Source of the DNA: Catellatospora bangladeshensis
Lineage (GTDB): Bacteria; Actinomycetota; Actinomycetes; Mycobacteriales; Micromonosporaceae
Direction: 5' to 3'
Length of the DNA: 64,000 bases
NCBI RefSeq assembly: GCF_016862575.1
Contig: NZ_BONF01000017.1
Location: forward strand, 62,001 to 126,000
Each line of letters starts with the position of its first letter. Position 1 is the first letter of the stretch. Positions 1 to 64,000 of the stretch are shown in pieces. The translations under genes were made by a program, and so were the position numbers. Below the pieces are notes generated by a model. That model had not been told where the DNA came from and ran no database searches. It saw only the letters and a program-made list of their open reading frames with translations.

Positions 1-1
1 G

Positions 2-595
2 GGCACCCGAACCGTCAGCTGGCGCTGCGCCCAGGCCGACTGCGGCCGTCAATGGGACCTCGTCGGCCTGGCCGACGTCGACCGCGACGGCCGCACCGAC
101 GTGACGTGGTGGAACGGGCAGACCGGTGACGTGTCCACGTGGCTTCTCGACACGTCCGGCACCGTCCGTGGCACGCAGGCGCTGGACTGGCGCTACGCCA
201 ACGGCAACCCGTACTGCCAGGGCTGGCGGCCCCTCGCCGTCGGTGACCTCACCGGTGAGGGCGTCGCGGACTTGCTGTGGGTCAACAATGCCGACGGCGC
301 GCTGTCGGTCTGGCATCTCGACGGCTCAGGCCATGTCCTGGGCACCAGGTCCCTCGGCGTGAGCCCCGCCGGTTCCTTCGGCTGCCGCGGGGCGAGCTCA
401 TGGCTGCTCGGGCTCACCGACGTCGACGGCAACCGCTCCACCGATGTGGTCTGGTACGCCTGGCACGCTGGGTTGGTGACGAGTTGGCTGACCAACTCCG
501 CGGGCACCGTCGTGGCGACCCAGCCGGTCGACTGGCGTTGCGACGCGCAGTCCGGATGTGCCTACGACTGGCACGCGGTGGCGTTGATGCATTGA
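2..595 (+). CDS. FG-GAP/VCBS repeat protein, C-terminal part
   Basis: The frame is open to the left edge, so the N-terminus is missing; 197 residues remain. They consist of repeated blades of the type DVDRDGRTDVTWW, DLTGEGVADLLWV and DVDGNRSTDVVWY, each followed by a strand such as STWLLD or SVWHLD. This is the pattern of secreted FG-GAP/VCBS beta-propeller domains, which bind calcium through the Asp-rich loop and usually form the C-terminal half of secreted enzymes or adhesins. Paired Cys residues in the blades suggest disulfides and export. The enzymatic part, if any, lies outside the window. A second, unrelated protease with similar repeats lies at 58771-60339. Confidence 0.8.
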   Translation, partial: GTRTVSWRCAQADCGRQWDLVGLADVDRDGRTDVTWWNGQTGDVSTWLLDTSGTVRGTQALDWRYANGNPYCQGWRPLAVGDLTGEGVADLLWVNNADGALSVWHLDGSGHVLGTRSLGVSPAGSFGCRGASSWLLGLTDVDGNRSTDVVWYAWHAGLVTSWLTNSAGTVVATQPVDWRCDAQSGCAYDWHAVALMH

Positions 596-803
596 GCGCG
601 AACTCTCCGCCGGACTCCGTTCGGATGTCCGGGCTCGCTCGGCTGTTCCTCGAGCAGATCAGCCCGCGCACAGGGCCAGCGCTGAATGTCACGGCTCTGC
701 CCGCAGTGCTGATCGGTCACTGCCGGCAACAGTTCCAGCAGGTCACGGCCATGCCCCGGCCGTCCCGGACACGGACAAGCGCACCCGGCCGCGGATGTCC
801 ACC

Positions 804-812
804 TGATACTGT
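804..812 (+). promoter_or_regulatory. possible extended -10 element of the lanthipeptide locus
   Basis: TGATACTGT at 804-812 resembles an extended -10 box (TGN followed by TACTGT) and lies about 30 bp upstream of the start at 843. No convincing -35 hexamer is seen. The rest of 596-842 shows no gene. Confidence 0.3.
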
Positions 813-842
813 TATGGAACGTTTAGCGGGGAAGGAAATGAA

Positions 843-1262
843 ATGAGCGACGATTCGTTCAGCCAACACCCGTACGTCGACGGCGTCCGTCCCGACCCGG
901 CTGCGGCGCCGCTGGACGTCAGAGAACTGGTGGGTTTCGCAGGCAACAGCAGCAGGCCGGGCTACCAGCGGATCTACCTGACCTTGGCGCTCGACTACTA
1001 CGCCGAGTTCGCCACCGGTGATCTGCTGTATTCGACACAGGTGTCCGCGGACGCGTCGCCGTTTCCCGGCCACGAGGTGAACGCCGTCACCGTGCGACGC
1101 GACGCGCCCATCGATTACACCTGGACCAGCCACGGCCAGCGGACGACCGATTTCGACCTCGACGCCCGGCTGGAGGCGCTGCCCCGGGATCTGTTGGGGC
1201 CCTTCGAACCCCGCCGGACCGAACCCAGGTTCACCTGCCCGAGCCGTCTTTGCCCGCAGTGA
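843..1262 (+). CDS. candidate lanthipeptide precursor (leader-like domain plus short core)
   Basis: A 139-residue protein with a good ribosome site (GGGGAAGGAA) before ATG 843. It is the first gene of a unit followed after 16 nt by LanC and then LanB. Residues about 35-105 look like a small folded beta-type domain (RIYLTLALDYYAEF, then EVNAVTVRRDAPIDYTW), not a classical short FNLD leader. The last residues are RFTCPSRLCPQ: Thr131, Cys132, Ser134 and Cys137, with Thr126 just before. Cys occurs only in this tail, which fits dehydration of Thr/Ser and thioether closure (for example Ser134-Cys137 and Thr126-Cys132). The role as LanB/LanC substrate is inferred from position and tail. I do not recognise the leader family with certainty; a partner protein is the alternative. 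Confidence 0.6.
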   Translation: MSDDSFSQHPYVDGVRPDPAAAPLDVRELVGFAGNSSRPGYQRIYLTLALDYYAEFATGDLLYSTQVSADASPFPGHEVNAVTVRRDAPIDYTWTSHGQRTTDFDLDARLEALPRDLLGPFEPRRTEPRFTCPSRLCPQ

Positions 1263-1278
1263 GTCGTACGGCTCGCGC

Positions 1279-2604
1279 ATGACCGGCCCCTCGGTGACTT
1301 CGACCGCCCTCCGTCAGCCGGGTCCGCGGCCATGGCGGGCAGTCGCCACGGCGAGCCAGCGGGAACGAGCGCAGCGACTGGCATTGAGCATCGCGGGCAC
1401 GCTGCGCCGGCCGCCGGCCGCCGCGCCGACTAGGAAGTGGCTGCGCTCCTCGGTTGCCGAAGGCGACGCCGGAATGGCCCTGATGTGCGGCTACGTCGGC
1501 GCCTGCTCCGGTGACCCCGCCTGGTGGGCGCGGGCCCACCAGGCTCTGCAGAGTGCCGTGACGTTCGCCGCTCACGAAGGACCCGTGCCTTCCGGGTTGT
1601 TCGACGGCCTGGCAGGGCTCGGTTTCGTGGCGTCGTCGCTCGCCCGGGAAGGCAGGAGCTATCAGCGCCTGCTGGCATCGATCGACGACGCGCTGCACAC
1701 GTACCTCGGCCGGTTGCCGAGCGACGACGGCGCCGGACATCCGCGGTCCGACTTCGATGCCGAGGGCGGCCTTTCCGGCGTGGGCACGTACCTGCTGCAG
1801 CGAATCGACCAGCCGGGCGGCCGGGCCGCCGCGACCAGGGTGGCGCAGCTGCTGATCGGCGATGCTCTCGACCCTGCCACGCCACCACCGTGGGCGAAGG
1901 TCGGCGACGCGGTGCATGGATTCTTCCGCACCCGGTTCCCGCACGGTTTCGTCGATTGCGGGCTCGCCCACGGGGTGGCCGGACCGCTGGCGTTCCTGGC
2001 CCGCGCGCGGGCGCTGGGTGTGCAGGCCGAAGGGCTCGACGCAGCCACTCGGCATCTAATCACGTGGCTGGATGCGAATCGACGCGATGACGCCTACGGC
2101 CCGCGGTGGCCGGTGGGCGTTTCGCTCGACACCACCGGACACGTCGCCGGCTTCGACGACTCCGGTGAACCGCCACCTGACGCCTGGTGTTACGGGACAC
2201 CCGGGGTGGCGCGGGCGCTGTGGCTGGCCGGCACCGCCACCGACGACGGCACCGCGTGCGAGCGGGCGGCCGATGCGATGCTCGCGGTCTACCCGCGGTG
2301 GGCCGACTGCCGACATGTAATCGCGCCGGGACTGTGTCACGGCCTGGCCGGCCTGCTGCAGATCACGATGCGGTTCCACCATGACACCGGCGACGAGCGG
2401 TTCGCCCACCACGCTCGGGCACTTCTCGACCGCCTGCTCGTGCTCTACGAGCCCGACAGCGCCTACGGCTACCGCGAGCACGGCCATCCGCGTAACCCGG
2501 ACAACCCCGGGTTCGTCGACGGTGCCGCCGGGGTGGCGATGACCCTGCTCGCCGCGTCGACCGACGTGGCTCCGGACTGGGACAGGATGCTGCTCATTGC
2601 CTGA
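1279..2604 (+). CDS. lanC: LanC-type lanthionine cyclase
   Basis: 441 residues, the normal size for LanC. These zinc enzymes add cysteine thiols to dehydroalanine or dehydrobutyrine in the precursor. The zinc ligands are visible: Cys304 in CYGTPG, and Cys353-His354 in CHGLAG. Other GxxG turns of the alpha/alpha barrel are SGLFDGLAGLGF, CGLAHGVAGPLAF and FVDGAAGVAM. ATG 1279 has only a poor ribosome site, so translation may follow from the precursor gene ending 16 nt upstream. The 3' end overlaps the lanB start by 8 nt. Cytoplasmic, probably acting in a complex with LanB. Confidence 0.92.
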   Translation: MTGPSVTSTALRQPGPRPWRAVATASQRERAQRLALSIAGTLRRPPAAAPTRKWLRSSVAEGDAGMALMCGYVGACSGDPAWWARAHQALQSAVTFAAHEGPVPSGLFDGLAGLGFVASSLAREGRSYQRLLASIDDALHTYLGRLPSDDGAGHPRSDFDAEGGLSGVGTYLLQRIDQPGGRAAATRVAQLLIGDALDPATPPPWAKVGDAVHGFFRTRFPHGFVDCGLAHGVAGPLAFLARARALGVQAEGLDAATRHLITWLDANRRDDAYGPRWPVGVSLDTTGHVAGFDDSGEPPPDAWCYGTPGVARALWLAGTATDDGTACERAADAMLAVYPRWADCRHVIAPGLCHGLAGLLQITMRFHHDTGDERFAHHARALLDRLLVLYEPDSAYGYREHGHPRNPDNPGFVDGAAGVAMTLLAASTDVAPDWDRMLLIA

Positions 2605-5600
2605 CGACCCGTGCGAGCAGCTCAGGCCGAGGGTTCCCGAGTGCTCGAAGCCCGCCGCCACAGGACGCTACCGGCCCGCCGGGTGGGGGTTACTACGCGC
2701 TCCGTTCCTGCCCGTCGAGTCCTACACCGCGATGGCGCACCCACCGTCGCCGGGAGGCTCGCCGCTCGGCGATGCGCTGAACGACCCCCGGGTGCGCGCG
2801 GCGCTGACCGTCGGCAACCCCGCTGTCATGGACGCGCTCAACCGTGCCGACCGGGTGGCGGACGGCTCCCGATTGGCCAGGACGCTGCAGCGCTACCTGG
2901 TCCGTATGTCCACCCGGCCCACCCCTTATGGACTGTTCGCCGGGGTCGCGCTCGTGGAGTGGGCCGGCACCACGGACGTGGAACTCGGGAGAGCTCGACC
3001 GCGGACCCGGACCCGCCCGGACATGCAATGGCTGCTCGCCCTGGTGTTCGACATCGAGTCAGACCCTGCCGTGCGCAGGCACCTGTCGTATGTCGCCAAC
3101 CCCGAGCTCACCGAGCGGGCAGGTCGCCTGTTCGCTCCGGCGGACTCCGCGGGCGGCACCGGCGATGGCACGCGGTCGACCGTCTCGGTCCGTGCCACCG
3201 CTCTGGTACGCCGAGCAGTCGCCCTGAGCCGCAGCCCGATTCGACACGATGACCTGGTCGCCGAGCTGGCCGCCCTGGCACGCGCACCGGTCGCCCGGGT
3301 CGAGGTGCTCGTGGAGCAGTTGTGGCAGCGGCGGCTCCTGCTGACCGACCTGCGCCCGCCCTTGACCAACCACGATCCCGCACAGTACGTCGCGGACAAA
3401 CTGGCCGGCATCGCGCAGGCGGCCGAGGCGCACTGTGCCCTGAGCGCGCTGCTCGCGGCGATGGCGAAGTTCGACACCTGCCCGATGACGGACGCCGAAG
3501 CGGCGTACAGCCGTCTGCTCGAGATGGCGGGCGGCGTGGAACACGCGTGCGCCGCCGAGCCGCCTCAGGTCGACATGGCGCTGCCGCTGGTCGGATCACG
3601 CCTGCATCGCTCCGTCGCCGACGATGCCGCGCACGCCGCCGAGCTGCTCCTCCGGCTGTCCCCCGAGCACCACTGCGGTGGCCTGACCGCGGCATACCGG
3701 GCACGCTTCGAGCAGCGCTACGGAATCGGCCGGGCGGTGCCGCTGCTGGCGGCGCTCGACCCCAACGCAGGGCTCGGATCGCCGTACGCCGGGGCCGGCA
3801 CGCCCGCACCGAGCGGATACACGGCCCGAGATCAGCTCCTGATGGAGCTGGCCGCGAACGCCCTGTGCGAAGGCCGCTCCTGCGTCGAACTCGACCAGGC
3901 GACCGTGGAGCGACTGTCCAGCCCCCTGCCGGCGAGTCGTGCGCCCCTGTCGTTGGACGTGTCGGCGCTAGTGGTCGCCGAGTCCGCCGCCGACGTGGAC
4001 GCCGGAAACTACCGCCTCGTCGTCGGCCCCAGCCTGGGCGCCGCAGCCGCGGGCAGGATCCTGGGCCGGTTCGCCGATCTGCTGGGTGAGCCCGCCAGAA
4101 CCGCGCTGGAAGACGTGCATTCGCACGAATCCGAGCTGTCGCCCGAGGTCGTCTTCGCCGAGCTGGCCTATCTGCCGATGACCGCCAGGAGCGCCAACGT
4201 CGCCATCCGGCAGCACTCCCGGCGGCACGAACTCGTCGTGGGCGTGTCGCCGGGTGTGTCGCCCTCCGGCGTGATCCCTCTCGACGAACTCGCCGTCGAA
4301 TCGACCGGTGAGCGGTTCCGGCTGTGGTGGCCTGCGCGCGGTGCCGAGGTGGCGGTCGTCGCGGGGCACATGCTCAACCCGGGCACGGGCCCCGACGTGT
4401 GCTGTTTCCTCGCCGACGTGGGAGCCGACGCCCGCGCGCCGTTCACGCCGTTCGACTGGGGTGCCGCCGCGATGCTGCCGGTGCTGCCGCGGATCCAGGT
4501 CGGACGCATCGTCCTGTGCCCGGCACGGTACCTTTCCACCCCGCTGATCGAGGCCGCGAAGGCATCCGAGTCTGCTGCCGCCTTCAGGCCGGCCGTGATG
4601 CATTGGCGGACGAGGCTGCGGGTGCCCCGATACGTCAACGTGGGCACGTTCGACTACCGGCTCCTGGTCGACCTGGACAGCGCCGCCGAACTCGACGCGC
4701 TGCGACACCAGCTACGCCGCCACCCCGCCCCGAACCGGCTCATCGTCGAAGAGGCGCTGCCCGGCCCCGAACACGCGTGGCTGCCGGGACCCGGCGGCCG
4801 ATACCTCAGCGAGGTCGTGGTGCCGCTGTTCCGGACCGCCAGGGACTACCCGCAGGCCGACCCCCCGGCGCATCCGCGGCCGATGGACTCGCCGGCCCGG
4901 ATCCGGCCGCCCGGCAGCGACTGGCTGTACTTCAAGCTGTACTGCCCGCCGGCGTTCGAAGACGACGTCATCGTCGAAGCCGGCCGCGAAGCCGCCCACG
5001 CGATCGAAGCCGGCCTTGCCGACCGCTGGTTCTTCGTCCGCTACGCCGACCCCGAACCCCACGTGCGCCTGCGCCTGCATGGCCGCCCGGACGACCTGAC
5101 CGGCACGCTGTTCCGCCGACTCTGCGCCTGGGCCGGTCAACTGCTCAACCGAGGGCTGTGCTCGAGCTTCACCGTCGACACCTACGAACGTGAACTCGAC
5201 CGCTACCACGGCCCGGCAGGAATGGCTCACGCAGAAGCCGTCTTCGACGCGGACAGCTGCGCCGTCGTCGACATCCTGGCGCTGCGCCGGGCCGGGCGGC
5301 TCATCGTCGACGACATCGTTCTGGCAGCCCTGACCTGCTACCACCTTCTTGACGCGCTGGACGATGACGAGCATCACCGCGCCTGGTACAGCAAGCTGCT
5401 GCGCCACCGTCCGCCGCCCGATCCAGCCCGGGCCGCCAGGGTACGCGAACTGCGCACCCTGATCACCGCCGGACCCGCCGGGCACCCGTGCGGGCAGGAA
5501 CTTTCGACCATCCTCGCCGACAGGCGGGCCAGGCTCGCCAGGCCGGCTGCGCAAGCCGATCCCGCGTTGCTCACCGACCACCTTCACATGCACCACAACC

Positions 5601-5707
5601 GCCTGCTCGGCCGGCACGGCTGCGAGCGGGAGGCGCTCATCACGCTCGGCAAGGTGCTCCACGGGTTGTTCGTCGCACCGCACCGCAACACTGAGTCCGA
5701 GAGGTAG
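2597..5707 (+). CDS. lanB: LanB-type lantibiotic dehydratase, full length
   Basis: 1036 residues, typical of complete class I LanB enzymes. These dehydrate Ser/Thr by glutamyl-tRNA-dependent glutamylation (N-terminal domain, about 1-760) and glutamate elimination (SpaB_C-type domain, about 774-1030). The C-terminal domain shows DWLYFKLYCPP and RWFFVRYADPEPHVRLRLHG, hallmarks of that family. The N-terminal domain has the typical LVRMSTRPTPYGLFAGV. The start is TTG 2597, inside the end of lanC and preceded by GGACAGGA, so the two genes are translationally coupled. The presence of both domains in one chain separates it from split thiopeptide-type LanBs. Confidence 0.93.
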   Translation: MPDDPCEQLRPRVPECSKPAATGRYRPAGWGLLRAPFLPVESYTAMAHPPSPGGSPLGDALNDPRVRAALTVGNPAVMDALNRADRVADGSRLARTLQRYLVRMSTRPTPYGLFAGVALVEWAGTTDVELGRARPRTRTRPDMQWLLALVFDIESDPAVRRHLSYVANPELTERAGRLFAPADSAGGTGDGTRSTVSVRATALVRRAVALSRSPIRHDDLVAELAALARAPVARVEVLVEQLWQRRLLLTDLRPPLTNHDPAQYVADKLAGIAQAAEAHCALSALLAAMAKFDTCPMTDAEAAYSRLLEMAGGVEHACAAEPPQVDMALPLVGSRLHRSVADDAAHAAELLLRLSPEHHCGGLTAAYRARFEQRYGIGRAVPLLAALDPNAGLGSPYAGAGTPAPSGYTARDQLLMELAANALCEGRSCVELDQATVERLSSPLPASRAPLSLDVSALVVAESAADVDAGNYRLVVGPSLGAAAAGRILGRFADLLGEPARTALEDVHSHESELSPEVVFAELAYLPMTARSANVAIRQHSRRHELVVGVSPGVSPSGVIPLDELAVESTGERFRLWWPARGAEVAVVAGHMLNPGTGPDVCCFLADVGADARAPFTPFDWGAAAMLPVLPRIQVGRIVLCPARYLSTPLIEAAKASESAAAFRPAVMHWRTRLRVPRYVNVGTFDYRLLVDLDSAAELDALRHQLRRHPAPNRLIVEEALPGPEHAWLPGPGGRYLSEVVVPLFRTARDYPQADPPAHPRPMDSPARIRPPGSDWLYFKLYCPPAFEDDVIVEAGREAAHAIEAGLADRWFFVRYADPEPHVRLRLHGRPDDLTGTLFRRLCAWAGQLLNRGLCSSFTVDTYERELDRYHGPAGMAHAEAVFDADSCAVVDILALRRAGRLIVDDIVLAALTCYHLLDALDDDEHHRAWYSKLLRHRPPPDPARAARVRELRTLITAGPAGHPCGQELSTILADRRARLARPAAQADPALLTDHLHMHHNRLLGRHGCEREALITLGKVLHGLFVAPHRNTESER

Positions 5708-5710
5708 CAC

Positions 5711-6358
5711 GTGCACCCACTGGCGAGCGTGTTCGAGCAGATCTATCGGGACAGGCTGTGGACCGACGGGTCCGGTCCCGGCTCCGATCCGGCCAACACC
5801 GGACGGTATCGAGTGTTCATCGAGCAGTTCCTCGTCCAGAACGACGTCCGGACCGTCGTCGACCTCGGATGCGGCGACTGGCGCTCGTCGAGGTTGATCG
5901 ACTGGAACGGTGCCGGGTATCTGGGCGTCGACGTCGTCGAGTCGGTCATCGTGCTGAACAAGCAGCGCTACCAGGCCGGCGACATCCGGTTCGCGCGACT
6001 GGACGACGAGGACGAACTGCCCCACGCGGACCTGCTCATCGTCAAGGACGTCCTGCAGCACCTGCCGAACAGCGAAATCCACCGTTTGTCGAGGCTCCTC
6101 GGACGGTTCAGCCGGGCGTTGGTGACCAACACCGTCACGTCCGAACTGCACCGACCTGATGGCACGGTGGTGCGCATCGCGGACGTCAACACCGACGTGC
6201 CGGCGGGGTCCATGCGCCCCGTCGACGTGCTCGGGGCCCCGTTCCACTGGCCCGGCACGGAAGTCCTCCGGTACAGCTGCCCGTGGCCGCGGCTCGGAGC
6301 GTGGGAGACGAAGTCGACAGTGCTGATCCGCACCGCGCTCTCCGACGCTCGCGGCTGA
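5711..6358 (+). CDS. class I SAM-dependent methyltransferase of the lanthipeptide locus
   Basis: 215 residues from GTG 5711, three nucleotides after the lanB stop and with a ribosome site GAGAGG inside the end of lanB. Motif I is VVDLGCGDW (residues about 50-58), followed by LGVDVVESV and the acidic post-I strand; DLLIVKDVLQHLP is motif II/III of Rossmann-fold methyltransferases. Its position as last gene of the unit suggests tailoring of the lanthipeptide (inference). The methyl acceptor cannot be told from sequence; it does not look like the protein L-isoaspartyl methyltransferases found in some lanthipeptide loci. Confidence 0.8.
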   Translation: MHPLASVFEQIYRDRLWTDGSGPGSDPANTGRYRVFIEQFLVQNDVRTVVDLGCGDWRSSRLIDWNGAGYLGVDVVESVIVLNKQRYQAGDIRFARLDDEDELPHADLLIVKDVLQHLPNSEIHRLSRLLGRFSRALVTNTVTSELHRPDGTVVRIADVNTDVPAGSMRPVDVLGAPFHWPGTEVLRYSCPWPRLGAWETKSTVLIRTALSDARG

Positions 6359-6394
6359 GCCCGCCATGTCGGTGCCGCCGCGAGGTGCACACCG

Positions 6395-8035
6395 TCAGCA
6401 CGCCAGTTCGAGGATGCCGTACTTCACGAGCTGAGCTATCTGCGGGAAGCACCGCTGCCGCGGATCGGGTGACTCATCGGCCACGCGTGCCATCAGTTCG
6501 GAAATCGGAATCTTGCCGTCGCTGGCGCACGTGGCCAGGATCTTCGCACAGATCTCCAGTTCCTCCGACAACTCGGTCACCCGCAGGAACCGCAACCCGT
6601 TCTTGGCGAGCTCGGCACCTTGCGCACTGACCTGGACCGGTGCGTCGACGTTTATCAACGAAGTCGGATGGGCCCGGAACGTGTCGAGGTAGTCGAATCC
6701 GAGTTCGTCGCACGACGCTTCGTCGGCCCGCTCCTCCGCGTTCAGCAGTTCGAGCCAGAGCTCTTCGTACCGGCGGACGACGACCGGCCAGTCGTAGTGC
6801 TGCAGCACGCGACGCCGCGCCTCGGCGCCCATGTGCGCGCGCAGCTCGGGGTCGTCGATCAGCTGTTCGAGATATGCCGTCAGGCTTCGCAGGTCGACCG
6901 ACGCCGCCTGGCCCAACTGCCGGTACAGCTCCAGCGGCTCCCACAGAAACGGCGTGTGACGGAGGTGCTCGAAACAGTCCGCCCACTGCGTGGGAGCGAG
7001 AAACCCGGTGACGCCGTGCTGCACCGTGTCGCGGTGCCCGTCCCAGTCCGATGCGATCACCGGAAGCCCGCATGCCATCGCCTCGATCACCGTCTGACCG
7101 AAGGTCTCCTGCACGCTGTCGGTGGGTGACACGAACACATCCGCCGCGTCGTACAGGGCGCGCTTGACTTCACTCGTCGGATTCGGCACGACCGTGACCA
7201 TGTCGCCCACACCCACTTCGCCGGCGAAGGCCTCCAGCTTGGGCGCGATCCGGTGCGGCACGTCGTCGCCGGCGAGGACCAGCGCGGCGATCGCACGCTG
7301 CTTCGGCGGCAGACGCCGAAAGGCGAGGATCAACGGGAAGAGATCAGCTTTGTAGTACGCCGAGAACCTCCCCAGATAGAGGATCACCACCGCCCCGGGA
7401 GCCAGGCCGAGTCGTGCTCGGGCCTGCGCCTTGTCGCCGGGCCGGAGTTTCGTGGCATCCGTGCCCAACGGGATGACCGGCAACCGGGCCCTGATCATCT
7501 GCGGCGCCGAAGCGGTCGAGGCCAGCCGCTCGACGGCAGCGCGACCGGCGCGGCTGGTGCAAACCAAGGCGTCGTGGCCGCGCAGCGCCATCAGAAGCGC
7601 ACCGAATGCGTACCAGAACCCGGGTCCACCCGAAATGCTGTGCGTGACACCGGTGATTGGCCATCGGCGGTCGCCCACGAACGCACGCAGGTTCACCAGT
7701 CCTTGGAGGCCGGGATCGCGGATGCCGTCCTCGCCCGATGAGCCAGGGTGGAAAAGCACCATGCGGTCGCGGCGCGCGGCATCGGGATAGTCGGCGAGAA
7801 GGACCGGCCGCACACGCTCCCGGTTCGGGTAGGCCGTCAGCTGCTCCCCGGCCACCGCCAGCTGGCGCCGCGTCGTGCACGGCAGATACATGGCTTCGCA
7901 CCGCGAATGCTGCAGCACCGCACGCAGCAGGCCCGCCTTGGCGACTTCGGCTCCCCAGATCCCGGACTCCGCAGGGCGCTCGTCCTTATACGCCTCGATC
8001 GGCAAGGGCAGTGAGGCGATGGTCATGAAATACAT
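6395..8035 (-). CDS. GT4-family glycosyltransferase with extra C-terminal winged-helix-like domain
   Basis: 546 residues from ATG 8035, which has AGGA 7 nt upstream; a longer form from 8107 lacks a ribosome site. The GT-B fold is clear: N-terminal acceptor domain with THSISGGPGFWYAFGAL, and a nucleotide-sugar domain with VVILYLGRFSAYYKADLF, VFVSPTDSVQETFGQTVIEAMACGLPVIASDWDG. Beyond the GT domain, residues about 450-546 add a domain ending in helices ICAKILATC-DGKIPISELMARV and IAQLVKYGILEL, reminiscent of PqqD-like or other winged-helix peptide-binding folds. It converges on the methyltransferase gene with a 36-nt gap. Glycosylation of the lanthipeptide is an inference from location. Confidence 0.8.
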   Translation of the reverse strand: MYFMTIASLPLPIEAYKDERPAESGIWGAEVAKAGLLRAVLQHSRCEAMYLPCTTRRQLAVAGEQLTAYPNRERVRPVLLADYPDAARRDRMVLFHPGSSGEDGIRDPGLQGLVNLRAFVGDRRWPITGVTHSISGGPGFWYAFGALLMALRGHDALVCTSRAGRAAVERLASTASAPQMIRARLPVIPLGTDATKLRPGDKAQARARLGLAPGAVVILYLGRFSAYYKADLFPLILAFRRLPPKQRAIAALVLAGDDVPHRIAPKLEAFAGEVGVGDMVTVVPNPTSEVKRALYDAADVFVSPTDSVQETFGQTVIEAMACGLPVIASDWDGHRDTVQHGVTGFLAPTQWADCFEHLRHTPFLWEPLELYRQLGQAASVDLRSLTAYLEQLIDDPELRAHMGAEARRRVLQHYDWPVVVRRYEELWLELLNAEERADEASCDELGFDYLDTFRAHPTSLINVDAPVQVSAQGAELAKNGLRFLRVTELSEELEICAKILATCASDGKIPISELMARVADESPDPRQRCFPQIAQLVKYGILELAC

Positions 8036-8356
8036 CGATGATTCCTGGCTCAGGACCGCTGTTGGCTGACCGCGGGTTCCGATATGCGGCTTTTGAGAGC
8101 CTGCCATGGCGGACGGCAGGTAGCTACTGCCGCCGCATCACGGCCACGGGCGTGGTGAACATTTCACCCAAACGGTGAGAGGGCGTCGGCACCGCCCGCT
8201 TCGCATCTGCCGTCAGCGTCGTCGCCCCAGTGGCGTCAGCGGCCGCGGACTGCCTGCACCACCTGCACGCCGACGGCCCGGGTCAGCTGCCGGCAGGTCG
8301 GGGTCTCACACCGTCGAGGGCGAGGCCGGCCAGCTGCGGCAGCAGCCACGGACCGA

Positions 8357-8548
8357 TTATCTGCTGGAACCCTGCCGGGGCGAAGTGCCGGTGCGATCGG
8401 CGTTGACGTACTGGAACAGCGGCCAGTGCCACAGGTACACGCCGTAAGAGATGCGCCCCCGCCAGACCATGTCATGAGGTCGGCTGACCCACCGAGCCGT
8501 ACTGCTGTTCGCCGACGGCCGCGCGGTCGGCCTCGGCTCCCGCGCCAT
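8357..8548 (-). pseudogene. fragment of an acyltransferase family 3 (OafA-like) gene
   Basis: On the minus strand between about 8470 and 8396 the frame reads GRISYGVYLWHWPLFQYVNA, the signature SYGxYLWHWP of membrane acyltransferase-3 enzymes. A complete member has about 350-400 residues and ten membrane helices; here only this loop survives, and the frame stops at 8357. Just beyond, another minus frame (8395-8290) reads FAPAGFQQIIGPWLLPQL before a stop, probably another decayed piece. The remaining 8036-8627 sequence shows no intact gene. Confidence 0.6.
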
Positions 8549-8627
8549 CGTTGACGTATTGCGGCGACCGATGTAGCTGTTGATGTTGAGAGCCGATATA
8601 TGCCGTACACGTTCGCGGGAGGAGCCG

Positions 8628-9164
8628 ATGCCGGCGCCGCGCGACCATTACGAGGTGCTGCAGATCGGGCGACGGGCCAGCACGGAGGAGATCCGGCGGG
8701 CCTACCACCGGCTTGCCCGGCGCTGGCATCCGGATGTGACCGCCGATCCGGCGGCGCACGAGGGGTTCCGGGCGGCCAATGAGGCGTATCGGGTCCTGTC
8801 GGACCCGGTCAGCCGGGCCCGCTACGACCGGTCTGTGGCCGGGCCCGCGGCACCGGACCGGGTCCGTTGGGCCGCCGCGGCTGACACCAGGCCCGGTCAC
8901 GCGCGGGACCCCGATCCACGGCGGGCGCCGGACTCGGTGGTGTACGTGACGGTGGAGCTGACGGGCCGGCAGGCGCTGGCCGGTGCCCGTCGGCTCGTCT
9001 GCTTTCGCACAGGCGACGGCGTGGTCACCTTGGAGGTCGCCGTACCGCCCGGCGTCCACGACGGGCAGCGCCTGCGCCTGACGGGCGTACCCGTCGGCGA
9101 TGGGTTCGGCAGGGAGGCTGACGTGTGGGCGATCGTCCGCGTGGTACGCGGGCTGACCTGGTGA
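8628..9164 (+). CDS. J-domain (DnaJ/CbpA-like) co-chaperone
   Basis: 178 residues from ATG 8628, chosen because GGGAGGAG lies just upstream; the frame is open further upstream. The N-terminus is a J domain (DHYEVLQIGRRASTEEIRRAYH) with the essential HPD motif in RWHPDVTADP, which stimulates DnaK ATPase. There is no Cys-rich zinc domain. The C-terminal part (VYVTVELTGRQALAG, VPPGVHDGQRLRLTGVP) matches the DnaJ/CbpA substrate-binding domain, but only one subdomain is present, so the protein is short. It is close to MerR and Hsp20 genes, suggesting a heat-shock group. Confidence 0.88.
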   Translation: MPAPRDHYEVLQIGRRASTEEIRRAYHRLARRWHPDVTADPAAHEGFRAANEAYRVLSDPVSRARYDRSVAGPAAPDRVRWAAAADTRPGHARDPDPRRAPDSVVYVTVELTGRQALAGARRLVCFRTGDGVVTLEVAVPPGVHDGQRLRLTGVPVGDGFGREADVWAIVRVVRGLTW

Positions 9165-9182
9165 AACCTGTTGCGGCGACGG

Positions 9183-9320
9183 TAGAATTGGTTCGTCGGT
9201 TGGACCAGGATCTCTGGTTGTTGACGAGGGGTGATCGTGATGGCCTTGCTGGTTCCGGCCCACTACCACCGCCGACGCGGTCCGCGTGCTCTGCGCCGCC
9301 CACCCAACCGCAAGCGGTGA
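9183..9320 (+). other. possible small transcription unit encoding a 26-residue basic peptide
   Basis: Within the 366-nt gap after the J-domain gene there is a -10-like TAGAAT (9183-9188), a ribosome site GAGGGG (9226-9231), ATG 9240 and a 26-codon frame ending at 9320. The peptide begins MALLVPAHYHRRR and is strongly basic. A perfect hairpin follows at 9341-9374. Coding status is uncertain; it could instead be the trace of an untranslated RNA. Confidence 0.3.
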
Positions 9321-9340
9321 AGACCCTTGATGGTGTCAAC

Positions 9341-9374
9341 GGCGTCGGCGCCCGGGCATCCGGGCGCCGACGCC
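9341..9374 (+). terminator. perfect 15-bp hairpin, terminator-like
   Basis: GGCGTCGGCGCCCGG (9341-9355), loop GCAT, and its exact complement (9360-9374). There is no T-run, as is common in actinomycete terminators. It ends the J-domain or small-ORF transcript. Confidence 0.65.
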
Positions 9375-9530
9375 TGTGCGCAGCGATAGGTGGGTCCATG
9401 GCTGGGCTCAAACACTGGACGCCTGGCATCTGCAGGCGCGGGCCGAAACCGATCTGGACCAGTCCCGAGGCTGAGCGCGCCGGATCGGCCGGCGCCCGGG
9501 TCCATCTCCCGTGCCAGGAGCCTTAATGCG

Positions 9531-9866
9531 TCAGGCGCCGCAGCCAGGTTCGTCCAGTCTGTGCCGCAAAACCTCGATCATCTTCTGTGCGGCGGCGAGC
9601 TGGTACTCAAGCCGGACGACGCGGACGGCGGCGTCCAGGCGCAGCCCGTCGTCGACCAGGTGCCGTGCCCGGTCGGCCCGGTGCAGATCGTCGAGGCTGT
9701 AGCGGCGGTGCCCACCGTCGGAACGGTGCGCCTCGAACAGGCCCGCCGCCTCCACCGCCCGCAGGAACGCAGGCGTCACCTTGAGCGCGTCGGCGGCGGC
9801 GCCCATGGCGAAGCCGGGGTAGTCCGCGTCGCCGATGTGCGGCGCCCGCACGCCCGCTGCGGTCAC
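9531..9866 (-). CDS. MerR-family regulator (heat-shock neighbour)
   Basis: 111 residues from GTG 9866, which has AGGAGG about 10 nt upstream; an ATG at 9914 would add 16 unlike residues. A MerR-type winged helix is visible: GAAADALKVTPAFLRAVEAAGLF then SDGGHRRYSLDDLHRA, the classic RRYS wing, followed by a coiled-coil helix (LEYQLAAAQKMIEVLRHRL) for dimerisation. No effector-binding domain follows, as in HspR-type regulators. It is encoded just downstream of and in the same direction as hsp20, so control of chaperone genes is likely. A textbook HspR inverted repeat was not found. Confidence 0.78.
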   Translation of the reverse strand: MTAAGVRAPHIGDADYPGFAMGAAADALKVTPAFLRAVEAAGLFEAHRSDGGHRRYSLDDLHRADRARHLVDDGLRLDAAVRVVRLEYQLAAAQKMIEVLRHRLDEPGCGA

Positions 9867-9979
9867 GGTGCACCACCTCCTGTCGGTCCGGCCGGTGGCA
9901 TCAGGGGATGCCACCGGCGCCTGGATGAGTCGGTTCGGCCCAGCTCACCACCCCTTTCCGGTGCGCCCACCTGGCGAGC

Positions 9980-10453
9980 TCAGGCGCTGCTGCCGATCAG
10001 GTGCTGGTCGGCGGCCTGGTCGCCCTGCTGGTCGGCCAGCGCCTTGCGGCCGGCCTCCGCACGACCGATCTCGATCTTGCGGGGCTTGGCCTGCTGGGCG
10101 ACCGGGATGCGCAGGCTCAGCACGCCGTCGGTGTACTCGGCGCTGATCGCCTCGACGTCCACGCCGTCACCGAGGACCAGCTGGCGGCTGTAGCTGCCCG
10201 TGGGGCGCTCCGACACCAGATATGTGGCGCCCTCGGGATCGTGGCGGCGCCGCTCGCCGCGCACGGTCAGGGTGTTGTTCTCCGCCGACACGTCAAGGGT
10301 GTCGGGTTCCATGCCGGGCATGTCGAACCGGACGACGAACTCCTCGCCGGTGCGCAGGCAGTCCATCGGCATCAGCGCCGGGGTTCGGGCCGCGCCGAAC
10401 ACCTCACCGGCCAGGCGGTCGAAGTCGCGGAACGGATCCCATCGCATCGCCAT
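9980..10453 (-). CDS. Hsp20/alpha-crystallin family small heat-shock protein
   Basis: 157 residues. The alpha-crystallin domain runs from about 40 to 132: EEFVVRFDMPGMEPDTLDVSAENNTLTVRGERR, and the conserved A-x-x-x-n-G-V-L motif appears as SAEYTDGVLSLRIPV. The N-terminus WDPFRDFDRLAGEVF is typical of bacterial small heat-shock proteins. It holds unfolding proteins in the cytoplasm without ATP. It is followed by the MerR gene after 113 nt and preceded by a sigma70-like promoter at 10558-10585. Confidence 0.93.
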   Translation of the reverse strand: MAMRWDPFRDFDRLAGEVFGAARTPALMPMDCLRTGEEFVVRFDMPGMEPDTLDVSAENNTLTVRGERRRHDPEGATYLVSERPTGSYSRQLVLGDGVDVEAISAEYTDGVLSLRIPVAQQAKPRKIEIGRAEAGRKALADQQGDQAADQHLIGSSA

Positions 10454-10557
10454 CGCAGCTCAGCTCCTTCCCTAGTCGTCGCTGCGTGACGGGCATCCCC
10501 GGAGGCAGCTCTTCAGAGCGCACCGCCCGGGAACACCCTGTTTCGTCTGCAACACAA

Positions 10558-10585
10558 ATTCTATCCCAACGGTTACAGATATCAA
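10558..10585 (-). promoter_or_regulatory. sigma70-like promoter of hsp20
   Basis: Read on the minus strand: TTGATA (10585-10580), a 16-nt spacer, and TAGAAT (10563-10558). The predicted leader to the hsp20 start is about 100 nt. This AT-rich patch stands out in its surroundings. Confidence 0.6.
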
Positions 10586-10688
10586 GGCTCCCCGGTGATG
10601 TTCTCGCTGGCCACAGGCGGTTTCCAGGCGACAGGATGATGTAAGACGACCGCGGTGACCGGCGGAGCGCGCCGGTCACCGCGGCTGC

Positions 10689-11207
10689 TCAGGCGACGTC
10701 GGCGCAGAGGTCGCGGGTGCTGCCTTGGATCATGTCCACGGTCTTGTACCCGTCGGCGGCGATGTCGAGGGTGTACACGCCGTCGAGGATGTACAGGCCG
10801 CGCGGCAGCGTGCCGCCGCCCGCGCGGAAGCCGGCCATCACTGGGCCGACGGCGTACCACGTCATGGACCCGTCGGCGTGGTAGTCGATCATTGTGGTGC
10901 CGCCGGCGTCGGCGCGGGTGCTCGCCCCGGTCTGGGTGTTGGTGATCTCCAGGATGAGGTCACCGGCGTACAGCTCCCGCTTGGGCCTGCCGTCGGGGTA
11001 GGTGTCCAGCACCAGCTTGCGCACCTCGTCGACGACGGGCTGGGTGTGCACGGCGAAGTCGCAGCGCGCCCCGGCGGGCAGGTCGTACGAGGCCTGCGGG
11101 GCCGGCCTCCAGGCGCCCTGTGCGGCGGAGGGTTCCGCGGCGGAGGCGGGTGTGGCGGCGGACAACGCCATGACCGACGCCACGGCGACGGTTGTCAGTC
11201 GGCGCAT
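10689..11207 (-). CDS. small secreted protein of unknown function
   Basis: 172 residues. A clear signal peptide (MRRLTTVAVASVMALSAATPASA) is followed by a mature domain of about 148 residues with two Cys (GARCDFAV and RDLCADVA), consistent with one disulfide joining the ends. It is rich in beta-strand and Gly/Tyr (MIDYHADGSMTWYAVGPV, GLYILDGVYTLDIAADGYK). No family is recognised. ATG 11207 has GAGGAG 5 nt upstream. It is divergent from the SARP-CGNR gene and shares a 22-bp upstream element with the repeat-peptide gene at 23777, so SARP control is suspected. Confidence 0.75.
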   Translation of the reverse strand: MRRLTTVAVASVMALSAATPASAAEPSAAQGAWRPAPQASYDLPAGARCDFAVHTQPVVDEVRKLVLDTYPDGRPKRELYAGDLILEITNTQTGASTRADAGGTTMIDYHADGSMTWYAVGPVMAGFRAGGGTLPRGLYILDGVYTLDIAADGYKTVDMIQGSTRDLCADVA

Positions 11208-11247
11208 GTTTGCTCCTCGGGTTCGTGTCTCGGCCTGGCCGGCCGGA

Positions 11248-11288
11248 CCGGATCAGCGTCGCGGCGGCCGTTGACCACGGGCTGACCA
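11248..11288 (-). promoter_or_regulatory. shared 22-bp promoter element plus 11-bp-period direct repeats
   Basis: Positions 11248-11269 are identical to 23818-23839 (22 of 22 bp). Both copies start exactly 41 nt upstream of a minus-strand ATG. Just upstream in the transcription sense lie TGACCA repeats (plus-strand reading) at 11272 and 11283, 11 bp apart, with a weaker third copy near 11294. Direct repeats with an 11-bp period beside the -35 region are the usual binding sites of SARP activators. Confidence 0.6.
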
Positions 11289-11428
11289 CAGACCTGATGG
11301 CGATGTCGGACAAATTGGACTGATCGCTCCTGCGACCTTCCGCTGGAGTGATCATCACCACGGCCGCTCACCGCGTCCTGACCGTGCTCGCGGCGAACCT
11401 GTCCGGCTGCCTGACGCGTGGCTTGGGT

Positions 11429-12808
11429 ATGGAGTTTCGTCTGCTCGGCCCGTTCGAGGCCGCCGCCGGTGGCACCGCCGTCGAGCTTGGCATCCGGCGT
11501 CAGGAGCGGCTGCTCCTGGCGATCCTGCTGTGCGAGGTGGGCCGGTTGGTGCCGACCGGCCGCGTCATCGAGCTGCTGTGGGGCGACCGACCCCCGGCGT
11601 CGGCGCGCAGCGCCGTGCACACCTACATCGGCCGTGTGCGCGCCGCGCTCGCCGCCTACGGCGTGCGCATCAGCACCAGCAACGACGGCTATCTGGTCTC
11701 CCCCGAAGGTCTCACCGTCGACATGCACGAGTTCGCCGCGCTGGTGCGCCGAGCCACCGAGTCGGCCGAGCCGGACGCACGGGTGGAGCTGCTCGACCAG
11801 GCGCTCGGACTCTGGCGCGGCCCGCTACTGGCCGACCTCGCCCCTGATGGACTGCGCGAGCTGCTCGGCGCGCAGCTCGACGAAACCCGCCTGCTGGCGC
11901 TGGAGATGCGGGCCGAGGCGTGGCTGCTGCTCGGCAAGCATGAACAGGTCATCGTTGAGGTCCCCGACCCGGCAGCGGCGCACCCCACGCGGGAGCGACT
12001 GGTCGGGGCCCTGATGACGGCGCTCTACCGCGACGGCCGGCAGGCCGACGCCCTGCTGCTCTACGACCGGACCCGGCGGGCGCTGGCCGAGGACCTCGGC
12101 GTGGATCCGGGCGAACAGCTCGCCGAGCTGTACCGGCGTATCCTGCAGCGCGATCCGCGGCTCGACCCGCCCCGCCGCATGGTGTACGAGGTGCGCCTGC
12201 GCGAGGAGAGTCTGCCCTGGAGCGTCGGCGGCCACCCCGCACTCGACTTCTGCAACACGTTCGCCGGATGGCGGCAGGAGCCGCCGCTGCCCGGATCGGA
12301 GTGGCTGCGCAGGTACCGCACCCTTGCCGTGTGGACTGGGTTCGCGGGACTGGCCGACGAGGCCGCCGTCAGCCGCCTGTGCGTGCTGGCCGAGCGCTGT
12401 CCCGACGAGGCGGCGGCGGTGCTCGACCAGGCGCGCCGGCTGCGCACCAACCTGTACAGCTGCCTCACCGAGACACCCGACAGGGTGACGTTCGAGCAGG
12501 TTGCCGTCCTGGCGCAGGAGGCGGCTCGGTGGCAGCTGCTCCTGCCGGCCCACGGCGACGGCGCACGCTGGCGCACCGACCTGGGCGCTGGGCTGCGACT
12601 GCCACTGCTGGCCGCAGCCTGGACCGCCGCGGGCCTGCTCACGGACCCGCGGAGGCTGGCAGTGTGCACCTGCCCGAACCCGAGCTGCGGCTGGCTGTTC
12701 CTGGACGAGACCGGCCAGCGGCGCTTCTGCAGCCTCGCCACCTGCAGCGGATCGCAAGCCCCGGACGAGCTTCGCGGGGCCGAACCGGCGGCGTTCGGCC
12801 GGCGATAA
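11429..12808 (+). CDS. SARP-type regulator fused to ABATE/CGNR zinc-finger domains
   Basis: 459 residues from ATG 11429; the frame is open 81 nt further upstream but that part is not family-like. Residues 1-95 are an OmpR-like winged helix (MEFRLLGPFEA, RQERLLLAILL, GRVIELLWGDRPP, SAVHTYIGRVRAAL), followed by a BTAD domain to about 250 (EFAALVRRATESA, ALYRDGRQADALLLYDRTRRAL, DLGVDPGEQLAELYRRIL). The rest is an ABATE-type stress-response domain (PWSVGGHPALDFCNTFAGW) and a CGNR zinc finger (CTCPNPSCGWLFLD, RRFCSLATC). Each half is a known transcription-factor type; their fusion is unusual. It is divergent from the secreted protein gene at 11207. Confidence 0.85.
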   Translation: MEFRLLGPFEAAAGGTAVELGIRRQERLLLAILLCEVGRLVPTGRVIELLWGDRPPASARSAVHTYIGRVRAALAAYGVRISTSNDGYLVSPEGLTVDMHEFAALVRRATESAEPDARVELLDQALGLWRGPLLADLAPDGLRELLGAQLDETRLLALEMRAEAWLLLGKHEQVIVEVPDPAAAHPTRERLVGALMTALYRDGRQADALLLYDRTRRALAEDLGVDPGEQLAELYRRILQRDPRLDPPRRMVYEVRLREESLPWSVGGHPALDFCNTFAGWRQEPPLPGSEWLRRYRTLAVWTGFAGLADEAAVSRLCVLAERCPDEAAAVLDQARRLRTNLYSCLTETPDRVTFEQVAVLAQEAARWQLLLPAHGDGARWRTDLGAGLRLPLLAAAWTAAGLLTDPRRLAVCTCPNPSCGWLFLDETGQRRFCSLATCSGSQAPDELRGAEPAAFGRR

Positions 12809-13134
12809 CCCGGCCTCGGGCGTGCGCGCGAACAAACCCGGCACCCGAACGGCACCGCTGACAGAGCAGGCTCGACCGGGGTGGGTGTACTGCTGTCGAT
12901 GGGCCGGATGGGCTCCTGACTCCGCTGCCGTTCGACGCGCTCGGCTACCTGGAATCCATCGAGAGCTGCCGGTCTTCCTCATGCGCCCGGAACTGTACTG
13001 TGATGGCTGCCGACCCGCTACTGCCTTCGCCGGATCATCGGTGCCGATGGGCGTTCACTCCAGTGAGCGGCAGTCGGCCGCTCGGCAGCCCAACGAGGTG
13101 GGCCGGCAACCGCCGGAGGCGACGGTAAGATAGC
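12809..13134. other. intergenic sequence without a recognisable gene
   Basis: Between the stop of the SARP-CGNR gene and the hairpin at 13135 I see no frame with convincing protein character and no promoter. Confidence 0.5.
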
Positions 13135-13168
13135 GCTGATGTCCAGCGGGCAAGCGCTGGACATCAGC
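13135..13168. terminator. perfect 14-bp hairpin between convergent genes
   Basis: GCTGATGTCCAGCG, loop GGCAAG, then the exact complement. It sits between a plus gene ending at 12808 and a minus gene ending at 13234, so it probably terminates transcription from both sides, mainly the minus-strand gene. Confidence 0.65.
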
Positions 13169-13233
13169 AATCAATCGTGTTGGACAACTGCGGTCTCATC
13201 CCGAGGATGAACCGTTCCGATTCGGCGCACCTG

Positions 13234-14073
13234 TCAGCGGAAGGCGTCGATGTTGCGCGTGGCCCAGGCGGCGAAGGGGCGCGGTGGCCGGCCCAGGACC
13301 TCGGCGATGTCTGGGCTTATCCGCTGCTCGGCCTCTGTTGGCGTACCGAGAATCGCCAGTGTGCCCTCGACCACCGGTGGCGGCATGAACCGCAGCATCT
13401 GTTCGCGGGCTTCGTCGGGCGTCTGCTCCACGAAGCCGATCGGCTCGCCGAGGGCGGCGGCGAGATCGGCGACCCGTTCGCGGGGCGTACTCAGTGCCGG
13501 GCCGGTCAATTCGTAGGTGCGGCCATCGTGCGAGCCGTCACGCAGGGCCACGGCTGCTACTTCGGCGATGTCGTCGGGGTCGACCACGGGCAGGCCGACG
13601 TCGCCGAACGGTGCGGCCACCCTCCGCTCCCCTCGTACCGGTTCAGCCCAGGCGAAGGCGTTGGAGGCGAAGCCGCCGGGGCGCAGGACGGTCCAGCCGA
13701 GGGTGGATCGGCGTACGAGGTCCTCGATGGTGCGTAAGGGCGCGTGCGACGCGGACTCCGGCCGGGTCGCGACCGCTTGCGAGGACTGCAACACGATGCG
13801 CTTCACGCCTGCGGTTGCGGCAATCCGCAGGATTTCGGGCATGTCCAGGTGGGCCCCGGCGCCTTCCACGAGCAGATACAGCGCTTCGGCACCGGCGAGC
13901 GCCGGGCGCAGGGTCTCGGGCTGCTCGAGGTCTGCGCGATGGTGGCGAACCTCGGGTGGTAACGCGAGGGGGCGTAGTCCCCGGGACACCGCCGTCACCG
14001 CAGCGCCCGACGCGGCGAGAATCGACGAGAGGGTACGGCCGACGTTTCCGGTGGCTCCTACCACGACGAACAT
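13234..14073 (-). CDS. NmrA/QOR2-like NAD(P)H-binding oxidoreductase
   Basis: 279 residues starting at ATG 14073 (MFVVVGATGNVGRTL); the open frame extends upstream into non-homologous sequence. The glycine-rich GATGNVG near the N-terminus is the Rossmann dinucleotide site of atypical short-chain dehydrogenases. KRIVLQSSQAVA, TVLRPGGFASNAF and TYELTGPALST follow the NmrA/quinone-reductase-2 pattern. It probably reduces quinones or senses NADP(H). It is divergent from an HxlR regulator, the usual arrangement of redox-sensing regulator and quinone reductase. Confidence 0.82.
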   Translation of the reverse strand: MFVVVGATGNVGRTLSSILAASGAAVTAVSRGLRPLALPPEVRHHRADLEQPETLRPALAGAEALYLLVEGAGAHLDMPEILRIAATAGVKRIVLQSSQAVATRPESASHAPLRTIEDLVRRSTLGWTVLRPGGFASNAFAWAEPVRGERRVAAPFGDVGLPVVDPDDIAEVAAVALRDGSHDGRTYELTGPALSTPRERVADLAAALGEPIGFVEQTPDEAREQMLRFMPPPVVEGTLAILGTPTEAEQRISPDIAEVLGRPPRPFAAWATRNIDAFR

Positions 14074-14140
14074 GTCTGTGTCTCCAGTTCCGACCGCGTC
14101 GTTCGCGCGGTTGGAGAGAACGCTAGTAGCGCCGGTATAG

Positions 14141-14150
14141 TAGGTACCTA
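14141..14150. promoter_or_regulatory. palindrome TAGGTACCTA, candidate HxlR operator
   Basis: A perfect 10-bp palindrome in the AT-rich 109-bp space between the divergent NmrA and HxlR genes, flanked by ATAGTA on both sides (direct repeats near 14137 and 14155). HxlR/DUF24 regulators usually bind such sites to control themselves and the divergent gene. Confidence 0.5.
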
Positions 14151-14182
14151 GAGGATAGTAATGTGTTTGTGACGGAGGGCAC

Positions 14183-14569
14183 ATGAAACAGTCGACGGAT
14201 CCCGAGCTGGCATGTCCGGTCGCTCCGGTCGTCGACATCGTGTTCAGCCGGTGGACCACACCCATCCTGTGGGCCCTTCACGAGTACGGTCGTCAACGCT
14301 TCGTGGAGCTGGAGCGCCGGCTGACCAGCATCACCCCGAAGGTGCTCACACAGCGGCTGCGCCAGCTGGAACGCGACGGGCTCATAGCGCGCACCTACCA
14401 CGCCGAGGTGCCCCCGCGAGTCGAGTACGAGATCACCGAGTTGGGCGCCAGCCTCGGCCCGATCTTCGCCCACCTCACCGCCTGGGCCGACGCCAGCCTC
14501 CCGGAGGTGGAACGGGCACGACGCACCTACGACCATGGCGCTTCCCGGCCTGCGTCGGGTGGCGCGTGA
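14183..14569 (+). CDS. HxlR-family (DUF24) regulator
   Basis: 128 residues. The family pattern is clear: CPVAPVVDIVFSRWTTPILWALHEYGRQRFVELERRL, then ITPKVLTQRLRQLERDGLIAR and VEYEITELGASL, a winged helix that acts as a dimer. The N-terminal Cys11 is where many members carry the redox-sensing Cys. GGAGGG lies a few bases before ATG 14183. It most likely senses quinone or electrophile stress and represses the divergent NmrA-like gene (inference from arrangement). Confidence 0.9.
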   Translation: MKQSTDPELACPVAPVVDIVFSRWTTPILWALHEYGRQRFVELERRLTSITPKVLTQRLRQLERDGLIARTYHAEVPPRVEYEITELGASLGPIFAHLTAWADASLPEVERARRTYDHGASRPASGGA

Positions 14570-14634
14570 CTGCCGGCCGCGGTGATCCGCGCGGGTTCGC
14601 ACTGCGGAGCGCTCACGTGTCGGTGCCTGTAACA

Positions 14635-14667
14635 GCGGCTGGGGACCGCCGGTGGTGCCCCAGCCGC
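14635..14667. terminator. 10-bp hairpin between convergent genes
   Basis: GCGGCTGGGG, a 13-nt loop, then CCCCAGCCGC. It lies between the HxlR stop (14569) and the minus-strand stop at 14682 and can serve both. Confidence 0.6.
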
Positions 14668-14681
14668 GGTCTTCGCTTCCG

Positions 14682-17072
14682 TCATGGGGCGCGCAGGTAG
14701 CTGGCGACGAAACCGCCATCGGCCAGCGTGCCCGCGTTGCCGTGGCAGTAGACGTCGACGGTCAGCTTCGGAGGCGCGCTGTAGGAGTTGATCGCGCCCA
14801 GGTGGCAGTAGCGGTCGTCGTCACCGTACGCCGTCAGCTGCACGCTGTCGCCGAACTTGCCGAGCGAGGTCCATGTCAGCCGGTACCAGCCGGTGTTGAG
14901 CCGGGACACCGACGGGGTCTCTCCGTCGCTGCTGTACGAACGCGCTGCGTCGACGTGCGGGGCGGCGCCGCCGGATACCAGGGTGTAAGCCGACGGCGCG
15001 GACCCGTCCCGGTGCGGCCCTGCCCGGTCGGTGTAGGTGAGCAGGAACCCGCTGTCCCGGGCGGTGGCGGCACCGGTGGTGACGGCCTGGCAGGCCACCG
15101 ACACCGTCAGCGCGTCCCCGGCGGAAGCGGTCCCCGCGACACGGCAGCGGGCTGCGGCGGTGCCGAAGGTGGTCAGCATCATCCCGCCCGTTCCCGCCGC
15201 GAAATCACGGCCGGGCAGCTGCACCTGGTATCGGCCGGTGCCGGTACGGGTGACGGAGTTCGTCCCGCCGGCCGAGTTGGCGGTGCCCGCCGCGCGGATG
15301 CCCGCCGCGCTGTAGGCGACCGTCGCGTACGGCTGCGTGCCCCCGGCCGCCGCGGCGACGAACACCGTGAACCACCAGTCGATCGGTGCCCCGGTGTGGT
15401 CGAAACAACGCACGTCGACGAGTTCGTCGGTGCCGGATCTCCGGTAGTCGGCGACGGCGCAGACGCGCCCCCGGTAGACGGTGCGGTACGCGGTGACGTG
15501 CGTGACTGCCCGCTCGGCTCCGAGTCCGGGCAGCCGTACCTGATAGCGGCCGGTACCGGTGTGGGTCACCAGGGCCTGCTGGCCCGTGGTGGCCGGGTAG
15601 TCGGCAGCGGTGCTCCACTGGGTGTTCAGGTTCAGCGGCGTCGCGGTCCCGATGGGTGCTTCCGCCTCGGTCGCCTTGTCGACGTACACGTATCCCCAGT
15701 TTGGGCTGCCCTGCAGGACCTGGCCCGCGGACGCGCCGCCCGTTCCCGCGCTGCCGGGGTCGGCGCCTGTCGGAACCGGGGAGGCCGGCGCCGAGGGTGC
15801 GGGGCCGGGCGCGCCCGGACCGCCGGAGGAAGGCGGCGAGGTCGGCACGGCAGGCGCCGCGGTGCCGGGTGCCGTCACCGCGGTCGCGGACGGGCGCGGG
15901 TCGGGCGAAGCAGCCGGACCGCCGGTTCCGGTGAAGACCACCGCCGCCACCGAAACCGCCACTACGACCGCCGTGCCGCCGGCCGCCGCCGGGTTGCCCA
16001 AAACCGCGTCGGCCAGCCGCCCGAGGGACGGGTTGCCGGCCAGCGCGGTCAAGATGCGACCGCCCAGGCCGCCGACCGGCGACGGCGGGCGGGGCGCCGC
16101 GACGATGTCTGCGGGCGCGACGACGGTGGCCGGAGCCGGGGCGGTCGCGGGCGTGTCACGAGACACCGCGACTGCGGCAGCCGCCCGCTCGTCGCTCTCC
16201 TCGCGCCCCCAGGCGGCCAGCGCAGCCGGCATCGCCAGAATGGGGATCACCAGGAAGTCCTTGGCCAGCCCCACCTTGCGGCTGTGGGCGTACTGCTGTC
16301 GGCAGACGTCGCATCCCTTGAGGTGGCGGCGGGTGCGCTGGTACACCTGCGGCGTGAACCCGGCCGGGTCGCGCCGGTTCCACTCGCCGGCCGCGCACGG
16401 GCGGGTGCGGGCCAGGTGGAGGGTGAGCAGGTGCTCGGTAACCCGGATGCGGGCGTCGTACAGCACGCGGTCGAAGCGGTGCGCCGCGACACCGCTGGCC
16501 TCGATCAGCTGCCGCCGGGGCAGATCCTGGGTGTAGGCCAGCAGGACCAGCTCGTAGTCATCCTTGATGTGGTGGGTAGCCTGCCGCAGCCAGCTGCCGA
16601 GCTCCCAGCTTCCAGCCAGTTCCTCCACGGTCGGCTGCGGCCGGTCGGCGAGGTCGAGATCGGCCGGATCGGCCGGGGCCGCCCGGACCCGCTTACGCAG
16701 GTGGTGCGCGACGTCACGGCGGGCTGCGGTGTAGACGTAGCGGTAGAACGACCGCGCGCCGTGCCGCAGGACCAGGCCCGCGCTCGCGTGCACGGCGCAC
16801 ACCCGGTCGAGCAGGTCGCGGGTCAGGTCGACCGCATCGTGCTCGTCGTCGACCCGCAGCGCGAAGTAGTGGTGCAGCCGCGCCAGCTCGGCACGGCACA
16901 GGGCCTGCATCGCGGCGTCGGCATCGGCCCCGCCCGCGGTCACCATCGCGACGAGCCGGTCGCCGGCCTGCTCGCGCAGGGCATGGTCGCGCCCGCCCGC
17001 GGCGGCCTCCAGCTGGGCTAGGGACACCACCGAGACATCGACGGGAGATGCGCCCCGATCCACGGTGCTCAC
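14682..17072 (-). CDS. ECF-sigma-like/ZAS-like transmembrane fusion with repeat ectodomain
   Basis: 796 residues with an unusual order. Residues 40-215 resemble an ECF sigma factor (ALRVDDEHDAVDLTRDLLDRVCAV, SFYRYVYTAARRDVAHHLRKR for region 2; LVLLAYTQDLPRRQLIEASGV for region 4). Then H250-x3-C254-x2-C257, the zinc motif of ZAS anti-sigma factors. One membrane helix lies at about 364-381, followed by a Pro/Ser/Gly-rich stalk to about 450. An ectodomain of about 330 residues in three Cys-containing modules completes it (each with HTGTGRYQVRLPG-type and TAYRTVYRGRVCAVADY-type strands). The ectodomain is homologous to the end of the protease at 17744-21220. Cell-surface sensing feeding a tethered sigma factor is inferred. 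A minimal sigma function is not proven. Confidence 0.75.
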   Translation of the reverse strand: MSTVDRGASPVDVSVVSLAQLEAAAGGRDHALREQAGDRLVAMVTAGGADADAAMQALCRAELARLHHYFALRVDDEHDAVDLTRDLLDRVCAVHASAGLVLRHGARSFYRYVYTAARRDVAHHLRKRVRAAPADPADLDLADRPQPTVEELAGSWELGSWLRQATHHIKDDYELVLLAYTQDLPRRQLIEASGVAAHRFDRVLYDARIRVTEHLLTLHLARTRPCAAGEWNRRDPAGFTPQVYQRTRRHLKGCDVCRQQYAHSRKVGLAKDFLVIPILAMPAALAAWGREESDERAAAAVAVSRDTPATAPAPATVVAPADIVAAPRPPSPVGGLGGRILTALAGNPSLGRLADAVLGNPAAAGGTAVVVAVSVAAVVFTGTGGPAASPDPRPSATAVTAPGTAAPAVPTSPPSSGGPGAPGPAPSAPASPVPTGADPGSAGTGGASAGQVLQGSPNWGYVYVDKATEAEAPIGTATPLNLNTQWSTAADYPATTGQQALVTHTGTGRYQVRLPGLGAERAVTHVTAYRTVYRGRVCAVADYRRSGTDELVDVRCFDHTGAPIDWWFTVFVAAAAGGTQPYATVAYSAAGIRAAGTANSAGGTNSVTRTGTGRYQVQLPGRDFAAGTGGMMLTTFGTAAARCRVAGTASAGDALTVSVACQAVTTGAATARDSGFLLTYTDRAGPHRDGSAPSAYTLVSGGAAPHVDAARSYSSDGETPSVSRLNTGWYRLTWTSLGKFGDSVQLTAYGDDDRYCHLGAINSYSAPPKLTVDVYCHGNAGTLADGGFVASYLRAP

Positions 17073-17208
17073 GAGTGCCTCCTATTCGGACCGCGCCGCC
17101 TGAGGTGAATGTTAGGGGCCGTCGCCACGGCGCGGTGGGCTCGCGCAGCGGCCGCCGGAGCCAGGCGAGGGCTGCCCGCCACCGGCGTGGCGGGCAGGCA
17201 AACAGCCG

Positions 17209-17529
17209 TCACGGGCGCGCTCCCGCTCGGTCGGCGGCCGCCGGGCAGCCGGCCGGCTGGTGCTCGGCCGCCAGCCAGCACTGCCACCACCGGCTGAAGT
17301 CCGTGTCGGACGGTGCCAGGGGTATGGCGTACCGCTCGGCGTGGGCGAGGCAAGCGCTGACGAAGAAGTGCACGAACTGCCAGGCGACGGCCTTGCGCCG
17401 CCCGTTGAGGGTGTCGGCTATGGTGCTGGCGGCGTAGGTCCGCCGCCCGGCGGCGGCCAACTGCCGGTATGAGGGTGCGCCGGCGCGGAGGCGCAGCCGG
17501 TGCAACTGCGCCGGCAAGGTTTCCTGCAC
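17209..17529 (-). CDS. small helix-turn-helix-like protein
   Basis: 106 residues from GTG 17529 with AGGAG 9 nt upstream. It reads QETLPAQLHRLRLRAGAPSY, then STIADTLNGRRKAVAWQFVH and a Trp-rich end. The N-terminal half has the pattern of the short XRE-like domains common in actinomycetes (L-x-x-L-R-x-x-A-G-x-P-S-Y, then STIADTLNG). No enzymatic domain follows. It lies directly upstream of the sigma-like fusion gene, on the same strand with a 136-nt gap, and may regulate it or the divergent protease gene (inference). Confidence 0.65.
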   Translation of the reverse strand: MQETLPAQLHRLRLRAGAPSYRQLAAAGRRTYAASTIADTLNGRRKAVAWQFVHFFVSACLAHAERYAIPLAPSDTDFSRWWQCWLAAEHQPAGCPAAADRAGARP

Positions 17530-17743
17530 TGCATCGCTCCTGTTCTGACGGGGTCCGTGCCTACAGAGGCGGCAGGTCGCGAAAACTCCGGCCGCACCAG
17601 AAAAAATCTTGAAAATCTTCGGCGCCCGGCCGTGTTCGGTTGTGTTCCGCATCGCCACCAGTGCGTTCCGCGCGGTGGCGGCGTGCGCCGGTGCCCCGCT
17701 GCACTGGAGCGGTCGATCCCCCCACCCCTACGGGAGGCAGGAA

Positions 17744-20700
17744 ATGTTCATGAGCAGACGACCCCGGTGGCGGGCCGGGCTCACCGCCGCGGTGCTGCTG
17801 GCGGCGCTGGCGGCGGCCGGACCGGCGCCGAACCCGGCGCTGGCCGACACCGACCACCTGTGCCGGTTCACGTTCACCATCACGACCGGCGGCGACGGTA
17901 TCCGCGACGACTCCGAGGAGATGATCTTCATCGGGAACGCGCCGGTCGTCTTCGAGGACGCCGACGGCGACGGCACGAGCGACGACCCCGGCCCCATCCA
18001 CAAGGGCGGCACCGGCGACCGGCGCCACGCCACCCATGTCTGGCATGCTTCGCTGGAACGGTGCCAGCACAACTCGGTGCTGACCCGCGGCTTCACCTTC
18101 ATGCACACCAACCGCGCCGATGATCATGAAACCGACAACTGGGACCTGGTCGGCCTGCGGATCGTGGACCGGGACACGCCCTCGCGGGTCTACTACGACC
18201 GCAGCCCCGAGCAGGGACTCATCCACCGGTTCTCGAAGAACGCCAACCAGACCTGGAACACCGGCTGGCGCGACCTCAGCAACGTCTGCCGGGTCACCGT
18301 CACGATCAACACCGGACCCGACGGCATCGGCTGGGCGGGAAGCACCGGCAACTACTACCCCGTCGACGCTCGGGAGACGATCACTCTCGGCGGCCGGCAC
18401 CTGTTCTTCGAGGACTACGACGGTGACGGCGCCGCAGACCCGCCGGAGGACAGCGACCTGCCACCGGGACGGCCCTACCACGAGGGCGGCCGGGTCTACC
18501 CCGCCGGCCACGGCACCACGTACGTGTGGCAGGCCGCGCTGTCCCCGTGCGTACCGAACGCCAAGCTCATCGGCGGGTTCGACCTCGTGCACACCTCGGC
18601 CCGCGACGACTGGGACCTGACCGGCCTGCGCATCGTCAACCGCGACACCGACGCCGTCTACGTCGACCTGCCCGAGACCGGCACCGTACTGCACCGGTTC
18701 GTCCGGGGTTCGGACGCCGCCTTCAACACCAACCTCGGCCGCCCCTTGCCCGACCCGGCGCCCGGCCTCGACACCGACCACGACGGCCTCACCGACGCCG
18801 AGGAGCTGCACGGCCTGACCGCAGGCGGCCAGACCGACCCCTGGCTCGCGGAACGCGGCGCCGACCCATGCCGGGAGACCGTCGCGGTCGAGATCGACTG
18901 GCTGTACGACGCCCAGGAGAGCCATCAACCCGCCGCCGCGTCTTTGGCCGCGGCCACCTACATGTTCGATCGCGGCGACCGGCCGGCCTACCCCTGCCCG
19001 TACGGCTACACCTCCGGCCCCGGCGTGCAGCTGCTGATCGACCTGTCAGACGGCATAGACGCCGGCTCGGCCCGCAAGGCGCGCCTGGCGCAGCGGTCGG
19101 CGACCACCGACCGCAGCCCGTTCGACGACTACCGGGCCGCCCACTTCCGCCCGATCCGCGACGAGCGCTTCTTCTACAACCTGTGGGGGTACGCCCACAA
19201 CGAGACCAACAGCTCCGGGGTGTGCTGCTTCGGCCCCAACAGCAACGACTTCATGGTCACGCTCGGCGCCGGCAACGACGCCCTCAACGAGCAGGGCCTG
19301 CCCGACGCCTCCGCGCACGCCGCGGCGGCCACCTTCGTCCACGAACTCGGCCACGCCCTCACCCTGCGCCACGGCGGCGACGACGACGTCCCGTACAAAC
19401 CGAACTACCAGTCGGTGATGAACTATCGGTACTCCAGCACCGGCATCCCCGACTTTGGCATCGCCCGCGCCATGATGCTGGCCGAGACCGACGCAGACCG
19501 CCTGCACGCCGCCCTCGAACACGCAGCCACGCTCGACTACTCCCGCGCAGCGCTCAACAACCTCGACCCGCACCGGCTCGACGAGCGGACCGGCATCGGC
19601 GCCGCCAGCGACTACCTCACCGCCTGGTGGGACGCCGCCGGAACGCTGCGCGTCGGCGCCGGCTCTGCCGGCCTGGACTGGAACTTCGACGACATGGGCC
19701 GGCAGGCCACCGACCCCGACGTCGAGGTCGACATCATCGGCCAGTTCCAGGTGTGCATCACCGGGTTCGACCCCACCGGCGGCGGCCTGAACACGCTGCA
19801 GACCCGCTCCCTGACCACCGACTTCCGCAAGAACCAGCGCATCTACGCCGGCAGCGACGGCAGGTGCGACACCCCCGCCCTGGCCACCGACTTCGTGCCG
19901 ATCGAACCGCCCGGCGGCACCCGGCCGCCGGACTGGCCGAAGGGGTTCGACTACGTCCGCGAGTTCGGCTACACCGAAGGGCTGAGCGGCCACGACGACT
20001 GGCAGCAGATCAGGTACCGCATCGGCGTCTCGCCGGACGTGCACCGCCCGCTGCCGTGGCACGAAGGCGCCGCACAGGCGGGTCTGTCGCCCAGCGACGC
20101 CCACGCCGACGCCGACGAGGTGATCGGCGCCTTGCGGGCACCGGACACACCAGCCCCTCAGCCCACACCGCGCTGGGGATACGCCTACATGGACCGGGCC
20201 ACCACCACGGAGGCGCCGCTGGGTGCCGTCACCGCCCTCAACCCGGGCTGGCAGTGGACCACCGGCCGCCGCGACCCGGCCACCGCCACGCGCCGGGCCG
20301 ACGTCGTGCACACCGGCACCGGGCAGTACCGGGTCCGGCTGCCCGACATCGGCTCGGTCACCGGCATCGCCCAGGTGACGGCATACCGCACCATCTACCG
20401 GGGCCGCAGTTGCGCGGTCGCCGACTACGGACCCGACGGCGCCGACGAGCTCGTCGCCGTGCGCTGCTTCGACGAGCACGGCGCCCCGGCCGACTGGTGG
20501 TTCGAGGTGTTCTTCGCCGCGCCCACCACCGGCGGCCGCGCGTACGCCACGCTCCGCTATGACCAGCCCGGCGGCGCCACCGGCAGCGAGGCGATCGTCA
20601 ACAGCGGCACCTTCAGCTCCGCCGGGCAGCCTGTCGGCGTGCTGCGGGAGGGCACCGGCCGATACCGGGTCGCGCTGCACGGCACCTCCTTCGCCGCCGA

Positions 20701-21220
20701 CACCGGTGGTGTGCAGGTCACCCCGTACGGCACGGGGACACCGGCGCACTGCGACGCGCTGGACACCGCGCCTGTCGCCTACGGGCTGGAGATCCTCGTG
20801 CAGTGCACCGAGGTCGGCGACGCACCTGAGGGCAAGGCGGTGGACAGCATGTTCCTGCTGTCGTACACCGACGGCGTCGGCCTGCACGGCGACCCGGCGG
20901 CCAAGGCCGCCTACGCGACTGTCACCGGCACCGCGTCCACACCCGCCGTCGACCTCGCCCACTCCTGGACCAGCACCGGCGAGACCCCGACCGTCGCCCG
21001 GCTCGGCGTCGGATACTACCGGCTGACCTGGGCCAACCTTGCCAAGATCGGCGACCACACGCAGATCACCGCGACCGGGCCAGGCGGAGGCTACTGCCAG
21101 CTCGGCACCATCAACTCCTACAGCGCCCCACCCCAGCTCGATCTGTACGTCTGGTGCCACACCCCGACCGGAGCGCGAGGCGACACCGACTTCACCGTCG
21201 CCTACGTGCAGGCACCGTGA
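17744..21220 (+). CDS. large secreted metalloprotease-like protein with repeated modules
   Basis: 1158 residues from ATG 17744 (GGGAGGCAGGAA just upstream). A signal peptide ends near ALADTDHL. Two tandem modules of about 130 residues follow (CRFTFTITTGGDGIRDDSEE and CRVTVTINTGPDGIGW, both with DWDL-GLRIVDRD-type ends). Then comes a calcium-type loop DTDHDGLTDAEE (about 345). A zinc site HELGHALTLRH is at 533-543 with H533, E534, H537 and H543, spaced as in metzincins but with Thr where Gly is usual; SVMNYRY may be the Met-turn. After about 800, three Cys-rich modules match the ectodomain of the divergent sigma-like fusion. It is secreted; the substrate is unknown. Confidence 0.82.
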   Translation: MFMSRRPRWRAGLTAAVLLAALAAAGPAPNPALADTDHLCRFTFTITTGGDGIRDDSEEMIFIGNAPVVFEDADGDGTSDDPGPIHKGGTGDRRHATHVWHASLERCQHNSVLTRGFTFMHTNRADDHETDNWDLVGLRIVDRDTPSRVYYDRSPEQGLIHRFSKNANQTWNTGWRDLSNVCRVTVTINTGPDGIGWAGSTGNYYPVDARETITLGGRHLFFEDYDGDGAADPPEDSDLPPGRPYHEGGRVYPAGHGTTYVWQAALSPCVPNAKLIGGFDLVHTSARDDWDLTGLRIVNRDTDAVYVDLPETGTVLHRFVRGSDAAFNTNLGRPLPDPAPGLDTDHDGLTDAEELHGLTAGGQTDPWLAERGADPCRETVAVEIDWLYDAQESHQPAAASLAAATYMFDRGDRPAYPCPYGYTSGPGVQLLIDLSDGIDAGSARKARLAQRSATTDRSPFDDYRAAHFRPIRDERFFYNLWGYAHNETNSSGVCCFGPNSNDFMVTLGAGNDALNEQGLPDASAHAAAATFVHELGHALTLRHGGDDDVPYKPNYQSVMNYRYSSTGIPDFGIARAMMLAETDADRLHAALEHAATLDYSRAALNNLDPHRLDERTGIGAASDYLTAWWDAAGTLRVGAGSAGLDWNFDDMGRQATDPDVEVDIIGQFQVCITGFDPTGGGLNTLQTRSLTTDFRKNQRIYAGSDGRCDTPALATDFVPIEPPGGTRPPDWPKGFDYVREFGYTEGLSGHDDWQQIRYRIGVSPDVHRPLPWHEGAAQAGLSPSDAHADADEVIGALRAPDTPAPQPTPRWGYAYMDRATTTEAPLGAVTALNPGWQWTTGRRDPATATRRADVVHTGTGQYRVRLPDIGSVTGIAQVTAYRTIYRGRSCAVADYGPDGADELVAVRCFDEHGAPADWWFEVFFAAPTTGGRAYATLRYDQPGGATGSEAIVNSGTFSSAGQPVGVLREGTGRYRVALHGTSFAADTGGVQVTPYGTGTPAHCDALDTAPVAYGLEILVQCTEVGDAPEGKAVDSMFLLSYTDGVGLHGDPAAKAAYATVTGTASTPAVDLAHSWTSTGETPTVARLGVGYYRLTWANLAKIGDHTQITATGPGGGYCQLGTINSYSAPPQLDLYVWCHTPTGARGDTDFTVAYVQAP

Positions 21221-21303
21221 ACACGACGGCGCGTACCGCCTCGCGCAGTTCCTGGTGGTCGTCGGAGGGCCGGAAGTGGTCGAAGGCCGGATTCGCAGTC
21301 ATG
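21193..21303 (-). pseudogene. 5' fragment of an acyl-CoA dehydrogenase gene
   Basis: From ATG 21303 the minus strand reads MTANPAFDHFRPSDDHQELR followed by EAVRA, the usual N-terminal helix of acyl-CoA dehydrogenases. Similarity stops near 21228, where the frame runs into the end of the plus-strand protease gene and terminates at 21193. About 370 residues are missing, including the FAD and active-site regions. Confidence 0.5.
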
Positions 21304-21338
21304 GTTCCAGTCGTTTAGTTGTTGCTTGAGCGGTCGAA

Positions 21339-21373
21339 GGGCGGCCGGCACGGCCCTGTGGCGCCGGCCGCCC
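21339..21373. terminator. 11-bp hairpin in the gap after the protease gene
   Basis: GGGCGGCCGGC, a 13-nt loop, then GCCGGCCGCCC. It lies about 120 nt after the protease stop and only 10 nt beyond the end (21383) of a minus-strand gene fragment, so it may be the original terminator of that fragment. Confidence 0.6.
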
Positions 21374-21382
21374 GGGGCGGGG

Positions 21383-21475
21383 TCAGCCGCGCAGCGCGGA
21401 GGTGAAGATGTACTGGGCGCCGCATGCCGCGACGAACCGGAGCTTCACCATGTACGGCGATCCGCGAACGTAACA
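21383..21475 (-). pseudogene. 3' fragment of an unidentified gene
   Basis: The minus frame reads CYVRGSPYMVKLRFVAACGA then QYIFTSALRG and a stop, with good codon bias and a hairpin 10 nt downstream. Upstream of about 21475 the frame loses coding character. I do not recognise the family. The rest of 21476-21677 shows nothing. Confidence 0.35.
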
Positions 21476-21677
21476 GCGCGCGAGCCCGCCGTGCCCTGCG
21501 GGCCCGCCCGGACGAACGGCCGGACATCGACCTCTGCACCTTGATGTCTGGCCCCACGAAGCGGCTGGCCGATCCTCTGAACTGCCGAAAGACGCCTTAC
21601 GCGCAAGCTGGGTAGCCGGACCGGCACAGGTTCCGACCGCATGATTCCCATCGTGTGGGCGGGAGGTTTCCAGATCC

Positions 21678-22790
21678 TCAAACCCCTGACCCGAGAAGCG
21701 GAATGTCCGAGCCATCCGGGCAGGCCGGGACGCGGAGCCGCCGGCGGTTGTCCGCGGCGGCCGCCAGCGCCGGATGCCTGCCGTCCACGGTCGCGGCGAG
21801 GATGCGGTACGCCCGCTCGGCCAGCACACACGCCTCGGACGTAGCACCGCGGTCGGCGACGACGACGGCCAGGTTGTGCAGCGTCAGCGCGGTGTCCGGA
21901 TGCTCTGCCCCGAGTGACGCCCGCTTGCCCGCCAGCGCCGCGCGGTAGAGCACCTCGGCCTCGGCCAGGTCCCCCAGCGCGGCCCGCACCGAGGCGAGGT
22001 TGTGCAGGTTGACGGCCACCTCGTGGTGCTCGGCTCCGTGCCGGTGCGTGAAGTATGCGATCGCGTGCCGCAGCAGCGGTTCCGCCTCGCCGTGCCGGCC
22101 CTGGGCGTGCAGCAGTGCGGCCAGGTGTGCCTCGTCGGCGACGATCGCCGGGTGTCCGGCGGGATGACCGGCGCGGTGCAGGGCGAGCGACCGCCGTGCC
22201 CACCGCTCCCCCGCCGCGAACTCGCCGCGGCTGTGTGCCAGTCCGGCCAGGTTGTGGCAGAGGGCCGCCAGCCGGGGATCATCCGGGCCGTGCGCCGCCT
22301 CCAGGGCGCTGAAGGCGAGCGCGTAGGCGGCCTCGGCGTCGTCGAGGCGCCCGGCGAACTTGGCCAGCATGCCCAGCTCGTTCCAGACCGGCACCCGGTC
22401 CAGATCTGAGGACGCCCGCTCCGCAAGGGCCAGCGCCTGGCGGAGGGCACCCTCGGCTTCGCGGTACCGGCCCTGGCGGCGCAGGCAGCCGCCGAACGCC
22501 GTGGCCGCCTCGATGTGCAGGCGCAGCAGCTCGCCCTCGGCGGGCAGCGCGGCCAGGACCGCCACCGCCCGCCGGTGGTGCGCCTCGGCGATCACGTGCG
22601 CGCCGGCCTCGTCGTATGCCGACGCCAGCAGCGTCAGCACGTTGGCCACGTCGGGATGACCCGTGCCGGAGTGCTCCTCGAACAGCTCCAGGGCTCGCCG
22701 GCACAGGTCGACCGTCCGCGGGTGGCGGTGCGCGTCGCGTTCCCGCAGCGCCTCGTCGTGCAGCAGCACCGCGTACGCGATCGGGTCCAT
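21678..22790 (-). CDS. tetratricopeptide-repeat protein
   Basis: 370 residues made almost entirely of about 42-residue TPR units of the Kinesin-light-chain/NphP3 type. Examples are HPDVANVLTLLASAYDEAGA, DDPRLAALCHNLAGLAHSRG, HPAIVADEAHLAALLHAQGR, HHEVAVNLHNLASVRAALGD and HPDTALTLHNLAVVVADRGA. It is a protein-binding scaffold with no enzymatic motif. It is the last gene of a unit (23777 to 21678): repeat peptide, membrane protein, TPR protein; the gap to the membrane protein gene is 1 nt. A role in binding the peptide or a regulator is inferred. Confidence 0.88.
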   Translation of the reverse strand: MDPIAYAVLLHDEALRERDAHRHPRTVDLCRRALELFEEHSGTGHPDVANVLTLLASAYDEAGAHVIAEAHHRRAVAVLAALPAEGELLRLHIEAATAFGGCLRRQGRYREAEGALRQALALAERASSDLDRVPVWNELGMLAKFAGRLDDAEAAYALAFSALEAAHGPDDPRLAALCHNLAGLAHSRGEFAAGERWARRSLALHRAGHPAGHPAIVADEAHLAALLHAQGRHGEAEPLLRHAIAYFTHRHGAEHHEVAVNLHNLASVRAALGDLAEAEVLYRAALAGKRASLGAEHPDTALTLHNLAVVVADRGATSEACVLAERAYRILAATVDGRHPALAAAADNRRRLRVPACPDGSDIPLLGSGV

Positions 22791-22791
22791 C

Positions 22792-23457
22792 TCAGGCGGC
22801 CCGCGCCGCGGCGGGCGGACGCATCGCGGTCAGCGCCGTGGCCAGGTGGGCCAGCGACACCACGACCGTCGCCGGGATGATCCACAGGCCTTCGGCCCCG
22901 GGCAGCCCCGGGAAGACGACCATGACCACGACCGCGGCGGCCAGGGCGCCACCGGCCGCTCGCACGCCGCGCCGGTCGCCGCGCCAGATCAGGCCGATGC
23001 CGTAGACCAGGGTGGCCAGCAGCCAGGCGAACCCGAGCACGGCGTTGACGGCCTGCCCCGGCCCGGCTTCGACCTGCTCGCGCACGCCACCGGGCATCGG
23101 TGCGATGAACGCCTCGAACCAGGCCCCGGGGCCGAACCCGGCGAAGGCGACCGCGGTCACCAAGGCCGACGCCGTCACCATCCAGTGGGGACGCACGAAG
23201 CCGCCTACGGCGACGAGCATCGGCAGGCCGGCCGCGACCAGCATCCCGCCGAGGGCGAAGGTGAGGTGTGCCGCCTCCCAGGTCGGCGACGCGTACGCGG
23301 CGGTGTCGTGCCGCAGCGGGTGCATCACGTTGCCGGCCGCGAACAGGACGGCTCCGATGCCGACCAGGTACGCGGCCAGGCGGCGCGTGCCGAGCGTGTT
23401 CGTCTCTATCCTGGCGTGCTCGCTGGTGCCGGTCGCGGTGGTGAGGGTGTCGTTCAT
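22792..23457 (-). CDS. polytopic membrane protein, unknown function
   Basis: 221 residues with about six hydrophobic helices (LAAYLVGIGAVLFAAGNVM, LTFALGGMLVAAGLPMLVAV, VTASALVTAVAFAGFGP, AVNAVLGFAWLLATLVYGIG, AALAAAVVVMVVFPGLPG, TVVVSLAHLATALTAM). No transport or catalytic motif is recognised. It is co-directional with the repeat peptide gene upstream (62-nt gap) and nearly overlaps the TPR gene downstream, so the three probably form one operon. Confidence 0.8.
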   Translation of the reverse strand: MNDTLTTATGTSEHARIETNTLGTRRLAAYLVGIGAVLFAAGNVMHPLRHDTAAYASPTWEAAHLTFALGGMLVAAGLPMLVAVGGFVRPHWMVTASALVTAVAFAGFGPGAWFEAFIAPMPGGVREQVEAGPGQAVNAVLGFAWLLATLVYGIGLIWRGDRRGVRAAGGALAAAVVVMVVFPGLPGAEGLWIIPATVVVSLAHLATALTAMRPPAAARAA

Positions 23458-23519
23458 CGGTCTCTCTCTTTCTGCGGTTGCGGGCCGGCGCGGCTCGGCG
23501 CCGGCCCGGCGATCGGATG

Positions 23520-23777
23520 TCAGCTCTGGCGGGCGATCGGCTGGCTGTGGTTCAGGTGCGAGCCGCCGGCGTTCAGCCGGGTGCGCAGGGCCACCGCCTG
23601 GCTGTGGTTGGTCGCCAACCCGCCCGCTCCGGCCTGGCTGCGCGCCGCCGTGGTGTGGGAGGTGGCGACGCCGTCCTCGGCCTGGCCGGCCGGACGCGCG
23701 GTGACCGCCGCGCTGTGGTTGATGGTGAGCCCGCCCGCGCGGACGCGGGTCCGCATCGACTGGTCATGGTTACGCAT
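23520..23777 (-). CDS. Asn-His repeat peptide (AGGxxxNHS repeats)
   Basis: 85 residues from ATG 23777 with GAGGAG 6 nt upstream. It consists of five imperfect units 17-20 residues long. The (N/S)H pair recurs at 3-4, 20-21, 40-41, 57-58 and 76-77, mostly preceded by A-G-G-x-x-x, as in RAGGLTINHS, GAGGLATNHS and NAGGSHLNHS. There is no Cys, signal peptide or membrane helix. Such repeats suggest a multi-copy peptide precursor or a repeat metal- or ligand-binding peptide; I cannot decide which. Its promoter carries SARP-type repeats and the 22-bp element shared with the gene at 11207. Confidence 0.75.
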   Translation of the reverse strand: MRNHDQSMRTRVRAGGLTINHSAAVTARPAGQAEDGVATSHTTAARSQAGAGGLATNHSQAVALRTRLNAGGSHLNHSQPIARQS

Positions 23778-23817
23778 CAGGAACTCCTCGTTTCCGACGA
23801 TGCCGGGGGCGTCCCGG

Positions 23818-23902
23818 CCGGATCAGCGTCGCGGCGGCCACTTGGCGGGGACTTGGGATCGGCTTGTGCCGCACCTGACGAGCCCGCCAAGTCGTCGCCA
23901 AG
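23818..23902. promoter_or_regulatory. divergent promoter with SARP-type 11-bp repeats on both strands
   Basis: On the plus strand CTTG occurs at 23841, 23852 and 23863 (heptamers CTTGGCG, CTTGGGA, CTTGTGC), exactly 11 bp apart. In inverted orientation CCAAG occurs at 23887 and 23898, again 11 bp apart. The 22-bp block 23818-23839 next to the first array is identical to 11248-11269. SARP activators bind direct heptamer repeats of 11-bp period, and a SARP gene lies at 24612-27920. The arrays sit between the repeat-peptide gene and the hemerythrin gene. Confidence 0.65.
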
Positions 23903-23958
23903 CCGGCGGCGTCACGGTGGCGGCGACATCGGCATGCCGAACAGCGAGGAGAGCGACC

Positions 23959-24624
23959 GTGCCTGCGGCCCCTATCGAGCGTCCCCAGCTGCTGGGCTTC
24001 CGCCTGGCCCACCGCACGATGCGCGGCGACGCGCGGCGCCTGGCCGATCTCGCCGGGCGTATCGGTGCCGGGGTCGTCGTCTGCGACCGGCGCCGGGCGG
24101 CTGCCCTGGCCGAATACGTGTGCCGCGTCTGCGACGGCGTGCACCACCATCACGACGTCGAGGACCGTCACCTGTGGCCGGTGCTCGACCGCGCCGCCGG
24201 GGCCGAGGTCGACCTCGCCGAGCTGAGCGACGACCACCGCGCGCTGGAGCCGCTGCTGGACCAGGTCCGCGCGGCGGTCACCGCGTTCGCCGCGGCGCCG
24301 TCCGACCGCGTGGCCGCACGGCGGCTCGCGCAGGGGCTCGAAGGCCTGCGGGACCTGCTGGACGAGCACATCGAGGAGGAGGAGCGCACGGTCCTGCCGC
24401 TGGTGGAGCGGTACGTGTCGGCGGCGGACTGGCGGCGCGTCGAGGCGGCTGCACGCCGGGCGGGCGATCCGTGGTTCGACCTGCCGCGCATCGAGCGGTT
24501 CGCGGCGCCGGACGAGCTGGCGGAGCTGCACGCCCTGGCGGGACCGGTGCTGCGGGTGGCGCTGCTGTTGCTGCGCCCCGGCCACCGCCGCCGCGAGCGG
24601 CTCATCTTCGGTCAGCGCAGGTGA
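23959..24624 (+). CDS. hemerythrin (HHE) domain protein
   Basis: 221 residues from GTG 23959 (GAGGAGA upstream). The four-helix HHE pattern is seen as HHHHDVEDRHLWPVL, SDDHRALEPLLDQ and LDEHIEEEERTVLPLVE, giving the His/Glu ligands of a di-iron site (H-HxxxE type). Such proteins bind O2 or NO or sense redox. The C-terminal 50 residues are extra. Its 3' end overlaps the convergent SARP gene by 13 nt, and it is divergent from the repeat-peptide operon. Confidence 0.83.
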   Translation: MPAAPIERPQLLGFRLAHRTMRGDARRLADLAGRIGAGVVVCDRRRAAALAEYVCRVCDGVHHHHDVEDRHLWPVLDRAAGAEVDLAELSDDHRALEPLLDQVRAAVTAFAAAPSDRVAARRLAQGLEGLRDLLDEHIEEEERTVLPLVERYVSAADWRRVEAAARRAGDPWFDLPRIERFAAPDELAELHALAGPVLRVALLLLRPGHRRRERLIFGQRR

Positions 24625-27600
24625 AGGCCTGCTTGCGCCCGGTCGGCCCAGTGCCCGCTGCCGAGGCTTTCGGCGAGCTGTGCGGCGTCGCGGTAGTGGC
24701 GGGCGGCGTCGTCGTCGCGGCCGGCGAGCCGTGCCAGGCCGGCCAGCGCGAGGTCGACCGGCCCGGCGGCCAGAGATCCGCTGGACAGCCCGGCCACCCG
24801 GCCCGCCCAGGGCAGCAGCGCGTCGTAGCAGGCCGCGGCGGTCGCGTGGTCCTGCAGCAGGACCGCGTTGTCCGCGCGCACCGCCATGAACAGCAGCCAG
24901 TAGTACCCGGCGCCGATCTCCAGCGACGGCCGCCAGACCGTGCGGGCCTCGTCGGCGCGGCCTGCGGCGGCCAGCGCGCGGACGAGCATCTCGTTGATCT
25001 CCGCCGTCGGCAGCACCGCATGGAAGCCGTGCAGGGCGTCCGCGGACTCGTGGGCGCGGCCGGCGGCGAGCCGGACGAAGAACTGGCCGAGTATCGCGAA
25101 CGCGTGCGCGCTGACGCCGCCGTGCCGGCCGATCTCGGCGGCCAGTTCGGTGTAGCGGCGCTCGGCCTCGTCGAACCGTCCCGCCACGAGCGCGCGCAGC
25201 GCGTCGAACATGTGCAGGATGGCCAGGGTGAGGCCGAGCTGCCCGGTCGTGGAGTGCTCCACCGCCCGGTCCACGTGTGCCCTGGCCGCGTCGAGGTCGT
25301 TGCGGCCGAGCTGGGCCAGGCACAGGACGTGGTGTGCCTGTGCCTGGAAGCCCAGGAGCCCGGCGGCGGAGCTCACCGCGAGCAACTCCTCGCCCAGCGC
25401 CTCGATCTCGTGGTTGCGCTGCGGCGCGAGCGCGGCGAAGTAGCGGGCGTTGAGGGCCAGGCACAGCAGGTGCGCGTCGCCGGAGGCCCGGGCCAGTTGC
25501 AGCGCCTGGGCGCTGGCCGATTCGGCCCGGTCCTGGTCCATTCCCTCGACCTCGAAGACAAGGGTGGTCAGCAGCCGGCAGCGGACCTCGTCGACACCGG
25601 GCGGCAGCAGCGCGAGCGCCGCCTCGACCTCGTCGACCACGGGCCGGTCGAGCACCCCGTTCTCGCGTACGGTCCAGGTCACGGGTGCGTCGAAGGCGCC
25701 CAGTGCGCGTGCCGTGGCCACCGGGTCCCCGACCGCGCGGGCCGCGGCGACGGCGCGCAGGCGGGTCTGCCGCGCCGCCGCGACGGCACCGGCGTGCGCC
25801 TGCGCCGACACCAGTTCGCACAGCAGGTCCAGGCGCGCCGCCGGATCGTCGTCGCGGGCGGCGTCGAGGACGTCGAGCGCCCGGGTCAGCAGTGACGCGG
25901 CCTCCCGGTAGGCGTAGAGGCGTCCGGCGTGGCGGGCGGCCGTGGTGGCGTAGCCGACCGCCGACCGGGCGCCCTCGGGCCCGGCGGCGAGGGCGTGCCG
26001 GGCCAGGGCCGCGACGTCGGCGGGGCGGGTCCGTTCCAGGGCCGCCAGCACCCGCGCGTGCAGGCGGGTACGCCGCAGCAGCGGCGTGTCCTGGTACAGC
26101 GTGTCGAGGACCAGCGCGTGGGCGAAGCGCACCCGGCCGGGTGAGGGTTCGACGAGCAGCCCAGTGAGGACCGCGGCCTCCAGCCCGTCCAGGACGGTGT
26201 CCTCGTCGGCACCCTCGGCCGCCAGCAGCAGGTCGACGTCGACGTCGCGGCCCACGACGGCGGCGTTGCGCAGCACGGTCTGGGCTTTGGCGGGCAGCCG
26301 GGCGATGCGACGGCGCAGCACGCTGCGCACCCCGGCCGGGACCGCGTCGGCCGCGGCCGCGGGTCCTTCGGCCGCGATCAGGCGCGCGGTCTCCTGGACG
26401 AACAGCGGGTTGCCGCCGGTGCGCTCGGCCAGCTGCCGTGCCGCGCCGTCGTCGAGGTCGACGCCGCTGTGGCGGCGCAGCAGTGCGACGCCGTCGGCCG
26501 GGCTCAGCCCCGCCAGCTCGATCGTCTCCGCGCGCGGACCGGCCAGCGCCGCCCACGTCGGTCCCAGGTGGTCGGAGACCTCGGTCGAGCGGTAGGCGGC
26601 CAGCATCAGGACCGGCGACGCGGTCAGCTGCCCGGCGACCTGGCGCAGGATCTGCAGCGTCTCCTCGTCGGCGCGGTGCACGTCGTCGAGCACGACCAGC
26701 AGCGGACCGTCTGCGGCCACCTCGGCCAGGTACTGCCCGACGGCGTGGGCCAGCCAGAACTGGCCTGCCGCGGCAGGTTCCCCGTCGGGCCGGCGGCCGG
26801 GGTCCAGCAGCGGCGACAGCGACGCGGCCAGGCTGTCGGCGGGCGGCCGGGCCTGCGCCAGCGACCGCAGCACCTGGCTCCACGCCCACGCGGCGGGGGC
26901 GCCGTCGACCTCGGGGCAGCGGCCGACGGCGCTACGCCATCCGGTCTCCGCGCCGAACGCCTCGGCCAGGGCGCTCTTGCCCGCGCCGGGTTCACCGCCG
27001 ATCCACACCACCTGGAAGCCGCCGCCCCGCGCCCGGACGGCCGCGTCGGCCAGCCGGGCCAGCTCCGCTGAGCGTCCCACCAGGCGTTCGGGCTCAGCCT
27101 GGCGTGCCGGCCGGTTCACCGGCTTCGCCCGGCGCGCCACGCCGGACGCGGCCGTGTCGAGGTGCGCGGCCTGCCGCAGCACGTCGGCCTCCAGGGCGCG
27201 CAGCGCCGGCCCCGGGTCGACGCCCAGCTCGTCGGCCAGCCGCTCGCGCGCTCGCCGCAGCACGGCCAGCGCGTCGGCCTGCCGCCCCGACCGGTAGAGG
27301 GCCAGCGCCAGCAGCCGCACCGCCTCCTCCCGCAGCGGATGGGCGCGCACGTGCCGGTCCAGGTCCGGCACGACCCGCATCGCCTGGCCGAGGCGCAGCA
27401 CGGCATCGGCCCGGTACTCCACGGCGACCGCGCGCAGCTCCTCCATCCGCGCCGCCTCGGGCTGGGCCCACCGCTCGTCGGCGACCTCCGCGTACGCCGG
27501 GCCGCGCCACAGTGCCAGCGCGGTGTCGACCAGAGATTCCACGCGTACCGGATCGTCCTGGGCGTGCGCGTCGGCCGCGCTCGCGACGAGGTCCTCGAAC

Positions 27601-27920
27601 CGCCACGCGTCCACATCGGATCGTGACAGCCGAAGCGCGTAGCCAGGCGAGGCGCTTACCAGCACCCCGGCGGGGGTGCGTGCGGCGCGGGCGGGTTCGA
27701 GCACGCGCCGCAGGTTGGAGACGTAGGCCTGCAGCGAGCCCAGGGCCTTGGGCGGTGGCTCGCCCTCCCACAGGTCGTCGAGGAAGCGGTCGGCCGACAC
27801 GACCTCACCCGCGGCACCGACCAGGCGGGCCAGCACCGCCCGCTGTCGTGGCGCGCCCGCGTCCACCGGCTGGTCCGCGACCCACACCTGCAGCGGGCCC
27901 AGGACGTTCACCCGCACCAT
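24612..27920 (-). CDS. large SARP-family regulator with AAA ATPase and TPR-like domains
   Basis: 1102 residues. An OmpR-like DNA-binding domain (1-95: VNVLGPLQVWVADQPVDAGA, RFLDDLWEGEPPPKALGSLQ) is followed by BTAD (about 100-250: WRFEDLVASAADA, YRSGRQADALAVLRRARERL). The ATPase domain has Walker A GGEPGAGKSALAEAF and Walker B PLLVVLDDVHRADEET. The last 450 residues are helical TPR-like repeats. This is the AfsR/large-SARP architecture, an ATP-dependent activator often of secondary-metabolite or morphological genes. The nearest candidate targets are the repeats at 23841-23902. Confidence 0.92.
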   Translation of the reverse strand: MVRVNVLGPLQVWVADQPVDAGAPRQRAVLARLVGAAGEVVSADRFLDDLWEGEPPPKALGSLQAYVSNLRRVLEPARAARTPAGVLVSASPGYALRLSRSDVDAWRFEDLVASAADAHAQDDPVRVESLVDTALALWRGPAYAEVADERWAQPEAARMEELRAVAVEYRADAVLRLGQAMRVVPDLDRHVRAHPLREEAVRLLALALYRSGRQADALAVLRRARERLADELGVDPGPALRALEADVLRQAAHLDTAASGVARRAKPVNRPARQAEPERLVGRSAELARLADAAVRARGGGFQVVWIGGEPGAGKSALAEAFGAETGWRSAVGRCPEVDGAPAAWAWSQVLRSLAQARPPADSLAASLSPLLDPGRRPDGEPAAAGQFWLAHAVGQYLAEVAADGPLLVVLDDVHRADEETLQILRQVAGQLTASPVLMLAAYRSTEVSDHLGPTWAALAGPRAETIELAGLSPADGVALLRRHSGVDLDDGAARQLAERTGGNPLFVQETARLIAAEGPAAAADAVPAGVRSVLRRRIARLPAKAQTVLRNAAVVGRDVDVDLLLAAEGADEDTVLDGLEAAVLTGLLVEPSPGRVRFAHALVLDTLYQDTPLLRRTRLHARVLAALERTRPADVAALARHALAAGPEGARSAVGYATTAARHAGRLYAYREAASLLTRALDVLDAARDDDPAARLDLLCELVSAQAHAGAVAAARQTRLRAVAAARAVGDPVATARALGAFDAPVTWTVRENGVLDRPVVDEVEAALALLPPGVDEVRCRLLTTLVFEVEGMDQDRAESASAQALQLARASGDAHLLCLALNARYFAALAPQRNHEIEALGEELLAVSSAAGLLGFQAQAHHVLCLAQLGRNDLDAARAHVDRAVEHSTTGQLGLTLAILHMFDALRALVAGRFDEAERRYTELAAEIGRHGGVSAHAFAILGQFFVRLAAGRAHESADALHGFHAVLPTAEINEMLVRALAAAGRADEARTVWRPSLEIGAGYYWLLFMAVRADNAVLLQDHATAAACYDALLPWAGRVAGLSSGSLAAGPVDLALAGLARLAGRDDDAARHYRDAAQLAESLGSGHWADRAQAGLHLR

Positions 27921-28007
27921 GAACGACGATCATACGGAGATCGGGGCGCGGAACTGTCATCCGATCGCCCGCCCCGGCGTCGCCATGCCGACATTCACCG
28001 CAGGCGC

Positions 28008-28035
28008 CGCGGGCGCGGCAGTGGCCGCGCCCGCG
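28008..28035 (-). terminator. perfect 12-bp hairpin
   Basis: CGCGGGCGCGGC, loop AGTG, and the exact complement, 16 nt beyond the stop of the minus-strand gene at 28052. It probably ends the kinase transcript. Confidence 0.65.
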
Positions 28036-28051
28036 TGAGGACCGCGGCCGA

Positions 28052-28495
28052 TCACACGAAGGTGCCGAGATCCCACCAGTTCCGGTGGCCCAGGAACGTG
28101 CCCAGGTCTCTGACGGGTGTGGACTGGGAGGCGAGGAAGGCCATCAGCCGCTTCCTCTCGCACTCCGGCACGGCGTAGTCGACGCTCCTGCCGGGTGCCA
28201 GCGTCGCCACCAGGTTCAGCTTGTCCCCGCCGCCCGAGACCGCCCAGATCTCGACGTTCTGGCGCTGGAGCTGGTTGCGGATGTAAATCCTGTCGTATAC
28301 GTCGATGTCTGCGGTGAGACCTACGTTCAGCCGCCGGGTCACCGTCCGGCCGCCAGCCGTGCGCGCGGAGAGCTCGTACGACGCGGCTTCGTCACGGGCG
28401 CCCAGGGGGACCACGTTGAGGATCATGCCGGACTCGGTCCGCTGCTGGGAGAACAGCGTCGTCGCACGACCGGGGACGAGCCGGAAGACGTGCAC
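28052..28495 (-). CDS. hypothetical protein following the kinase
   Basis: 147 residues from GTG 28495 (GGAGG 11 nt upstream); a GTG at 28513, next to the kinase stop, is the alternative. Sequence such as YELSARTAGGRTVTRRLNVGL, DIDVYDRIYIRNQLQRQNVE and AVSGGGDKLNLVATL suggests a beta-rich domain, followed by a charged helix CERKRLMAFLASQ. There is no signal peptide or membrane helix, and no family is recognised. It is probably cotranscribed with the kinase and may be its partner or substrate (inference). Confidence 0.6.
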   Translation of the reverse strand: MHVFRLVPGRATTLFSQQRTESGMILNVVPLGARDEAASYELSARTAGGRTVTRRLNVGLTADIDVYDRIYIRNQLQRQNVEIWAVSGGGDKLNLVATLAPGRSVDYAVPECERKRLMAFLASQSTPVRDLGTFLGHRNWWDLGTFV

Positions 28496-28514
28496 GGATA
28501 CTACGTCCTCCACC

Positions 28515-30578
28515 TCACGCGAGGGACACAGCTAGGAGGCCAGGCCCGCCATTGGGTTTGTCCGCTGGGACTTCGAACGTTATGAAGATGCGGTCATCCA
28601 CCGCTCGCAGGGCTGAGGGGTGGAGGTTGCTGGTGTCTTCCGGCAAACGCCGTTTCCAAAGCAATTCTCCGGTGCTCGCGTCCAAGCATATGAGACAATT
28701 CTTACTGATAATGTAGAGGGACTTGCGGTCAGTCGCCAGCGCGACCGGGGACCACTTTCCCGACAAGTCATAACGCCATGTTCGCTGTCCCGACGCCGGG
28801 TCGAGTCGCACTAACTCACCCCGCTCGAAGATCAGAGGGCCGATTTGCGGGTCGACATAGAACGCGTCATCGTCCGACGCCAGGGAGGCGACCCACTTCA
28901 CCTCTCCGTCGAGGCTGTTGAGGGAGATGAGGGTGTCGGCTTGGTTCGCAACATAGATTGCCTCACCGCTCGCCACGACTTCAGCAGTCTTCGAAACTCT
29001 CGATGGCAGCTTCACCCGCCATCGAGCCGACCTGGCCTTCAAGTCCCAGCGAACCATTCGGTCGCTATAGCTTAGAGTTTCAAATCGCGCGACAGCACCC
29101 AGATACAGCAGCGTGGTGCCGTCGCTGGCGCAGCCATAGCAGCTACTGATATCGCCGAGGTATTCCTGCATGATCCGTTTGCCTGAGGTGTCGAACGCTT
29201 GAAGTCGCAGCGAGTCGTAGCCTGCCGACGGGAGATGGATGAGCGTGGTGCCGACGATGTAGAGGCGGCCCAAGTCCTCAACTTGGATCGTCGTGACCTT
29301 GCGCCCGGTAGCGAGATCATTGATCACTATCTTCGCTTGCCCGTTTTCGTCGATCGTTGTGCCTGCCACTAATTTGCCCCACGGCATTGGATCGAAGAAC
29401 CGTGCCGCTCGCCAACGCTCGGTTCCGTCCACATTGAGAAAGCGGGTCAGCGGGGAGGGTTCGCTTGTGCCTAGGCCCTGGCCCCCGAGGATGACCGTTG
29501 TCATATCCAAGAACCGGGCCGTCTCCTGAAGGGGCAACGCGGACAGTACGGTTGCGGAGCGCTCTGGCGTCGAAGGGCTCGCGCCTGGTGCGCCGTTCCG
29601 GTCCCCCTGCCCGTTGGAGGTGTGGCCCGTCAGCGCCAAGGTGGCTCCAGTTCCTGCAACTGCCACGACGCCGAGCCCCGCTGCGATGATCGTCCGGCGC
29701 CGCAGGCCTTGCCGCGATGTGGGCACAGGATCCATCTGTGTGGTGGGGGTGACGTACCAGCCGCTTGCAGGCGCGGCTGCGCCGAGTCCAACCAGTGTGC
29801 GTGCCAGTTCTGAGGCCGTCGGGCGGTCTTTCGGGCGGCGGCTGACACACCGGACCACGAGCGGGCGCAGCTCCTTGGGGACGTTTGCCAGGTGGAACCG
29901 GCCGTGAGCCAGCCGTGCGATCTGTTCCTGCATCGTTCCGCCTCCGAGGAGGCCCTGTCCTGTCGCCGCGAAGACTATGGTCGCGCCGAGGGAGAAGATG
30001 TCGCCCGCCGGGCTGCCCTCATCGCCGTCGAGCCTCTCTGGGGCCATGTAGGCGGGGGTGCCGACGACCATGCTGGTGGTCAGGCGGGTGGCTTCGGCAG
30101 GCAAGACGATGCCGAAGTCGATGATCTGCGGTCCGGCATCGGTCAGCAATACGTTGCTCGGTTTGACGTCGCGGTGCACCAGGCCGCCCAGGTGCATAGC
30201 TGCGAGGGCCTCCGCGATGCCTGCTGCGAGTGTCAGACATGCCGCTGGGCTCAGTACGCCGTCTTGCCGGACATGTTGGGCCAGGCTTGGTCCCTCCACG
30301 TAGGTGGTCGCGAACCACGGTTGTTCGGCGTCGGGGTCGGCGTCCACGACCGCGGCGGTGTGCAGAGCTGTGATGCTCTTTGCTGCTGCGACCTCTCGCG
30401 CGAAGCGCTGGCGGAATACCGTGTCCTCGGCAAGTTCCGATCGGATGACCTTGATGGCGACGCGCTTCCCGGTGGCCGACTGTCCCAGATAGACGCGGCC
30501 CATTCCGCCTGCGCCCAGGCGGCCTACGAGGCGGAAGGGGCCAATGCTCGATGGATCGGTGCTGCCCAATTGTTCCAT
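28515..30578 (-). CDS. transmembrane Ser/Thr kinase with PQQ-like beta-propeller sensor
   Basis: 687 residues from ATG 30578 (GAGG upstream); the long open frame further upstream has no kinase character. The kinase domain (14-265) is complete: GRLGAGGMGRVYLG, Lys43 in VAIKVI, HRDVKPSN with Asp137, DFG at 154-156 and MAPERL. A membrane helix is at about 296-316. The outer 370 residues form PQQ-type blades (GEVKWVASL, SGQRTWRYDLSG, LICLDASTGELLWKRRL), usual in actinobacterial sensor kinases for ligand binding. It is predicted to be active. Confidence 0.9.
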   Translation of the reverse strand: MEQLGSTDPSSIGPFRLVGRLGAGGMGRVYLGQSATGKRVAIKVIRSELAEDTVFRQRFAREVAAAKSITALHTAAVVDADPDAEQPWFATTYVEGPSLAQHVRQDGVLSPAACLTLAAGIAEALAAMHLGGLVHRDVKPSNVLLTDAGPQIIDFGIVLPAEATRLTTSMVVGTPAYMAPERLDGDEGSPAGDIFSLGATIVFAATGQGLLGGGTMQEQIARLAHGRFHLANVPKELRPLVVRCVSRRPKDRPTASELARTLVGLGAAAPASGWYVTPTTQMDPVPTSRQGLRRRTIIAAGLGVVAVAGTGATLALTGHTSNGQGDRNGAPGASPSTPERSATVLSALPLQETARFLDMTTVILGGQGLGTSEPSPLTRFLNVDGTERWRAARFFDPMPWGKLVAGTTIDENGQAKIVINDLATGRKVTTIQVEDLGRLYIVGTTLIHLPSAGYDSLRLQAFDTSGKRIMQEYLGDISSCYGCASDGTTLLYLGAVARFETLSYSDRMVRWDLKARSARWRVKLPSRVSKTAEVVASGEAIYVANQADTLISLNSLDGEVKWVASLASDDDAFYVDPQIGPLIFERGELVRLDPASGQRTWRYDLSGKWSPVALATDRKSLYIISKNCLICLDASTGELLWKRRLPEDTSNLHPSALRAVDDRIFITFEVPADKPNGGPGLLAVSLA

Positions 30579-30966
30579 GGCCTGCCTCGCTGCTGTGTGG
30601 TCGCGTGCCATTCGGGTCGCATCGTAAGGGAGCCCATAGATCAAGGTGAACCCGGACACCAGCAATTCGGAGTGCCGGTTAGGCCGCCGACCAATGAACC
30701 ACGACCACCACGCGCGCCCGCAACCGCCGTACCCGCTGCTGCACCCGACCGGTGTCCGCGAGGACCTCATCCACCGGGCCGACCGGGATGACGTTCCACC
30801 TTCAGCACGGCTGCCGGGGTGCCCGGCTATCCGGGATGGGGCCGGTGCCCGGCAGGCGGCGCGGTCATGATCTCGGGGAGCAGGTCGGCGTCGAGCAGCG
30901 TGATCGCGGTTTCGTACCAGGTGCGCAGGACACTGCCCAGCTGTGCCTGCGGAACGCTGTCGCACC
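30579..30966. other. intergenic region with probable gene debris
   Basis: Upstream of the kinase. No intact gene is seen. A minus frame ending at 30827 reads SVLRTWYETAITLLDADLLP in its last part, which has protein-like composition but no recognisable family. Confidence 0.4.
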
Positions 30967-31140
30967 GGCACCGCGTTGCGCCTGGCGGTCGCCGACCGCA
31001 GCAGCTCGCCACCGGTGCACCGCCGGCCCGACGTAGACGGCGGCTTCCGGCTGGGCCTCGTGCACCGTATGTCCCGGCACTGGGGCACCGAGCCGACCGC
31101 CGACGGCAAGGTCGTCTGGCTGGAGTATCCGCTGCCCTGA
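30967..31140 (+). pseudogene. 3' fragment of an anti-sigma-factor-type ATP-binding protein
   Basis: The last about 57 codons before the stop at 31138-31140 read TALRLAVADRSSSPPVHRRP, DVDGGFRLGLVHRMSRHWGT and PTADGKVVWLEYPL. This is the G2-box end of RsbW/SpoIIAB-like histidine-kinase ATPases (D-G-G-F-G-L-x-L-V, W-G, G-K-x-V-W). The N-box half is absent and no start is found, so this is a truncated remnant. Confidence 0.6.
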
Positions 31141-31270
31141 TCGGGGTCGGCCGCACCGGTCCCTCCGGCGCGTCAGCGCTTGACCCGCGAGCCGTAATCT
31201 TCACCCGCCATCGTCGTGTCGACCCGGACCGAGCGCCGGCGCTGCGTTTCGATGCGCAAGCCGCCGCCTG

Positions 31271-32215
31271 TCATCGCGGTATCAGCGGTGGTGTGGGTGA
31301 GGTCGCGTCCCGGACGAGGACACGGGGTGCACCGGTGCCGTCGGCGGCGAGCGCGTACACGTCGCCGTCGCGAGCGTAGGCGACCGTCCGGGTGTCGAGC
31401 CAGATCGCCTGGTCGTCGACGCCCTGCGGTTCGGCGAGATCCACCGAGCGCAGGGTGCGCAGGTCCAGCACGGCCAGGCGCCACGGGACCCGCCCCGAAG
31501 CCGGTTTCTTGTAGGCGACCCGGGTCGCGTCCGGTGACAGTGACGGGCACTCCACCCCGGCGAGCACCGCCCGCGCCTCCCAGCGTGCGTAGTCGCCGCG
31601 CACGAGATAGGTCGCGCCCCGCGTGGATACCGTGGCGTAGAAGGTCGTGTCGTCGTCGGCGAAGGTGACACCCCAGTAGTTGACGTCCGCCGCGTGGTGG
31701 CGCCCGCCGTTCAGGTACAGGTGGATGTTCTCGATGTTCGTCACGACGTACCCGGTGCGGGTGTCCAGGATGCCGGTCCAGGTGGAGAATCCGCCCTGGC
31801 TGTAGGAGTCGCCGGTGACGAAGACGGTCCAGGCGACCATCCGGCCGCTGGGCGAGACGCTGGCGCGGCTGGGGATCCCGGCCAGTTGCAGCCGCCGGGT
31901 CTCGCGCAGGTCGCGGTCGAGGATCACGGCGGTGGTCGCCGGCAGGCCGTTGGTGACGTCGGCGGTGAGGCAGACCGCCGTCGGCCAGGCGGCCGCGAAC
32001 CGGTCGCACCGCAGCCCCGACCTCTGTCGTGAACCGTCCGGATCAGCTGGGGAGACCGAGGCGACCTGGCCGCCGCCGTCGCGGAAGTAGAGCTGCCCGC
32101 CGCGCAGGGATGTCGGCGGTGCGGCCGGTGTCGATGCGGCGGTGTGCGTCATGTAGACCGTGGCCGCCGCGCCCAGCACGAGCGCGGCCGCCAACGCGAG
32201 CCACGCCCGCTTCAT
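31271..32215 (-). CDS. secreted or anchored WD40/TolB-like beta-propeller protein
   Basis: 314 residues. An N-terminal hydrophobic segment (AWLALAAALVLGAAATVYM) acts as signal or anchor. The rest is a series of blades such as QLYFRDGGGQVASVSP, SVSPSGRMVAWTVFV, SLSPDATRVAYKKP and TVAYARDGDVYALAADG, the pattern of TolB/PD40 propellers. Its ATG overlaps the stop of the MFS gene (ATGA), so it is translationally coupled to it. Its function is unknown; it may monitor or present a ligand outside the membrane. Confidence 0.78.
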   Translation of the reverse strand: MKRAWLALAAALVLGAAATVYMTHTAASTPAAPPTSLRGGQLYFRDGGGQVASVSPADPDGSRQRSGLRCDRFAAAWPTAVCLTADVTNGLPATTAVILDRDLRETRRLQLAGIPSRASVSPSGRMVAWTVFVTGDSYSQGGFSTWTGILDTRTGYVVTNIENIHLYLNGGRHHAADVNYWGVTFADDDTTFYATVSTRGATYLVRGDYARWEARAVLAGVECPSLSPDATRVAYKKPASGRVPWRLAVLDLRTLRSVDLAEPQGVDDQAIWLDTRTVAYARDGDVYALAADGTGAPRVLVRDATSPTPPLIPR

Positions 32216-33408
32216 CGCAGCCCCCGCGCGGCGGCCAGGACCGCCGCGAGCAGGCCCGCCGCCATCACCAGCAGCGCTGCCCGGGCACCCCAGGCGGCCC
32301 AGAGCGCCCCGGCGGCCAGCGAGGAGACGGCCCGGGCGGACGCCTGCGCCGTCTGGACCATCGCCAGTCCGGTGGTACGCGAGGAGTCCGGCAGCAGCGG
32401 CGCCGCCAGTGCCATCAGCACCCCGTCGGTGGAGGCGTAGAACAGCCCGTGCAGCAGGAGCACCCCCACGACCATCGGCGCCGCGGGCGTCGCACCGGCG
32501 AGCAGGAGCGTGGCCGCGACCAGGGCGAGATGCCCGCCGAGCAGGACCCGCGCCCGCCCGACGCGGTCGGCCAGGCGGCCGAGCGGCACCGCGAGCAGCA
32601 GGTAGACCGCTGCCGTGCCCAGTGGCAGGAGCGGGAAGTACAGCAGCGGCACCGCGCCGGAGCGCTGCAGCAGCAGGTACACGAAGAAGTCGCTGATGGT
32701 GAACACGCCGAGCCCGGCGGCGAGCGCGCACATCCGCCACAGCCGGCGGTCGCGCACGACGGTCCGCAGCGGCGGCACCGGCGGGGTGGGACCCGGCCGG
32801 TCCCTGACGTAGAGCACGAGCAGCACCACGCCGAACGCCGCGACGCAGAAGCTGACCACGAACACGGCCCGGTACGTTCCGCCGGTGGCGGCGAGCACGG
32901 CGAACGCGGCCAGCGGACCCAGGAACGCCCCCACGGTGTCCATGGCCCGGTGCACGCCGAATGCCAGCCCTTCACCACCGGCCGGGGCCGATGACGCGAT
33001 GAGTGCGTCACGCGGCGCGGTACGCACGCCCTTGCCGGTGCGGTCGGCGATGATGGCCGCGGCCAGCGGCCCGAGCGCCGTCCCGGCGGCGAGCACACCG
33101 AGCTTGGCCAGGGCCGACAGCGCGTACCCGGCGGCGGCCACCGGCTTGTGCCGCCACCGGTCGGCCACCCGGCCCCCGGCCGGGCGCAGCAGCGCGGTGA
33201 CCCCGAAGGACAGGGCGTCGACGAAGCCGAGCTGCAGTGGCGTCAGGCCGAGGGTGAGCGCGAGGTAGAGCGGCAGCACCGCCGTGACCATCTCCGACGA
33301 GACGTCGGTGACGAGGCTGACGGCGCCCAGCGCGATGACGTTGGCCGGGACGGCGGAAAGCGCCCGCCGTCCCGGAGCCGGGGTGTCCCGGCGCAGTGTG
33401 ATGTACAT
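32212..33408 (-). CDS. MFS transporter
   Basis: 398 residues from ATG 33408; upstream extension would run into the phosphatase gene. About 12 membrane helices are visible. ALLRPAGGRVADRWRHKPVA is the loop 2-3 motif of the major facilitator superfamily, and VPLGRLADRVGRARVLLGGH is its repeat in the second half. ADRTGKGVRTAPRDALIA resembles the MdtG/YfcJ drug-efflux-like branch. Its start overlaps the phosphatase stop (TGATG) and its stop overlaps the propeller start, so all three are one translation-coupled unit. The substrate is unknown. Confidence 0.88.
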   Translation of the reverse strand: MYITLRRDTPAPGRRALSAVPANVIALGAVSLVTDVSSEMVTAVLPLYLALTLGLTPLQLGFVDALSFGVTALLRPAGGRVADRWRHKPVAAAGYALSALAKLGVLAAGTALGPLAAAIIADRTGKGVRTAPRDALIASSAPAGGEGLAFGVHRAMDTVGAFLGPLAAFAVLAATGGTYRAVFVVSFCVAAFGVVLLVLYVRDRPGPTPPVPPLRTVVRDRRLWRMCALAAGLGVFTISDFFVYLLLQRSGAVPLLYFPLLPLGTAAVYLLLAVPLGRLADRVGRARVLLGGHLALVAATLLLAGATPAAPMVVGVLLLHGLFYASTDGVLMALAAPLLPDSSRTTGLAMVQTAQASARAVSSLAAGALWAAWGARAALLVMAAGLLAAVLAAARGLR

Positions 33409-35153
33409 CAGTGGCAGGTGTAGGTGGGGCTGGTGTCCTTGACCGTGCCGTCGGTCCCGATCAGCTGCCAGGAGAAGGTGCCGGCCGTGAACGACAGCTT
33501 GAGCACCCCGAACACGCCGGTCAGGCGCTTCTGGCTGTTGGGCTGGACGTTCTCGATCGCGTAGGGCGAGGCGCCGCCCATCCCGCCGAGGACTTCGACG
33601 ATGCCGTTCTGGTCGGCGGCGGCCGACGGGTTCTGCGGCCCGAACCGCTCGTAGTGGTGGTCGTGGCCGTTGAGCACCAGGTCGGCGCGTGCGTTGTAGA
33701 GCAGCTGCCACGCCTGGCGGCTGACCGGGTCGTTGCCGTGCTCACCCGAGCTGAACAGCGGGTGGTGCCAATACGCGGCGATGCAGCCCTTGGTCGTGGC
33801 CGCCAGGTCGTTCTGCAGCCAGGTCAGCTGGGCCGACGCGGTGAGGGTGTTGGAGTCCAGGGCGATGAAGTGCCAGTTGCCGTGGTCGTAGCTGTAGTAG
33901 GGCTTGCCCTGCGGGTAGGCGATCGACCCGAAGTAGGACCGGTAGCCGACCATCGCACCGGCCGGATCGTAGGTCTCGTGGTTGCCGGGCGCCGGGCGGA
34001 TCTTCTGCTTGAACGCGCCCCAGGTCTTGTCGAAGTAGTTCTGGAAGTCCGACAGGCGCGCGTCGTCGTACTGGTTGTCGCCCATCGTCAGCACGAAGTC
34101 GGGGTTCATGGCGGTGACCAGGGCCGCGGTCTTCGGATGCTGGCAGGTGCTCGACGAGGCGGTGCACTGCTCGGCTATGTCGCCGGCGGCGGCCACGGTG
34201 AACGCACCACCAGGGGTGGGGCTGGGGCTGAGGGTCGGGCTGGCCGTGGGTCCGGCCGTGGCGGTGGGCGTGACGGTCAGCTTGTCCACGTTGGGTCCGC
34301 CGGTGGCGGCGACGGCGGTGGCGCGGACGGTGTGGGGACCGGCCGCCAGCGTCGTGGTGACCGTGTACGTAGTCCAGGTGTCCCAGTTCGCCGTCGGGGC
34401 GAAGGGGGCGCCCGCGGCGAGGACGGCGCCGTCGACCGCGATGTCCATCGGCCGGTTCGCGGTGGTGCCGTTCGCGTACCGCAGCGTCAGCGCCACGGGA
34501 CCGGCCACGGCGGTGGTCACCGTCCACTCGATCCGGCTGCCGGTGACGTTGGTGTAGTCGACGAACCCGCTGCCGGTGTAGCCGGTGTGGTTGACGGCCA
34601 CGACCGCCTGCGACAGCGCGGCGTCCTCCGCCTGGTAGTCGGTGCCGGGACTCGGTGGCGAGCCGGGGCCGTAGACCTCCAGCTCCCACAGCGAGTAGCC
34701 GTAGGATGTGCCGCGCTGGGTGCCGTAGACCCGGACGTAGCGCGCGGTCGCGGCGAGGCCGGTATGGTCGTCGGTCCCGCCGTTCTCGCCGGTCACCGGC
34801 TTGAGGGTGGTCCACGTCGTGGCGTCGGCCGAGGTCTCCAGCCGATATGCCGACGCGTACGCCGCTTCCCAGACCAGCCGGATGCGGGTGATCGGCGTGG
34901 CCGTGCCCAGGTCGACCTGGATCCACTGGGGATCGGACCCTTCGGCGCTGGCCCACCGGGTGGCGGTGTCGCCGTCTACGGCGTTCTCCGGCGCGTACGC
35001 CGAGGCTTCGACGGAAGACGCCGCTACCGGCCTGTTGCGGGAGAGCAGGACATCGGCGGCATCGGCACGCTGTGCGAGGACGACGGTGGCCGCGGTGAGC
35101 ACGGCGGTTGCGGCAGCCGCTGCCGTGGTGAGGATCTGTTTTCTGGACAGCAC
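33408..35153 (-). CDS. secreted metallophosphatase with F5/8C and CBM6/35-like domains
   Basis: 581 residues from GTG 35153 (AGAGGAG upstream, better than GTG 35180). After a Tat/Sec-like signal (RKQILTTAAAAATAVLTAAT) an F5/8-type-C domain (about 40-170: RPVAASSVEASAYAPENAVD, RYVRVYGTQRG) binds carbohydrate. A CBM6/35-like domain follows (YQAEDAALSQAV, about 185-310), then a Thr/Pro linker. A calcineurin-like phosphoesterase completes it (AAAGDIAEQC, LTMGDNQYDD, PGNHETYDP, NGHDHHYERF supply metal ligands). It probably hydrolyses phosphoesters on a surface glycan or lipid. Confidence 0.88.
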   Translation of the reverse strand: MLSRKQILTTAAAAATAVLTAATVVLAQRADAADVLLSRNRPVAASSVEASAYAPENAVDGDTATRWASAEGSDPQWIQVDLGTATPITRIRLVWEAAYASAYRLETSADATTWTTLKPVTGENGGTDDHTGLAATARYVRVYGTQRGTSYGYSLWELEVYGPGSPPSPGTDYQAEDAALSQAVVAVNHTGYTGSGFVDYTNVTGSRIEWTVTTAVAGPVALTLRYANGTTANRPMDIAVDGAVLAAGAPFAPTANWDTWTTYTVTTTLAAGPHTVRATAVAATGGPNVDKLTVTPTATAGPTASPTLSPSPTPGGAFTVAAAGDIAEQCTASSSTCQHPKTAALVTAMNPDFVLTMGDNQYDDARLSDFQNYFDKTWGAFKQKIRPAPGNHETYDPAGAMVGYRSYFGSIAYPQGKPYYSYDHGNWHFIALDSNTLTASAQLTWLQNDLAATTKGCIAAYWHHPLFSSGEHGNDPVSRQAWQLLYNARADLVLNGHDHHYERFGPQNPSAAADQNGIVEVLGGMGGASPYAIENVQPNSQKRLTGVFGVLKLSFTAGTFSWQLIGTDGTVKDTSPTYTCH

Positions 35154-35535
35154 GGTGTGCTCCTCTGAGGGGAGAGTCACCGGCCGGGGCAGTACACACT
35201 GAGCACGTCACGTCCGGTTCGGACGCCGCGCCAAGCCGCTTGGTGATGAGTCTCGATGTGCACGGGGACGCTGTCAAGATGTTAGGAAGACTGTTTTACC
35301 ATCGCGCAGGTTGCCCGGCGTCGACTCCATATGCTGTCGGGCCGCGGCGCATGGTCGTCCGCCGAGAACAGCCGACAGGTCTGTCGCTCTTCGTAGTGCT
35401 GGATCAGCGCGGCTTGCACCTGCGGGTACACAGATCTGCCGATAGGAGCGCGCCCCGCCGACCCTCGCCCCTTTTGCATTTCGTCGCGGCCGACACTCGG
35501 TCAGCAGGAAGCGGGCGTGACTTCCGGCGCGTATC
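35154..35535. other. intergenic sequence without a recognisable gene
   Basis: 382 nt upstream of the phosphatase operon and the divergent VOC gene. It is less GC-rich than its neighbours and probably contains promoters for both, but no convincing hexamer pair or conserved frame was found. Confidence 0.45.
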
Positions 35536-35928
35536 GTGCGGCTCGTGACCGCTATCTCTTTGATGCTCGCGGTGCCGGATGCTCCTGCGGCGTCTGCCTG
35601 GTATCAACGCGCTCTGGGCGCCACCGAGCTGTGGAACCTCGGCTCGGTGATCGGCATGGAGCTCGGAGGGGCGCCGTTCTTCCTGGCCCAGCCGGAGAGC
35701 AACCGCTGGGAGAGCCCGCTTGAGCTGGGCACCACGACGGTACGGGTCGAGGTCTTCGTGGACGACCCGGACTCGTTCGCCAGCGGAGCCGCGGCTGCGG
35801 GGGCGGAATACCACGATCCGGTACGAGACCATGAAGCGCCGTGGGGAACACATCGGCAAGGAGGCTTCTTCGATCCGTACGGGCATCTCTGGCTCGTGGG
35901 CGACAAGTCGCCGCTACGACGCCGTTGA
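35536..35928 (+). CDS. VOC (glyoxalase/bleomycin-resistance) family protein
   Basis: 130 residues from GTG 35536 (GTG 35545 is possible). The fold pattern is evident: ISLMLAVPDAPAASAWYQRA, LGATELWNL, then VRVEVFVDDPDSFASGAAAA and GGFFDPYGHLWLV, the last being the usual FxDPxGNxW end. Such proteins bind a divalent metal and act as isomerases, dioxygenases or drug-binding resistance proteins. The substrate is unknown. Confidence 0.85.
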   Translation: MRLVTAISLMLAVPDAPAASAWYQRALGATELWNLGSVIGMELGGAPFFLAQPESNRWESPLELGTTTVRVEVFVDDPDSFASGAAAAGAEYHDPVRDHEAPWGTHRQGGFFDPYGHLWLVGDKSPLRRR

Positions 35929-36075
35929 GGCATCGGGCCACGGACAGGACGAAAGTGCACGGCTGCTCATCGAACCGATGATCACATCCGGATCTGCCGC
36001 GATCCGCCACGGCATGGCCGCACGACCCGTCACCGTACGTCAGTGGATTGCCTCTGAAGTGTGTACCGGCTGGGC

Positions 36076-38193
36076 TCAGGAGTTGTGCCGCCGGGTCTCG
36101 CCTACGTCCTGCGTACCGTCGGTCGCTTTGAGGCGTGCATGTTCTTGTCCGTGTTCGGCGTTCAGTTCCACGGCTTGCCCCCTCGCCCACAGCTGCTGAA
36201 CGCTGACGCCGTTCCACCCTGCCGGCATCGTCACGGGATGCCGGGTCCAGCTGTCGGGCTGTCCACGGCCGATGACCAGGCCGGTCAGGCCGTAGAGGCA
36301 GCTGGTGAGGAAGCCGCCGAGGTTGGCCGTGAAGGGACCCGCGTGCGGCTGTTCCGGGAACACCTCGGGGGCGTACTCGAGGGTGATCCGGTAGGGGTCG
36401 GTCACGAAGTCGGCATAGCCGCGCTCGAACATCTCCAACGCCGCGCCGCGATCGCCCAGGCGGGCCGCGTACACCCCGAGCATCGCCGACAGCATGGGCG
36501 CCCCGGCGTACCGTTCGCCCAGGTTGAGGTAGTAGTGCAGCGTTGCGGCCGCGACCTTCGGATCGGGTTCCCAGTCCAGAGGAAAGATCGCGGCGGCAGC
36601 TTCGGGGGTCTCGCCCTTTTCCTGGTCGGGCTGGTATCCGTCATGGTTGGCGATGACGTCACCACCGTCGATCGTGGGGATGACGAGATGATCGGCGATG
36701 TCGGCCCAGCTGTCGGGCACCTGTTCGGCCAGCGTATGGCCCAGGGCGGTCGCCTCGCGCAGCGCCCGGATCGCGGCGATGTTGGTGAAGGCATTGTTGT
36801 GGCGCGGAGTCTCCGTTTCGGCTATGCCGGTGACCCGGCGGATCTCATAGCCGCGGTCGCCGTGCTCGACCCGGCTGGCCAGCCACTGGGCGACTCCGGA
36901 GACCACCGGCCAGGCGTACTGGCGGGCGAAGCCCTGGTCACCGGTGGCGTGCACGTAGCGCGCGAACGCCACCGCGATGTCGGGCCCGACATGGTGCTCC
37001 AGCGACGTCGCCGACCCGATGCCGGGGCCGGCCTCGTCACCGGTGGCCATGCTGCTCTCCCACGGGAACTGCAGTCCCCGGTAGCCGTTGAGCGCGGCGT
37101 TCGCCGCCGCGGCGGCGGTGCGGGTGGCCCGGTAGCGCAAGATCGTCGCGGCGGCCTCCGGGTAGGTCAGCAGCAGCGGCGGCAGCGCGAACACCTCGAT
37201 GTCCCACATGACGTGGCCGCGGTAGTAGTGGTAGTCCGGCCAGTACGCCAGCCCGAAGATCGACATGCTCGCCGGTGAGGACGGGTGCACCGAGCTGTGC
37301 AGGTAGTAGAACGCGGCGTCGGCCATGGCCTGCCAGCGCGCGGGGGCTCCGTCCAGGACGATGCGGCTGCGCCACAGCTGCTGCCACGCCTGCCGGTTCA
37401 GTTCCCGCAGCGTGTCGAAGCCGCGCAGCTGCCCGCCGCGCAGCAGCCTTCCCGCCTGAAGGTGCGGCTGGCTGTGCAGCGTCTCCGGCAGCAGGCTGGT
37501 GATCTGTCGCAGCCGGTAGGAGGTCTTGGGGCGGGCGGTGAAGGTGTAGGCGGTGCGCAGCGGCGCCACCGGGCTGTGTTCAAGATCGCGGCGCACGTCG
37601 TCGGTGCCGTCGAAGGACGTGAGGTACGCCGCACCGCAGGTGCTCAAGCCGCCGTAGCTGCGCCAGAGCATCAACCCGTCGCTGCCCTCGGCGACCGAGC
37701 CCGGCTCACCTGTGCGCCGCTCGGCCCACTCCCCCGTGACGCCCTGCGGATCCACGCCCGCGGAAATGGTGATTTCACATTCGTGTTCTGCGCGAATGTG
37801 GGTCTCCTGCAGCACGAGCGTGGGGTGGGTGCGGCTGCAGAACGTCGTCACCTGGGCGTGCACGGGGACGCCGTCCGGCTCGAACACGAACCGGCTGGTC
37901 AGCTCGCCGCACCCGAAATCGTAGCGCTGATCCACCAGCCGCACCCGGTCCGGTGCGTAGTCCATCGACTTGCCGTCGACCCTGATGTCACCGGCCAGCG
38001 GATAAGGTGCGCGGGCGAAGGTCTCCACCGCCTGCGCAGGGTCGACGCCGTCGAAGCCGCTGAGGGTGACCACACCGTTCAGGTAGGGGATGTGACGCAC
38101 CCGCAGCCCGATGAGCCCGTTGGACAGATACGCCGGCAGGTCACCCGCCCTCCACACCTCGACGGTGTCGGGACTGATCGGCTGAGTAGCCAT
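36076..38193 (-). CDS. GH65-family glycoside hydrolase (ATHL1-like)
   Basis: 705 residues from ATG 38193. N-terminal beta-sandwich (DLPAYLSNGLIGLRVRHIPY) and an (alpha/alpha)6 barrel. GHVMWDIEVFALPPLLLTYP is the signature of the acid-trehalase-like/ATHL1 branch of GH65, which cleaves alpha-glucosides such as trehalose, kojibiose or glucosyl-galactose. The expected acidic residues occur in WDIE, in IAETETPRHNNAFTNIAA and near GYQPDQEKGETPEA. There is no signal peptide, so it acts in the cytoplasm. It lies 79 nt downstream of the GH13 gene on the same strand. Confidence 0.88.
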   Translation of the reverse strand: MATQPISPDTVEVWRAGDLPAYLSNGLIGLRVRHIPYLNGVVTLSGFDGVDPAQAVETFARAPYPLAGDIRVDGKSMDYAPDRVRLVDQRYDFGCGELTSRFVFEPDGVPVHAQVTTFCSRTHPTLVLQETHIRAEHECEITISAGVDPQGVTGEWAERRTGEPGSVAEGSDGLMLWRSYGGLSTCGAAYLTSFDGTDDVRRDLEHSPVAPLRTAYTFTARPKTSYRLRQITSLLPETLHSQPHLQAGRLLRGGQLRGFDTLRELNRQAWQQLWRSRIVLDGAPARWQAMADAAFYYLHSSVHPSSPASMSIFGLAYWPDYHYYRGHVMWDIEVFALPPLLLTYPEAAATILRYRATRTAAAAANAALNGYRGLQFPWESSMATGDEAGPGIGSATSLEHHVGPDIAVAFARYVHATGDQGFARQYAWPVVSGVAQWLASRVEHGDRGYEIRRVTGIAETETPRHNNAFTNIAAIRALREATALGHTLAEQVPDSWADIADHLVIPTIDGGDVIANHDGYQPDQEKGETPEAAAAIFPLDWEPDPKVAAATLHYYLNLGERYAGAPMLSAMLGVYAARLGDRGAALEMFERGYADFVTDPYRITLEYAPEVFPEQPHAGPFTANLGGFLTSCLYGLTGLVIGRGQPDSWTRHPVTMPAGWNGVSVQQLWARGQAVELNAEHGQEHARLKATDGTQDVGETRRHNS

Positions 38194-38272
38194 GGCGTGC
38201 TGATACCCGCGGCGACCGGATACCAATCGCCGGCAATGGCCGCACTGCGCCGGCAAGCTGTACGAAGCGGCT

Positions 38273-39892
38273 TCACATCCCGGCATCCTCGAGCGCGAAG
38301 ATCCCGAAGGAGTACGGGGCGGCGGTGACGCCGCTCGCCCCGACCTCGACGCCGCGGGCCTCCAGCGGGCGGGCGCCCGCCAGGTTGGGCACGGGGGCGG
38401 TGGCAGGTGTGCGGCGTGGGTTGATCACGACCAGATGCGAGCCCCCTCGTACGTACACGAACGGATACCCGGCGTGCAGCACTTCGACCCTTCCCCCGGT
38501 GCGCAGGCCGGGAGTCCGGCGGCGCAGCGCGATGAGGCGCCGGACCGTCTGCAGCAGGGAGTCGTGGTCCGCCTGCTGGGTGGCCACGTCCGGCCGATCG
38601 GGTGCCGGGTCCAGGGGCAGGTAGAAGTGCTCCTGGGGGGCGTGGGAGAAGCCGGCGCGCGCGCTGTGGTCCCATTGCATCGGTGTGCGGGATCCGGCAC
38701 GGTTGTAGATGCCGTCGATGGCGCTTCCTTCCTTGTCGGGCAGCCCGGGCACGTACCGCATGCCGATCTCGTCGCCGTAGTACACGGCCGGCAGGGCGGG
38801 CCAGGTCAGCAGTAGCGCGAAGGCGGGCCCGAGTTGGTCTCGCGTGCGGGGTCCGCAGGCCAGGCGTGCGAAGTCGTGGTTCGAGGTGGGCAGCACGATT
38901 TGCCCGGCGCCGTCGATCGCCGTGTCAGCGGCGGTCCACTCGGCCAGGAACTCGGCTACCGACCCGGCTCCGTCGGCATCGAAGTAGCAGGAACCTTCTC
39001 CCCAGGAAGGATCATGGGTGCCTGCCCGGTTGTTCCATAGCGAACCGAACGCCCGCCCGCGGAAGTGCAGGAAGAAGTCGGCGTGGAAACCTGCCGCGAC
39101 AGCGGCGGCGGGGTCCCCCCATTCCGACAGGAGCGCGGCGTCGGGGTGGGCGCGGTCCAGCCAGCCGCGTAGCCGTCGCCACAGCAGAGACGTCTGCACG
39201 AGCCCGGGGTCGTCCTTGACCAGCGAGGACGCCATGTCGACCCGGAACCCGGCGGCGCCGCGGTCCAGCCAGTACGTCATGATCTCCCGCAGGGCCGCCA
39301 GGTTGGCCAACGGCCCGGACCCGTCGACGGGCTGGCGCCACGGTTCGGCGGGGTCGGGGCGAGCGTAGCCGAAGTTCAGGGCGGGCTGGACATCGAAGAA
39401 GTTGCGCAGATAGCAGCCGGGCCGGGTGCCCGGCGAGGCGACCCAGCCGGGACGGCCGACGGCCTCTTCGGTGGCCCAGATGTAGCGGTGGTCTGCGGGG
39501 TCGTCGCGGGAGCGCAGGAACCACGGGTGCTGGTCTGAGGTGTGCGCGGCGACGAGGTCCAGCAGGATCCGGATGCCCCTGGCCCGGGCGGCTTCGACGA
39601 GCCGGACGAGGTCGGCGTTCGTGCCGTAGCGTGGCGCGACGGTGAGGTAGTCGGCGACGTCGTAGCCGCCGTCGTGGAACGGCGAGACGAAGCAGGGGTT
39701 GAGCCACACGGTGTCGACGCCCAGCCACTGCAGGTAGGCCAGGTGCTGCTCGACCCCGGCCAGGTCGCCGATCCCATCCCCGTCGGAGTCGGCGAACGCC
39801 TGCGGGTAGACCTGGTAGAGCACACTGTCGGCCAGCCACGCCGGCCCCGAGGCGGCGGCTGACGCGGTCGGCCCGGATCCGGGCTGGACCAT
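38273..39892 (-). CDS. GH13-family alpha-glucosidase/amylase-like enzyme
   Basis: 539 residues from ATG 39892 (a GTG at 39916 is possible; neither has a good ribosome site). TIM-barrel motifs: VLYQVYPQAFADSDGDGIGD, LDLVAAHTSDQHPWF, GFRVDMASSL (nucleophile Asp), LLSEWGDP (acid/base Glu) and LPTSNHDFARL (third Asp), then a C-terminal beta-domain. The short first loop and absence of a signal peptide suggest a cytoplasmic oligosaccharide hydrolase or trehalose-type enzyme rather than a secreted amylase. It is upstream of and probably cotranscribed with the GH65 gene. Confidence 0.9.
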   Translation of the reverse strand: MVQPGSGPTASAAASGPAWLADSVLYQVYPQAFADSDGDGIGDLAGVEQHLAYLQWLGVDTVWLNPCFVSPFHDGGYDVADYLTVAPRYGTNADLVRLVEAARARGIRILLDLVAAHTSDQHPWFLRSRDDPADHRYIWATEEAVGRPGWVASPGTRPGCYLRNFFDVQPALNFGYARPDPAEPWRQPVDGSGPLANLAALREIMTYWLDRGAAGFRVDMASSLVKDDPGLVQTSLLWRRLRGWLDRAHPDAALLSEWGDPAAAVAAGFHADFFLHFRGRAFGSLWNNRAGTHDPSWGEGSCYFDADGAGSVAEFLAEWTAADTAIDGAGQIVLPTSNHDFARLACGPRTRDQLGPAFALLLTWPALPAVYYGDEIGMRYVPGLPDKEGSAIDGIYNRAGSRTPMQWDHSARAGFSHAPQEHFYLPLDPAPDRPDVATQQADHDSLLQTVRRLIALRRRTPGLRTGGRVEVLHAGYPFVYVRGGSHLVVINPRRTPATAPVPNLAGARPLEARGVEVGASGVTAAPYSFGIFALEDAGM

Positions 39893-39958
39893 GGGCTGAC
39901 CGTACCCACAAGGCACCGGGTGTATTCAGGGACGCGGCGTATGACGCCCCGTTTGGCC

Positions 39959-39991
39959 GGCACCCGCTCCGGGTACCCGGGCCCGGGTGCC
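39959..39991 (-). terminator. hairpin downstream of the SRPBCC gene
   Basis: GGCACCCG and CGGGTGCC pair around a GC-rich inner inverted repeat (CCGGGTACCCGG). It lies 45 nt past the SRPBCC stop at 40036. Confidence 0.5.
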
Positions 39992-40035
39992 GCCCGAGGT
40001 GCTCGCCGGACTGTCGAACGCAGCACTCTACGGCG

Positions 40036-40443
40036 TCACCCGGCGTTGAAGTTGTCCTCGACGTCGCGCCGCAGATGCATCACGCCCTCCTCGACCAGGG
40101 CGCGAACCCGATCAAGGTCCAGCCCTTCGGCCGCGACCCAGAGCTGAACCTCCACGGTGCTGCCACCGACGCTGCTGTCCTGGACCCGCATGCTGCCGTG
40201 CGGACCATCGCCCGCCGCTGCGGACCACTCCATCCGCAGCTCTTCGGCTGCGGTGGACACCCGGAACGCGAGGACCCTGTCACCGGCTCGGACCCGCACC
40301 AGCTCCGGGCCGTCATACTCGGCCACCGCACCGCCGGGCAACCACCGTGTCGTACGGTCCGGGTCCGTCAGGGTGCCGAACACCACCTCTGCCGGAGCAG
40401 CCACGGCGTAGATGCCACTGACGTCCGGGCCGACGTCGGTCAT
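40036..40443 (-). CDS. SRPBCC (START-like) domain protein
   Basis: 135 residues. VSGIYAVAAPAEVVFGTLTD, then RTTRWLPGG and LAFRVSTAAEELRMEWSAAA match the helix-grip fold of polyketide-cyclase/START-like proteins, which bind hydrophobic ligands. The C-terminal helix (LDLDRVRALVEEGVMHLRRD) closes the pocket. Its ATG overlaps the stop of a small upstream frame (ATGA), so the two are coupled. The ligand is unknown. Confidence 0.8.
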   Translation of the reverse strand: MTDVGPDVSGIYAVAAPAEVVFGTLTDPDRTTRWLPGGAVAEYDGPELVRVRAGDRVLAFRVSTAAEELRMEWSAAAGDGPHGSMRVQDSSVGGSTVEVQLWVAAEGLDLDRVRALVEEGVMHLRRDVEDNFNAG

Positions 40444-40589
40444 GGCAGGGCCACGCTCACGCTCATGCAGGCCTGCACCCGTTCACCAGTGAACGACATG
40501 TCGCCGCCGTCAACGGGCAGGAGCTGCTCTGTGAATGCCATAGACGCGTCGTACCCAAACCAGGGCCGATCATCCCTGCCGTCTGCCAC
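40440..40589 (-). CDS. small coupled reading frame upstream of the SRPBCC gene
   Basis: A 49-residue frame from GTG 40589, beginning VADGRDDRPWFGYDASMAFT and ending ERVQACMSVSVALP, whose TGA overlaps the ATG of the SRPBCC gene. The frame is open back to 40641 (about 67 codons). Composition and coupling suggest translation, though the ribosome site (AGGAC) is weak. It could be the remaining 3' end of a longer gene. No family is recognised; the rest of 40590-40804 is empty. Confidence 0.4.
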   Translation of the reverse strand: MADGRDDRPWFGYDASMAFTEQLLPVDGGDMSFTGERVQACMSVSVALP

Positions 40590-40804
40590 GAAGGTCCTGC
40601 TTGCGACCTCGGCCGCAGGGCCGCTGGACGCCAGCGTTGTTCAGCATCGCGCCAATCGGCGCCATGCGTGCCGAGTCACTCAATGGCGGTGGATGAGAGC
40701 ACTCGGACAGGCTGATCGCCGAAGATCCGGATGGAGCCGTCCCCTCTCCGCCGCGCTGCGAGCCGGATTGGCCGCGTTTGCACCCGCCACCACGGTTGTG
40801 AAGA

Positions 40805-41440
40805 TCATGCCGCGTGGGTGAAGCTCGTGATCTTCGAGTGCAGTTGCCAGCCGAGACGCTCGTAGAGCGCACGTCCTTCCTCTGTCCCATGGAGTACGGC
40901 GGTCATAGCCCCCTGGTCCATGGCTGCGACGGCCAGCGCGTTCATCACCGCTGTGCCCAGGCCACGGCGCTGATGTGCGGGTTCGGTGCCGACACGATCC
41001 ACGACGGCGACACCGTCCACCACGGCGGTGTATCCGGCCGCGGCGACCTCGCCTTCGGCATGTACGCGCACGTTGATGACGCCCGCGTCGATCGTGGTGC
41101 TGAGGTCGTAGCCGACGGGCACGCTCGACGGGACCTGCCGCAGCGTGGTCGTCATGATCGGCTCCGGCGGCGTGCTCTGCCAGGCCGGCCCGAGCAGGGC
41201 GGCTGCGGCGTCCTCGGCGGTGACAACGATGATCACACCGTGCGGGGCGGTCGCGTCCTTCGCCGCGCTGCGCACCGCGTCGAGGTCGTCGCGAAACACC
41301 AGACACCGGGCGCGGGTTTTCGGCTTGACCTCGTCGATCCGCAGGCCCCAGTCGGTCTCGACGGGCACGGAGTTTCGCCTGACTGCGGCTAAACCCTTCG
41401 CCCAGCTGCGGAGGACATCCGTTACTTCATACGAGATCAT
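40805..41440 (-). CDS. GNAT-family N-acetyltransferase
   Basis: 211 residues from ATG 41440. The C-terminal half is a GNAT domain: GVINVRVHAEGEVAAAGYTA, VDRVGTEPAHQRRGLGTAVM (acetyl-CoA pyrophosphate loop Q-R-R-G-L-G), NALAVAAMDQG, LYERLGWQLHSKI. The first about 90 residues are a variable N-terminal region. It acylates an unknown amine using acetyl-CoA. The start overlaps the end of a minus-strand frame at 41427 by 14 nt. Confidence 0.85.
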   Translation of the reverse strand: MISYEVTDVLRSWAKGLAAVRRNSVPVETDWGLRIDEVKPKTRARCLVFRDDLDAVRSAAKDATAPHGVIIVVTAEDAAAALLGPAWQSTPPEPIMTTTLRQVPSSVPVGYDLSTTIDAGVINVRVHAEGEVAAAGYTAVVDGVAVVDRVGTEPAHQRRGLGTAVMNALAVAAMDQGAMTAVLHGTEEGRALYERLGWQLHSKITSFTHAA

Positions 41441-41710
41441 CTTCACGAGAGTACTCGTGGGGCAGACGACCGACGCCAGTCCACCACAGAACAGGCCAGG
41501 CGCAACCAGTCGATGCCAGCTCCTGCCCGGAGTCCAGGTCCCGCACGAGGAAACCAACCACGCACACCCGCATCCCGCAGGTTTCGCGGGCTTCGGTCAC
41601 TACTGCGGCGTCGTTCACGACCCCCTCCTCCGGGGCCGTCGTCGAGACAACGACGTCGCGCTGCCGACACCGCCGTGGCCGACGAGCCGCACGGTGTAAC
41701 GCCGGCCACG
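41427..41710 (-). pseudogene. probable frameshifted small gene upstream of the GNAT gene
   Basis: A minus frame ending at 41427 has strong GC3 bias over about 75 codons (VVVSTTAPEEGVVNDAAVVT, CGMRVCVVGFLVRDLDSGQE, LASTGCAWPVLWW). Just upstream the coding character moves to another frame (RYTVRLVGHGGVGSAT near 41700-41650), suggesting a frameshift. No start with a ribosome site is found. The paired Cys and Trp suggest a small exported protein originally. The family is unknown; the remainder to 42020 is empty. Confidence 0.35.
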
Positions 41711-42020
41711 CTGGTCGCTCGCCGTTGGCCCGCACCAGGGCTGGGCAGCTCCGGGCCGGTTCGCAACGGGCGATGCTCTGGGTATGCAGATCGTGGATGG
41801 GGCACGAAAGCCGTCATCACGTTCATCGCACAGATCAGGCGGAGGTTGAGATGCCGGCATCAGTATCGATGCTATCCGCTACCGCCTCCAGCGCTGACGG
41901 TGAACCCCAGCGCGTGCAGTCCGGTCCTGACGTTCACCCTCGGTCTATAACCGACCGGTGGCCGAGTCGAGCCGGGCCGCGCTCGGCTCGCGGCCTCGGT
42001 TCTCCGGCCGGAGCTTAGGC

Positions 42021-42602
42021 TCAAGCCTCCTCCAGGGTGCGTATCGCCTCGGCGACCCGGCGCAGGGCGACGTGGACCCGCCGGCTCCAGCCGGTGTCGC
42101 CCAGAAGGATCAATGTCTCGCCCCCGAGGAACGCCAGGCCGATCAGGGTCGCCAGATCGGCGGCGCTGAACGGGCCGAGGGAGCCGAACCTGGCCTCGGC
42201 CTCCCGCGCGACCTCTTCCAGAATGTCCATCCAGCCCTGCAGCAGCGCGAGCACCTGCCGGGCGACGGCGTCGTCGGACCAGCCGGCGGCGACCATCTCC
42301 TGCAGCACCCGGACGTAGCCTGACGCCAGGTCGTCGTCGAGGAAGTCGCACGCCTGCTCGTAGCGTTTCCACAGGGGTACGGGGCCGGCGTACATCTGGC
42401 GCTGCCGCTCGACCAGGAGCCGGTTCTCGCGGTCGAGCAGTGCCAGGACCATGCCCTGCTTCCCGCCGAAGTGGTAGTGGATCTGGCTCAGGGGTACGCC
42501 GGCGCGGTCGGCCACCCTGCGCGTGGACAGGTTGGCGTAGCCGCCGGAGAGCAGGCAGGAGCGGGCGGACTCCATGATCTTGGTCGTCGTGTCGGCGGCC
42601 AA
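42021..42602 (-). CDS. TetR-family regulator
   Basis: 193 residues from TTG 42602 with GGGAG 6 nt upstream; no better in-frame start follows the operators. The helix-turn-helix is clear: TKIMESARSCLLSGGYANLS, TRRVADRAGVPLSQIHYHFG, followed by a long ligand-binding domain (WKRYEQACDFLDDDLASGYV, ADLATLIGLAFLGGETLILL). It is divergent from the MddA-like gene, with a perfect palindrome between them, so it most likely represses itself and that operon. Confidence 0.9.
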   Translation of the reverse strand: MAADTTTKIMESARSCLLSGGYANLSTRRVADRAGVPLSQIHYHFGGKQGMVLALLDRENRLLVERQRQMYAGPVPLWKRYEQACDFLDDDLASGYVRVLQEMVAAGWSDDAVARQVLALLQGWMDILEEVAREAEARFGSLGPFSAADLATLIGLAFLGGETLILLGDTGWSRRVHVALRRVAEAIRTLEEA

Positions 42603-42629
42603 CTGAGTCTCCCATCGGACGAGACCTTG

Positions 42630-42682
42630 TTCGGTCGATCGACCGAATGATAGCTTGCCCTGAATTCGGTCGGTCGACCGAG
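42630..42682. promoter_or_regulatory. paired TetR operators
   Basis: A perfect 18-bp palindrome TTCGGTCGATCGACCGAA (42630-42647) and a near-copy TTCGGTCGGTCGACCGAG (42665-42682), 35 bp apart, in the 98-bp space between the divergent TetR and MddA-like genes. Their number and symmetry fit two dimers of the adjacent regulator. Confidence 0.8.
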
Positions 42683-42700
42683 CGACAGAAGGGATTGGCC

Positions 42701-43474
42701 ATGAGCCGGCGCATCCTGACACTCGGCTATGGAGTCATCGCCTACGTCACGTTCCTTGCCGTCTTCTGTTACACGATGGGCTGGCTGGGCGGAATCGGCG
42801 TGCCGAAGGGCATCGACGACGGCAGGACCGGCCCGGTCTGGGCGGCGGTGCTGACCGATGCCGGCCTCCTGGGCCTGTTCGCGGTCCAGCACAGCGTGAT
42901 GGCCCGGCCCTGGTTCAAGCGGTGGTGGACACGCCTGGTGCCGCAGGCCCTCGAACGCAGCACGTACGTACTCATCGCCAGCCTGGTCATCGCAGTGCTC
43001 ATGTGGCAGTGGCGGCCGCTGCCCGGCACGGTGTGGGAGGTCTCGGCGAGCTGGGCGCAGATTCTGCTGTGGGCGCTGTACGCCGCAGGCTGGGCGGTCC
43101 TCGTCCTGAGCACCTTCCTCATCGGGCACTTCGACCTGTTCGGGCTGCGCCAGGCGCTCGCGCGGGTCCGGCAGACCTCCTACGCCGAGCCGGGGTTCCG
43201 GCAGCCGCTGCTCTACCGCGTCGTCCGGCACCCGATCATGGTCGGTTTCCTCATCGCCTTCTGGGCGGCACCCCACATGAGCGCCGGGCGGCTGCTGTTC
43301 GCACTCGCAGGCACCGGATACATCCTGGTCGCGGTCCGGTTCGAGGAGGCCGACCTGCGCCGCCAGCTCGGCGAGCCCTACCGGCGGTACGCCGAACAGG
43401 TGCCCCGGTTCATCCCGAGCCCCCGGACGCTGGCAGGCCGGCGCCCGGCGCCGCAGGACCGCGACACGTACTGA
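42701..43474 (+). CDS. mddA: MddA-like methanethiol S-methyltransferase (NnrU/ICMT-type membrane protein)
   Basis: 257 residues with about six membrane helices from ATG 42701 (GAAGGGA upstream). AVQHSVMARPWFKRWWTRLV, ERSTYVLIASLVIAVLMWQW, LFGLRQALARVRQTSYAEPG, LLYRVVRHPIMVGFLIAFWA and RFEEADLRRQLGEPYRRYAE follow the MddA family, which methylates methanethiol to dimethyl sulfide with SAM. The C-terminal R-H-P and E-x-D-L motifs bind SAM as in isoprenylcysteine methyltransferases. It is controlled by the divergent TetR gene. The true substrate here may differ. Confidence 0.83.
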   Translation: MSRRILTLGYGVIAYVTFLAVFCYTMGWLGGIGVPKGIDDGRTGPVWAAVLTDAGLLGLFAVQHSVMARPWFKRWWTRLVPQALERSTYVLIASLVIAVLMWQWRPLPGTVWEVSASWAQILLWALYAAGWAVLVLSTFLIGHFDLFGLRQALARVRQTSYAEPGFRQPLLYRVVRHPIMVGFLIAFWAAPHMSAGRLLFALAGTGYILVAVRFEEADLRRQLGEPYRRYAEQVPRFIPSPRTLAGRRPAPQDRDTY

Positions 43475-43490
43475 GACCGGAGGACTGCAG

Positions 43491-45635
43491 ATGCGGGCAC
43501 GGGAAGCCGACGCCGAGGGCTTCATCGAACACGACGGCGTGAAGATCCACTACGAGGTCTTCGGCACGGGGCAGACGACCATCCTGCTCATGCCGACGTG
43601 GACCATCATCCACAAGCGCTTCTGGAAGGGGCAGATCCCGTACCTGGCCCGGCATCACCGCGTCGTCGCCTACGACGGGCCCGGCAACGGGCGCTCGGAC
43701 CGGCCCCTCGATCCGCGCGCGTACGACCACGGCGCCCACACCGCGTACGCCCTGAAGGTGCTGGACGCCACCGGCACCGGTGCCGCCGTGCTGGTGGGCC
43801 TGTCCATGGCGGCGACCTGGGCGATCGACCTGGCCGCACACCACCCGGCCCGGGTCAGCGGTGTCGTGCTGATCGGCCCCACGGCACCCGTGCCCCCCGC
43901 GAGCATCGCCCGGTCACACACCGCGCCCATGGACGCCGAGCCGCCGACGATGCCGTCCTCGCAGGTGCCGGTGCTCGCGTCGGATCCGGACGAGCACTGG
44001 GCCAAGTACAACCGCGCCTACTGGCGGCAGCACTACGACGACTTCCTCTGGTTCTTCCTCGGCCAGTGCTTCCCGGAGCCGCACTCGACGAAGCAGATCG
44101 AGGACGGCGTCGGCTGGGGCCGCCAGACCAGCGCGGAGGTGCTGGTGGCCGCGAGCCACGGCACCTGGCCGGCGACGGCGGCGTTCACCGAGTGGTGCCG
44201 GCGCGTCACCTGCCCCGTCCTGCTGATCCACGGCGACGACGACCGCGTCAGCCCGGTCGGGCGCAGCCAGACCATCGCGGAGCTCACCGGCGGGCGGCTG
44301 GTCACCCTGCACGGCGGTGGCCACATCCCGCTCGCCCGCGACCCGGTGCAGGTGAACCTTCTCATTCAGGACTTCGTCGAGCAGCTGGCACCGCGGACAC
44401 CGGCGCCGCGTACGTGGACGCGGTGGAACCGGCGCACCAAGCGGGTGCTGTACCTCTGCTCCCCCATCGGGCTCGGCCACGCCCGCCGTGACGCCGCGAT
44501 CGCAGCCGAACTGCGCCGCCTGCACCCGGACGTCGCCATCGACTGGCTCGCCCAGCACCCGGTGACCCGGGTGCTGGAGGACGCCGGGGAGCGTGTGCAT
44601 CCAGCCAGCCGCTGGCTGGCCAACGAATCCGCGCACATCGAAAGCGAAGCAGGTGAACACGACCTGCACTGCTTCGAGGCACTGCGCCGGATGGACGAGG
44701 TCCTGCTCGCCAACTTCATGGTCTTCCACGACGTCGTCCACGATGGCGCGTATGACCTGGTCGTCGGCGACGAGGCGTGGGAGGTCGACCACTTCCTGCA
44801 CGAGAATCCCGAACTCAAGCGGTTCGCGTACGCCTGGCTCACCGACTTCGTCGGCTACCTGCCGATGCCCGACGCCGACTCGCGCGAGGCGCTGGTCGCC
44901 GCCGACTACAACGCCGAAATGATCGAGCACATCGCCCGCTACCCGCGCATCCGGGACCGGGCGATCTTCATCGGCGACCCCGAGGACGTCGTGGACGGCA
45001 CGTTCGGCCCCGGCCTGCCGGGCATCCGCGACTGGACCCGCCAGCACTACGCCTTCGCCGGGTACGCCACCGGCTTTGACCCGGCCACCGTCGCCGATCG
45101 CGCGGCCCTGCGCGCCGAACTGGGCTACCGCCCTGACGAACAGGTCTGCGTCGTGACGGTCGGCGGCTCAGGAGTCGGCGCGGCGCTGCTGCGCCGGGTC
45201 GTGGACGCGTACGGGGCCGCGGCGCGCCGCGTGCCGGGGCTGCGAATGATCGTGATCACCGGTCCCCGCATCGATCCTGCCTCGATCCTGCCCGCGCCCG
45301 GCCTCGACATCCGCCCTTACGTCCCCGACCTGCACCGGCACCTGGCCGCCTGCGACCTCGCCGTCGTCCAGGGCGGACTGACTACCTGCATGGAGCTGAC
45401 CGCCACCGGGCGCCCGTTCCTCTACATCCCGTTGCAGCATCACTTCGAACAGAATCTCCATGTGCCGCACCGTCTCGCCCGTTATCGCGCCGGGCGGCGG
45501 CTGGACTACCAGGACCTCACGCCTGAGGTGCTCGCCGACGCCATCGCCGCGGAGATCGGGCGCACGACGGCGTACCGGCCCGTGGCGACCGACGGGCCGC
45601 AGCGAGCAGCACGGCTCCTGGCCGAGTTGCTCTGA
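43491..45635 (+). CDS. alpha/beta hydrolase fused to a GT1/MurG-like glycosyltransferase
   Basis: 714 residues, 16 nt after the MddA-like gene. Residues 1-300 are an alpha/beta hydrolase: HYEVFGTGQTTILLMPTWTI, YDGPGNGRSD, nucleophile Ser105 in GLSMAA, VLLIHGDDDRVSP and a His in LHGGGHIPLARDP. From about 313 a GT-B domain begins (RVLYLCSPIGLGHARRDAAI) and ends with VVQGGLTTCMELTATGRPFL, IPLQHHFEQN, the nucleotide-sugar site of UGT/MurG-type enzymes. There is no signal peptide. The fusion suggests sequential steps on one substrate; its identity is unknown. Confidence 0.85.
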   Translation: MRAREADAEGFIEHDGVKIHYEVFGTGQTTILLMPTWTIIHKRFWKGQIPYLARHHRVVAYDGPGNGRSDRPLDPRAYDHGAHTAYALKVLDATGTGAAVLVGLSMAATWAIDLAAHHPARVSGVVLIGPTAPVPPASIARSHTAPMDAEPPTMPSSQVPVLASDPDEHWAKYNRAYWRQHYDDFLWFFLGQCFPEPHSTKQIEDGVGWGRQTSAEVLVAASHGTWPATAAFTEWCRRVTCPVLLIHGDDDRVSPVGRSQTIAELTGGRLVTLHGGGHIPLARDPVQVNLLIQDFVEQLAPRTPAPRTWTRWNRRTKRVLYLCSPIGLGHARRDAAIAAELRRLHPDVAIDWLAQHPVTRVLEDAGERVHPASRWLANESAHIESEAGEHDLHCFEALRRMDEVLLANFMVFHDVVHDGAYDLVVGDEAWEVDHFLHENPELKRFAYAWLTDFVGYLPMPDADSREALVAADYNAEMIEHIARYPRIRDRAIFIGDPEDVVDGTFGPGLPGIRDWTRQHYAFAGYATGFDPATVADRAALRAELGYRPDEQVCVVTVGGSGVGAALLRRVVDAYGAAARRVPGLRMIVITGPRIDPASILPAPGLDIRPYVPDLHRHLAACDLAVVQGGLTTCMELTATGRPFLYIPLQHHFEQNLHVPHRLARYRAGRRLDYQDLTPEVLADAIAAEIGRTTAYRPVATDGPQRAARLLAELL

Positions 45636-45929
45636 CCGGCAGGCGCCAGCCGGAAGATGCCGTAGCGCACAGGGAACACCGTCTCGTCTCGAGCAGAGGG
45701 CTCGCCGCAGCGATCGATCACGGGCCTCGTGCCTTCTGGCAGCCCGCATGAGCGATGACGGACTCCAACTGATGCAGTACGAGCTGCTCATCTTCGGCCG
45801 CCGCACGCCGGGCCTCGAATGGGTCGCCACCTGGCTCTACACCCCGGTGTGCAGATGAACGCGCCCGCTGCCCAAGGAGTAGACACCCCGTCCCTTTGAG
45901 CCTCTACCGGGGCAAACGGGGACCCGTGT

Positions 45930-46862
45930 TCAAATGGACGGCTGTTCGGTGCCGAGGCGGACCTCGTAGCCGTAGTAGCGCTGCGACCAGGTCCCGTTAC
46001 GGTCTCGGGCGATCCACCGCATCCGCCGGTTGCGCCGATCGACCACCAGGACGTCCGACACGCCGAGCGACACGATCTTCATGCCTTCGGTCTTGCGGGC
46101 GGCGAAGGCCTCGCTGTTGGCGATGACCTCAGCCATCGGGGCCCAGAAAAGATCGCTATCGATCAGTGGCGGACGCCCCGCTATGACGACTGCCGCCATG
46201 TCGTCGCGCCCCGGGGCGAGCTCCTGCCGCCAACGCGCTCCGCTGTCGACCGCAGAGACGGCCGCGGAGTCAGCTTGCGGAGTCTGCAGTTCCACTGACG
46301 GGACTCCGATCAGGGCGCTTGGCTCACCGGCCTTGGGCTCGAACTCCAGCGGAGCGGTGAAGTACCGCGAGGCGCCGTCGCGCAATGTGGTGGAGACCTC
46401 GAAGGCCAGCGGCAGCTCCCCCACGTTGACCGGCACGGCGATCTTCACTCCGTCGGTATTGTCCAGCCTCTTGAACGTCAGAACGGCTGTCACCAACACT
46501 TGGACCACCAGCCCGGCACCAGGGAACAGAAATGCGTCGATGGCTTGCTTGACCGCCGCCTTCACCGCCAGCCCGCTGATCCCGTCCGCGTCGGCTTCCC
46601 TCAATGGGGACTCGGCGCCGCCAGAAAGATCACTGCAACGGTTGTCCCCGGCGACAATGGCCGGGACACCGCGATGCATGTCTATGACGTGGCCGTCAGC
46701 TGCCCGCCATGCCTCAGAGTCGAACGGCCGCTCCGCGTCGCCCGGCTGGCATGAGCCATCACGAAACATGCCCACGACCTCGCCATCAGGTGCCGCCCAC
46801 CCCTCGCGGCCGAATGGCCGCTCCGGCTCGTCCGGGCCGCCCGGAACACCAAGGAACCGCAT
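45930..46862 (-). CDS. hypothetical protein
   Basis: 310 residues. The first 70 residues carry two copies of an acidic motif (PERPFGREGWAAPDGEVVGM and AERPFDSEAWRAADGHVIDM). A helical, partly hydrophobic stretch follows (AVKQAIDAFLFPGAGLVVQVL), then a beta-rich region to the end (VNVGELPLAFEVSTTLRDG, VLVVDRRNRRMRWIARDRNG, WSQRYYGYEVRLG). I do not recognise the family. It is divergent from the pentapeptide-repeat gene and has no close operon partner. The 294-nt gap before it shows nothing convincing. Confidence 0.6.
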   Translation of the reverse strand: MRFLGVPGGPDEPERPFGREGWAAPDGEVVGMFRDGSCQPGDAERPFDSEAWRAADGHVIDMHRGVPAIVAGDNRCSDLSGGAESPLREADADGISGLAVKAAVKQAIDAFLFPGAGLVVQVLVTAVLTFKRLDNTDGVKIAVPVNVGELPLAFEVSTTLRDGASRYFTAPLEFEPKAGEPSALIGVPSVELQTPQADSAAVSAVDSGARWRQELAPGRDDMAAVVIAGRPPLIDSDLFWAPMAEVIANSEAFAARKTEGMKIVSLGVSDVLVVDRRNRRMRWIARDRNGTWSQRYYGYEVRLGTEQPSI

Positions 46863-47020
46863 GGACCGACGGTAGCCCCGGACGGCAAGTGCCCATGTCA
46901 GTACGACCGGTCACCTTGAGCGTCTTTTGTGCACGCAGCGCCCGGGGCGGTTGCCTCCATGGGGCACGATGGGGTGGTCACGTACTTCTCGGCTCGCCTT
47001 CACCGGGAGACTCGCGAACC

Positions 47021-48418
47021 ATGGCGGACCAGCGGCCGGCACTGCCTGCGGACAGGATCGGCGTGCTCGCGGCGCGCCGGATCTCCGATGGCGACGTCTT
47101 CGAACTCGGCGGTCTCCATCTGCAGCGCGACGACGTGCAGTGGTTGCTGGCGGCGGCTGCGGCCCGAGGTGACGGGGCCACGCCGCTGCGTCTGCGCGAG
47201 GTCGATGCGACGGGCGCGGACCTGTCGGGTCTGCGGCTGGACGGTGTCGACCTCAGCGGTGCCCGACTGGCTGAGGCGAACATGCAGCGGGCGTCGCTGC
47301 GCGGGGCGAACCTGACCGAGGCCGTGCTGACCGGTGCGGAGTGCGAACACGCCGACTTCCGCGATGCGAGGCTAGCCTCGGCCGTCCTCGACCGGTGCGG
47401 GCTGATGTGGGCCCGGTTGGACGGGGCTACGCTTACCCATACCAGCCTGATCGGCGCGAGCATGCCCGACGCCTGTTTCGATCGCGCGGACTTGCTGCAG
47501 GCGGATTTGACCGGCGCATATCTCGGCGCGGCCAGCCTCGTCGAGGCGAACCTGCTCGGCGCCCGGATGCGTGACGCGCAGATGATCTGGTGCCGCCTTG
47601 AGCGTGCCACGCTGAGCGCGGCCGACCTCACTGGTGCCACCCTGTGGCGCGCCCGGCTGGACGGGGCCAACGTGTCGGAAGCGCTCCTGGACCGCGCCAA
47701 CCTCAGCGAGGCGCACCTGGAGGGCGCGAACTTCGCGGGCGCGTCGCTGCTGCTGGCGAATCTGTCGCGGGCGTTCCTGGACGGTGCGACCGACCTTACC
47801 GGCATCCGCGCTGGCAGCGGCGGCGAGAACGGCCTCATCGTGGCCGATGCGCACTGGAATGATGCGAATCTGACCACGTTCGCCTGGTCGGAGGTGCGAC
47901 AGCTGGGCGACGAGACTGTGGCGCGCCGCGCCGACGGCAAGCAGGGCCGTCCTACCAGGGCGGAGGCGTACGTGTTGGCTGCCCGGGCGTCACGTCAGGT
48001 CGCCAAGGAGCTGAGCGGCCGGGGCATGACCGAGGAAGCGAACCGGTTCGCCTACCGTGCCCAGGTCGCCCAGCGCCGGGCCTTCCTTCATGCCGGGCCA
48101 CGTCGCGCGCCCCAGTACCTCTTCTCAGTCTTTCTCAGTACGCTGTCGGGGTACGGCTACCGGCCGAGCCGCGGACTGATCGCCTACCTCACCTGCATCG
48201 GCACGTTCGCGGCGCTCTACCACGCATTCGGCGCCGGGCTCACCGGGCTTGAGGCGTTCGTCGTGAGTGTCACGGCCTTCCACGGCCGCGGATTCTTTCC
48301 GGACACCTTCGCACCCGGCGACCCCTTGTCGATCATCGCTGCGGGCGAGGCGTTCGTCGGGCTGATCATCGAGGTGGTCCTGATCGCGACGATCACCCAG
48401 CGGCTGTTCGGCAAGTAA
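47021..48418 (+). CDS. pentapeptide-repeat protein with C-terminal ion-channel-like segment
   Basis: 465 residues from ATG 47021; upstream open sequence lacks family character. Residues about 65-290 are pentapeptide repeats of A(D/N)LxX type (GADLSGLRLDGVDLSGARLA, RANLSEAHLEGANFAGASLL) forming a right-handed quadrilateral helix. A helical linker (AYVLAARASRQVAKELSGRG) follows. The last 110 residues hold two membrane helices around a pore-loop-like segment (AYLTCIGTFAALYHAF, VVSVTAFHGRGFFPDTF, FVGLIIEVVLIATITQRLF), similar to two-helix ion channels. Its 3' end overlaps the convergent glycosyltransferase gene by 26 nt. Confidence 0.85.
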   Translation: MADQRPALPADRIGVLAARRISDGDVFELGGLHLQRDDVQWLLAAAAARGDGATPLRLREVDATGADLSGLRLDGVDLSGARLAEANMQRASLRGANLTEAVLTGAECEHADFRDARLASAVLDRCGLMWARLDGATLTHTSLIGASMPDACFDRADLLQADLTGAYLGAASLVEANLLGARMRDAQMIWCRLERATLSAADLTGATLWRARLDGANVSEALLDRANLSEAHLEGANFAGASLLLANLSRAFLDGATDLTGIRAGSGGENGLIVADAHWNDANLTTFAWSEVRQLGDETVARRADGKQGRPTRAEAYVLAARASRQVAKELSGRGMTEEANRFAYRAQVAQRRAFLHAGPRRAPQYLFSVFLSTLSGYGYRPSRGLIAYLTCIGTFAALYHAFGAGLTGLEAFVVSVTAFHGRGFFPDTFAPGDPLSIIAAGEAFVGLIIEVVLIATITQRLFGK

Positions 48419-49550
48419 GGTCGTAGCGCCGCAGCAGGTCGGCGACGTGGACGGTCAGATCATGCGTCGCACGCACCTCGCGGTGGGCCCGCCGCGCCGT
48501 CCGGCGGGCCTCGTCCGGGTGCCGCAACAGCCAGCGGATGCGGCGCGCGACCGCACGCCAGTCGCCGGGCGGGACCAGGTAGCCCGTGCTCGTGTGGCGC
48601 ACCGTGCCAGTAATGCCGCCGCAGCGGCTGGCGACAACAGGCCGACGCGCGCTCATGGCTTCCAACGGCACCAGTCCCAGCGGCTCGTCCCACCGCACCG
48701 GGTAGAGCACGATGTCCGCCTCCTCGTATGCCCCGGGCATGTCGCGGTAGGGCAGCCGCCGAAACTCCACCGCCTCGGCCAGACCCCAGCGCGCCACGGC
48801 CGCCGCGAGCCCGTGCCGGTACGGACCGATGACGTCGTCCCAGTCGGGCGTCGGGCCATCAGCGATGATTAACTTCGCCGCCACGCCGTCGGCCCGGAGC
48901 GCACGCAACGCCGCGAGGCTGACGTCGGCGCCCTTCTCCGGTACCAGCCGTGCGGGGTGCAGCAAGACCGGTGGCGCTGCCGCCCTCAGGCACGGCCGCC
49001 GGCTCCGGAACCGGCCCACGTCCACGCCGCTGGGAAGCAACGTCGTCGGCATGTCCAGGCGCGCCAGCTCGGTGTGCACAAACGCCGAAAGCACGTAGTT
49101 GGCATCCCAGGCCGTGAACACCCCCGGGTCGAGAGCGGCCCCGGCCGGCCAGAGCGCGTGGCAGTGAAACGTGTGGTGCACAACCAGGCGAAGGTCCGCG
49201 CGCAACCGGGCCAGTGCACGGGCGGGCTCGGGCCGGATCTGATGGAGATTGTGGGCGTGCACCACGTCGGGAGAGAGCGCCGCCAGCACGATGCCCAGCT
49301 CGGCATACAACTCGTCCTCGAGTTCGGACGATGCGCCGCGGTGGTGCCACAGGCGGTCGAAACGCAGCGTGTCGACGCTGATGGTGCGGCAGCCCGGCAC
49401 CGGCAGCGCGTGTTGCTCGCCGGTGATGACGGTCACCTGGCGCCCCGCGGCGGCGAGGGCCGCTGCGACGTCCGCGACGTGCGACTCCGACCCGCCCACG
49501 GCTGGCGGCATGGTCCAGTGGATCAGCACGATGTGCGCCGCGCCGGTCAT
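48393..49550 (-). CDS. GT4-family glycosyltransferase
   Basis: 385 residues from ATG 49550, which overlaps the upstream gene's stop (ATGA). GT-B fold: N-terminal HIVLIHWTMPPAVGGSESHV, DVVHAHNLHQI; C-terminal VLLHPARLVPEKGADVSLAA, DIVLYPVRWDEPLGLVPLEA, MSARRPVVASRCGGITGTV, the E-x7-E nucleotide-sugar motif. It is the last gene of a four-gene unit (52726 to 48393) with overlaps or a 7-nt gap at each junction, so it acts with the other transferase on one glycan. Confidence 0.9.
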   Translation of the reverse strand: MTGAAHIVLIHWTMPPAVGGSESHVADVAAALAAAGRQVTVITGEQHALPVPGCRTISVDTLRFDRLWHHRGASSELEDELYAELGIVLAALSPDVVHAHNLHQIRPEPARALARLRADLRLVVHHTFHCHALWPAGAALDPGVFTAWDANYVLSAFVHTELARLDMPTTLLPSGVDVGRFRSRRPCLRAAAPPVLLHPARLVPEKGADVSLAALRALRADGVAAKLIIADGPTPDWDDVIGPYRHGLAAAVARWGLAEAVEFRRLPYRDMPGAYEEADIVLYPVRWDEPLGLVPLEAMSARRPVVASRCGGITGTVRHTSTGYLVPPGDWRAVARRIRWLLRHPDEARRTARRAHREVRATHDLTVHVADLLRRYDLTCRTAAG

Positions 49551-50326
49551 GACCGGAATGGCAGGACAGGGACGTCGGCGAGCGCGCAGGGCGTGCGCGA
49601 GCGCCGCGGTGTCCAGACCTCGGTCCAGCCGCCGACGACCTCGAGCGTGCCGGCGGGGAAGCGCGCCGCGGGCCGCAGCAGCATCGCCCCCCAGCGCACC
49701 TGCCCGCAGAACCCGCGTTGGAAGCAGATGTCGGCGGCGCCGAAGGAGACCGGGCTCCCGGGCGCGGTCGGGTCCCCGATGAAGGTGCCCAGATGCAGGT
49801 ACGGCACGCCCCGCCAGGTGCCGGATCCCAGCCAGCTGCCGGAACTCAGCATGTACCGGTGGCCAGCGCCGTGGGTGCCGGCCTTCTCCAGCACGCTGAA
49901 GTGGTCGAACCAGGGCCCCGCGGTGACGATCCGGCCGGGCAGAGCGGTGTACTCGGTCACGAGCCCATCGGGCTCCAGCAGCCAAGTCTCGGTCCAGTCG
50001 CCGGTGACGGCGATGCGTTCGGGCGGTCCTTCAGGCGGGCCGGTGGGGTGAAACGTCAGATGGTCGACGTGTCCATGCAGTTCCTCGCCGTTGCCCTGCA
50101 GGTATGCCGCATGGCCGTAGCACCTGCGGGGATCTTGAAAGGCCTCGCCGAAGTGCCGGTACGCGTATCCGGCCCGGACGCCCTCTCCGTACCAGACGAA
50201 GCTGACGCCCGGTGTCGTGGCGCGTTCGGTGAGGTTGGCGAACTTGACGCAGCGCACTGCGGCGAGGCGCTCGCCGCCGGGCGTATGCACGCGGTATGTC
50301 GCGACGTTGGACCCTGCGAAGAACAT
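49547..50326 (-). CDS. hypothetical protein of the glycosyltransferase operon
   Basis: 259 residues, beta-rich with many aromatic residues (FFAGSNVATYRVHTPGGERL, SFVWYGEGVRAGYAYRHFGE, YMLSSGSWLGSGTWRGVPYL). There is no signal peptide and no family I know. It lies between two glycosyltransferase genes, with 7 nt to the upstream one and an ATGA overlap with the downstream one, so it is surely coexpressed. A sugar-modifying or glycan-binding role is inference only. Confidence 0.7.
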   Translation of the reverse strand: MFFAGSNVATYRVHTPGGERLAAVRCVKFANLTERATTPGVSFVWYGEGVRAGYAYRHFGEAFQDPRRCYGHAAYLQGNGEELHGHVDHLTFHPTGPPEGPPERIAVTGDWTETWLLEPDGLVTEYTALPGRIVTAGPWFDHFSVLEKAGTHGAGHRYMLSSGSWLGSGTWRGVPYLHLGTFIGDPTAPGSPVSFGAADICFQRGFCGQVRWGAMLLRPAARFPAGTLEVVGGWTEVWTPRRSRTPCALADVPVLPFRS

Positions 50327-50333
50327 CGCAGAC

Positions 50334-52226
50334 CTACCTCGTCAGTCCTGAGGTGAACCGGGCCGACTGGCTGACCTCGAGCCGGCTCTTCCATAAGTCG
50401 ATGAGCCGCAGTGCGACCGATTCGGCCCTGGGGGCGAACACGTCCTGGTGCTTGCGGAACAGGTACTGCAGTTGGGGGATCCGCATCGGGTTGCTGGACC
50501 GGAACACCATCGACTCGCCATGGCGCCGGTAGCGGATCAGCTCGACGGGGATGACGTCGCTGTCATACCCCGCTTTGGCTATACGCAGCTGCAGGTCCCA
50601 GTCCTCGAAACCGGGCATGTCCTCGTCGTAGCCGTCGACCGCCGCGAGCGCGGCCCGCTGGTAGACCCCGGTGTACGGCCCGTCGGTATGCATGAACAGC
50701 ATCAGCTCGAGCACGTTGCCGAAGCCAGCGAATTTGCTGTCGAACAGGCCGAAATTGCGCACGTAGCTGTTGACGTAGCCCAGTTCAGGGTTGCGGCGTA
50801 GCGCCTCCAGCGCGACGCCGACGAACGACGGGTCGATCAGGTCGTCGGCGTCCAGCGGAAGGATGTAGTCGGCCGAGGCGTGCGCGATGCCAGCGTTGCG
50901 GGCGGCGCCGAGCCCTCGGTTGGGCTGACGCACCTTGATCACGTCGCGTAACGCGTCGAAGACGTCCCTGGTGTGCGAGTCGGTGGACCCGTCGTCGACC
51001 ACGACTATCTCCAACTCCGGATGAGTGGAGGCCCGTGCCGACGCGATGGTCTCGGACAGATAGCGGCCCTGGTTGTAGAGCGGAATCACGACGGATACCC
51101 GCGGGGCAGTAATGGTGCGGCTCCGGCGCTCGCTGCGGTCCGCGCGGGCGCGGCGATACCCGCGTTCGGCCAGGCGGGCCACGGCGGCCGGGTGGCACTG
51201 CTGGGCCACCCGCTGGCGGGCCTGCTCACGGACCGCGCTGAGCAGGGCGTGGTCATCGGCGTGCCGCAGCAGCGACGTGGCCGGCACCGTGCTCGTACCA
51301 CTCCCGACAGCGGCGGCCGTCAGCGGCACGCCCCCGCAGGCGGCGACGATGTCAGGCAGGTATCGGGCGGCAGAGTATGCAAACAGGCAGATTGCCGGCT
51401 CGGCGAGCAGTTCGCGCAAACGCGCGACACTCGGCGCCGCGTGCCACGTGACTGCCACCCCGTCCAGCGAGGTGTGCCGGTCCGCCCAGCGACGGTATGA
51501 GCGCCCGAACGGATCGGTGGGGGTGTCCGGGCCGTGCACCTCGAACCGGAAGCCCGGCACTGTCGCCTCGACCAGGCGGGCGGTCGCGAGAAAAGTGTCG
51601 TATCCCGACGTGCTGGAGATCTCCCCGAGGAAGAGCACACGTCGGACCGGCCGGTCGAGCGTGGGCTGTTCTTCGTCGAGCCAGCCCGGGTCGATAGGCG
51701 TAGGCCAGCTCAGTATGGTCGGGCCCCGCACGGCACCGGCGGCCGTGCCATCGGTGCTCACCACGTCCGCGTGTTCGAGGACGTACCGCTCAGCGGCGTG
51801 GCGGAGGTCGTCGCGGAAGCTGACCGGGGTCTGCTCGTCCGGCGCGCCCGGTGGCGGCCCGTGCAGCCTGGTCGCCACCACAGTCCGCCTGAAGTTGCAG
51901 CCCAGTCGTCGGGCGCGGGTCACGCTTAGTCCTTCGCCGCCCACGGCGGGCATGTCTATCGCGTCCCACGGGCCGAGCGCGGCGAGGTGTTCGGCCAGCC
52001 GGTCGGCGTACTCGTGATCGGGGCTGAGGTACTCGCCCGGCTCTCGCGACGCCGGCAGCACCTGGTGTATGTGGCCAGGTATTGGCGCCTCAGCGAAGAT
52101 CGTCACCTGGTGCCCGGCCTGTCCCAGCGCCGCAGCCATGGCCGTCGTGTACCGGGCGGCCACATTGGTGACCGACTCGTCGTACCCACGCAGGGACAGC
52201 GCCACACGTAACGGGTCTGACGTCAC
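50334..52226 (-). CDS. two-domain glycosyltransferase (GT4-like plus GT2)
   Basis: 630 residues from GTG 52226, overlapping the cupin stop (GTGA). Residues 1-360 are GT-B-like (VALSLRGYDESVTNVAARYT, GHQVTIFAEAPIPG, VRRVLFLGEISSTSGYDTFL, ICLFAYSAARYLPDIVAACG). From about 370 a GT2 domain begins (VSVVIPLYNQGRYLSETIAS, EIVVVDDGSTDSHTRDVFDA, DYILPLDADDLIDPSF), with the DxD-type motif DADD. The chain could add two sugars in turn to one acceptor. Confidence 0.88.
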   Translation of the reverse strand: MTSDPLRVALSLRGYDESVTNVAARYTTAMAAALGQAGHQVTIFAEAPIPGHIHQVLPASREPGEYLSPDHEYADRLAEHLAALGPWDAIDMPAVGGEGLSVTRARRLGCNFRRTVVATRLHGPPPGAPDEQTPVSFRDDLRHAAERYVLEHADVVSTDGTAAGAVRGPTILSWPTPIDPGWLDEEQPTLDRPVRRVLFLGEISSTSGYDTFLATARLVEATVPGFRFEVHGPDTPTDPFGRSYRRWADRHTSLDGVAVTWHAAPSVARLRELLAEPAICLFAYSAARYLPDIVAACGGVPLTAAAVGSGTSTVPATSLLRHADDHALLSAVREQARQRVAQQCHPAAVARLAERGYRRARADRSERRSRTITAPRVSVVIPLYNQGRYLSETIASARASTHPELEIVVVDDGSTDSHTRDVFDALRDVIKVRQPNRGLGAARNAGIAHASADYILPLDADDLIDPSFVGVALEALRRNPELGYVNSYVRNFGLFDSKFAGFGNVLELMLFMHTDGPYTGVYQRAALAAVDGYDEDMPGFEDWDLQLRIAKAGYDSDVIPVELIRYRRHGESMVFRSSNPMRIPQLQYLFRKHQDVFAPRAESVALRLIDLWKSRLEVSQSARFTSGLTR

Positions 52227-52726
52227 GGGCGCACCCGGACCAGGCCACCGAGGAAGGGGTTGCCATCCGGAGGGGGGCCGCCGGGCACCGCCGGCTCGTG
52301 GCGCTCGATGTCGTCAGGTGCGGCGAACCCCGTCACGAGCTCGAAAAGCCGGGCCCAGGGCCGGGTCGCGGGATGTGCCGGGCGAGCGAACCGGACCGCG
52401 TGATAGGTCCCGGCGGGCACCCGGTAGGCGTGACCTGCCATGACGAGCCGGGTCCGCAACTTCGCGGGATGTGTGCCGAGGAGGATCTCAACCGCGCCCT
52501 CGGCCACGATATTCAGCTCCGACTGGTGCATGTGGCAATGGATCGAGGTGCGGGCGCCGGGATAGACGACTATCTCACGGAGGAGCACGGAGGGATCGAG
52601 CATCGCTTCGGTGAACTCGCCCCACACGTGTGAGCGGTCGTGGGTCCCGGTCAGCAGTTCGTCGGGAAACGGTGGCTCGGAGTGCCAGACGGACAGATCG
52701 GTCGGGTGGCGTGCTTCGGTGGTCAC
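52223..52726 (-). CDS. cupin-type sugar isomerase-like protein
   Basis: 167 residues. HVWGEFTEAML, REIVVYPGARTSIHCHMHQS, ELNIVAEGAVEILLGTHPA and AYRVPAGTYHAVRFA give a single cupin barrel with metal-binding His in HCHMHQSE, as in the C-terminal domain of type II mannose-6-phosphate isomerase/GDP-mannose pyrophosphorylase. It may supply or modify the sugar used by the downstream transferases. It is the first gene of the operon; its stop overlaps the next start. Confidence 0.8.
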   Translation of the reverse strand: MTTEARHPTDLSVWHSEPPFPDELLTGTHDRSHVWGEFTEAMLDPSVLLREIVVYPGARTSIHCHMHQSELNIVAEGAVEILLGTHPAKLRTRLVMAGHAYRVPAGTYHAVRFARPAHPATRPWARLFELVTGFAAPDDIERHEPAVPGGPPPDGNPFLGGLVRVRP

Positions 52727-53085
52727 AAATCGTCCTTGGCTCGGGCTGAATCCGGAGAGCGCTGCGACTTGCCTGGCCCAACCGTACCGTGTGGACTCCA
52801 GCCCTTCCAGGCATCAGCCGTGGTGTACAACGTCGAGCGACCTCGCTGGGGCCACGTTGATCAGCTAGCACTGGGCGCGGCACGCGGGGCCGGTAGTGCT
52901 CGGCATGCCGACATGGCTGCCTTCCCGCACCCTCCGACGCCGCCAACGCGATGCGGGCAAGCACCGTCAACAGCGCGGCCACCTCGGGCCAGACACAGCG
53001 ACGTTGGCCTGTGAACGCGAGCGGTGACGCGGCGAGTACCGAACTGCGGTCAGCGTCGACTGCTCCCCTAAAGCAGTGCGTCGTC
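52727..53085. other. intergenic sequence without a recognisable gene
   Basis: 359 nt between the cupin gene and the YnfA-family gene. It must contain the promoter of the glycosyltransferase operon, but no clear hexamers or protein-like frame could be picked out. Confidence 0.45.
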
Positions 53086-53421
53086 TCAGTGGCTACGTGG
53101 CGCGTACATGATGACCGCGACGCCGGCCAGGCAGATCACGGCGCCGACGATGTCGTAGCGGTCGGGCCGGAACTTGTCCACGATCATGCCCCAGGCCAGG
53201 GAGCCTGCGACGAACACTCCGCCATAGGCGGCCAGGATCCGGCCGAAGTTCGCATCCGGCTGGAACGTGGCCACGAACCCGTAGGCGCCCAGGGCGATGA
53301 CGCCCGCGGCGATCCACCACAGGCCGCGGTGCTCGCGCCAGCCCTGCCAGATCAGCCACGCCCCGCCGATCTCGAACAAAGCCGCCACGGCGAACAGGAC
53401 GATGGAGCGGGCGATCAGCAT
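53086..53421 (-). CDS. ynfA: YnfA/UPF0060 family membrane protein
   Basis: 111 residues, the exact family length, with four membrane helices. [60 protein letters not shown] and [19 protein letters not shown] match UPF0060 closely, including the A-L-x-E-I-G-G-x-x-L-x-W-Q-W-like signature. Some relatives are linked to small multidrug-type efflux, but the function is not established. It stands alone. Confidence 0.93.
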
Positions 53422-53575
53422 TCGCGCAGCCTAGACGTGCTCACGACGGGTGAGAGCACGAGCCTGCCCCGCCCGTGCAGCCGCCGGCGTGCGCGGTACG
53501 GCGCCGGGTGGACCGCCGCCAGGCTCCGCTTGATCTCATAAGCCGGTGACGGGCTGGCCCGTCAGGCCGGCAGTA

Positions 53576-55231
53576 TCAGAGGAGGTCATCGGGCTGCACC
53601 GCGCTGTGCTCTCCGTCCGCCGATGGTCTGGGCCCGCCTTTGCCGTTGCCGGGGTTGCTCGGGCCGGGCGAAGGCTCGGCCGGCGTGGGTTGCGGCGATG
53701 GTGGGGCCTGCGAAGAAGGCGGCGGAGTCGGCGGTGCCGCCTCAGAGACCGCCGGGCTGGGTTCCCCGCCGGGCTGACCTCCCGGGCTGGCCGGGAAGGG
53801 GCCGGGTGAGGCGCCAGCGGTGCCGGTGGAGGGCAGGGGCAGCGGGCTGCCAGACATGCTCAGCAGCGTGGGCGTGCACGGCATGCCTGCCAGCTGGAAA
53901 GCCACGGGCAGCGGGTTGGTGCCGGCGTAGGTGCCGGCAAGCGCCAGGGTCGCCGACTTGCCCGGATCCACCGTGCCAGCGGTGTCGTTGCGGGCGGTGC
54001 GGTTGCGCTGAGACCAGCCGTGCGCGGCGTCGACGCGCTGGCCGCCGGGGACGGTGAAGGTGACCGGGCCGGTGACCGGTGTGCCGCTGGTGTTGGTGAT
54101 GGTGAGGTTCGCGGTGTACCGGCCGGCGTCGTCGCTCAGCAGCCGGTACACCGCCGTGCAACCGGCCGGGCTGGGCTGCGGTGACGGCGGCGCGGCGCCG
54201 ACCTGCGGCGGCGGGTCGGTTCGCGTGCTCGCGGCCCAGGCCACGCCTGCTACCACGGCGGCGGTGGCCAGTGCGGCGGCGAGGTGGCGGTGGCGGCGGC
54301 GGTTGTCGGCCGGCTGCCACGGCAGGATGTGGGTCTCCTGCTCATCGGCGGCGGCGGGGACGGCGACGACGGCGGGTACGTCCTCGGGGGTGTGCGCGGC
54401 CAGCATGTGGGCGAGGTCGGCGGCGGTGGGCCGCTGGCCGGGTTCGTCGGCCAGGCAGGCCGCGACGGCGTCGGCCAGTTCCTGCGGCAGGCCCGCCACG
54501 GGCGGCAGCGGCGTGGGTGGGCGCAGCCGCGGGGCGGTCATCAGCGCGACCGCGTTGTCGGCCCGCCACGGCAGGGTTCCGGACAGCATCCGGTACAGCA
54601 GCACGCCGAGGGCGTAGACGTCGGCGGCCGGCTGGACGGACCGGCCGTCGAGCCGTTCGGGTGAGACGTAGGGCGGTGTGCCGATGAGCTGGCCGTCGGC
54701 GTCGTACTCGTCGCTTCCGGCCGGTGCGCACAGCTCGAAGTCGATGATCTTCACGCCGTCGGCGGTGAGCAGGATGTTGCCCGGGGCGATGTCGCGGTGC
54801 ACGACGCCGCGGGCGTGTGCGGCGGCCAGCCCGTCGGCGGTCTGCGCGCCGACCCGCGCCGCCTGCTGCCACGGCAGGCTGCGCTGCTCGGCCAGCGACT
54901 GCGTGAGCGGGACGCCGTCGATGAGTTCCATGACCAGGTACGCCGCGCTCAGCCGGCCGCCCTTGTAGGCGGTTCCGAAGTCGTACACGTCGGCGATGTT
55001 GCGGTGGCGTAGCCTTGCCAGTGCCTGCGCTTCGACCTGCAGGCGGGCCAGCGCGGCGTCGGCGTCGAGCAGTTCGGTCTTGAGGAGTTTGACGGCGACC
55101 ATGCGCCCGAGTCGTTCGTCGCGGGCGTGCCAGACGGTGGCGCTGCCGCCGCGTCCGGCGGGTTCGGTGAGCAGGTAGCGGTCCTCCAGCAGGGTGCCTG
55201 CCTGCCACGGCGACGTTGCCGTGCTGGTCAT
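53576..55231 (-). CDS. transmembrane Ser/Thr kinase with CBM2-like ectodomain and altered motifs
   Basis: 551 residues. Kinase lobe (19-280): GRGGSATVWHA, Lys48 in VAVKLLK. The catalytic loop reads HRDIAPGN (145-152), with Ala instead of the usual Lys, and DFG reads DFE (164-166). Asp147, Asn152 and Asp164 are kept, so activity is uncertain but possible. A membrane helix (HLAAALATAAVVAGVAWAA) lies near 315. The outer domain (CTAVYRLLSDDAGRYTANLT ... AFQLAGMPCT) resembles a CBM2 cellulose-binding fold with two end Cys, followed by a Pro/Ser-rich tail. It lies 16 nt downstream of the deacetylase-GT2 gene. Confidence 0.87.
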   Translation of the reverse strand: MTSTATSPWQAGTLLEDRYLLTEPAGRGGSATVWHARDERLGRMVAVKLLKTELLDADAALARLQVEAQALARLRHRNIADVYDFGTAYKGGRLSAAYLVMELIDGVPLTQSLAEQRSLPWQQAARVGAQTADGLAAAHARGVVHRDIAPGNILLTADGVKIIDFELCAPAGSDEYDADGQLIGTPPYVSPERLDGRSVQPAADVYALGVLLYRMLSGTLPWRADNAVALMTAPRLRPPTPLPPVAGLPQELADAVAACLADEPGQRPTAADLAHMLAAHTPEDVPAVVAVPAAADEQETHILPWQPADNRRRHRHLAAALATAAVVAGVAWAASTRTDPPPQVGAAPPSPQPSPAGCTAVYRLLSDDAGRYTANLTITNTSGTPVTGPVTFTVPGGQRVDAAHGWSQRNRTARNDTAGTVDPGKSATLALAGTYAGTNPLPVAFQLAGMPCTPTLLSMSGSPLPLPSTGTAGASPGPFPASPGGQPGGEPSPAVSEAAPPTPPPSSQAPPSPQPTPAEPSPGPSNPGNGKGGPRPSADGEHSAVQPDDLL

Positions 55232-55247
55232 GGTGGGTCCTCCTGGT

Positions 55248-57410
55248 TCAGGCGCGGGCGGCGACTTCGGCGGTGCGGTGCATCTTCTGCCAGCGCAACC
55301 TGCGTCCGGCGATGGCGGTGGTCGCTGAGCGCAGCAGGACGGCGTACATGAGCTGCCGGTAGACCAGCTGCTGCAGCGGCAGCGCCCACAGCGGGCGCAG
55401 CGGCTCGCTGTCCAGGCGGAACGCCAGGATCGCGGTGGCGATCTGCACCGCGAGGACCGCGAGCCAGCCGTAGAGGGTGCTGGTGCGGTCGAGGAAGAAC
55501 CAGCCGTAGATCGTGAGCAGGTCCAGGATCGGCCCGAACAGCGGCAGCAGCACGCTGAACGCGGCGATCAGGGTCAGGCCGCGGCGGCCGAACCGGCCGG
55601 AGGCCCCGCCTTCGATGACGCTGCGGCGGTGCTTCCACATCGACTGCATGGTGCCGTAGCTCCACCGGTAGCGCTGCTGCCACAGCTGCCGCAGCGTCGT
55701 GGGTGCTTCGGTGTGGCAGCGGGCGCGCTGCTGGTAGACCACCCGCCAGCCCGCGCGCAGGATGCCCATGGTCAGGTCGGTGTCCTCAGCCAGGGTGTCG
55801 ATCGACAGCCCGCCGGCGTCGGTCAGGGCCTGCCGGCGAAACGCCCCCAGCGCGCCGGGAATCGTCGGGATGCAGCCGAGGGCGTCGTAGAGCCGCCGGT
55901 CGAGATTGAACCCGATCACGTACTCGATGTGCTGGAAAAGGGCCAGCAGCCGACGGCGGTTGCCGACCTTGACGTTGCCGGCGACCGCACCCACAGCGGT
56001 GTCGGCGAACGGCTCGACCAGCCGCGCGAGCGCGTCGGGCTCGACCACGGTGTCGGCGTCGACCATCACGACCAGGTCGTGGCGGGCCAGGGCGACTCCG
56101 GTGTTGAGCGCGAGCGCCTTGCCTCCGTTGGGGACCCGTACGAGCCGGACGTTGTCCATGCCCAGCGCCTCGACCGTGGCGGCGGTGTCGTCGGTGGAGC
56201 CGTCGTCGACGACGACGATCTCCAGCTGCGGGTACGCCGACGCGGCCAGGGTACGCACGGTCGCGGCGATGGTGTCCTGCTCGTTGTAGGCCGGCACGAT
56301 GATCGACACGGGTGCGGTGACCGGCGGCCCGGGCTGCCAGGACGGGCGGCGGCGGGTGCGCAGCGCGACGGCGAACATCAGCAGCGTCCGGGCCAGCGTG
56401 AGCACCCCGACGGCGATGAGGATCCACCACAGGCCGCCCATCATCGCGTCGGATGCGGCGATGGTCCCGACGAGGATGTGTCCGCGCCACCGGTCGCCGA
56501 CGCCGGCCGGCTGGTGCGCCGGGGCCGCCGGCGTGGTGGCCAGTGCCTGGGAGGCGGTGGTGAACCGGTAGCCGCGCTCGCGCATGGCCGGGATGTAGCG
56601 GCCCAGCGCGGCCAGGGTCTGCGCCCGGTCGCCGCCGGCGTCGTGCAGCAGCACGATCGCCCCGCCGTCACGCGGGGTGGCGTTGGCGACGATCGCCGCC
56701 TGCCCGGGCCGGGCCCAGTCACGGCTGTCGGCGTTCTCCAGTACCGTCAGGTAGCCGGCAGCCCCGGCTTGCTGCAGCACCTGCCAGTCGCTGTCGCGCA
56801 CGGCGTCGGGCGAGGACGAGTACGGGGGCCGGAACAGGGTGGTCTTGACGCCGGTCGCGTGCGCGATCGCGAGCTGGGTCAGGGTGTATTCGAGGTCGCG
56901 CCGCCATGGGGAGATCGCGGTCAGGTCGGGGTGGGTGAAGGTGTGCACGCCGATCTCGTGGCCTTCGGCGACGATGCGCCGGGTCAGCTCCGGGTAGCGG
57001 GCGGCTTGCGCTCCAACGACGAAGAACGTGGCCTGGACCCGGTGGCGGGCCAGCAGGTCGAGGATCTGCGGCGTCCAGACGGGGTCGGGGCCGTCGTCGA
57101 AGGTCAGCGCGATCCGGTCCCGGGCGGGCTGGGTGGTGGCGGGTCGGCCGGTGGTGGTGATCGCGGGGCCGCCGTCGCGTACCTGTGCGGGCACGGCAGC
57201 GTCGCTGCCGGCTGCCACGGTGGTGTTGTCGGGCGCGAATGAGGCGTTGGTGTAGGCCTGCACCAGCAGCAGCGTGACGAACACCCCTACCAGGCCCACG
57301 GCCGCGAGCCTGCGCAGCCACCGGCCCACCGGGCGGCGGCCGCTGATCCTGCTGGTCACTGCCGGCTCATCCTCGGTGGGGGCGCTGTTGCTGCTCAGGT
57401 AGACACTCAC
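55248..57410 (-). CDS. polysaccharide deacetylase fused to membrane GT2 glycosyltransferase
   Basis: 720 residues from GTG 57410, which overlaps the upstream stop (GTGA). After an N-terminal membrane anchor (LAAVGLVGVFVTLLLVQAYT) comes a NodB deacetylase domain (about 110-310: IALTFDDGPDPVWTPQIL, EIGVHTFTHPDL, LFRPPYSSSPDAV). Then a GT2 synthase: SIIVPAYNEQDTIAATVRTL, VVVDDGSTDD, VDADTVVEPDAL, EDTDLTMG and QQRYRW, with membrane helices on both sides. This arrangement, as in hyaluronan/chitin-type synthases, suggests synthesis and deacetylation of an N-acetylated exopolysaccharide. The CBM2-kinase follows it. Confidence 0.92.
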   Translation of the reverse strand: MSVYLSSNSAPTEDEPAVTSRISGRRPVGRWLRRLAAVGLVGVFVTLLLVQAYTNASFAPDNTTVAAGSDAAVPAQVRDGGPAITTTGRPATTQPARDRIALTFDDGPDPVWTPQILDLLARHRVQATFFVVGAQAARYPELTRRIVAEGHEIGVHTFTHPDLTAISPWRRDLEYTLTQLAIAHATGVKTTLFRPPYSSSPDAVRDSDWQVLQQAGAAGYLTVLENADSRDWARPGQAAIVANATPRDGGAIVLLHDAGGDRAQTLAALGRYIPAMRERGYRFTTASQALATTPAAPAHQPAGVGDRWRGHILVGTIAASDAMMGGLWWILIAVGVLTLARTLLMFAVALRTRRRPSWQPGPPVTAPVSIIVPAYNEQDTIAATVRTLAASAYPQLEIVVVDDGSTDDTAATVEALGMDNVRLVRVPNGGKALALNTGVALARHDLVVMVDADTVVEPDALARLVEPFADTAVGAVAGNVKVGNRRRLLALFQHIEYVIGFNLDRRLYDALGCIPTIPGALGAFRRQALTDAGGLSIDTLAEDTDLTMGILRAGWRVVYQQRARCHTEAPTTLRQLWQQRYRWSYGTMQSMWKHRRSVIEGGASGRFGRRGLTLIAAFSVLLPLFGPILDLLTIYGWFFLDRTSTLYGWLAVLAVQIATAILAFRLDSEPLRPLWALPLQQLVYRQLMYAVLLRSATTAIAGRRLRWQKMHRTAEVAARA

Positions 57411-57742
57411 CGGGCACACCTCGGGCCTGACGCCGTCGGGCAGGTGCCGGCCGGGGCGGGGTCCGGGTGCACCGGCGCGGCCGAGATGCTGAGCCATACG
57501 GCGGCGGCCGCGGCCACCAGCAGCGCCGCGACGGCGAGCACGACGATGCGGATGCGGCCGCGTCGGCGGCCGGTGTCGTCGACGAACACCGGCGCGATGG
57601 GTGCGGGTGCGGGCATGCGTCTGGTGGCGTCTGCGGCGACAGCCGCCACGCCGGCCGCCGCGGGCGGGTCGATGGTGCGGGGCCGGGCGCGGCCGATGTG
57701 CCGGGCGACGGTGGCGCGTCCGATGCGCCTGCTGACAGTCAT
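57407..57742 (-). CDS. small single-pass membrane protein
   Basis: 111 residues from ATG 57742 (GGAGA 9 nt upstream); the open frame extends upstream without homology. It has a basic N-terminus (VSRRIGRATVARHIGRARPR), one membrane helix (IRIVVLAVAALLVAAAAAVW) and a short outer tail with two Cys. Its TGA overlaps the GTG of the deacetylase-GT2 gene, so the two are translation-coupled. It may assist the synthase, like an accessory subunit (inference). Confidence 0.65.
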   Translation of the reverse strand: MTVSRRIGRATVARHIGRARPRTIDPPAAAGVAAVAADATRRMPAPAPIAPVFVDDTGRRRGRIRIVVLAVAALLVAAAAAVWLSISAAPVHPDPAPAGTCPTASGPRCAR

Positions 57743-57815
57743 GACCGCGGTCTCCGATGCGGCGAGCAGATGAACAGGGGTGGTGGTGCTGCGCGACCGC
57801 ACGAAGGCAGTGCCG

Positions 57816-58061
57816 TCAGCGGTCAGGTGCCCGACCACGGAAAGTGGGCTCGGCCGTGGCGGCCCCGTCGGCATCGAAATCGGTGATGTTCTCGATGTGG
57901 CCGTCGGCGGCGACCACTGCCAGCCGTGCGGGGGCGCTGGCGCGGGCGGCGGCTACGGCCTGCCGGACGGCCTCGGGTTTGCGCCGGTGGATGCCGACGA
58001 CGTGGTCGGCGTCGAGGACGTCCCACACGTCATGATTGGCGACCACCTCGAAGCGCCGCAC
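57816..58061 (-). CDS. DUF2188-like small protein
   Basis: 81 residues from GTG 58061 (GGGGGAG 6 nt upstream; GTG 58067 would sit on the ribosome site). RRFEVVANHDVWDVLDADHV, KPEAVRQAVAAARASA and LAVVAADGHIENITDF follow the DUF2188/YesN-like pattern of a strand, a helix and strands ending in D-G-x-I. The function is unknown. It is in line with the genes at 57742 and 58355. Confidence 0.7.
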   Translation of the reverse strand: MRRFEVVANHDVWDVLDADHVVGIHRRKPEAVRQAVAAARASAPARLAVVAADGHIENITDFDADGAATAEPTFRGRAPDR

Positions 58062-58127
58062 GTGCACCTCCCCCGCCGTCGGCGGCGCCCGCCGGCGTCA
58101 CCGGCCGGCGGGGGCGCCGCCGGGGTG

Positions 58128-58355
58128 TCAGATGTCGGTGCGCTCCTCGACGCGGCGCACGTGCGTCGGCTCGCTGACGATCGTGGCGCGGTTGCGCGGC
58201 CCCCAGATCAGGGTCGTGAACAGCAGGCCGAGCACACCGCCGATCATGAAGATCCAGCCGATCACGTCGATGTCGATGCCGGCGATATCGAAGTCCAGCG
58301 CGAACGTGAAGATCGCGCCGAGCACGATCAGGAAGATGCTTGCGCCGATACCCAT
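58128..58355 (-). CDS. DUF6458-like small membrane protein
   Basis: 75 residues from ATG 58355 with a strong GGAGGTGA ribosome site. MGIGASIFLIVLGAIFTFAL, then IDIDVIGWIFMIGGVLGLLF, two membrane helices joined by an acidic loop (DFDIAGIDID), with a charged tail. This is a common actinobacterial stress-associated membrane protein of unknown function. A sigmaB-type promoter lies upstream at 58404-58429. Confidence 0.85.
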   Translation of the reverse strand: MGIGASIFLIVLGAIFTFALDFDIAGIDIDVIGWIFMIGGVLGLLFTTLIWGPRNRATIVSEPTHVRRVEERTDI

Positions 58356-58403
58356 GGTGGTCACCTCCAAGGCGGGCCGCGGGTTCGCGGCTACAGCCCG
58401 CCG

Positions 58404-58429
58404 ATACCCGTGGCCTGCGCCGAGTAACC
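58404..58429 (-). promoter_or_regulatory. sigmaB-like stress promoter
   Basis: Read on the minus strand: GGTT (58429-58426), 16 nt, then GGGTAT (58409-58404). This matches the actinomycete sigmaB consensus GNNT-N14-16-GGGTAY and lies about 50 nt upstream of the DUF6458-like gene. The rest of 58430-58717 shows no gene. Confidence 0.55.
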
Positions 58430-58717
58430 GACCGAGATCGTTATCCGAGTCTTTGACCTGGGATACTTCCAGCCGATGGGCGGGCGGAGTTGGGCTTGTC
58501 ACAAAGCAGTGACACTTTCAGCAGCATCGACGCTCATAACGTTTCGGCCATCGCCAGATGGGGCCGCGTACCGTTCGGCAGGCCGTGAATCTGGGGTCGG
58601 CGTGCGGCTCTTCGACATGCCCGCCGGGTGCTCTGGAGCGGGGTGTCCTCGCTGTCGCGGCGGCCGTTGATGGTCCCGGTCAGCCAGTACGTCTGACGAT
58701 CACAGGGACACGACAGG

Positions 58718-58753
58718 CCGGCTCCGGGCCGCCTGGGGCATGCCCGGAGCCGG
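58718..58753 (-). terminator. 12-bp hairpin after the protease gene
   Basis: CCGGCTCCGGGC, a 12-nt loop and the exact complement, 17 nt beyond the protease stop at 58771. Confidence 0.7.
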
Positions 58754-58770
58754 TCGAGGGACGTCGCGTG

Positions 58771-60339
58771 CTACCAGCCGTTGCCGATACGGACGAGCGA
58801 GGCGTAGCTGTAGTCGCGCCGGCTCTCCCCCGGGTGCAGGTAGAGGTCACCGGTGGCGTCCTTGCGGGTGATCAGGTCCTGGTGGCCGTCGCGGTCCCAG
58901 TCGCCCACCCCGAAGGGCGTGTAGCCGCTGTACCCGCTGCGCATCAGCACCCTGGCGGCGCTGCTGTAGCCGCGCCGGCTGTCGCCGGGATAGATGTACA
59001 CGTGGCCGCTGTCGTTGTCGCGCGCCAGGATGTCCTGGTGGCCGTCGCGGTCCCAGTCGGCCAGGTCGAACGAGGTGTAGCTGTTCCAGCCGTTGCCGAT
59101 ACGCACCGGCGTCGCGGTGCTGTAGCCGCGCCGGCTCTCGCCCGGATACAGCCACAGGTCTCCGGTGGTGTCGTTGCGTGCGATCAGGTCCTGGTGCCCG
59201 TCGCGGTCCCAGTCGGTCGCGCCGAACGCCGTGAAGCCCTGGTAGCCGTTGCCGATGCGCACCGGCGTGGCGTAGCTGCCCCCGCGGCGACTCTCGCCCG
59301 GGTGCAGCCACAGGTCACCGGTGGCGTCGTGACGGACGATGAGGTCCTGGTGGCCGTCGCGGTCCCAGTCGGCGCTGCCGAAGAAGCTGTAACCGTTGTA
59401 GCCGATGCCGATGCGCACCGGCGTGGCGTAGCTGTACCCGCGGCGGCTCTCGCCGGGGTAGAGCCACAGGTCGCCGCTGGGGGTGTGGCGGGCGATGAGG
59501 TCCTGGTGGCCGTCGCGGTCCCAGTCGGCCAGCCCGAACGGCGTGTACGGCACGGCCGTGAGCTGGCTGTTCAACCAGGTCCGGTTGGTCCCGGCACCGA
59601 TCTCGCTGTACGAAGATTCGCCGCCGCACACCCCGCCTTTGAACACGCCGACCTGCACCAGCGTGCTGTTGAGGTTCACGAGCAGCGGCCCACCGCTGTC
59701 GCCCGGGCACGGCCCCCGGTCCACCATGATCCGCTTGATCCCGAGGTTGTCGAGCCGCGATGGGGTGATGAACACGCCGACATACTTGAGCTGGGTTGCG
59801 AGCTGGCCGTTCACGTCGCGCCCCCAGCCGGTGGCGATACCCTGGTCGTACTGTGTGAAGGGGCCGCCCTGGTAGCCGTCCCACAGGTAGGCGTAGGCCG
59901 GGTCCGCGAGCCGGACCGGGGTGATGTTGGTGATCGGTGTCGCGAGCTCCAGCAGGGCCACGTCGTTGTGCCCGCCGGTGTAGTCGGGGTGACGCAGGAT
60001 CCGGGAGATCCGCCGCACCTGGCCGCCGCTGCCGGCGTAGATGTTGCCGACCCGGACGGTCATGTCCCCGACCGAGGTCGGCACGGAGCAGTGCACGGCG
60101 GTGAGCACCCAGCTGGGGTGGATGAGCGAACCGGTGCACAGGCCACCGGCCACGGTGTTGCGGATCTCGGCGACGTAGGCGAACTCGTTGGTGGTGACCA
60201 GGTAGCCACCGTCGATGGCTGCCGCCGGGGTCGGCGTCAGCGCCGGCAGGGCGAGCGCTGACAGCGCGGCGACGAGTGCCGCGGCCAGCCGCGTGGCCAG
60301 AGGCCGGCGGCGCGTGGTGGGCGGGTGGATGTGGTGCAT
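58771..60339 (-). CDS. secreted trypsin-like serine protease with five VCBS/FG-GAP-type repeats
   Basis: 522 residues from ATG 60339 (GGGAGGT upstream). A signal peptide (LAAALVAALSALALPALTPT) precedes an S1 chymotrypsin-fold domain with the complete triad: His83 in TAVHC, Asp126 in HNDVALL and Ser215 in CPGDSGGP. From about 264 five repeats of about 52 residues follow, each with DWDRDGHQDLI or -IL and an RRGYS-type strand, such as DLWLYPGESRRGYS. They probably bind calcium or carbohydrate and tether the enzyme. The repeats are nearly identical, suggesting recent expansion. It is secreted; the substrate is unknown. Confidence 0.93.
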   Translation of the reverse strand: MHHIHPPTTRRRPLATRLAAALVAALSALALPALTPTPAAAIDGGYLVTTNEFAYVAEIRNTVAGGLCTGSLIHPSWVLTAVHCSVPTSVGDMTVRVGNIYAGSGGQVRRISRILRHPDYTGGHNDVALLELATPITNITPVRLADPAYAYLWDGYQGGPFTQYDQGIATGWGRDVNGQLATQLKYVGVFITPSRLDNLGIKRIMVDRGPCPGDSGGPLLVNLNSTLVQVGVFKGGVCGGESSYSEIGAGTNRTWLNSQLTAVPYTPFGLADWDRDGHQDLIARHTPSGDLWLYPGESRRGYSYATPVRIGIGYNGYSFFGSADWDRDGHQDLIVRHDATGDLWLHPGESRRGGSYATPVRIGNGYQGFTAFGATDWDRDGHQDLIARNDTTGDLWLYPGESRRGYSTATPVRIGNGWNSYTSFDLADWDRDGHQDILARDNDSGHVYIYPGDSRRGYSSAARVLMRSGYSGYTPFGVGDWDRDGHQDLITRKDATGDLYLHPGESRRDYSYASLVRIGNGW

Positions 60340-60399
60340 CGGGTACCTCCCGGTTCGGCGGGCCGTCCGCCGTCACCTGATAAGGGAGGTGGCGTGGCC

Positions 60400-60703
60400 C
60401 CGAGATACCCGGCTGGTCACCGCGAAATGTCGCCATTCAGACAGTGCGCTCGGGGACGCTACGCGTCCAGTCGACAGCGCGACGGCGGCCAACCCGACGA
60501 GTTGACCTGCATATCCAGCGTCGGCCCAGACCTTGATCACGCCGGGAGAAGCAGGTGCGCATCGCCCACAGCAGCGCACGGGCGGCATCGCGGTCTTGCA
60601 CGGCGCTGGTGGTGACCAGATCGCCAACCGGAAGCGGCGCGGTTGCGCCAGCGGCAGACCACCGAACTTCGACCGCGCCGCATACAACTGTGCGCACCTG
60701 CAA
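60400..60703 (-). pseudogene. IS5-type transposase remnant, frameshifted
   Basis: On the minus strand, 60622-60545 reads DLVTTSAVQDRDAARALLWA and 60537-60496 in another frame reads IKVWADAGYAGQLV, the standard consecutive motifs of IS5-family DDE transposases. The frame change between them and the absence of the start and the C-terminal catalytic region show an inactive fragment. No terminal inverted repeats were identified. The rest of 60340-60951 holds no other gene. Confidence 0.7.
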
Positions 60704-60951
60704 GTGATCGAAGCCCGGCCAGGTGCTCCACGTCGCAACCCCGGCATCTCATGTCGAAGCGAGGTCGCCCAGGATCATGCGGCACCGCTTGCGCGGGTTG
60801 TCGGCGCATCGACGATCGCTCGGCCGTGATCAAGGATTTGCGGGCGCGCCACGACATCCAGCAGCTGACCCCGCTCACCCCCCGGTACGTGAGCGCGGGC
60901 CAGGGACGGACGGGATGCCGGCGGTGCCGGCGAGGACGCCGTGGCGGGACA

Positions 60952-61743
60952 CTATCGGACGGGCCGGTCGCGCAGCAGGTCGGCGGTCGCCGGATCGGCC
61001 GGGTAGAACGATTCGATGGCGAGCTCGGCCAGGGTGACGTCCATCGGCGTGCCGAAGGTCGCGATGATGCTGAAGAACCGTAGCTCCCGATCGCCGACGC
61101 GAAGGCGCAGCGGCACGAGGATCTCCCCCGGCCCGGGCAGCTCCACCGCCGGCTCCGGCTCCGGACACGGATATCCGGCCAGCTCCCGGTGCAGTGCGGT
61201 GAGCCCGGGGTCGGCGGTGATCTCGATCTGTCGCCGAAGTCGCGTCAGCAGGTGCGCCCGCCACTCACCGATGTTGACGATGTGCCTTGCCAGACCGTCG
61301 GGGTGCAGGGCGGTGCGCAGCACGTTGACAGGCGGCGTCAGCAGGTGCGGTGGGATCAGGTCGGTGAACAGCGACAGTGCGCTGTTGGCCTCGACCAGGT
61401 TCCAGGCCCGGTCGAAGACGATCGCGGGATGGGGTTCGTGGCCGTCGAGGACCTGGCGCAGGGCGGCCCGTACCGGTTCCAGCTGTGGCGCGTCGAACGC
61501 CGATTCCGCGTACACCGGCGCGTAGCCTGCCGCGAGCAGGAGCTTGTTGCGTTCCCGCAGCGGCACCTCCAGGTGGTCGGTGATGGTCAGGACCATGTCC
61601 CGGCTCGGCGTGGACCGTCCGGTCTCGACGAAGCTCAGGTGGCGGGTGGAGATCTCGGCGAGGCCGGCCAGTTCGAGCTGGCTGTAGCGGCGCCGCTCCC
61701 GCCACTGACGCAGCTGGACGCCGACCGGGTGGATGGTTGTCAC
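60952..61743 (-). CDS. XRE-family regulator with MmyB-like ligand-binding domain
   Basis: 263 residues from GTG 61743. The helix-turn-helix LRQWRERRRYSQLELAGLAE, ISTRHLSFVETGRSTPSRDM is typical XRE. The rest (VFDRAWNLVEANSALSLFTD, LHPDGLARHIVNIGEWRAHL, GDRELRFFSIIATFGTPMDV) is the MmyB-like PAS-type domain of actinobacterial regulators, thought to bind fatty acids. It is followed on the same strand by no gene and preceded by a small membrane protein gene (26-nt gap). Confidence 0.9.
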   Translation of the reverse strand: MTTIHPVGVQLRQWRERRRYSQLELAGLAEISTRHLSFVETGRSTPSRDMVLTITDHLEVPLRERNKLLLAAGYAPVYAESAFDAPQLEPVRAALRQVLDGHEPHPAIVFDRAWNLVEANSALSLFTDLIPPHLLTPPVNVLRTALHPDGLARHIVNIGEWRAHLLTRLRRQIEITADPGLTALHRELAGYPCPEPEPAVELPGPGEILVPLRLRVGDRELRFFSIIATFGTPMDVTLAELAIESFYPADPATADLLRDRPVR

Positions 61744-61769
61744 GCCGCCCACCCTAACGTCGACTGCGA

Positions 61770-62171
61770 TCACCGCCGGGTGCGCCGCAGGCCGACGTAC
61801 TGCAGCTCGGCCAGCAGCCCGACCCCGGCGGCCTGGGCGACGACGAACACGGTCCCTGCCGTCGTCAGCGGCATGGCGCCGGTCGCCAGCACGACCGCGC
61901 TGAGCAGCACCCAGTACACGTTGGTCACGATGACGGCGGTGACGGCCCAGGCGTCGAGACGGGTCGCGGCGAACCAGATGAACCCGGCCAGGGCCACCAG
62001 GAACAGGCCCACGGGAACCGCCACGGCGACGGGCAGGCCGAACAGGTCGGCGTACGTGGGAGCGGCGGCGACGAGCCCGGCTCCGGACACTAGCCCAGCG
62101 ATCGAGTCGATCCGCAGCACGGTGCGCAGCATTCGGGACGGGACAGGCGCGGTCAGTGCGTCGTATGTCAT
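61770..62171 (-). CDS. small integral membrane protein
   Basis: 133 residues from ATG 62171 (GTG 62180 is possible). Four membrane helices: IAGLVSGAGLVAAAPTYADL, AVAVPVGLFLVALAGFIWFA, AVIVTNVYWVLLSAVVLATG and TVFVVAQAAGVGLLAELQYV. The family is not recognised; the pattern is common beside actinobacterial regulators. It is probably cotranscribed with the XRE gene and divergent from the oxidoreductase gene, with a perfect operator-like repeat between them. Confidence 0.75.
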   Translation of the reverse strand: MTYDALTAPVPSRMLRTVLRIDSIAGLVSGAGLVAAAPTYADLFGLPVAVAVPVGLFLVALAGFIWFAATRLDAWAVTAVIVTNVYWVLLSAVVLATGAMPLTTAGTVFVVAQAAGVGLLAELQYVGLRRTRR

Positions 62172-62208
62172 GCCTGCCACGTTGCCCTGCCGGGTGCGCG
62201 CGGTCGAT

Positions 62209-62231
62209 TACCCGGCAGGTAATGCCGGGTA
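62209..62231. promoter_or_regulatory. perfect inverted repeat, candidate operator
   Basis: TACCCGGCA, 5-nt spacer GGTAA, then TGCCGGGTA. It lies in the 149-bp divergent space between the membrane protein gene (62171) and the oxidoreductase gene (62321). A further half-site TACCCGG occurs at 62245. It may be the site of the nearby XRE regulator. Confidence 0.6.
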
Positions 62232-62320
62232 GTGACCCATGCCATACCCGGGTCCTGTCAGCAATCGGCGAGCTGTCCCGCTCAACTCACGGGAGTCAAG
62301 CAAACCGACAGGAGCAGCAG

Positions 62321-63520
62321 ATGAGACACCGCATCGTCGTCCTCGGCGCCGGGTACGCCGGGGCCTACGTGGCCGGAACCCTGGCCCGCCGGCTGTCCCC
62401 GGCCGACGCCGAAATCACAGTGGTCAACGCGGAACCGGACTTCGTCCAGCGGCTGAGGCTGCACCAGCTCGCGGCCGGCCGCGACATCGAGGCCCCGAGG
62501 CTGGCCGACGTCTTCGACGGCACCGGGGTCCGGTTGCACGTGGCCCGTGTCACCGCCGTCGATCCCGACCGGCGGGTCGTCGCGGTGGCCGACGCCGACG
62601 GCGGCGGTGTGCTGGGCTACGACACCCTGCTGTACGCGCTGGGCAGCCACGCCGCCGGCCATGACGTGCCCGGCGTAGCCGAGCACGGCTACGACGTCGC
62701 AGCCCGGCCCTCGGCGCGGCGCCTGCGTGAGCGCCTGGACAGCCTGGACGGGCGCGGCGAGGGCGGCCGCGTGCTGATCGTCGGCGACGGGCTGACCGGC
62801 ATCGAGACCGCCACCGAGATCGCCGAAGCCCGGCCCGGCCTGTCCGTGACGCTGGTCGCCAGCAGCGAGCTGGGTGCCCGACTGTCCGCTGGAGCCCGGG
62901 GTCACCTGCGCCGGGCCTGCGAGCGGCTGGGCATCACCGTCGTCGAACACACTGTCGTCCAGGCCGTCGAGGCGACGGGTGTTCTATGCGCCGACGGTGC
63001 AGCTCTGGCGTCGGATGCGACGGTGTGGACGGCCGGCTTCGCGGTCGACTCCATCGCCGCCGCCGGCGGGCTGGAGGTCACCGGCAGCGGCCTGATCGTC
63101 GTCGATCGCACCATGCGCTCGGTGTCGCATCCGGACGTGTTCGCCGCCGGCGACAGCGCCTACGCCATCGGCGACAACGGGCTGCCGCTGCCGATGTCGT
63201 GCGCTTCGGCCGGTTACACCGGCCGTCAGGCCACCGAAGCGATTCTGGGGCGCCTGACCGGCCGCAAGGTCGCGAACACCGCGCTGAGCTACGTGGGCAA
63301 CCACATCAGCCTCGGGCGGCACGACGGGATCCTTCAGCCGGTCGACGCCCAGGCGCAGGCCGGTTCCAGGTACGTCGGTGGCCGCAAGGCAGCGCGGATC
63401 AAGGCGGCCATCGTGTGGATGTCGCTGTGGGCCGTCGGGCACCCGACCTTCGGCCTGCCCCAGCGCAGGCACCGCCTGGCCGCCGCGCACGACGCGTCCG
63501 CCGCCAGGGCGCTCGCGTAA
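62321..63520 (+). CDS. FAD-dependent NAD(P)H oxidoreductase (NDH-2-like)
   Basis: 399 residues from ATG 62321 (GGAGCAGCAG upstream). The N-terminus RIVVLGAGYAGAYVAGTLAR binds FAD; a second Rossmann motif GGRVLIVGDGLTGIETATEI binds NAD(P)H; HPDVFAAGDSAYA is the FAD-binding end motif. These place it in the pyridine nucleotide-disulfide/NDH-2 superfamily. The redox Cys pair of disulfide reductases is absent. It directly precedes an ECF41-like sigma gene (18-nt gap), the usual position of the oxidoreductase partners of that sigma group. Confidence 0.88.
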   Translation: MRHRIVVLGAGYAGAYVAGTLARRLSPADAEITVVNAEPDFVQRLRLHQLAAGRDIEAPRLADVFDGTGVRLHVARVTAVDPDRRVVAVADADGGGVLGYDTLLYALGSHAAGHDVPGVAEHGYDVAARPSARRLRERLDSLDGRGEGGRVLIVGDGLTGIETATEIAEARPGLSVTLVASSELGARLSAGARGHLRRACERLGITVVEHTVVQAVEATGVLCADGAALASDATVWTAGFAVDSIAAAGGLEVTGSGLIVVDRTMRSVSHPDVFAAGDSAYAIGDNGLPLPMSCASAGYTGRQATEAILGRLTGRKVANTALSYVGNHISLGRHDGILQPVDAQAQAGSRYVGGRKAARIKAAIVWMSLWAVGHPTFGLPQRRHRLAAAHDASAARALA

Positions 63521-63538
63521 CCGCCTAGGGTGGTCCGC

Positions 63539-64000
63539 GTGGACGACACCGTTGTCGACGGCTTCGACACCGGCCGGTTCGAGGCCAGCCGCACCCGGCT
63601 GGCCTCGCTGGCATACCGGCTGCTGGGGTCGGCCGCCGACGCCGAGGACGCTGTGCAGGACGCGTACCTGCGCTGGCAGGCCGCCGACCGTCGACACATC
63701 AACGTGCCCGAGGCGTGGCTGACCAGGGTCGTCACCAACCTGTGCCTGGACCGGCTGCGCTCGGCGCAGGACCGCCGCGAACGCGCCGTCGGCGCGTGGC
63801 TGCCCGAGCCGCTGCTGGCCGGCGACCCGATGCTCGGCCCGGCCGACACGTACGAGCAGCGCGAATCGGTGTCCCTGGCGGTGCTGACCGTGATGGAACG
63901 CCTGTCACCGCACGAGCGGGCCGTGTACCTGCTGCGCGAGGCGTTCTCCTACAGCCACGCCGAGATCGCCGGGATCCTCGACATCACCGAGTCCGCGAGC
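63539..64000 (+). CDS. ECF41/SigJ-like RNA polymerase sigma factor, N-terminal part
   Basis: 154 codons from GTG 63539 to the right edge (GTG 63530 is possible). Region 2: LASLAYRLLGSAADAEDAVQ, DAYLRWQAADRR, PEAWLTRVVTNLCLDRLRSA; the WLPEPLL segment between regions is the ECF41 hallmark; region 4 begins ERLSPHERAVYLLREAFSYS, HAEIAGILDIT. The SnoaL-like C-terminal regulatory domain of this group would lie beyond the window. It is translated with or just after the oxidoreductase gene. Confidence 0.9.
   Translation, partial: MDDTVVDGFDTGRFEASRTRLASLAYRLLGSAADAEDAVQDAYLRWQAADRRHINVPEAWLTRVVTNLCLDRLRSAQDRRERAVGAWLPEPLLAGDPMLGPADTYEQRESVSLAVLTVMERLSPHERAVYLLREAFSYSHAEIAGILDITESAS

Follow-up and report, generated by a model that had tools for sequence, protein, structure and literature searches.

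Two Minus-Strand Genes Share an Identical Upstream 22-mer

The window, by which we mean the whole 64,000-nt stretch of Catellatospora bangladeshensis DNA analyzed here, contains two minus-strand genes that are preceded by the same 22-bp element, CCGGATCAGCGTCGCGGCGGCC (Table 1). One gene encodes a small secreted protein and is divergent from SARP1, which codes for a SARP-family regulator. The other encodes an Asn-His repeat peptide with repeated AGG-x3-NHS motifs and is the first gene of a presumed operon. Its putative operator and that of a divergent hemerythrin-domain protein gene lie in the same intergenic region on opposite strands.

Table 1. Coordinates of genes and predicted promoter elements at the two loci
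Feature	Coordinates	Strand	Remark
Small secreted protein gene	10689..11207	-	172 aa; N terminus signal-peptide-like by eye; no Pfam match
20-bp repeat, copy 1; start of predicted 5' UTR of secreted gene	11229..11248	-	
22-mer, copy 1; predicted -21 to +1 core	11248..11269	-	Predicted start site near 11248
Predicted -10 hexamer GACGCT, copy 1	11255..11260	-	NANNNT at same offset in 31/31 loci used
Putative SARP1-type operator GTGGTCA N4 GTGGTCA	11272..11289	-	Recurs in orthologs
SARP1 gene; fusion of SARP domain, ABATE and CGNR zinc finger	11432..12808	+	AfsR match E 1.8e-37
TPR protein gene; third in presumed peptide operon	21678..22790	-	
Membrane-type protein gene (by sequence); second in presumed operon	22792..23457	-	No Pfam match
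Asn-His repeat peptide gene	23520..23777	-	85 aa; no Pfam or NCBIfam family
20-bp repeat, copy 2; inside peptide coding sequence	23676..23695	-	
22-mer, copy 2; predicted -21 to +1 core of peptide operon promoter	23818..23839	-	
Predicted -10 hexamer GACGCT, copy 2	23825..23830	-	10 bp below last CAAG heptad
Putative SARP2-type operator GCACAAG N4 TCCCAAG N4 CGCCAAG	23841..23869	-	Weaker than hemerythrin-side pair
Putative SARP2-type operator CGCCAAG N4 CGCCAAG of divergent hemerythrin gene	23885..23902	+	
Predicted -10 CACGGT of hemerythrin gene	23913..23918	+	10 bp after CGCCAAG pair
Hemerythrin-domain protein gene	23959..24624	+	PF01814 E 5e-20
SARP2 gene; SARP, AAA_16 ATPase and TPR	24612..27920	-	1102 aa

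As an earlier sequence-only reading of this DNA had claimed, both copies of the 22-mer are exact when read directly, and the A of each ATG (at 11207 and 23777) is 41 nt from the start of its copy. The repeats with an 11-bp period that it had described upstream of both copies are equally plain: a TGACCAC pair (11272-11278 and 11283-11289) flanks copy 1, and a CTTG triple (at 23841, 23852, and 23863) flanks copy 2, with a spacing of 11 bp in each case. Its statement that a SARP gene sits beside each of the two genes stands for the secreted-protein gene, which SARP1 adjoins, but not for the peptide gene, since SARP2 is one gene away with the hemerythrin gene between.

The element is rare. Under an order-5 Markov model, 64 kb of sequence should contain 0.008 direct repeats of 22 bp (120 simulations produced one pair), and the 20-base core of the 22-mer, with up to three mismatches allowed, has two matches in the window versus 0.13 expected. 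The many scattered copies that would have marked it as a plain repeat did not appear: a 21-mer of the element is exact only at these two sites in the 8.83-Mb genome. Near copies of the 21-mer comprise three more sites with two mismatches and 26 with three, and a reversed control pattern gave two sites in all; no exact copy was found in the 10 congeners searched. Among the 29 near-match sites with up to three mismatches, two (L139 and L144) equal the heptad identity of the peptide promoter itself (6/7), and neither has a Shine-Dalgarno sequence plus start in the 50 bases downstream. We also examined 30 of 33 sites matching a 13-mer consensus. An 11-bp repeat, a Shine-Dalgarno sequence, and a start occurred together only at the two window sites, where the repeat scores are 8/11 and 6/11; one other site (L181) has a repeat (7/11) without a start, and three (L161, L169, and L172) have the start motif without the repeat. 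In DNA this GC-rich, the open-frame lengths around the near-match and 13-mer sites cannot be taken as a sign of coding.

On the minus strand, both regions read in the same order: heptads spaced by 11 bp, a gap of 10-11 bp, GACGCT, GATCCGG, a 40-nt stretch with GAGGAG, and the ATG. If the -10 hexamer occupies positions -12 to -7, the 22-mer would extend from -21 to +1, and the 5' UTR would correspond to the 41 nt before the ATG. We infer the start sites, -10 positions, and 5' UTR lengths of both promoters from this arrangement. Direct repeats at 11-bp spacing and a nearby SARP-family gene, which serve as criteria for a SARP promoter, are present in both cases (PF03704 is found in SARP1 as well as SARP2). 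By architecture and by their common register, the two promoters would both be of the SARP type, in keeping with the single promoter class that had been proposed for them.

The Predicted Secreted-Protein Promoter Is Conserved together with SARP1

Among 300 genomes of the family, 86 encode a homolog of the secreted protein, its own genome included (E 1e-15). To delineate the promoter, the best-scoring 34 loci were fetched and 31 were used, after exclusion of two distant paralogs (L046 and L047) and one fragment (L044). All 31 loci have GTGGTSA-type heptads 11 bp apart, followed by exactly 11 bp and then NANNNT, and the hexamer played no part in choosing the promoter site. The hexamers are mostly GA(C/T)(C/G)CT or CAGGCT, and a GRTCCGG-like sequence comes after them. 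A SARP1 homolog (58-100% over 421-439 aa) lies on the opposite strand beside the secreted gene in 31/31 loci, which are not independent because they were drawn from four genera, most of them from two. The distant paralogs have no GTGGTSA operator (9 of 14), no close SARP1 homolog, and other neighbors.

Column counts were taken from 25 rows, and a core matrix was built from 29 ortholog promoters, with the promoter's own copy and its nearest copy excluded. Under this matrix, the 22-mer core scores 14.4 bits, tied second among all window positions; just 5 of the 29 training promoters score lower, and one unrelated window position scores higher (18.8 bits), so the core score alone proves little. 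The score resides in the right (downstream) 13 nt (14.5 bits); the left 9 nt (-0.1 bits) are outside the ortholog consensus, yet identical in both window copies. The exact pair GTGGTSA-N4-GTGGTSA occurs once in the genome, at the secreted-gene operator. Allowing one mismatch added 14 genome sites, versus 4 for the control, and none of the 14 has both NANNNT at N11 and a start.

The secreted gene and SARP1 (10645-12857) align at 95.8% with a 90-kb region of another genome (G007) around its homolog; the rest of the window has one other match to that region, of 319 bp at 69%. Since the pair is the only closely aligning part of the window, it behaves like a two-gene cassette. No paper with both whole words SARP and CGNR was found in the open-access PMC literature.

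The Hemerythrin Gene Recurs beside SARP2 Homologs

Hemerythrin homologs were found in 33 of 300 family genomes, and we examined the best 30 loci among these matches. Counting its own locus, 29 of the 30 have a SARP2 homolog no more than 1.5 kb from hemerythrin. The exception is genome G008, in which the hemerythrin homolog (L151) has no SARP2 homolog in 20 kb and a SARP2 homolog elsewhere (L069) is without hemerythrin. CAAG/TTAAG-type repeats recur upstream of the hemerythrin genes that adjoin SARP2 homologs. With the register picked on heptads alone, and with a heptad consensus that was set after the sequences were seen, NANNNT is found 10 bp downstream of the third and last heptad in 17/30 hemerythrin loci, versus about 0.6 expected from base composition. 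NANNNT is missing at N10 in the other 13, eight of which keep the final T; this count of misses includes L091, L094, and L099, where by eye another register would fit. In 7/30 loci, the triple-heptad score is matched by at least 16% of shuffles, and L101 and L102 show no operator. These SARP2-type promoters use hexamers other than GACGCT, often CACGGT. Some of the hemerythrin orthologs look leaderless (L088 and L126).

In its own genome, the exact pair CRCCAAG-N4-CRCCAAG occurs once, on the hemerythrin side, and the pair with one mismatch at 7 sites versus 22 for the control. These counts do not prove single targets because a search for CRCCAAG pairs passes over more degenerate sites, the peptide's own operator among them. 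The pairing of SARP and hemerythrin, recurrent across genera, is one of the two apparent local SARP switches given here. We found no paper in the open-access PMC literature with both whole words SARP and hemerythrin, and the one paper with both in a looser search there is about a blood substitute.

The register of the peptide operator in Table 1 is a direct reading, and the heptad-scoring script chose another register there. The peptide was found in its own genome only (1 of 101 genomes searched). A wider peptide family was considered and rejected. Weak matches (E 4e-4 to 0.009) occur in 16 other genomes among 394, and the 17 loci fetched for them contain no open frame with two NH[NSDQ] motifs. 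Membership in the FxSxx-COOH peptide system was rejected as well: the TPR protein scores 92 bits versus a cutoff of 300 for FxSxx_TPR, and the peptide ends in PIARQS, without an FxSxx C terminus. Homologs of the membrane protein adjoin SARP2 homologs in three Nocardia loci, one of which also has hemerythrin; the promoters of these Nocardia membrane genes have CGCAAG-type repeats upstream and no clear -10 at N10.

A Second Exact Repeat Points to DNA Copying

An exact-repeat scan of the window revealed a second exact repeat, of 20 bp, common to the same two loci (11229-11248 and 23676-23695), which the earlier reading had overlooked. The 20-mer abuts the 22-mer at the secreted gene; at the peptide locus, the two are 122 bp apart, with order and orientation kept. 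They are the only direct repeats of at least 20 bp within positions 1-58700. Elsewhere in the window, direct repeats at multiples of 156 bp occupy 58774-59530, inside an open frame of 567 aa. A pair of 20-bp words has a probability of 1e-10 per position pair, and so of roughly 1.6e-5 at 200 bp or less from the 22-mer pair, and none of 3138 random region pairs had a shared word of 17 or more. Because the 20-mer is very unlikely by chance and has no evident promoter role in the coding sequence, the 22-bp identity is best explained by DNA copying.

The contiguous 20-mer/22-mer block is also present in G007, partly diverged (34/42 identical versus 36/40 and 35/40 in the neighboring bins, a slight excess of differences). 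Since the block is contiguous and partly diverged there, we took the secreted gene as the donor. Both the direction and the mechanism of copying are presumed, and the 122-bp split of the block would call for a second event, either an insertion or a template switch.

Two Local SARP Switches May Explain the Two Promoters

We think it probable, though well short of certain, that these are two SARP-dependent promoters belonging to separate SARP1 and SARP2 switches, with a 22-bp identity that derives from a copied block of ~41 bp. Both 22-mers would be -21 to +1 cores, and a SARP dimer on the 11-bp direct repeats just upstream would place RNA polymerase on the weak -10 GACGCT; we infer SARP binding at both operators from their sequence. 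SARP1 would act on the divergent secreted-protein gene via the GTGGTCA heptads, and SARP2 on the Asn-His peptide operon and the divergent hemerythrin gene via the CAAG heptads. The block (11229-11269), which comprises the core and leader of the secreted gene, would have been copied into the peptide locus, where its halves now stand 122 bp apart, and the peptide operon would combine a SARP1-type core with an operator of the SARP2 type. The simplest reading of these sequences would be two local switches, each under a different regulator, rather than one regulon.

The earlier suggestion that the 22-mer marks one physiological programme is not supported. The heptads differ (GTGGTCA versus the CAAG type), in other genera each kind is associated with a different SARP homolog, and the identity is better explained by a copied block that includes a 20-mer without an evident promoter role at the peptide locus. 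The two genes may still have a shared physiology.

Might the same 22 bases have arisen with no copying, by selection on a -10 and discriminator with GC-rich filler around them? The right 13 nt do match the consensus of the secreted-gene promoters, and two draws from the core matrix would agree at all 22 positions with a probability of 10^-5.3 per pair, which is not negligible if SARP promoters are many (the genome has 31 SARP2-like matches). Convergence, however, leaves unexplained the abutting 20-mer, which is in coding sequence at the peptide locus, as well as the left 9 nt, which agree in both copies although they are off the ortholog consensus, and it is at odds with the other hexamers, often CACGGT, of the SARP2-type hemerythrin promoters. 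We consider it unlikely, albeit the most serious competitor of copying. A single regulon, in which a third factor that is neither SARP binds the 22-mer and co-regulates both genes, would account for the same sequence at the same distance from the ATG and for there being only two exact genome sites. Yet the 22-mer overlaps the predicted -10 and start region, an exact copy is absent from all 10 congeners searched, and the nearest copy, in G007, differs at 4 of 22 positions without gaps while the GTGGTCA heptads are identical, all of which makes such a factor very improbable. A shared regulon acting through a common operator was likewise rejected, as the exact GTGGTSA and CRCCAAG pairs are found once each in the genome.

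We give the least credence to a small, scattered mobile or repeat element that came to lie at two promoters by chance. The block is present in two copies, and the secreted/SARP1 pair forms an isolated 2.2-kb match to the 90-kb G007 stretch, so that the region may be accessory. Against this, there are no further exact copies of the 21-mer genome-wide, no Rfam match in 9000-29000, and no tandem array at 23400-24000, and the copy is in register below a SARP-type operator. An RNA element was considered separately and dismissed; at E 0.5, Rfam gave no match across 9000-29000. RNA folding z-scores are modest for the two leaders (-2.27 and -2.38), and the part of the peptide gene that holds the 20-mer gave -1.10.

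Going beyond two SARP switches and a copied block, we tentatively suggest, with rather less confidence, a capture of a promoter core: a possibly young peptide gene may have been wired into the SARP2 switch by a 41-bp core-plus-leader block copied from the SARP1-controlled promoter, with the 20-bp leader half left inside the coding sequence. If so, SARP operators and cores would be exchangeable modules shuffled by short-patch copying. The possible gain of a promoter core by one gene, via a few dozen bases copied from another, is here concrete enough to be tested.

Relation to Known SARP Promoters

The closest parallels are the AfsR/afsS promoter (the afs box of Streptomyces coelicolor) and the operators of PimR. 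As described in PMC10936776, the afsS promoter has 11-bp direct repeats centered near -29.5, a SARP activator, and a weak -10 of the form NANNNT (CACTGT), all of which resemble the arrangement predicted here. The same paper gives SARP repeats as 11 bp apart and 8 bp from the -10. In the two window promoters, the distance from heptad to predicted -10 is 10-11 bp in a frame drawn from conservation and becomes 8 bp only with a shifted 7-bp frame (GTCAACG and CCAAGTG). SARP1 matches AfsR (Table 1), and so do the first 101 aa of SARP2 (E 6.7e-15). Unlike in the AfsR/afsS system, the heptads are different, and the presumed targets here are a secreted protein, a repeat peptide, and a hemerythrin rather than afsS.

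PimR, a SARP-LAL regulator, binds three CGGCAAG heptads with 4-bp spacers at pimM, according to PMC5930380, and three heptads with 4-bp spacers are likewise found here and in the SanG/PolR operators. The PimR consensus CGGCAAG is one base off the best SARP2-type heptad, CGCCAAG; TTAAG heptads also occur at operators of the SARP2 type. SARP2 has a SARP domain and then an ATPase region, with AAA_16 and TPR matches, which may correspond to the SARP domain and LAL ATPase half of the PimR type. The main PimR operator is upstream of the -35, whereas the repeats here end 10 bp above the predicted -10. Taken by their sequence features, both window promoters are probable new members of the known SARP class of promoters.
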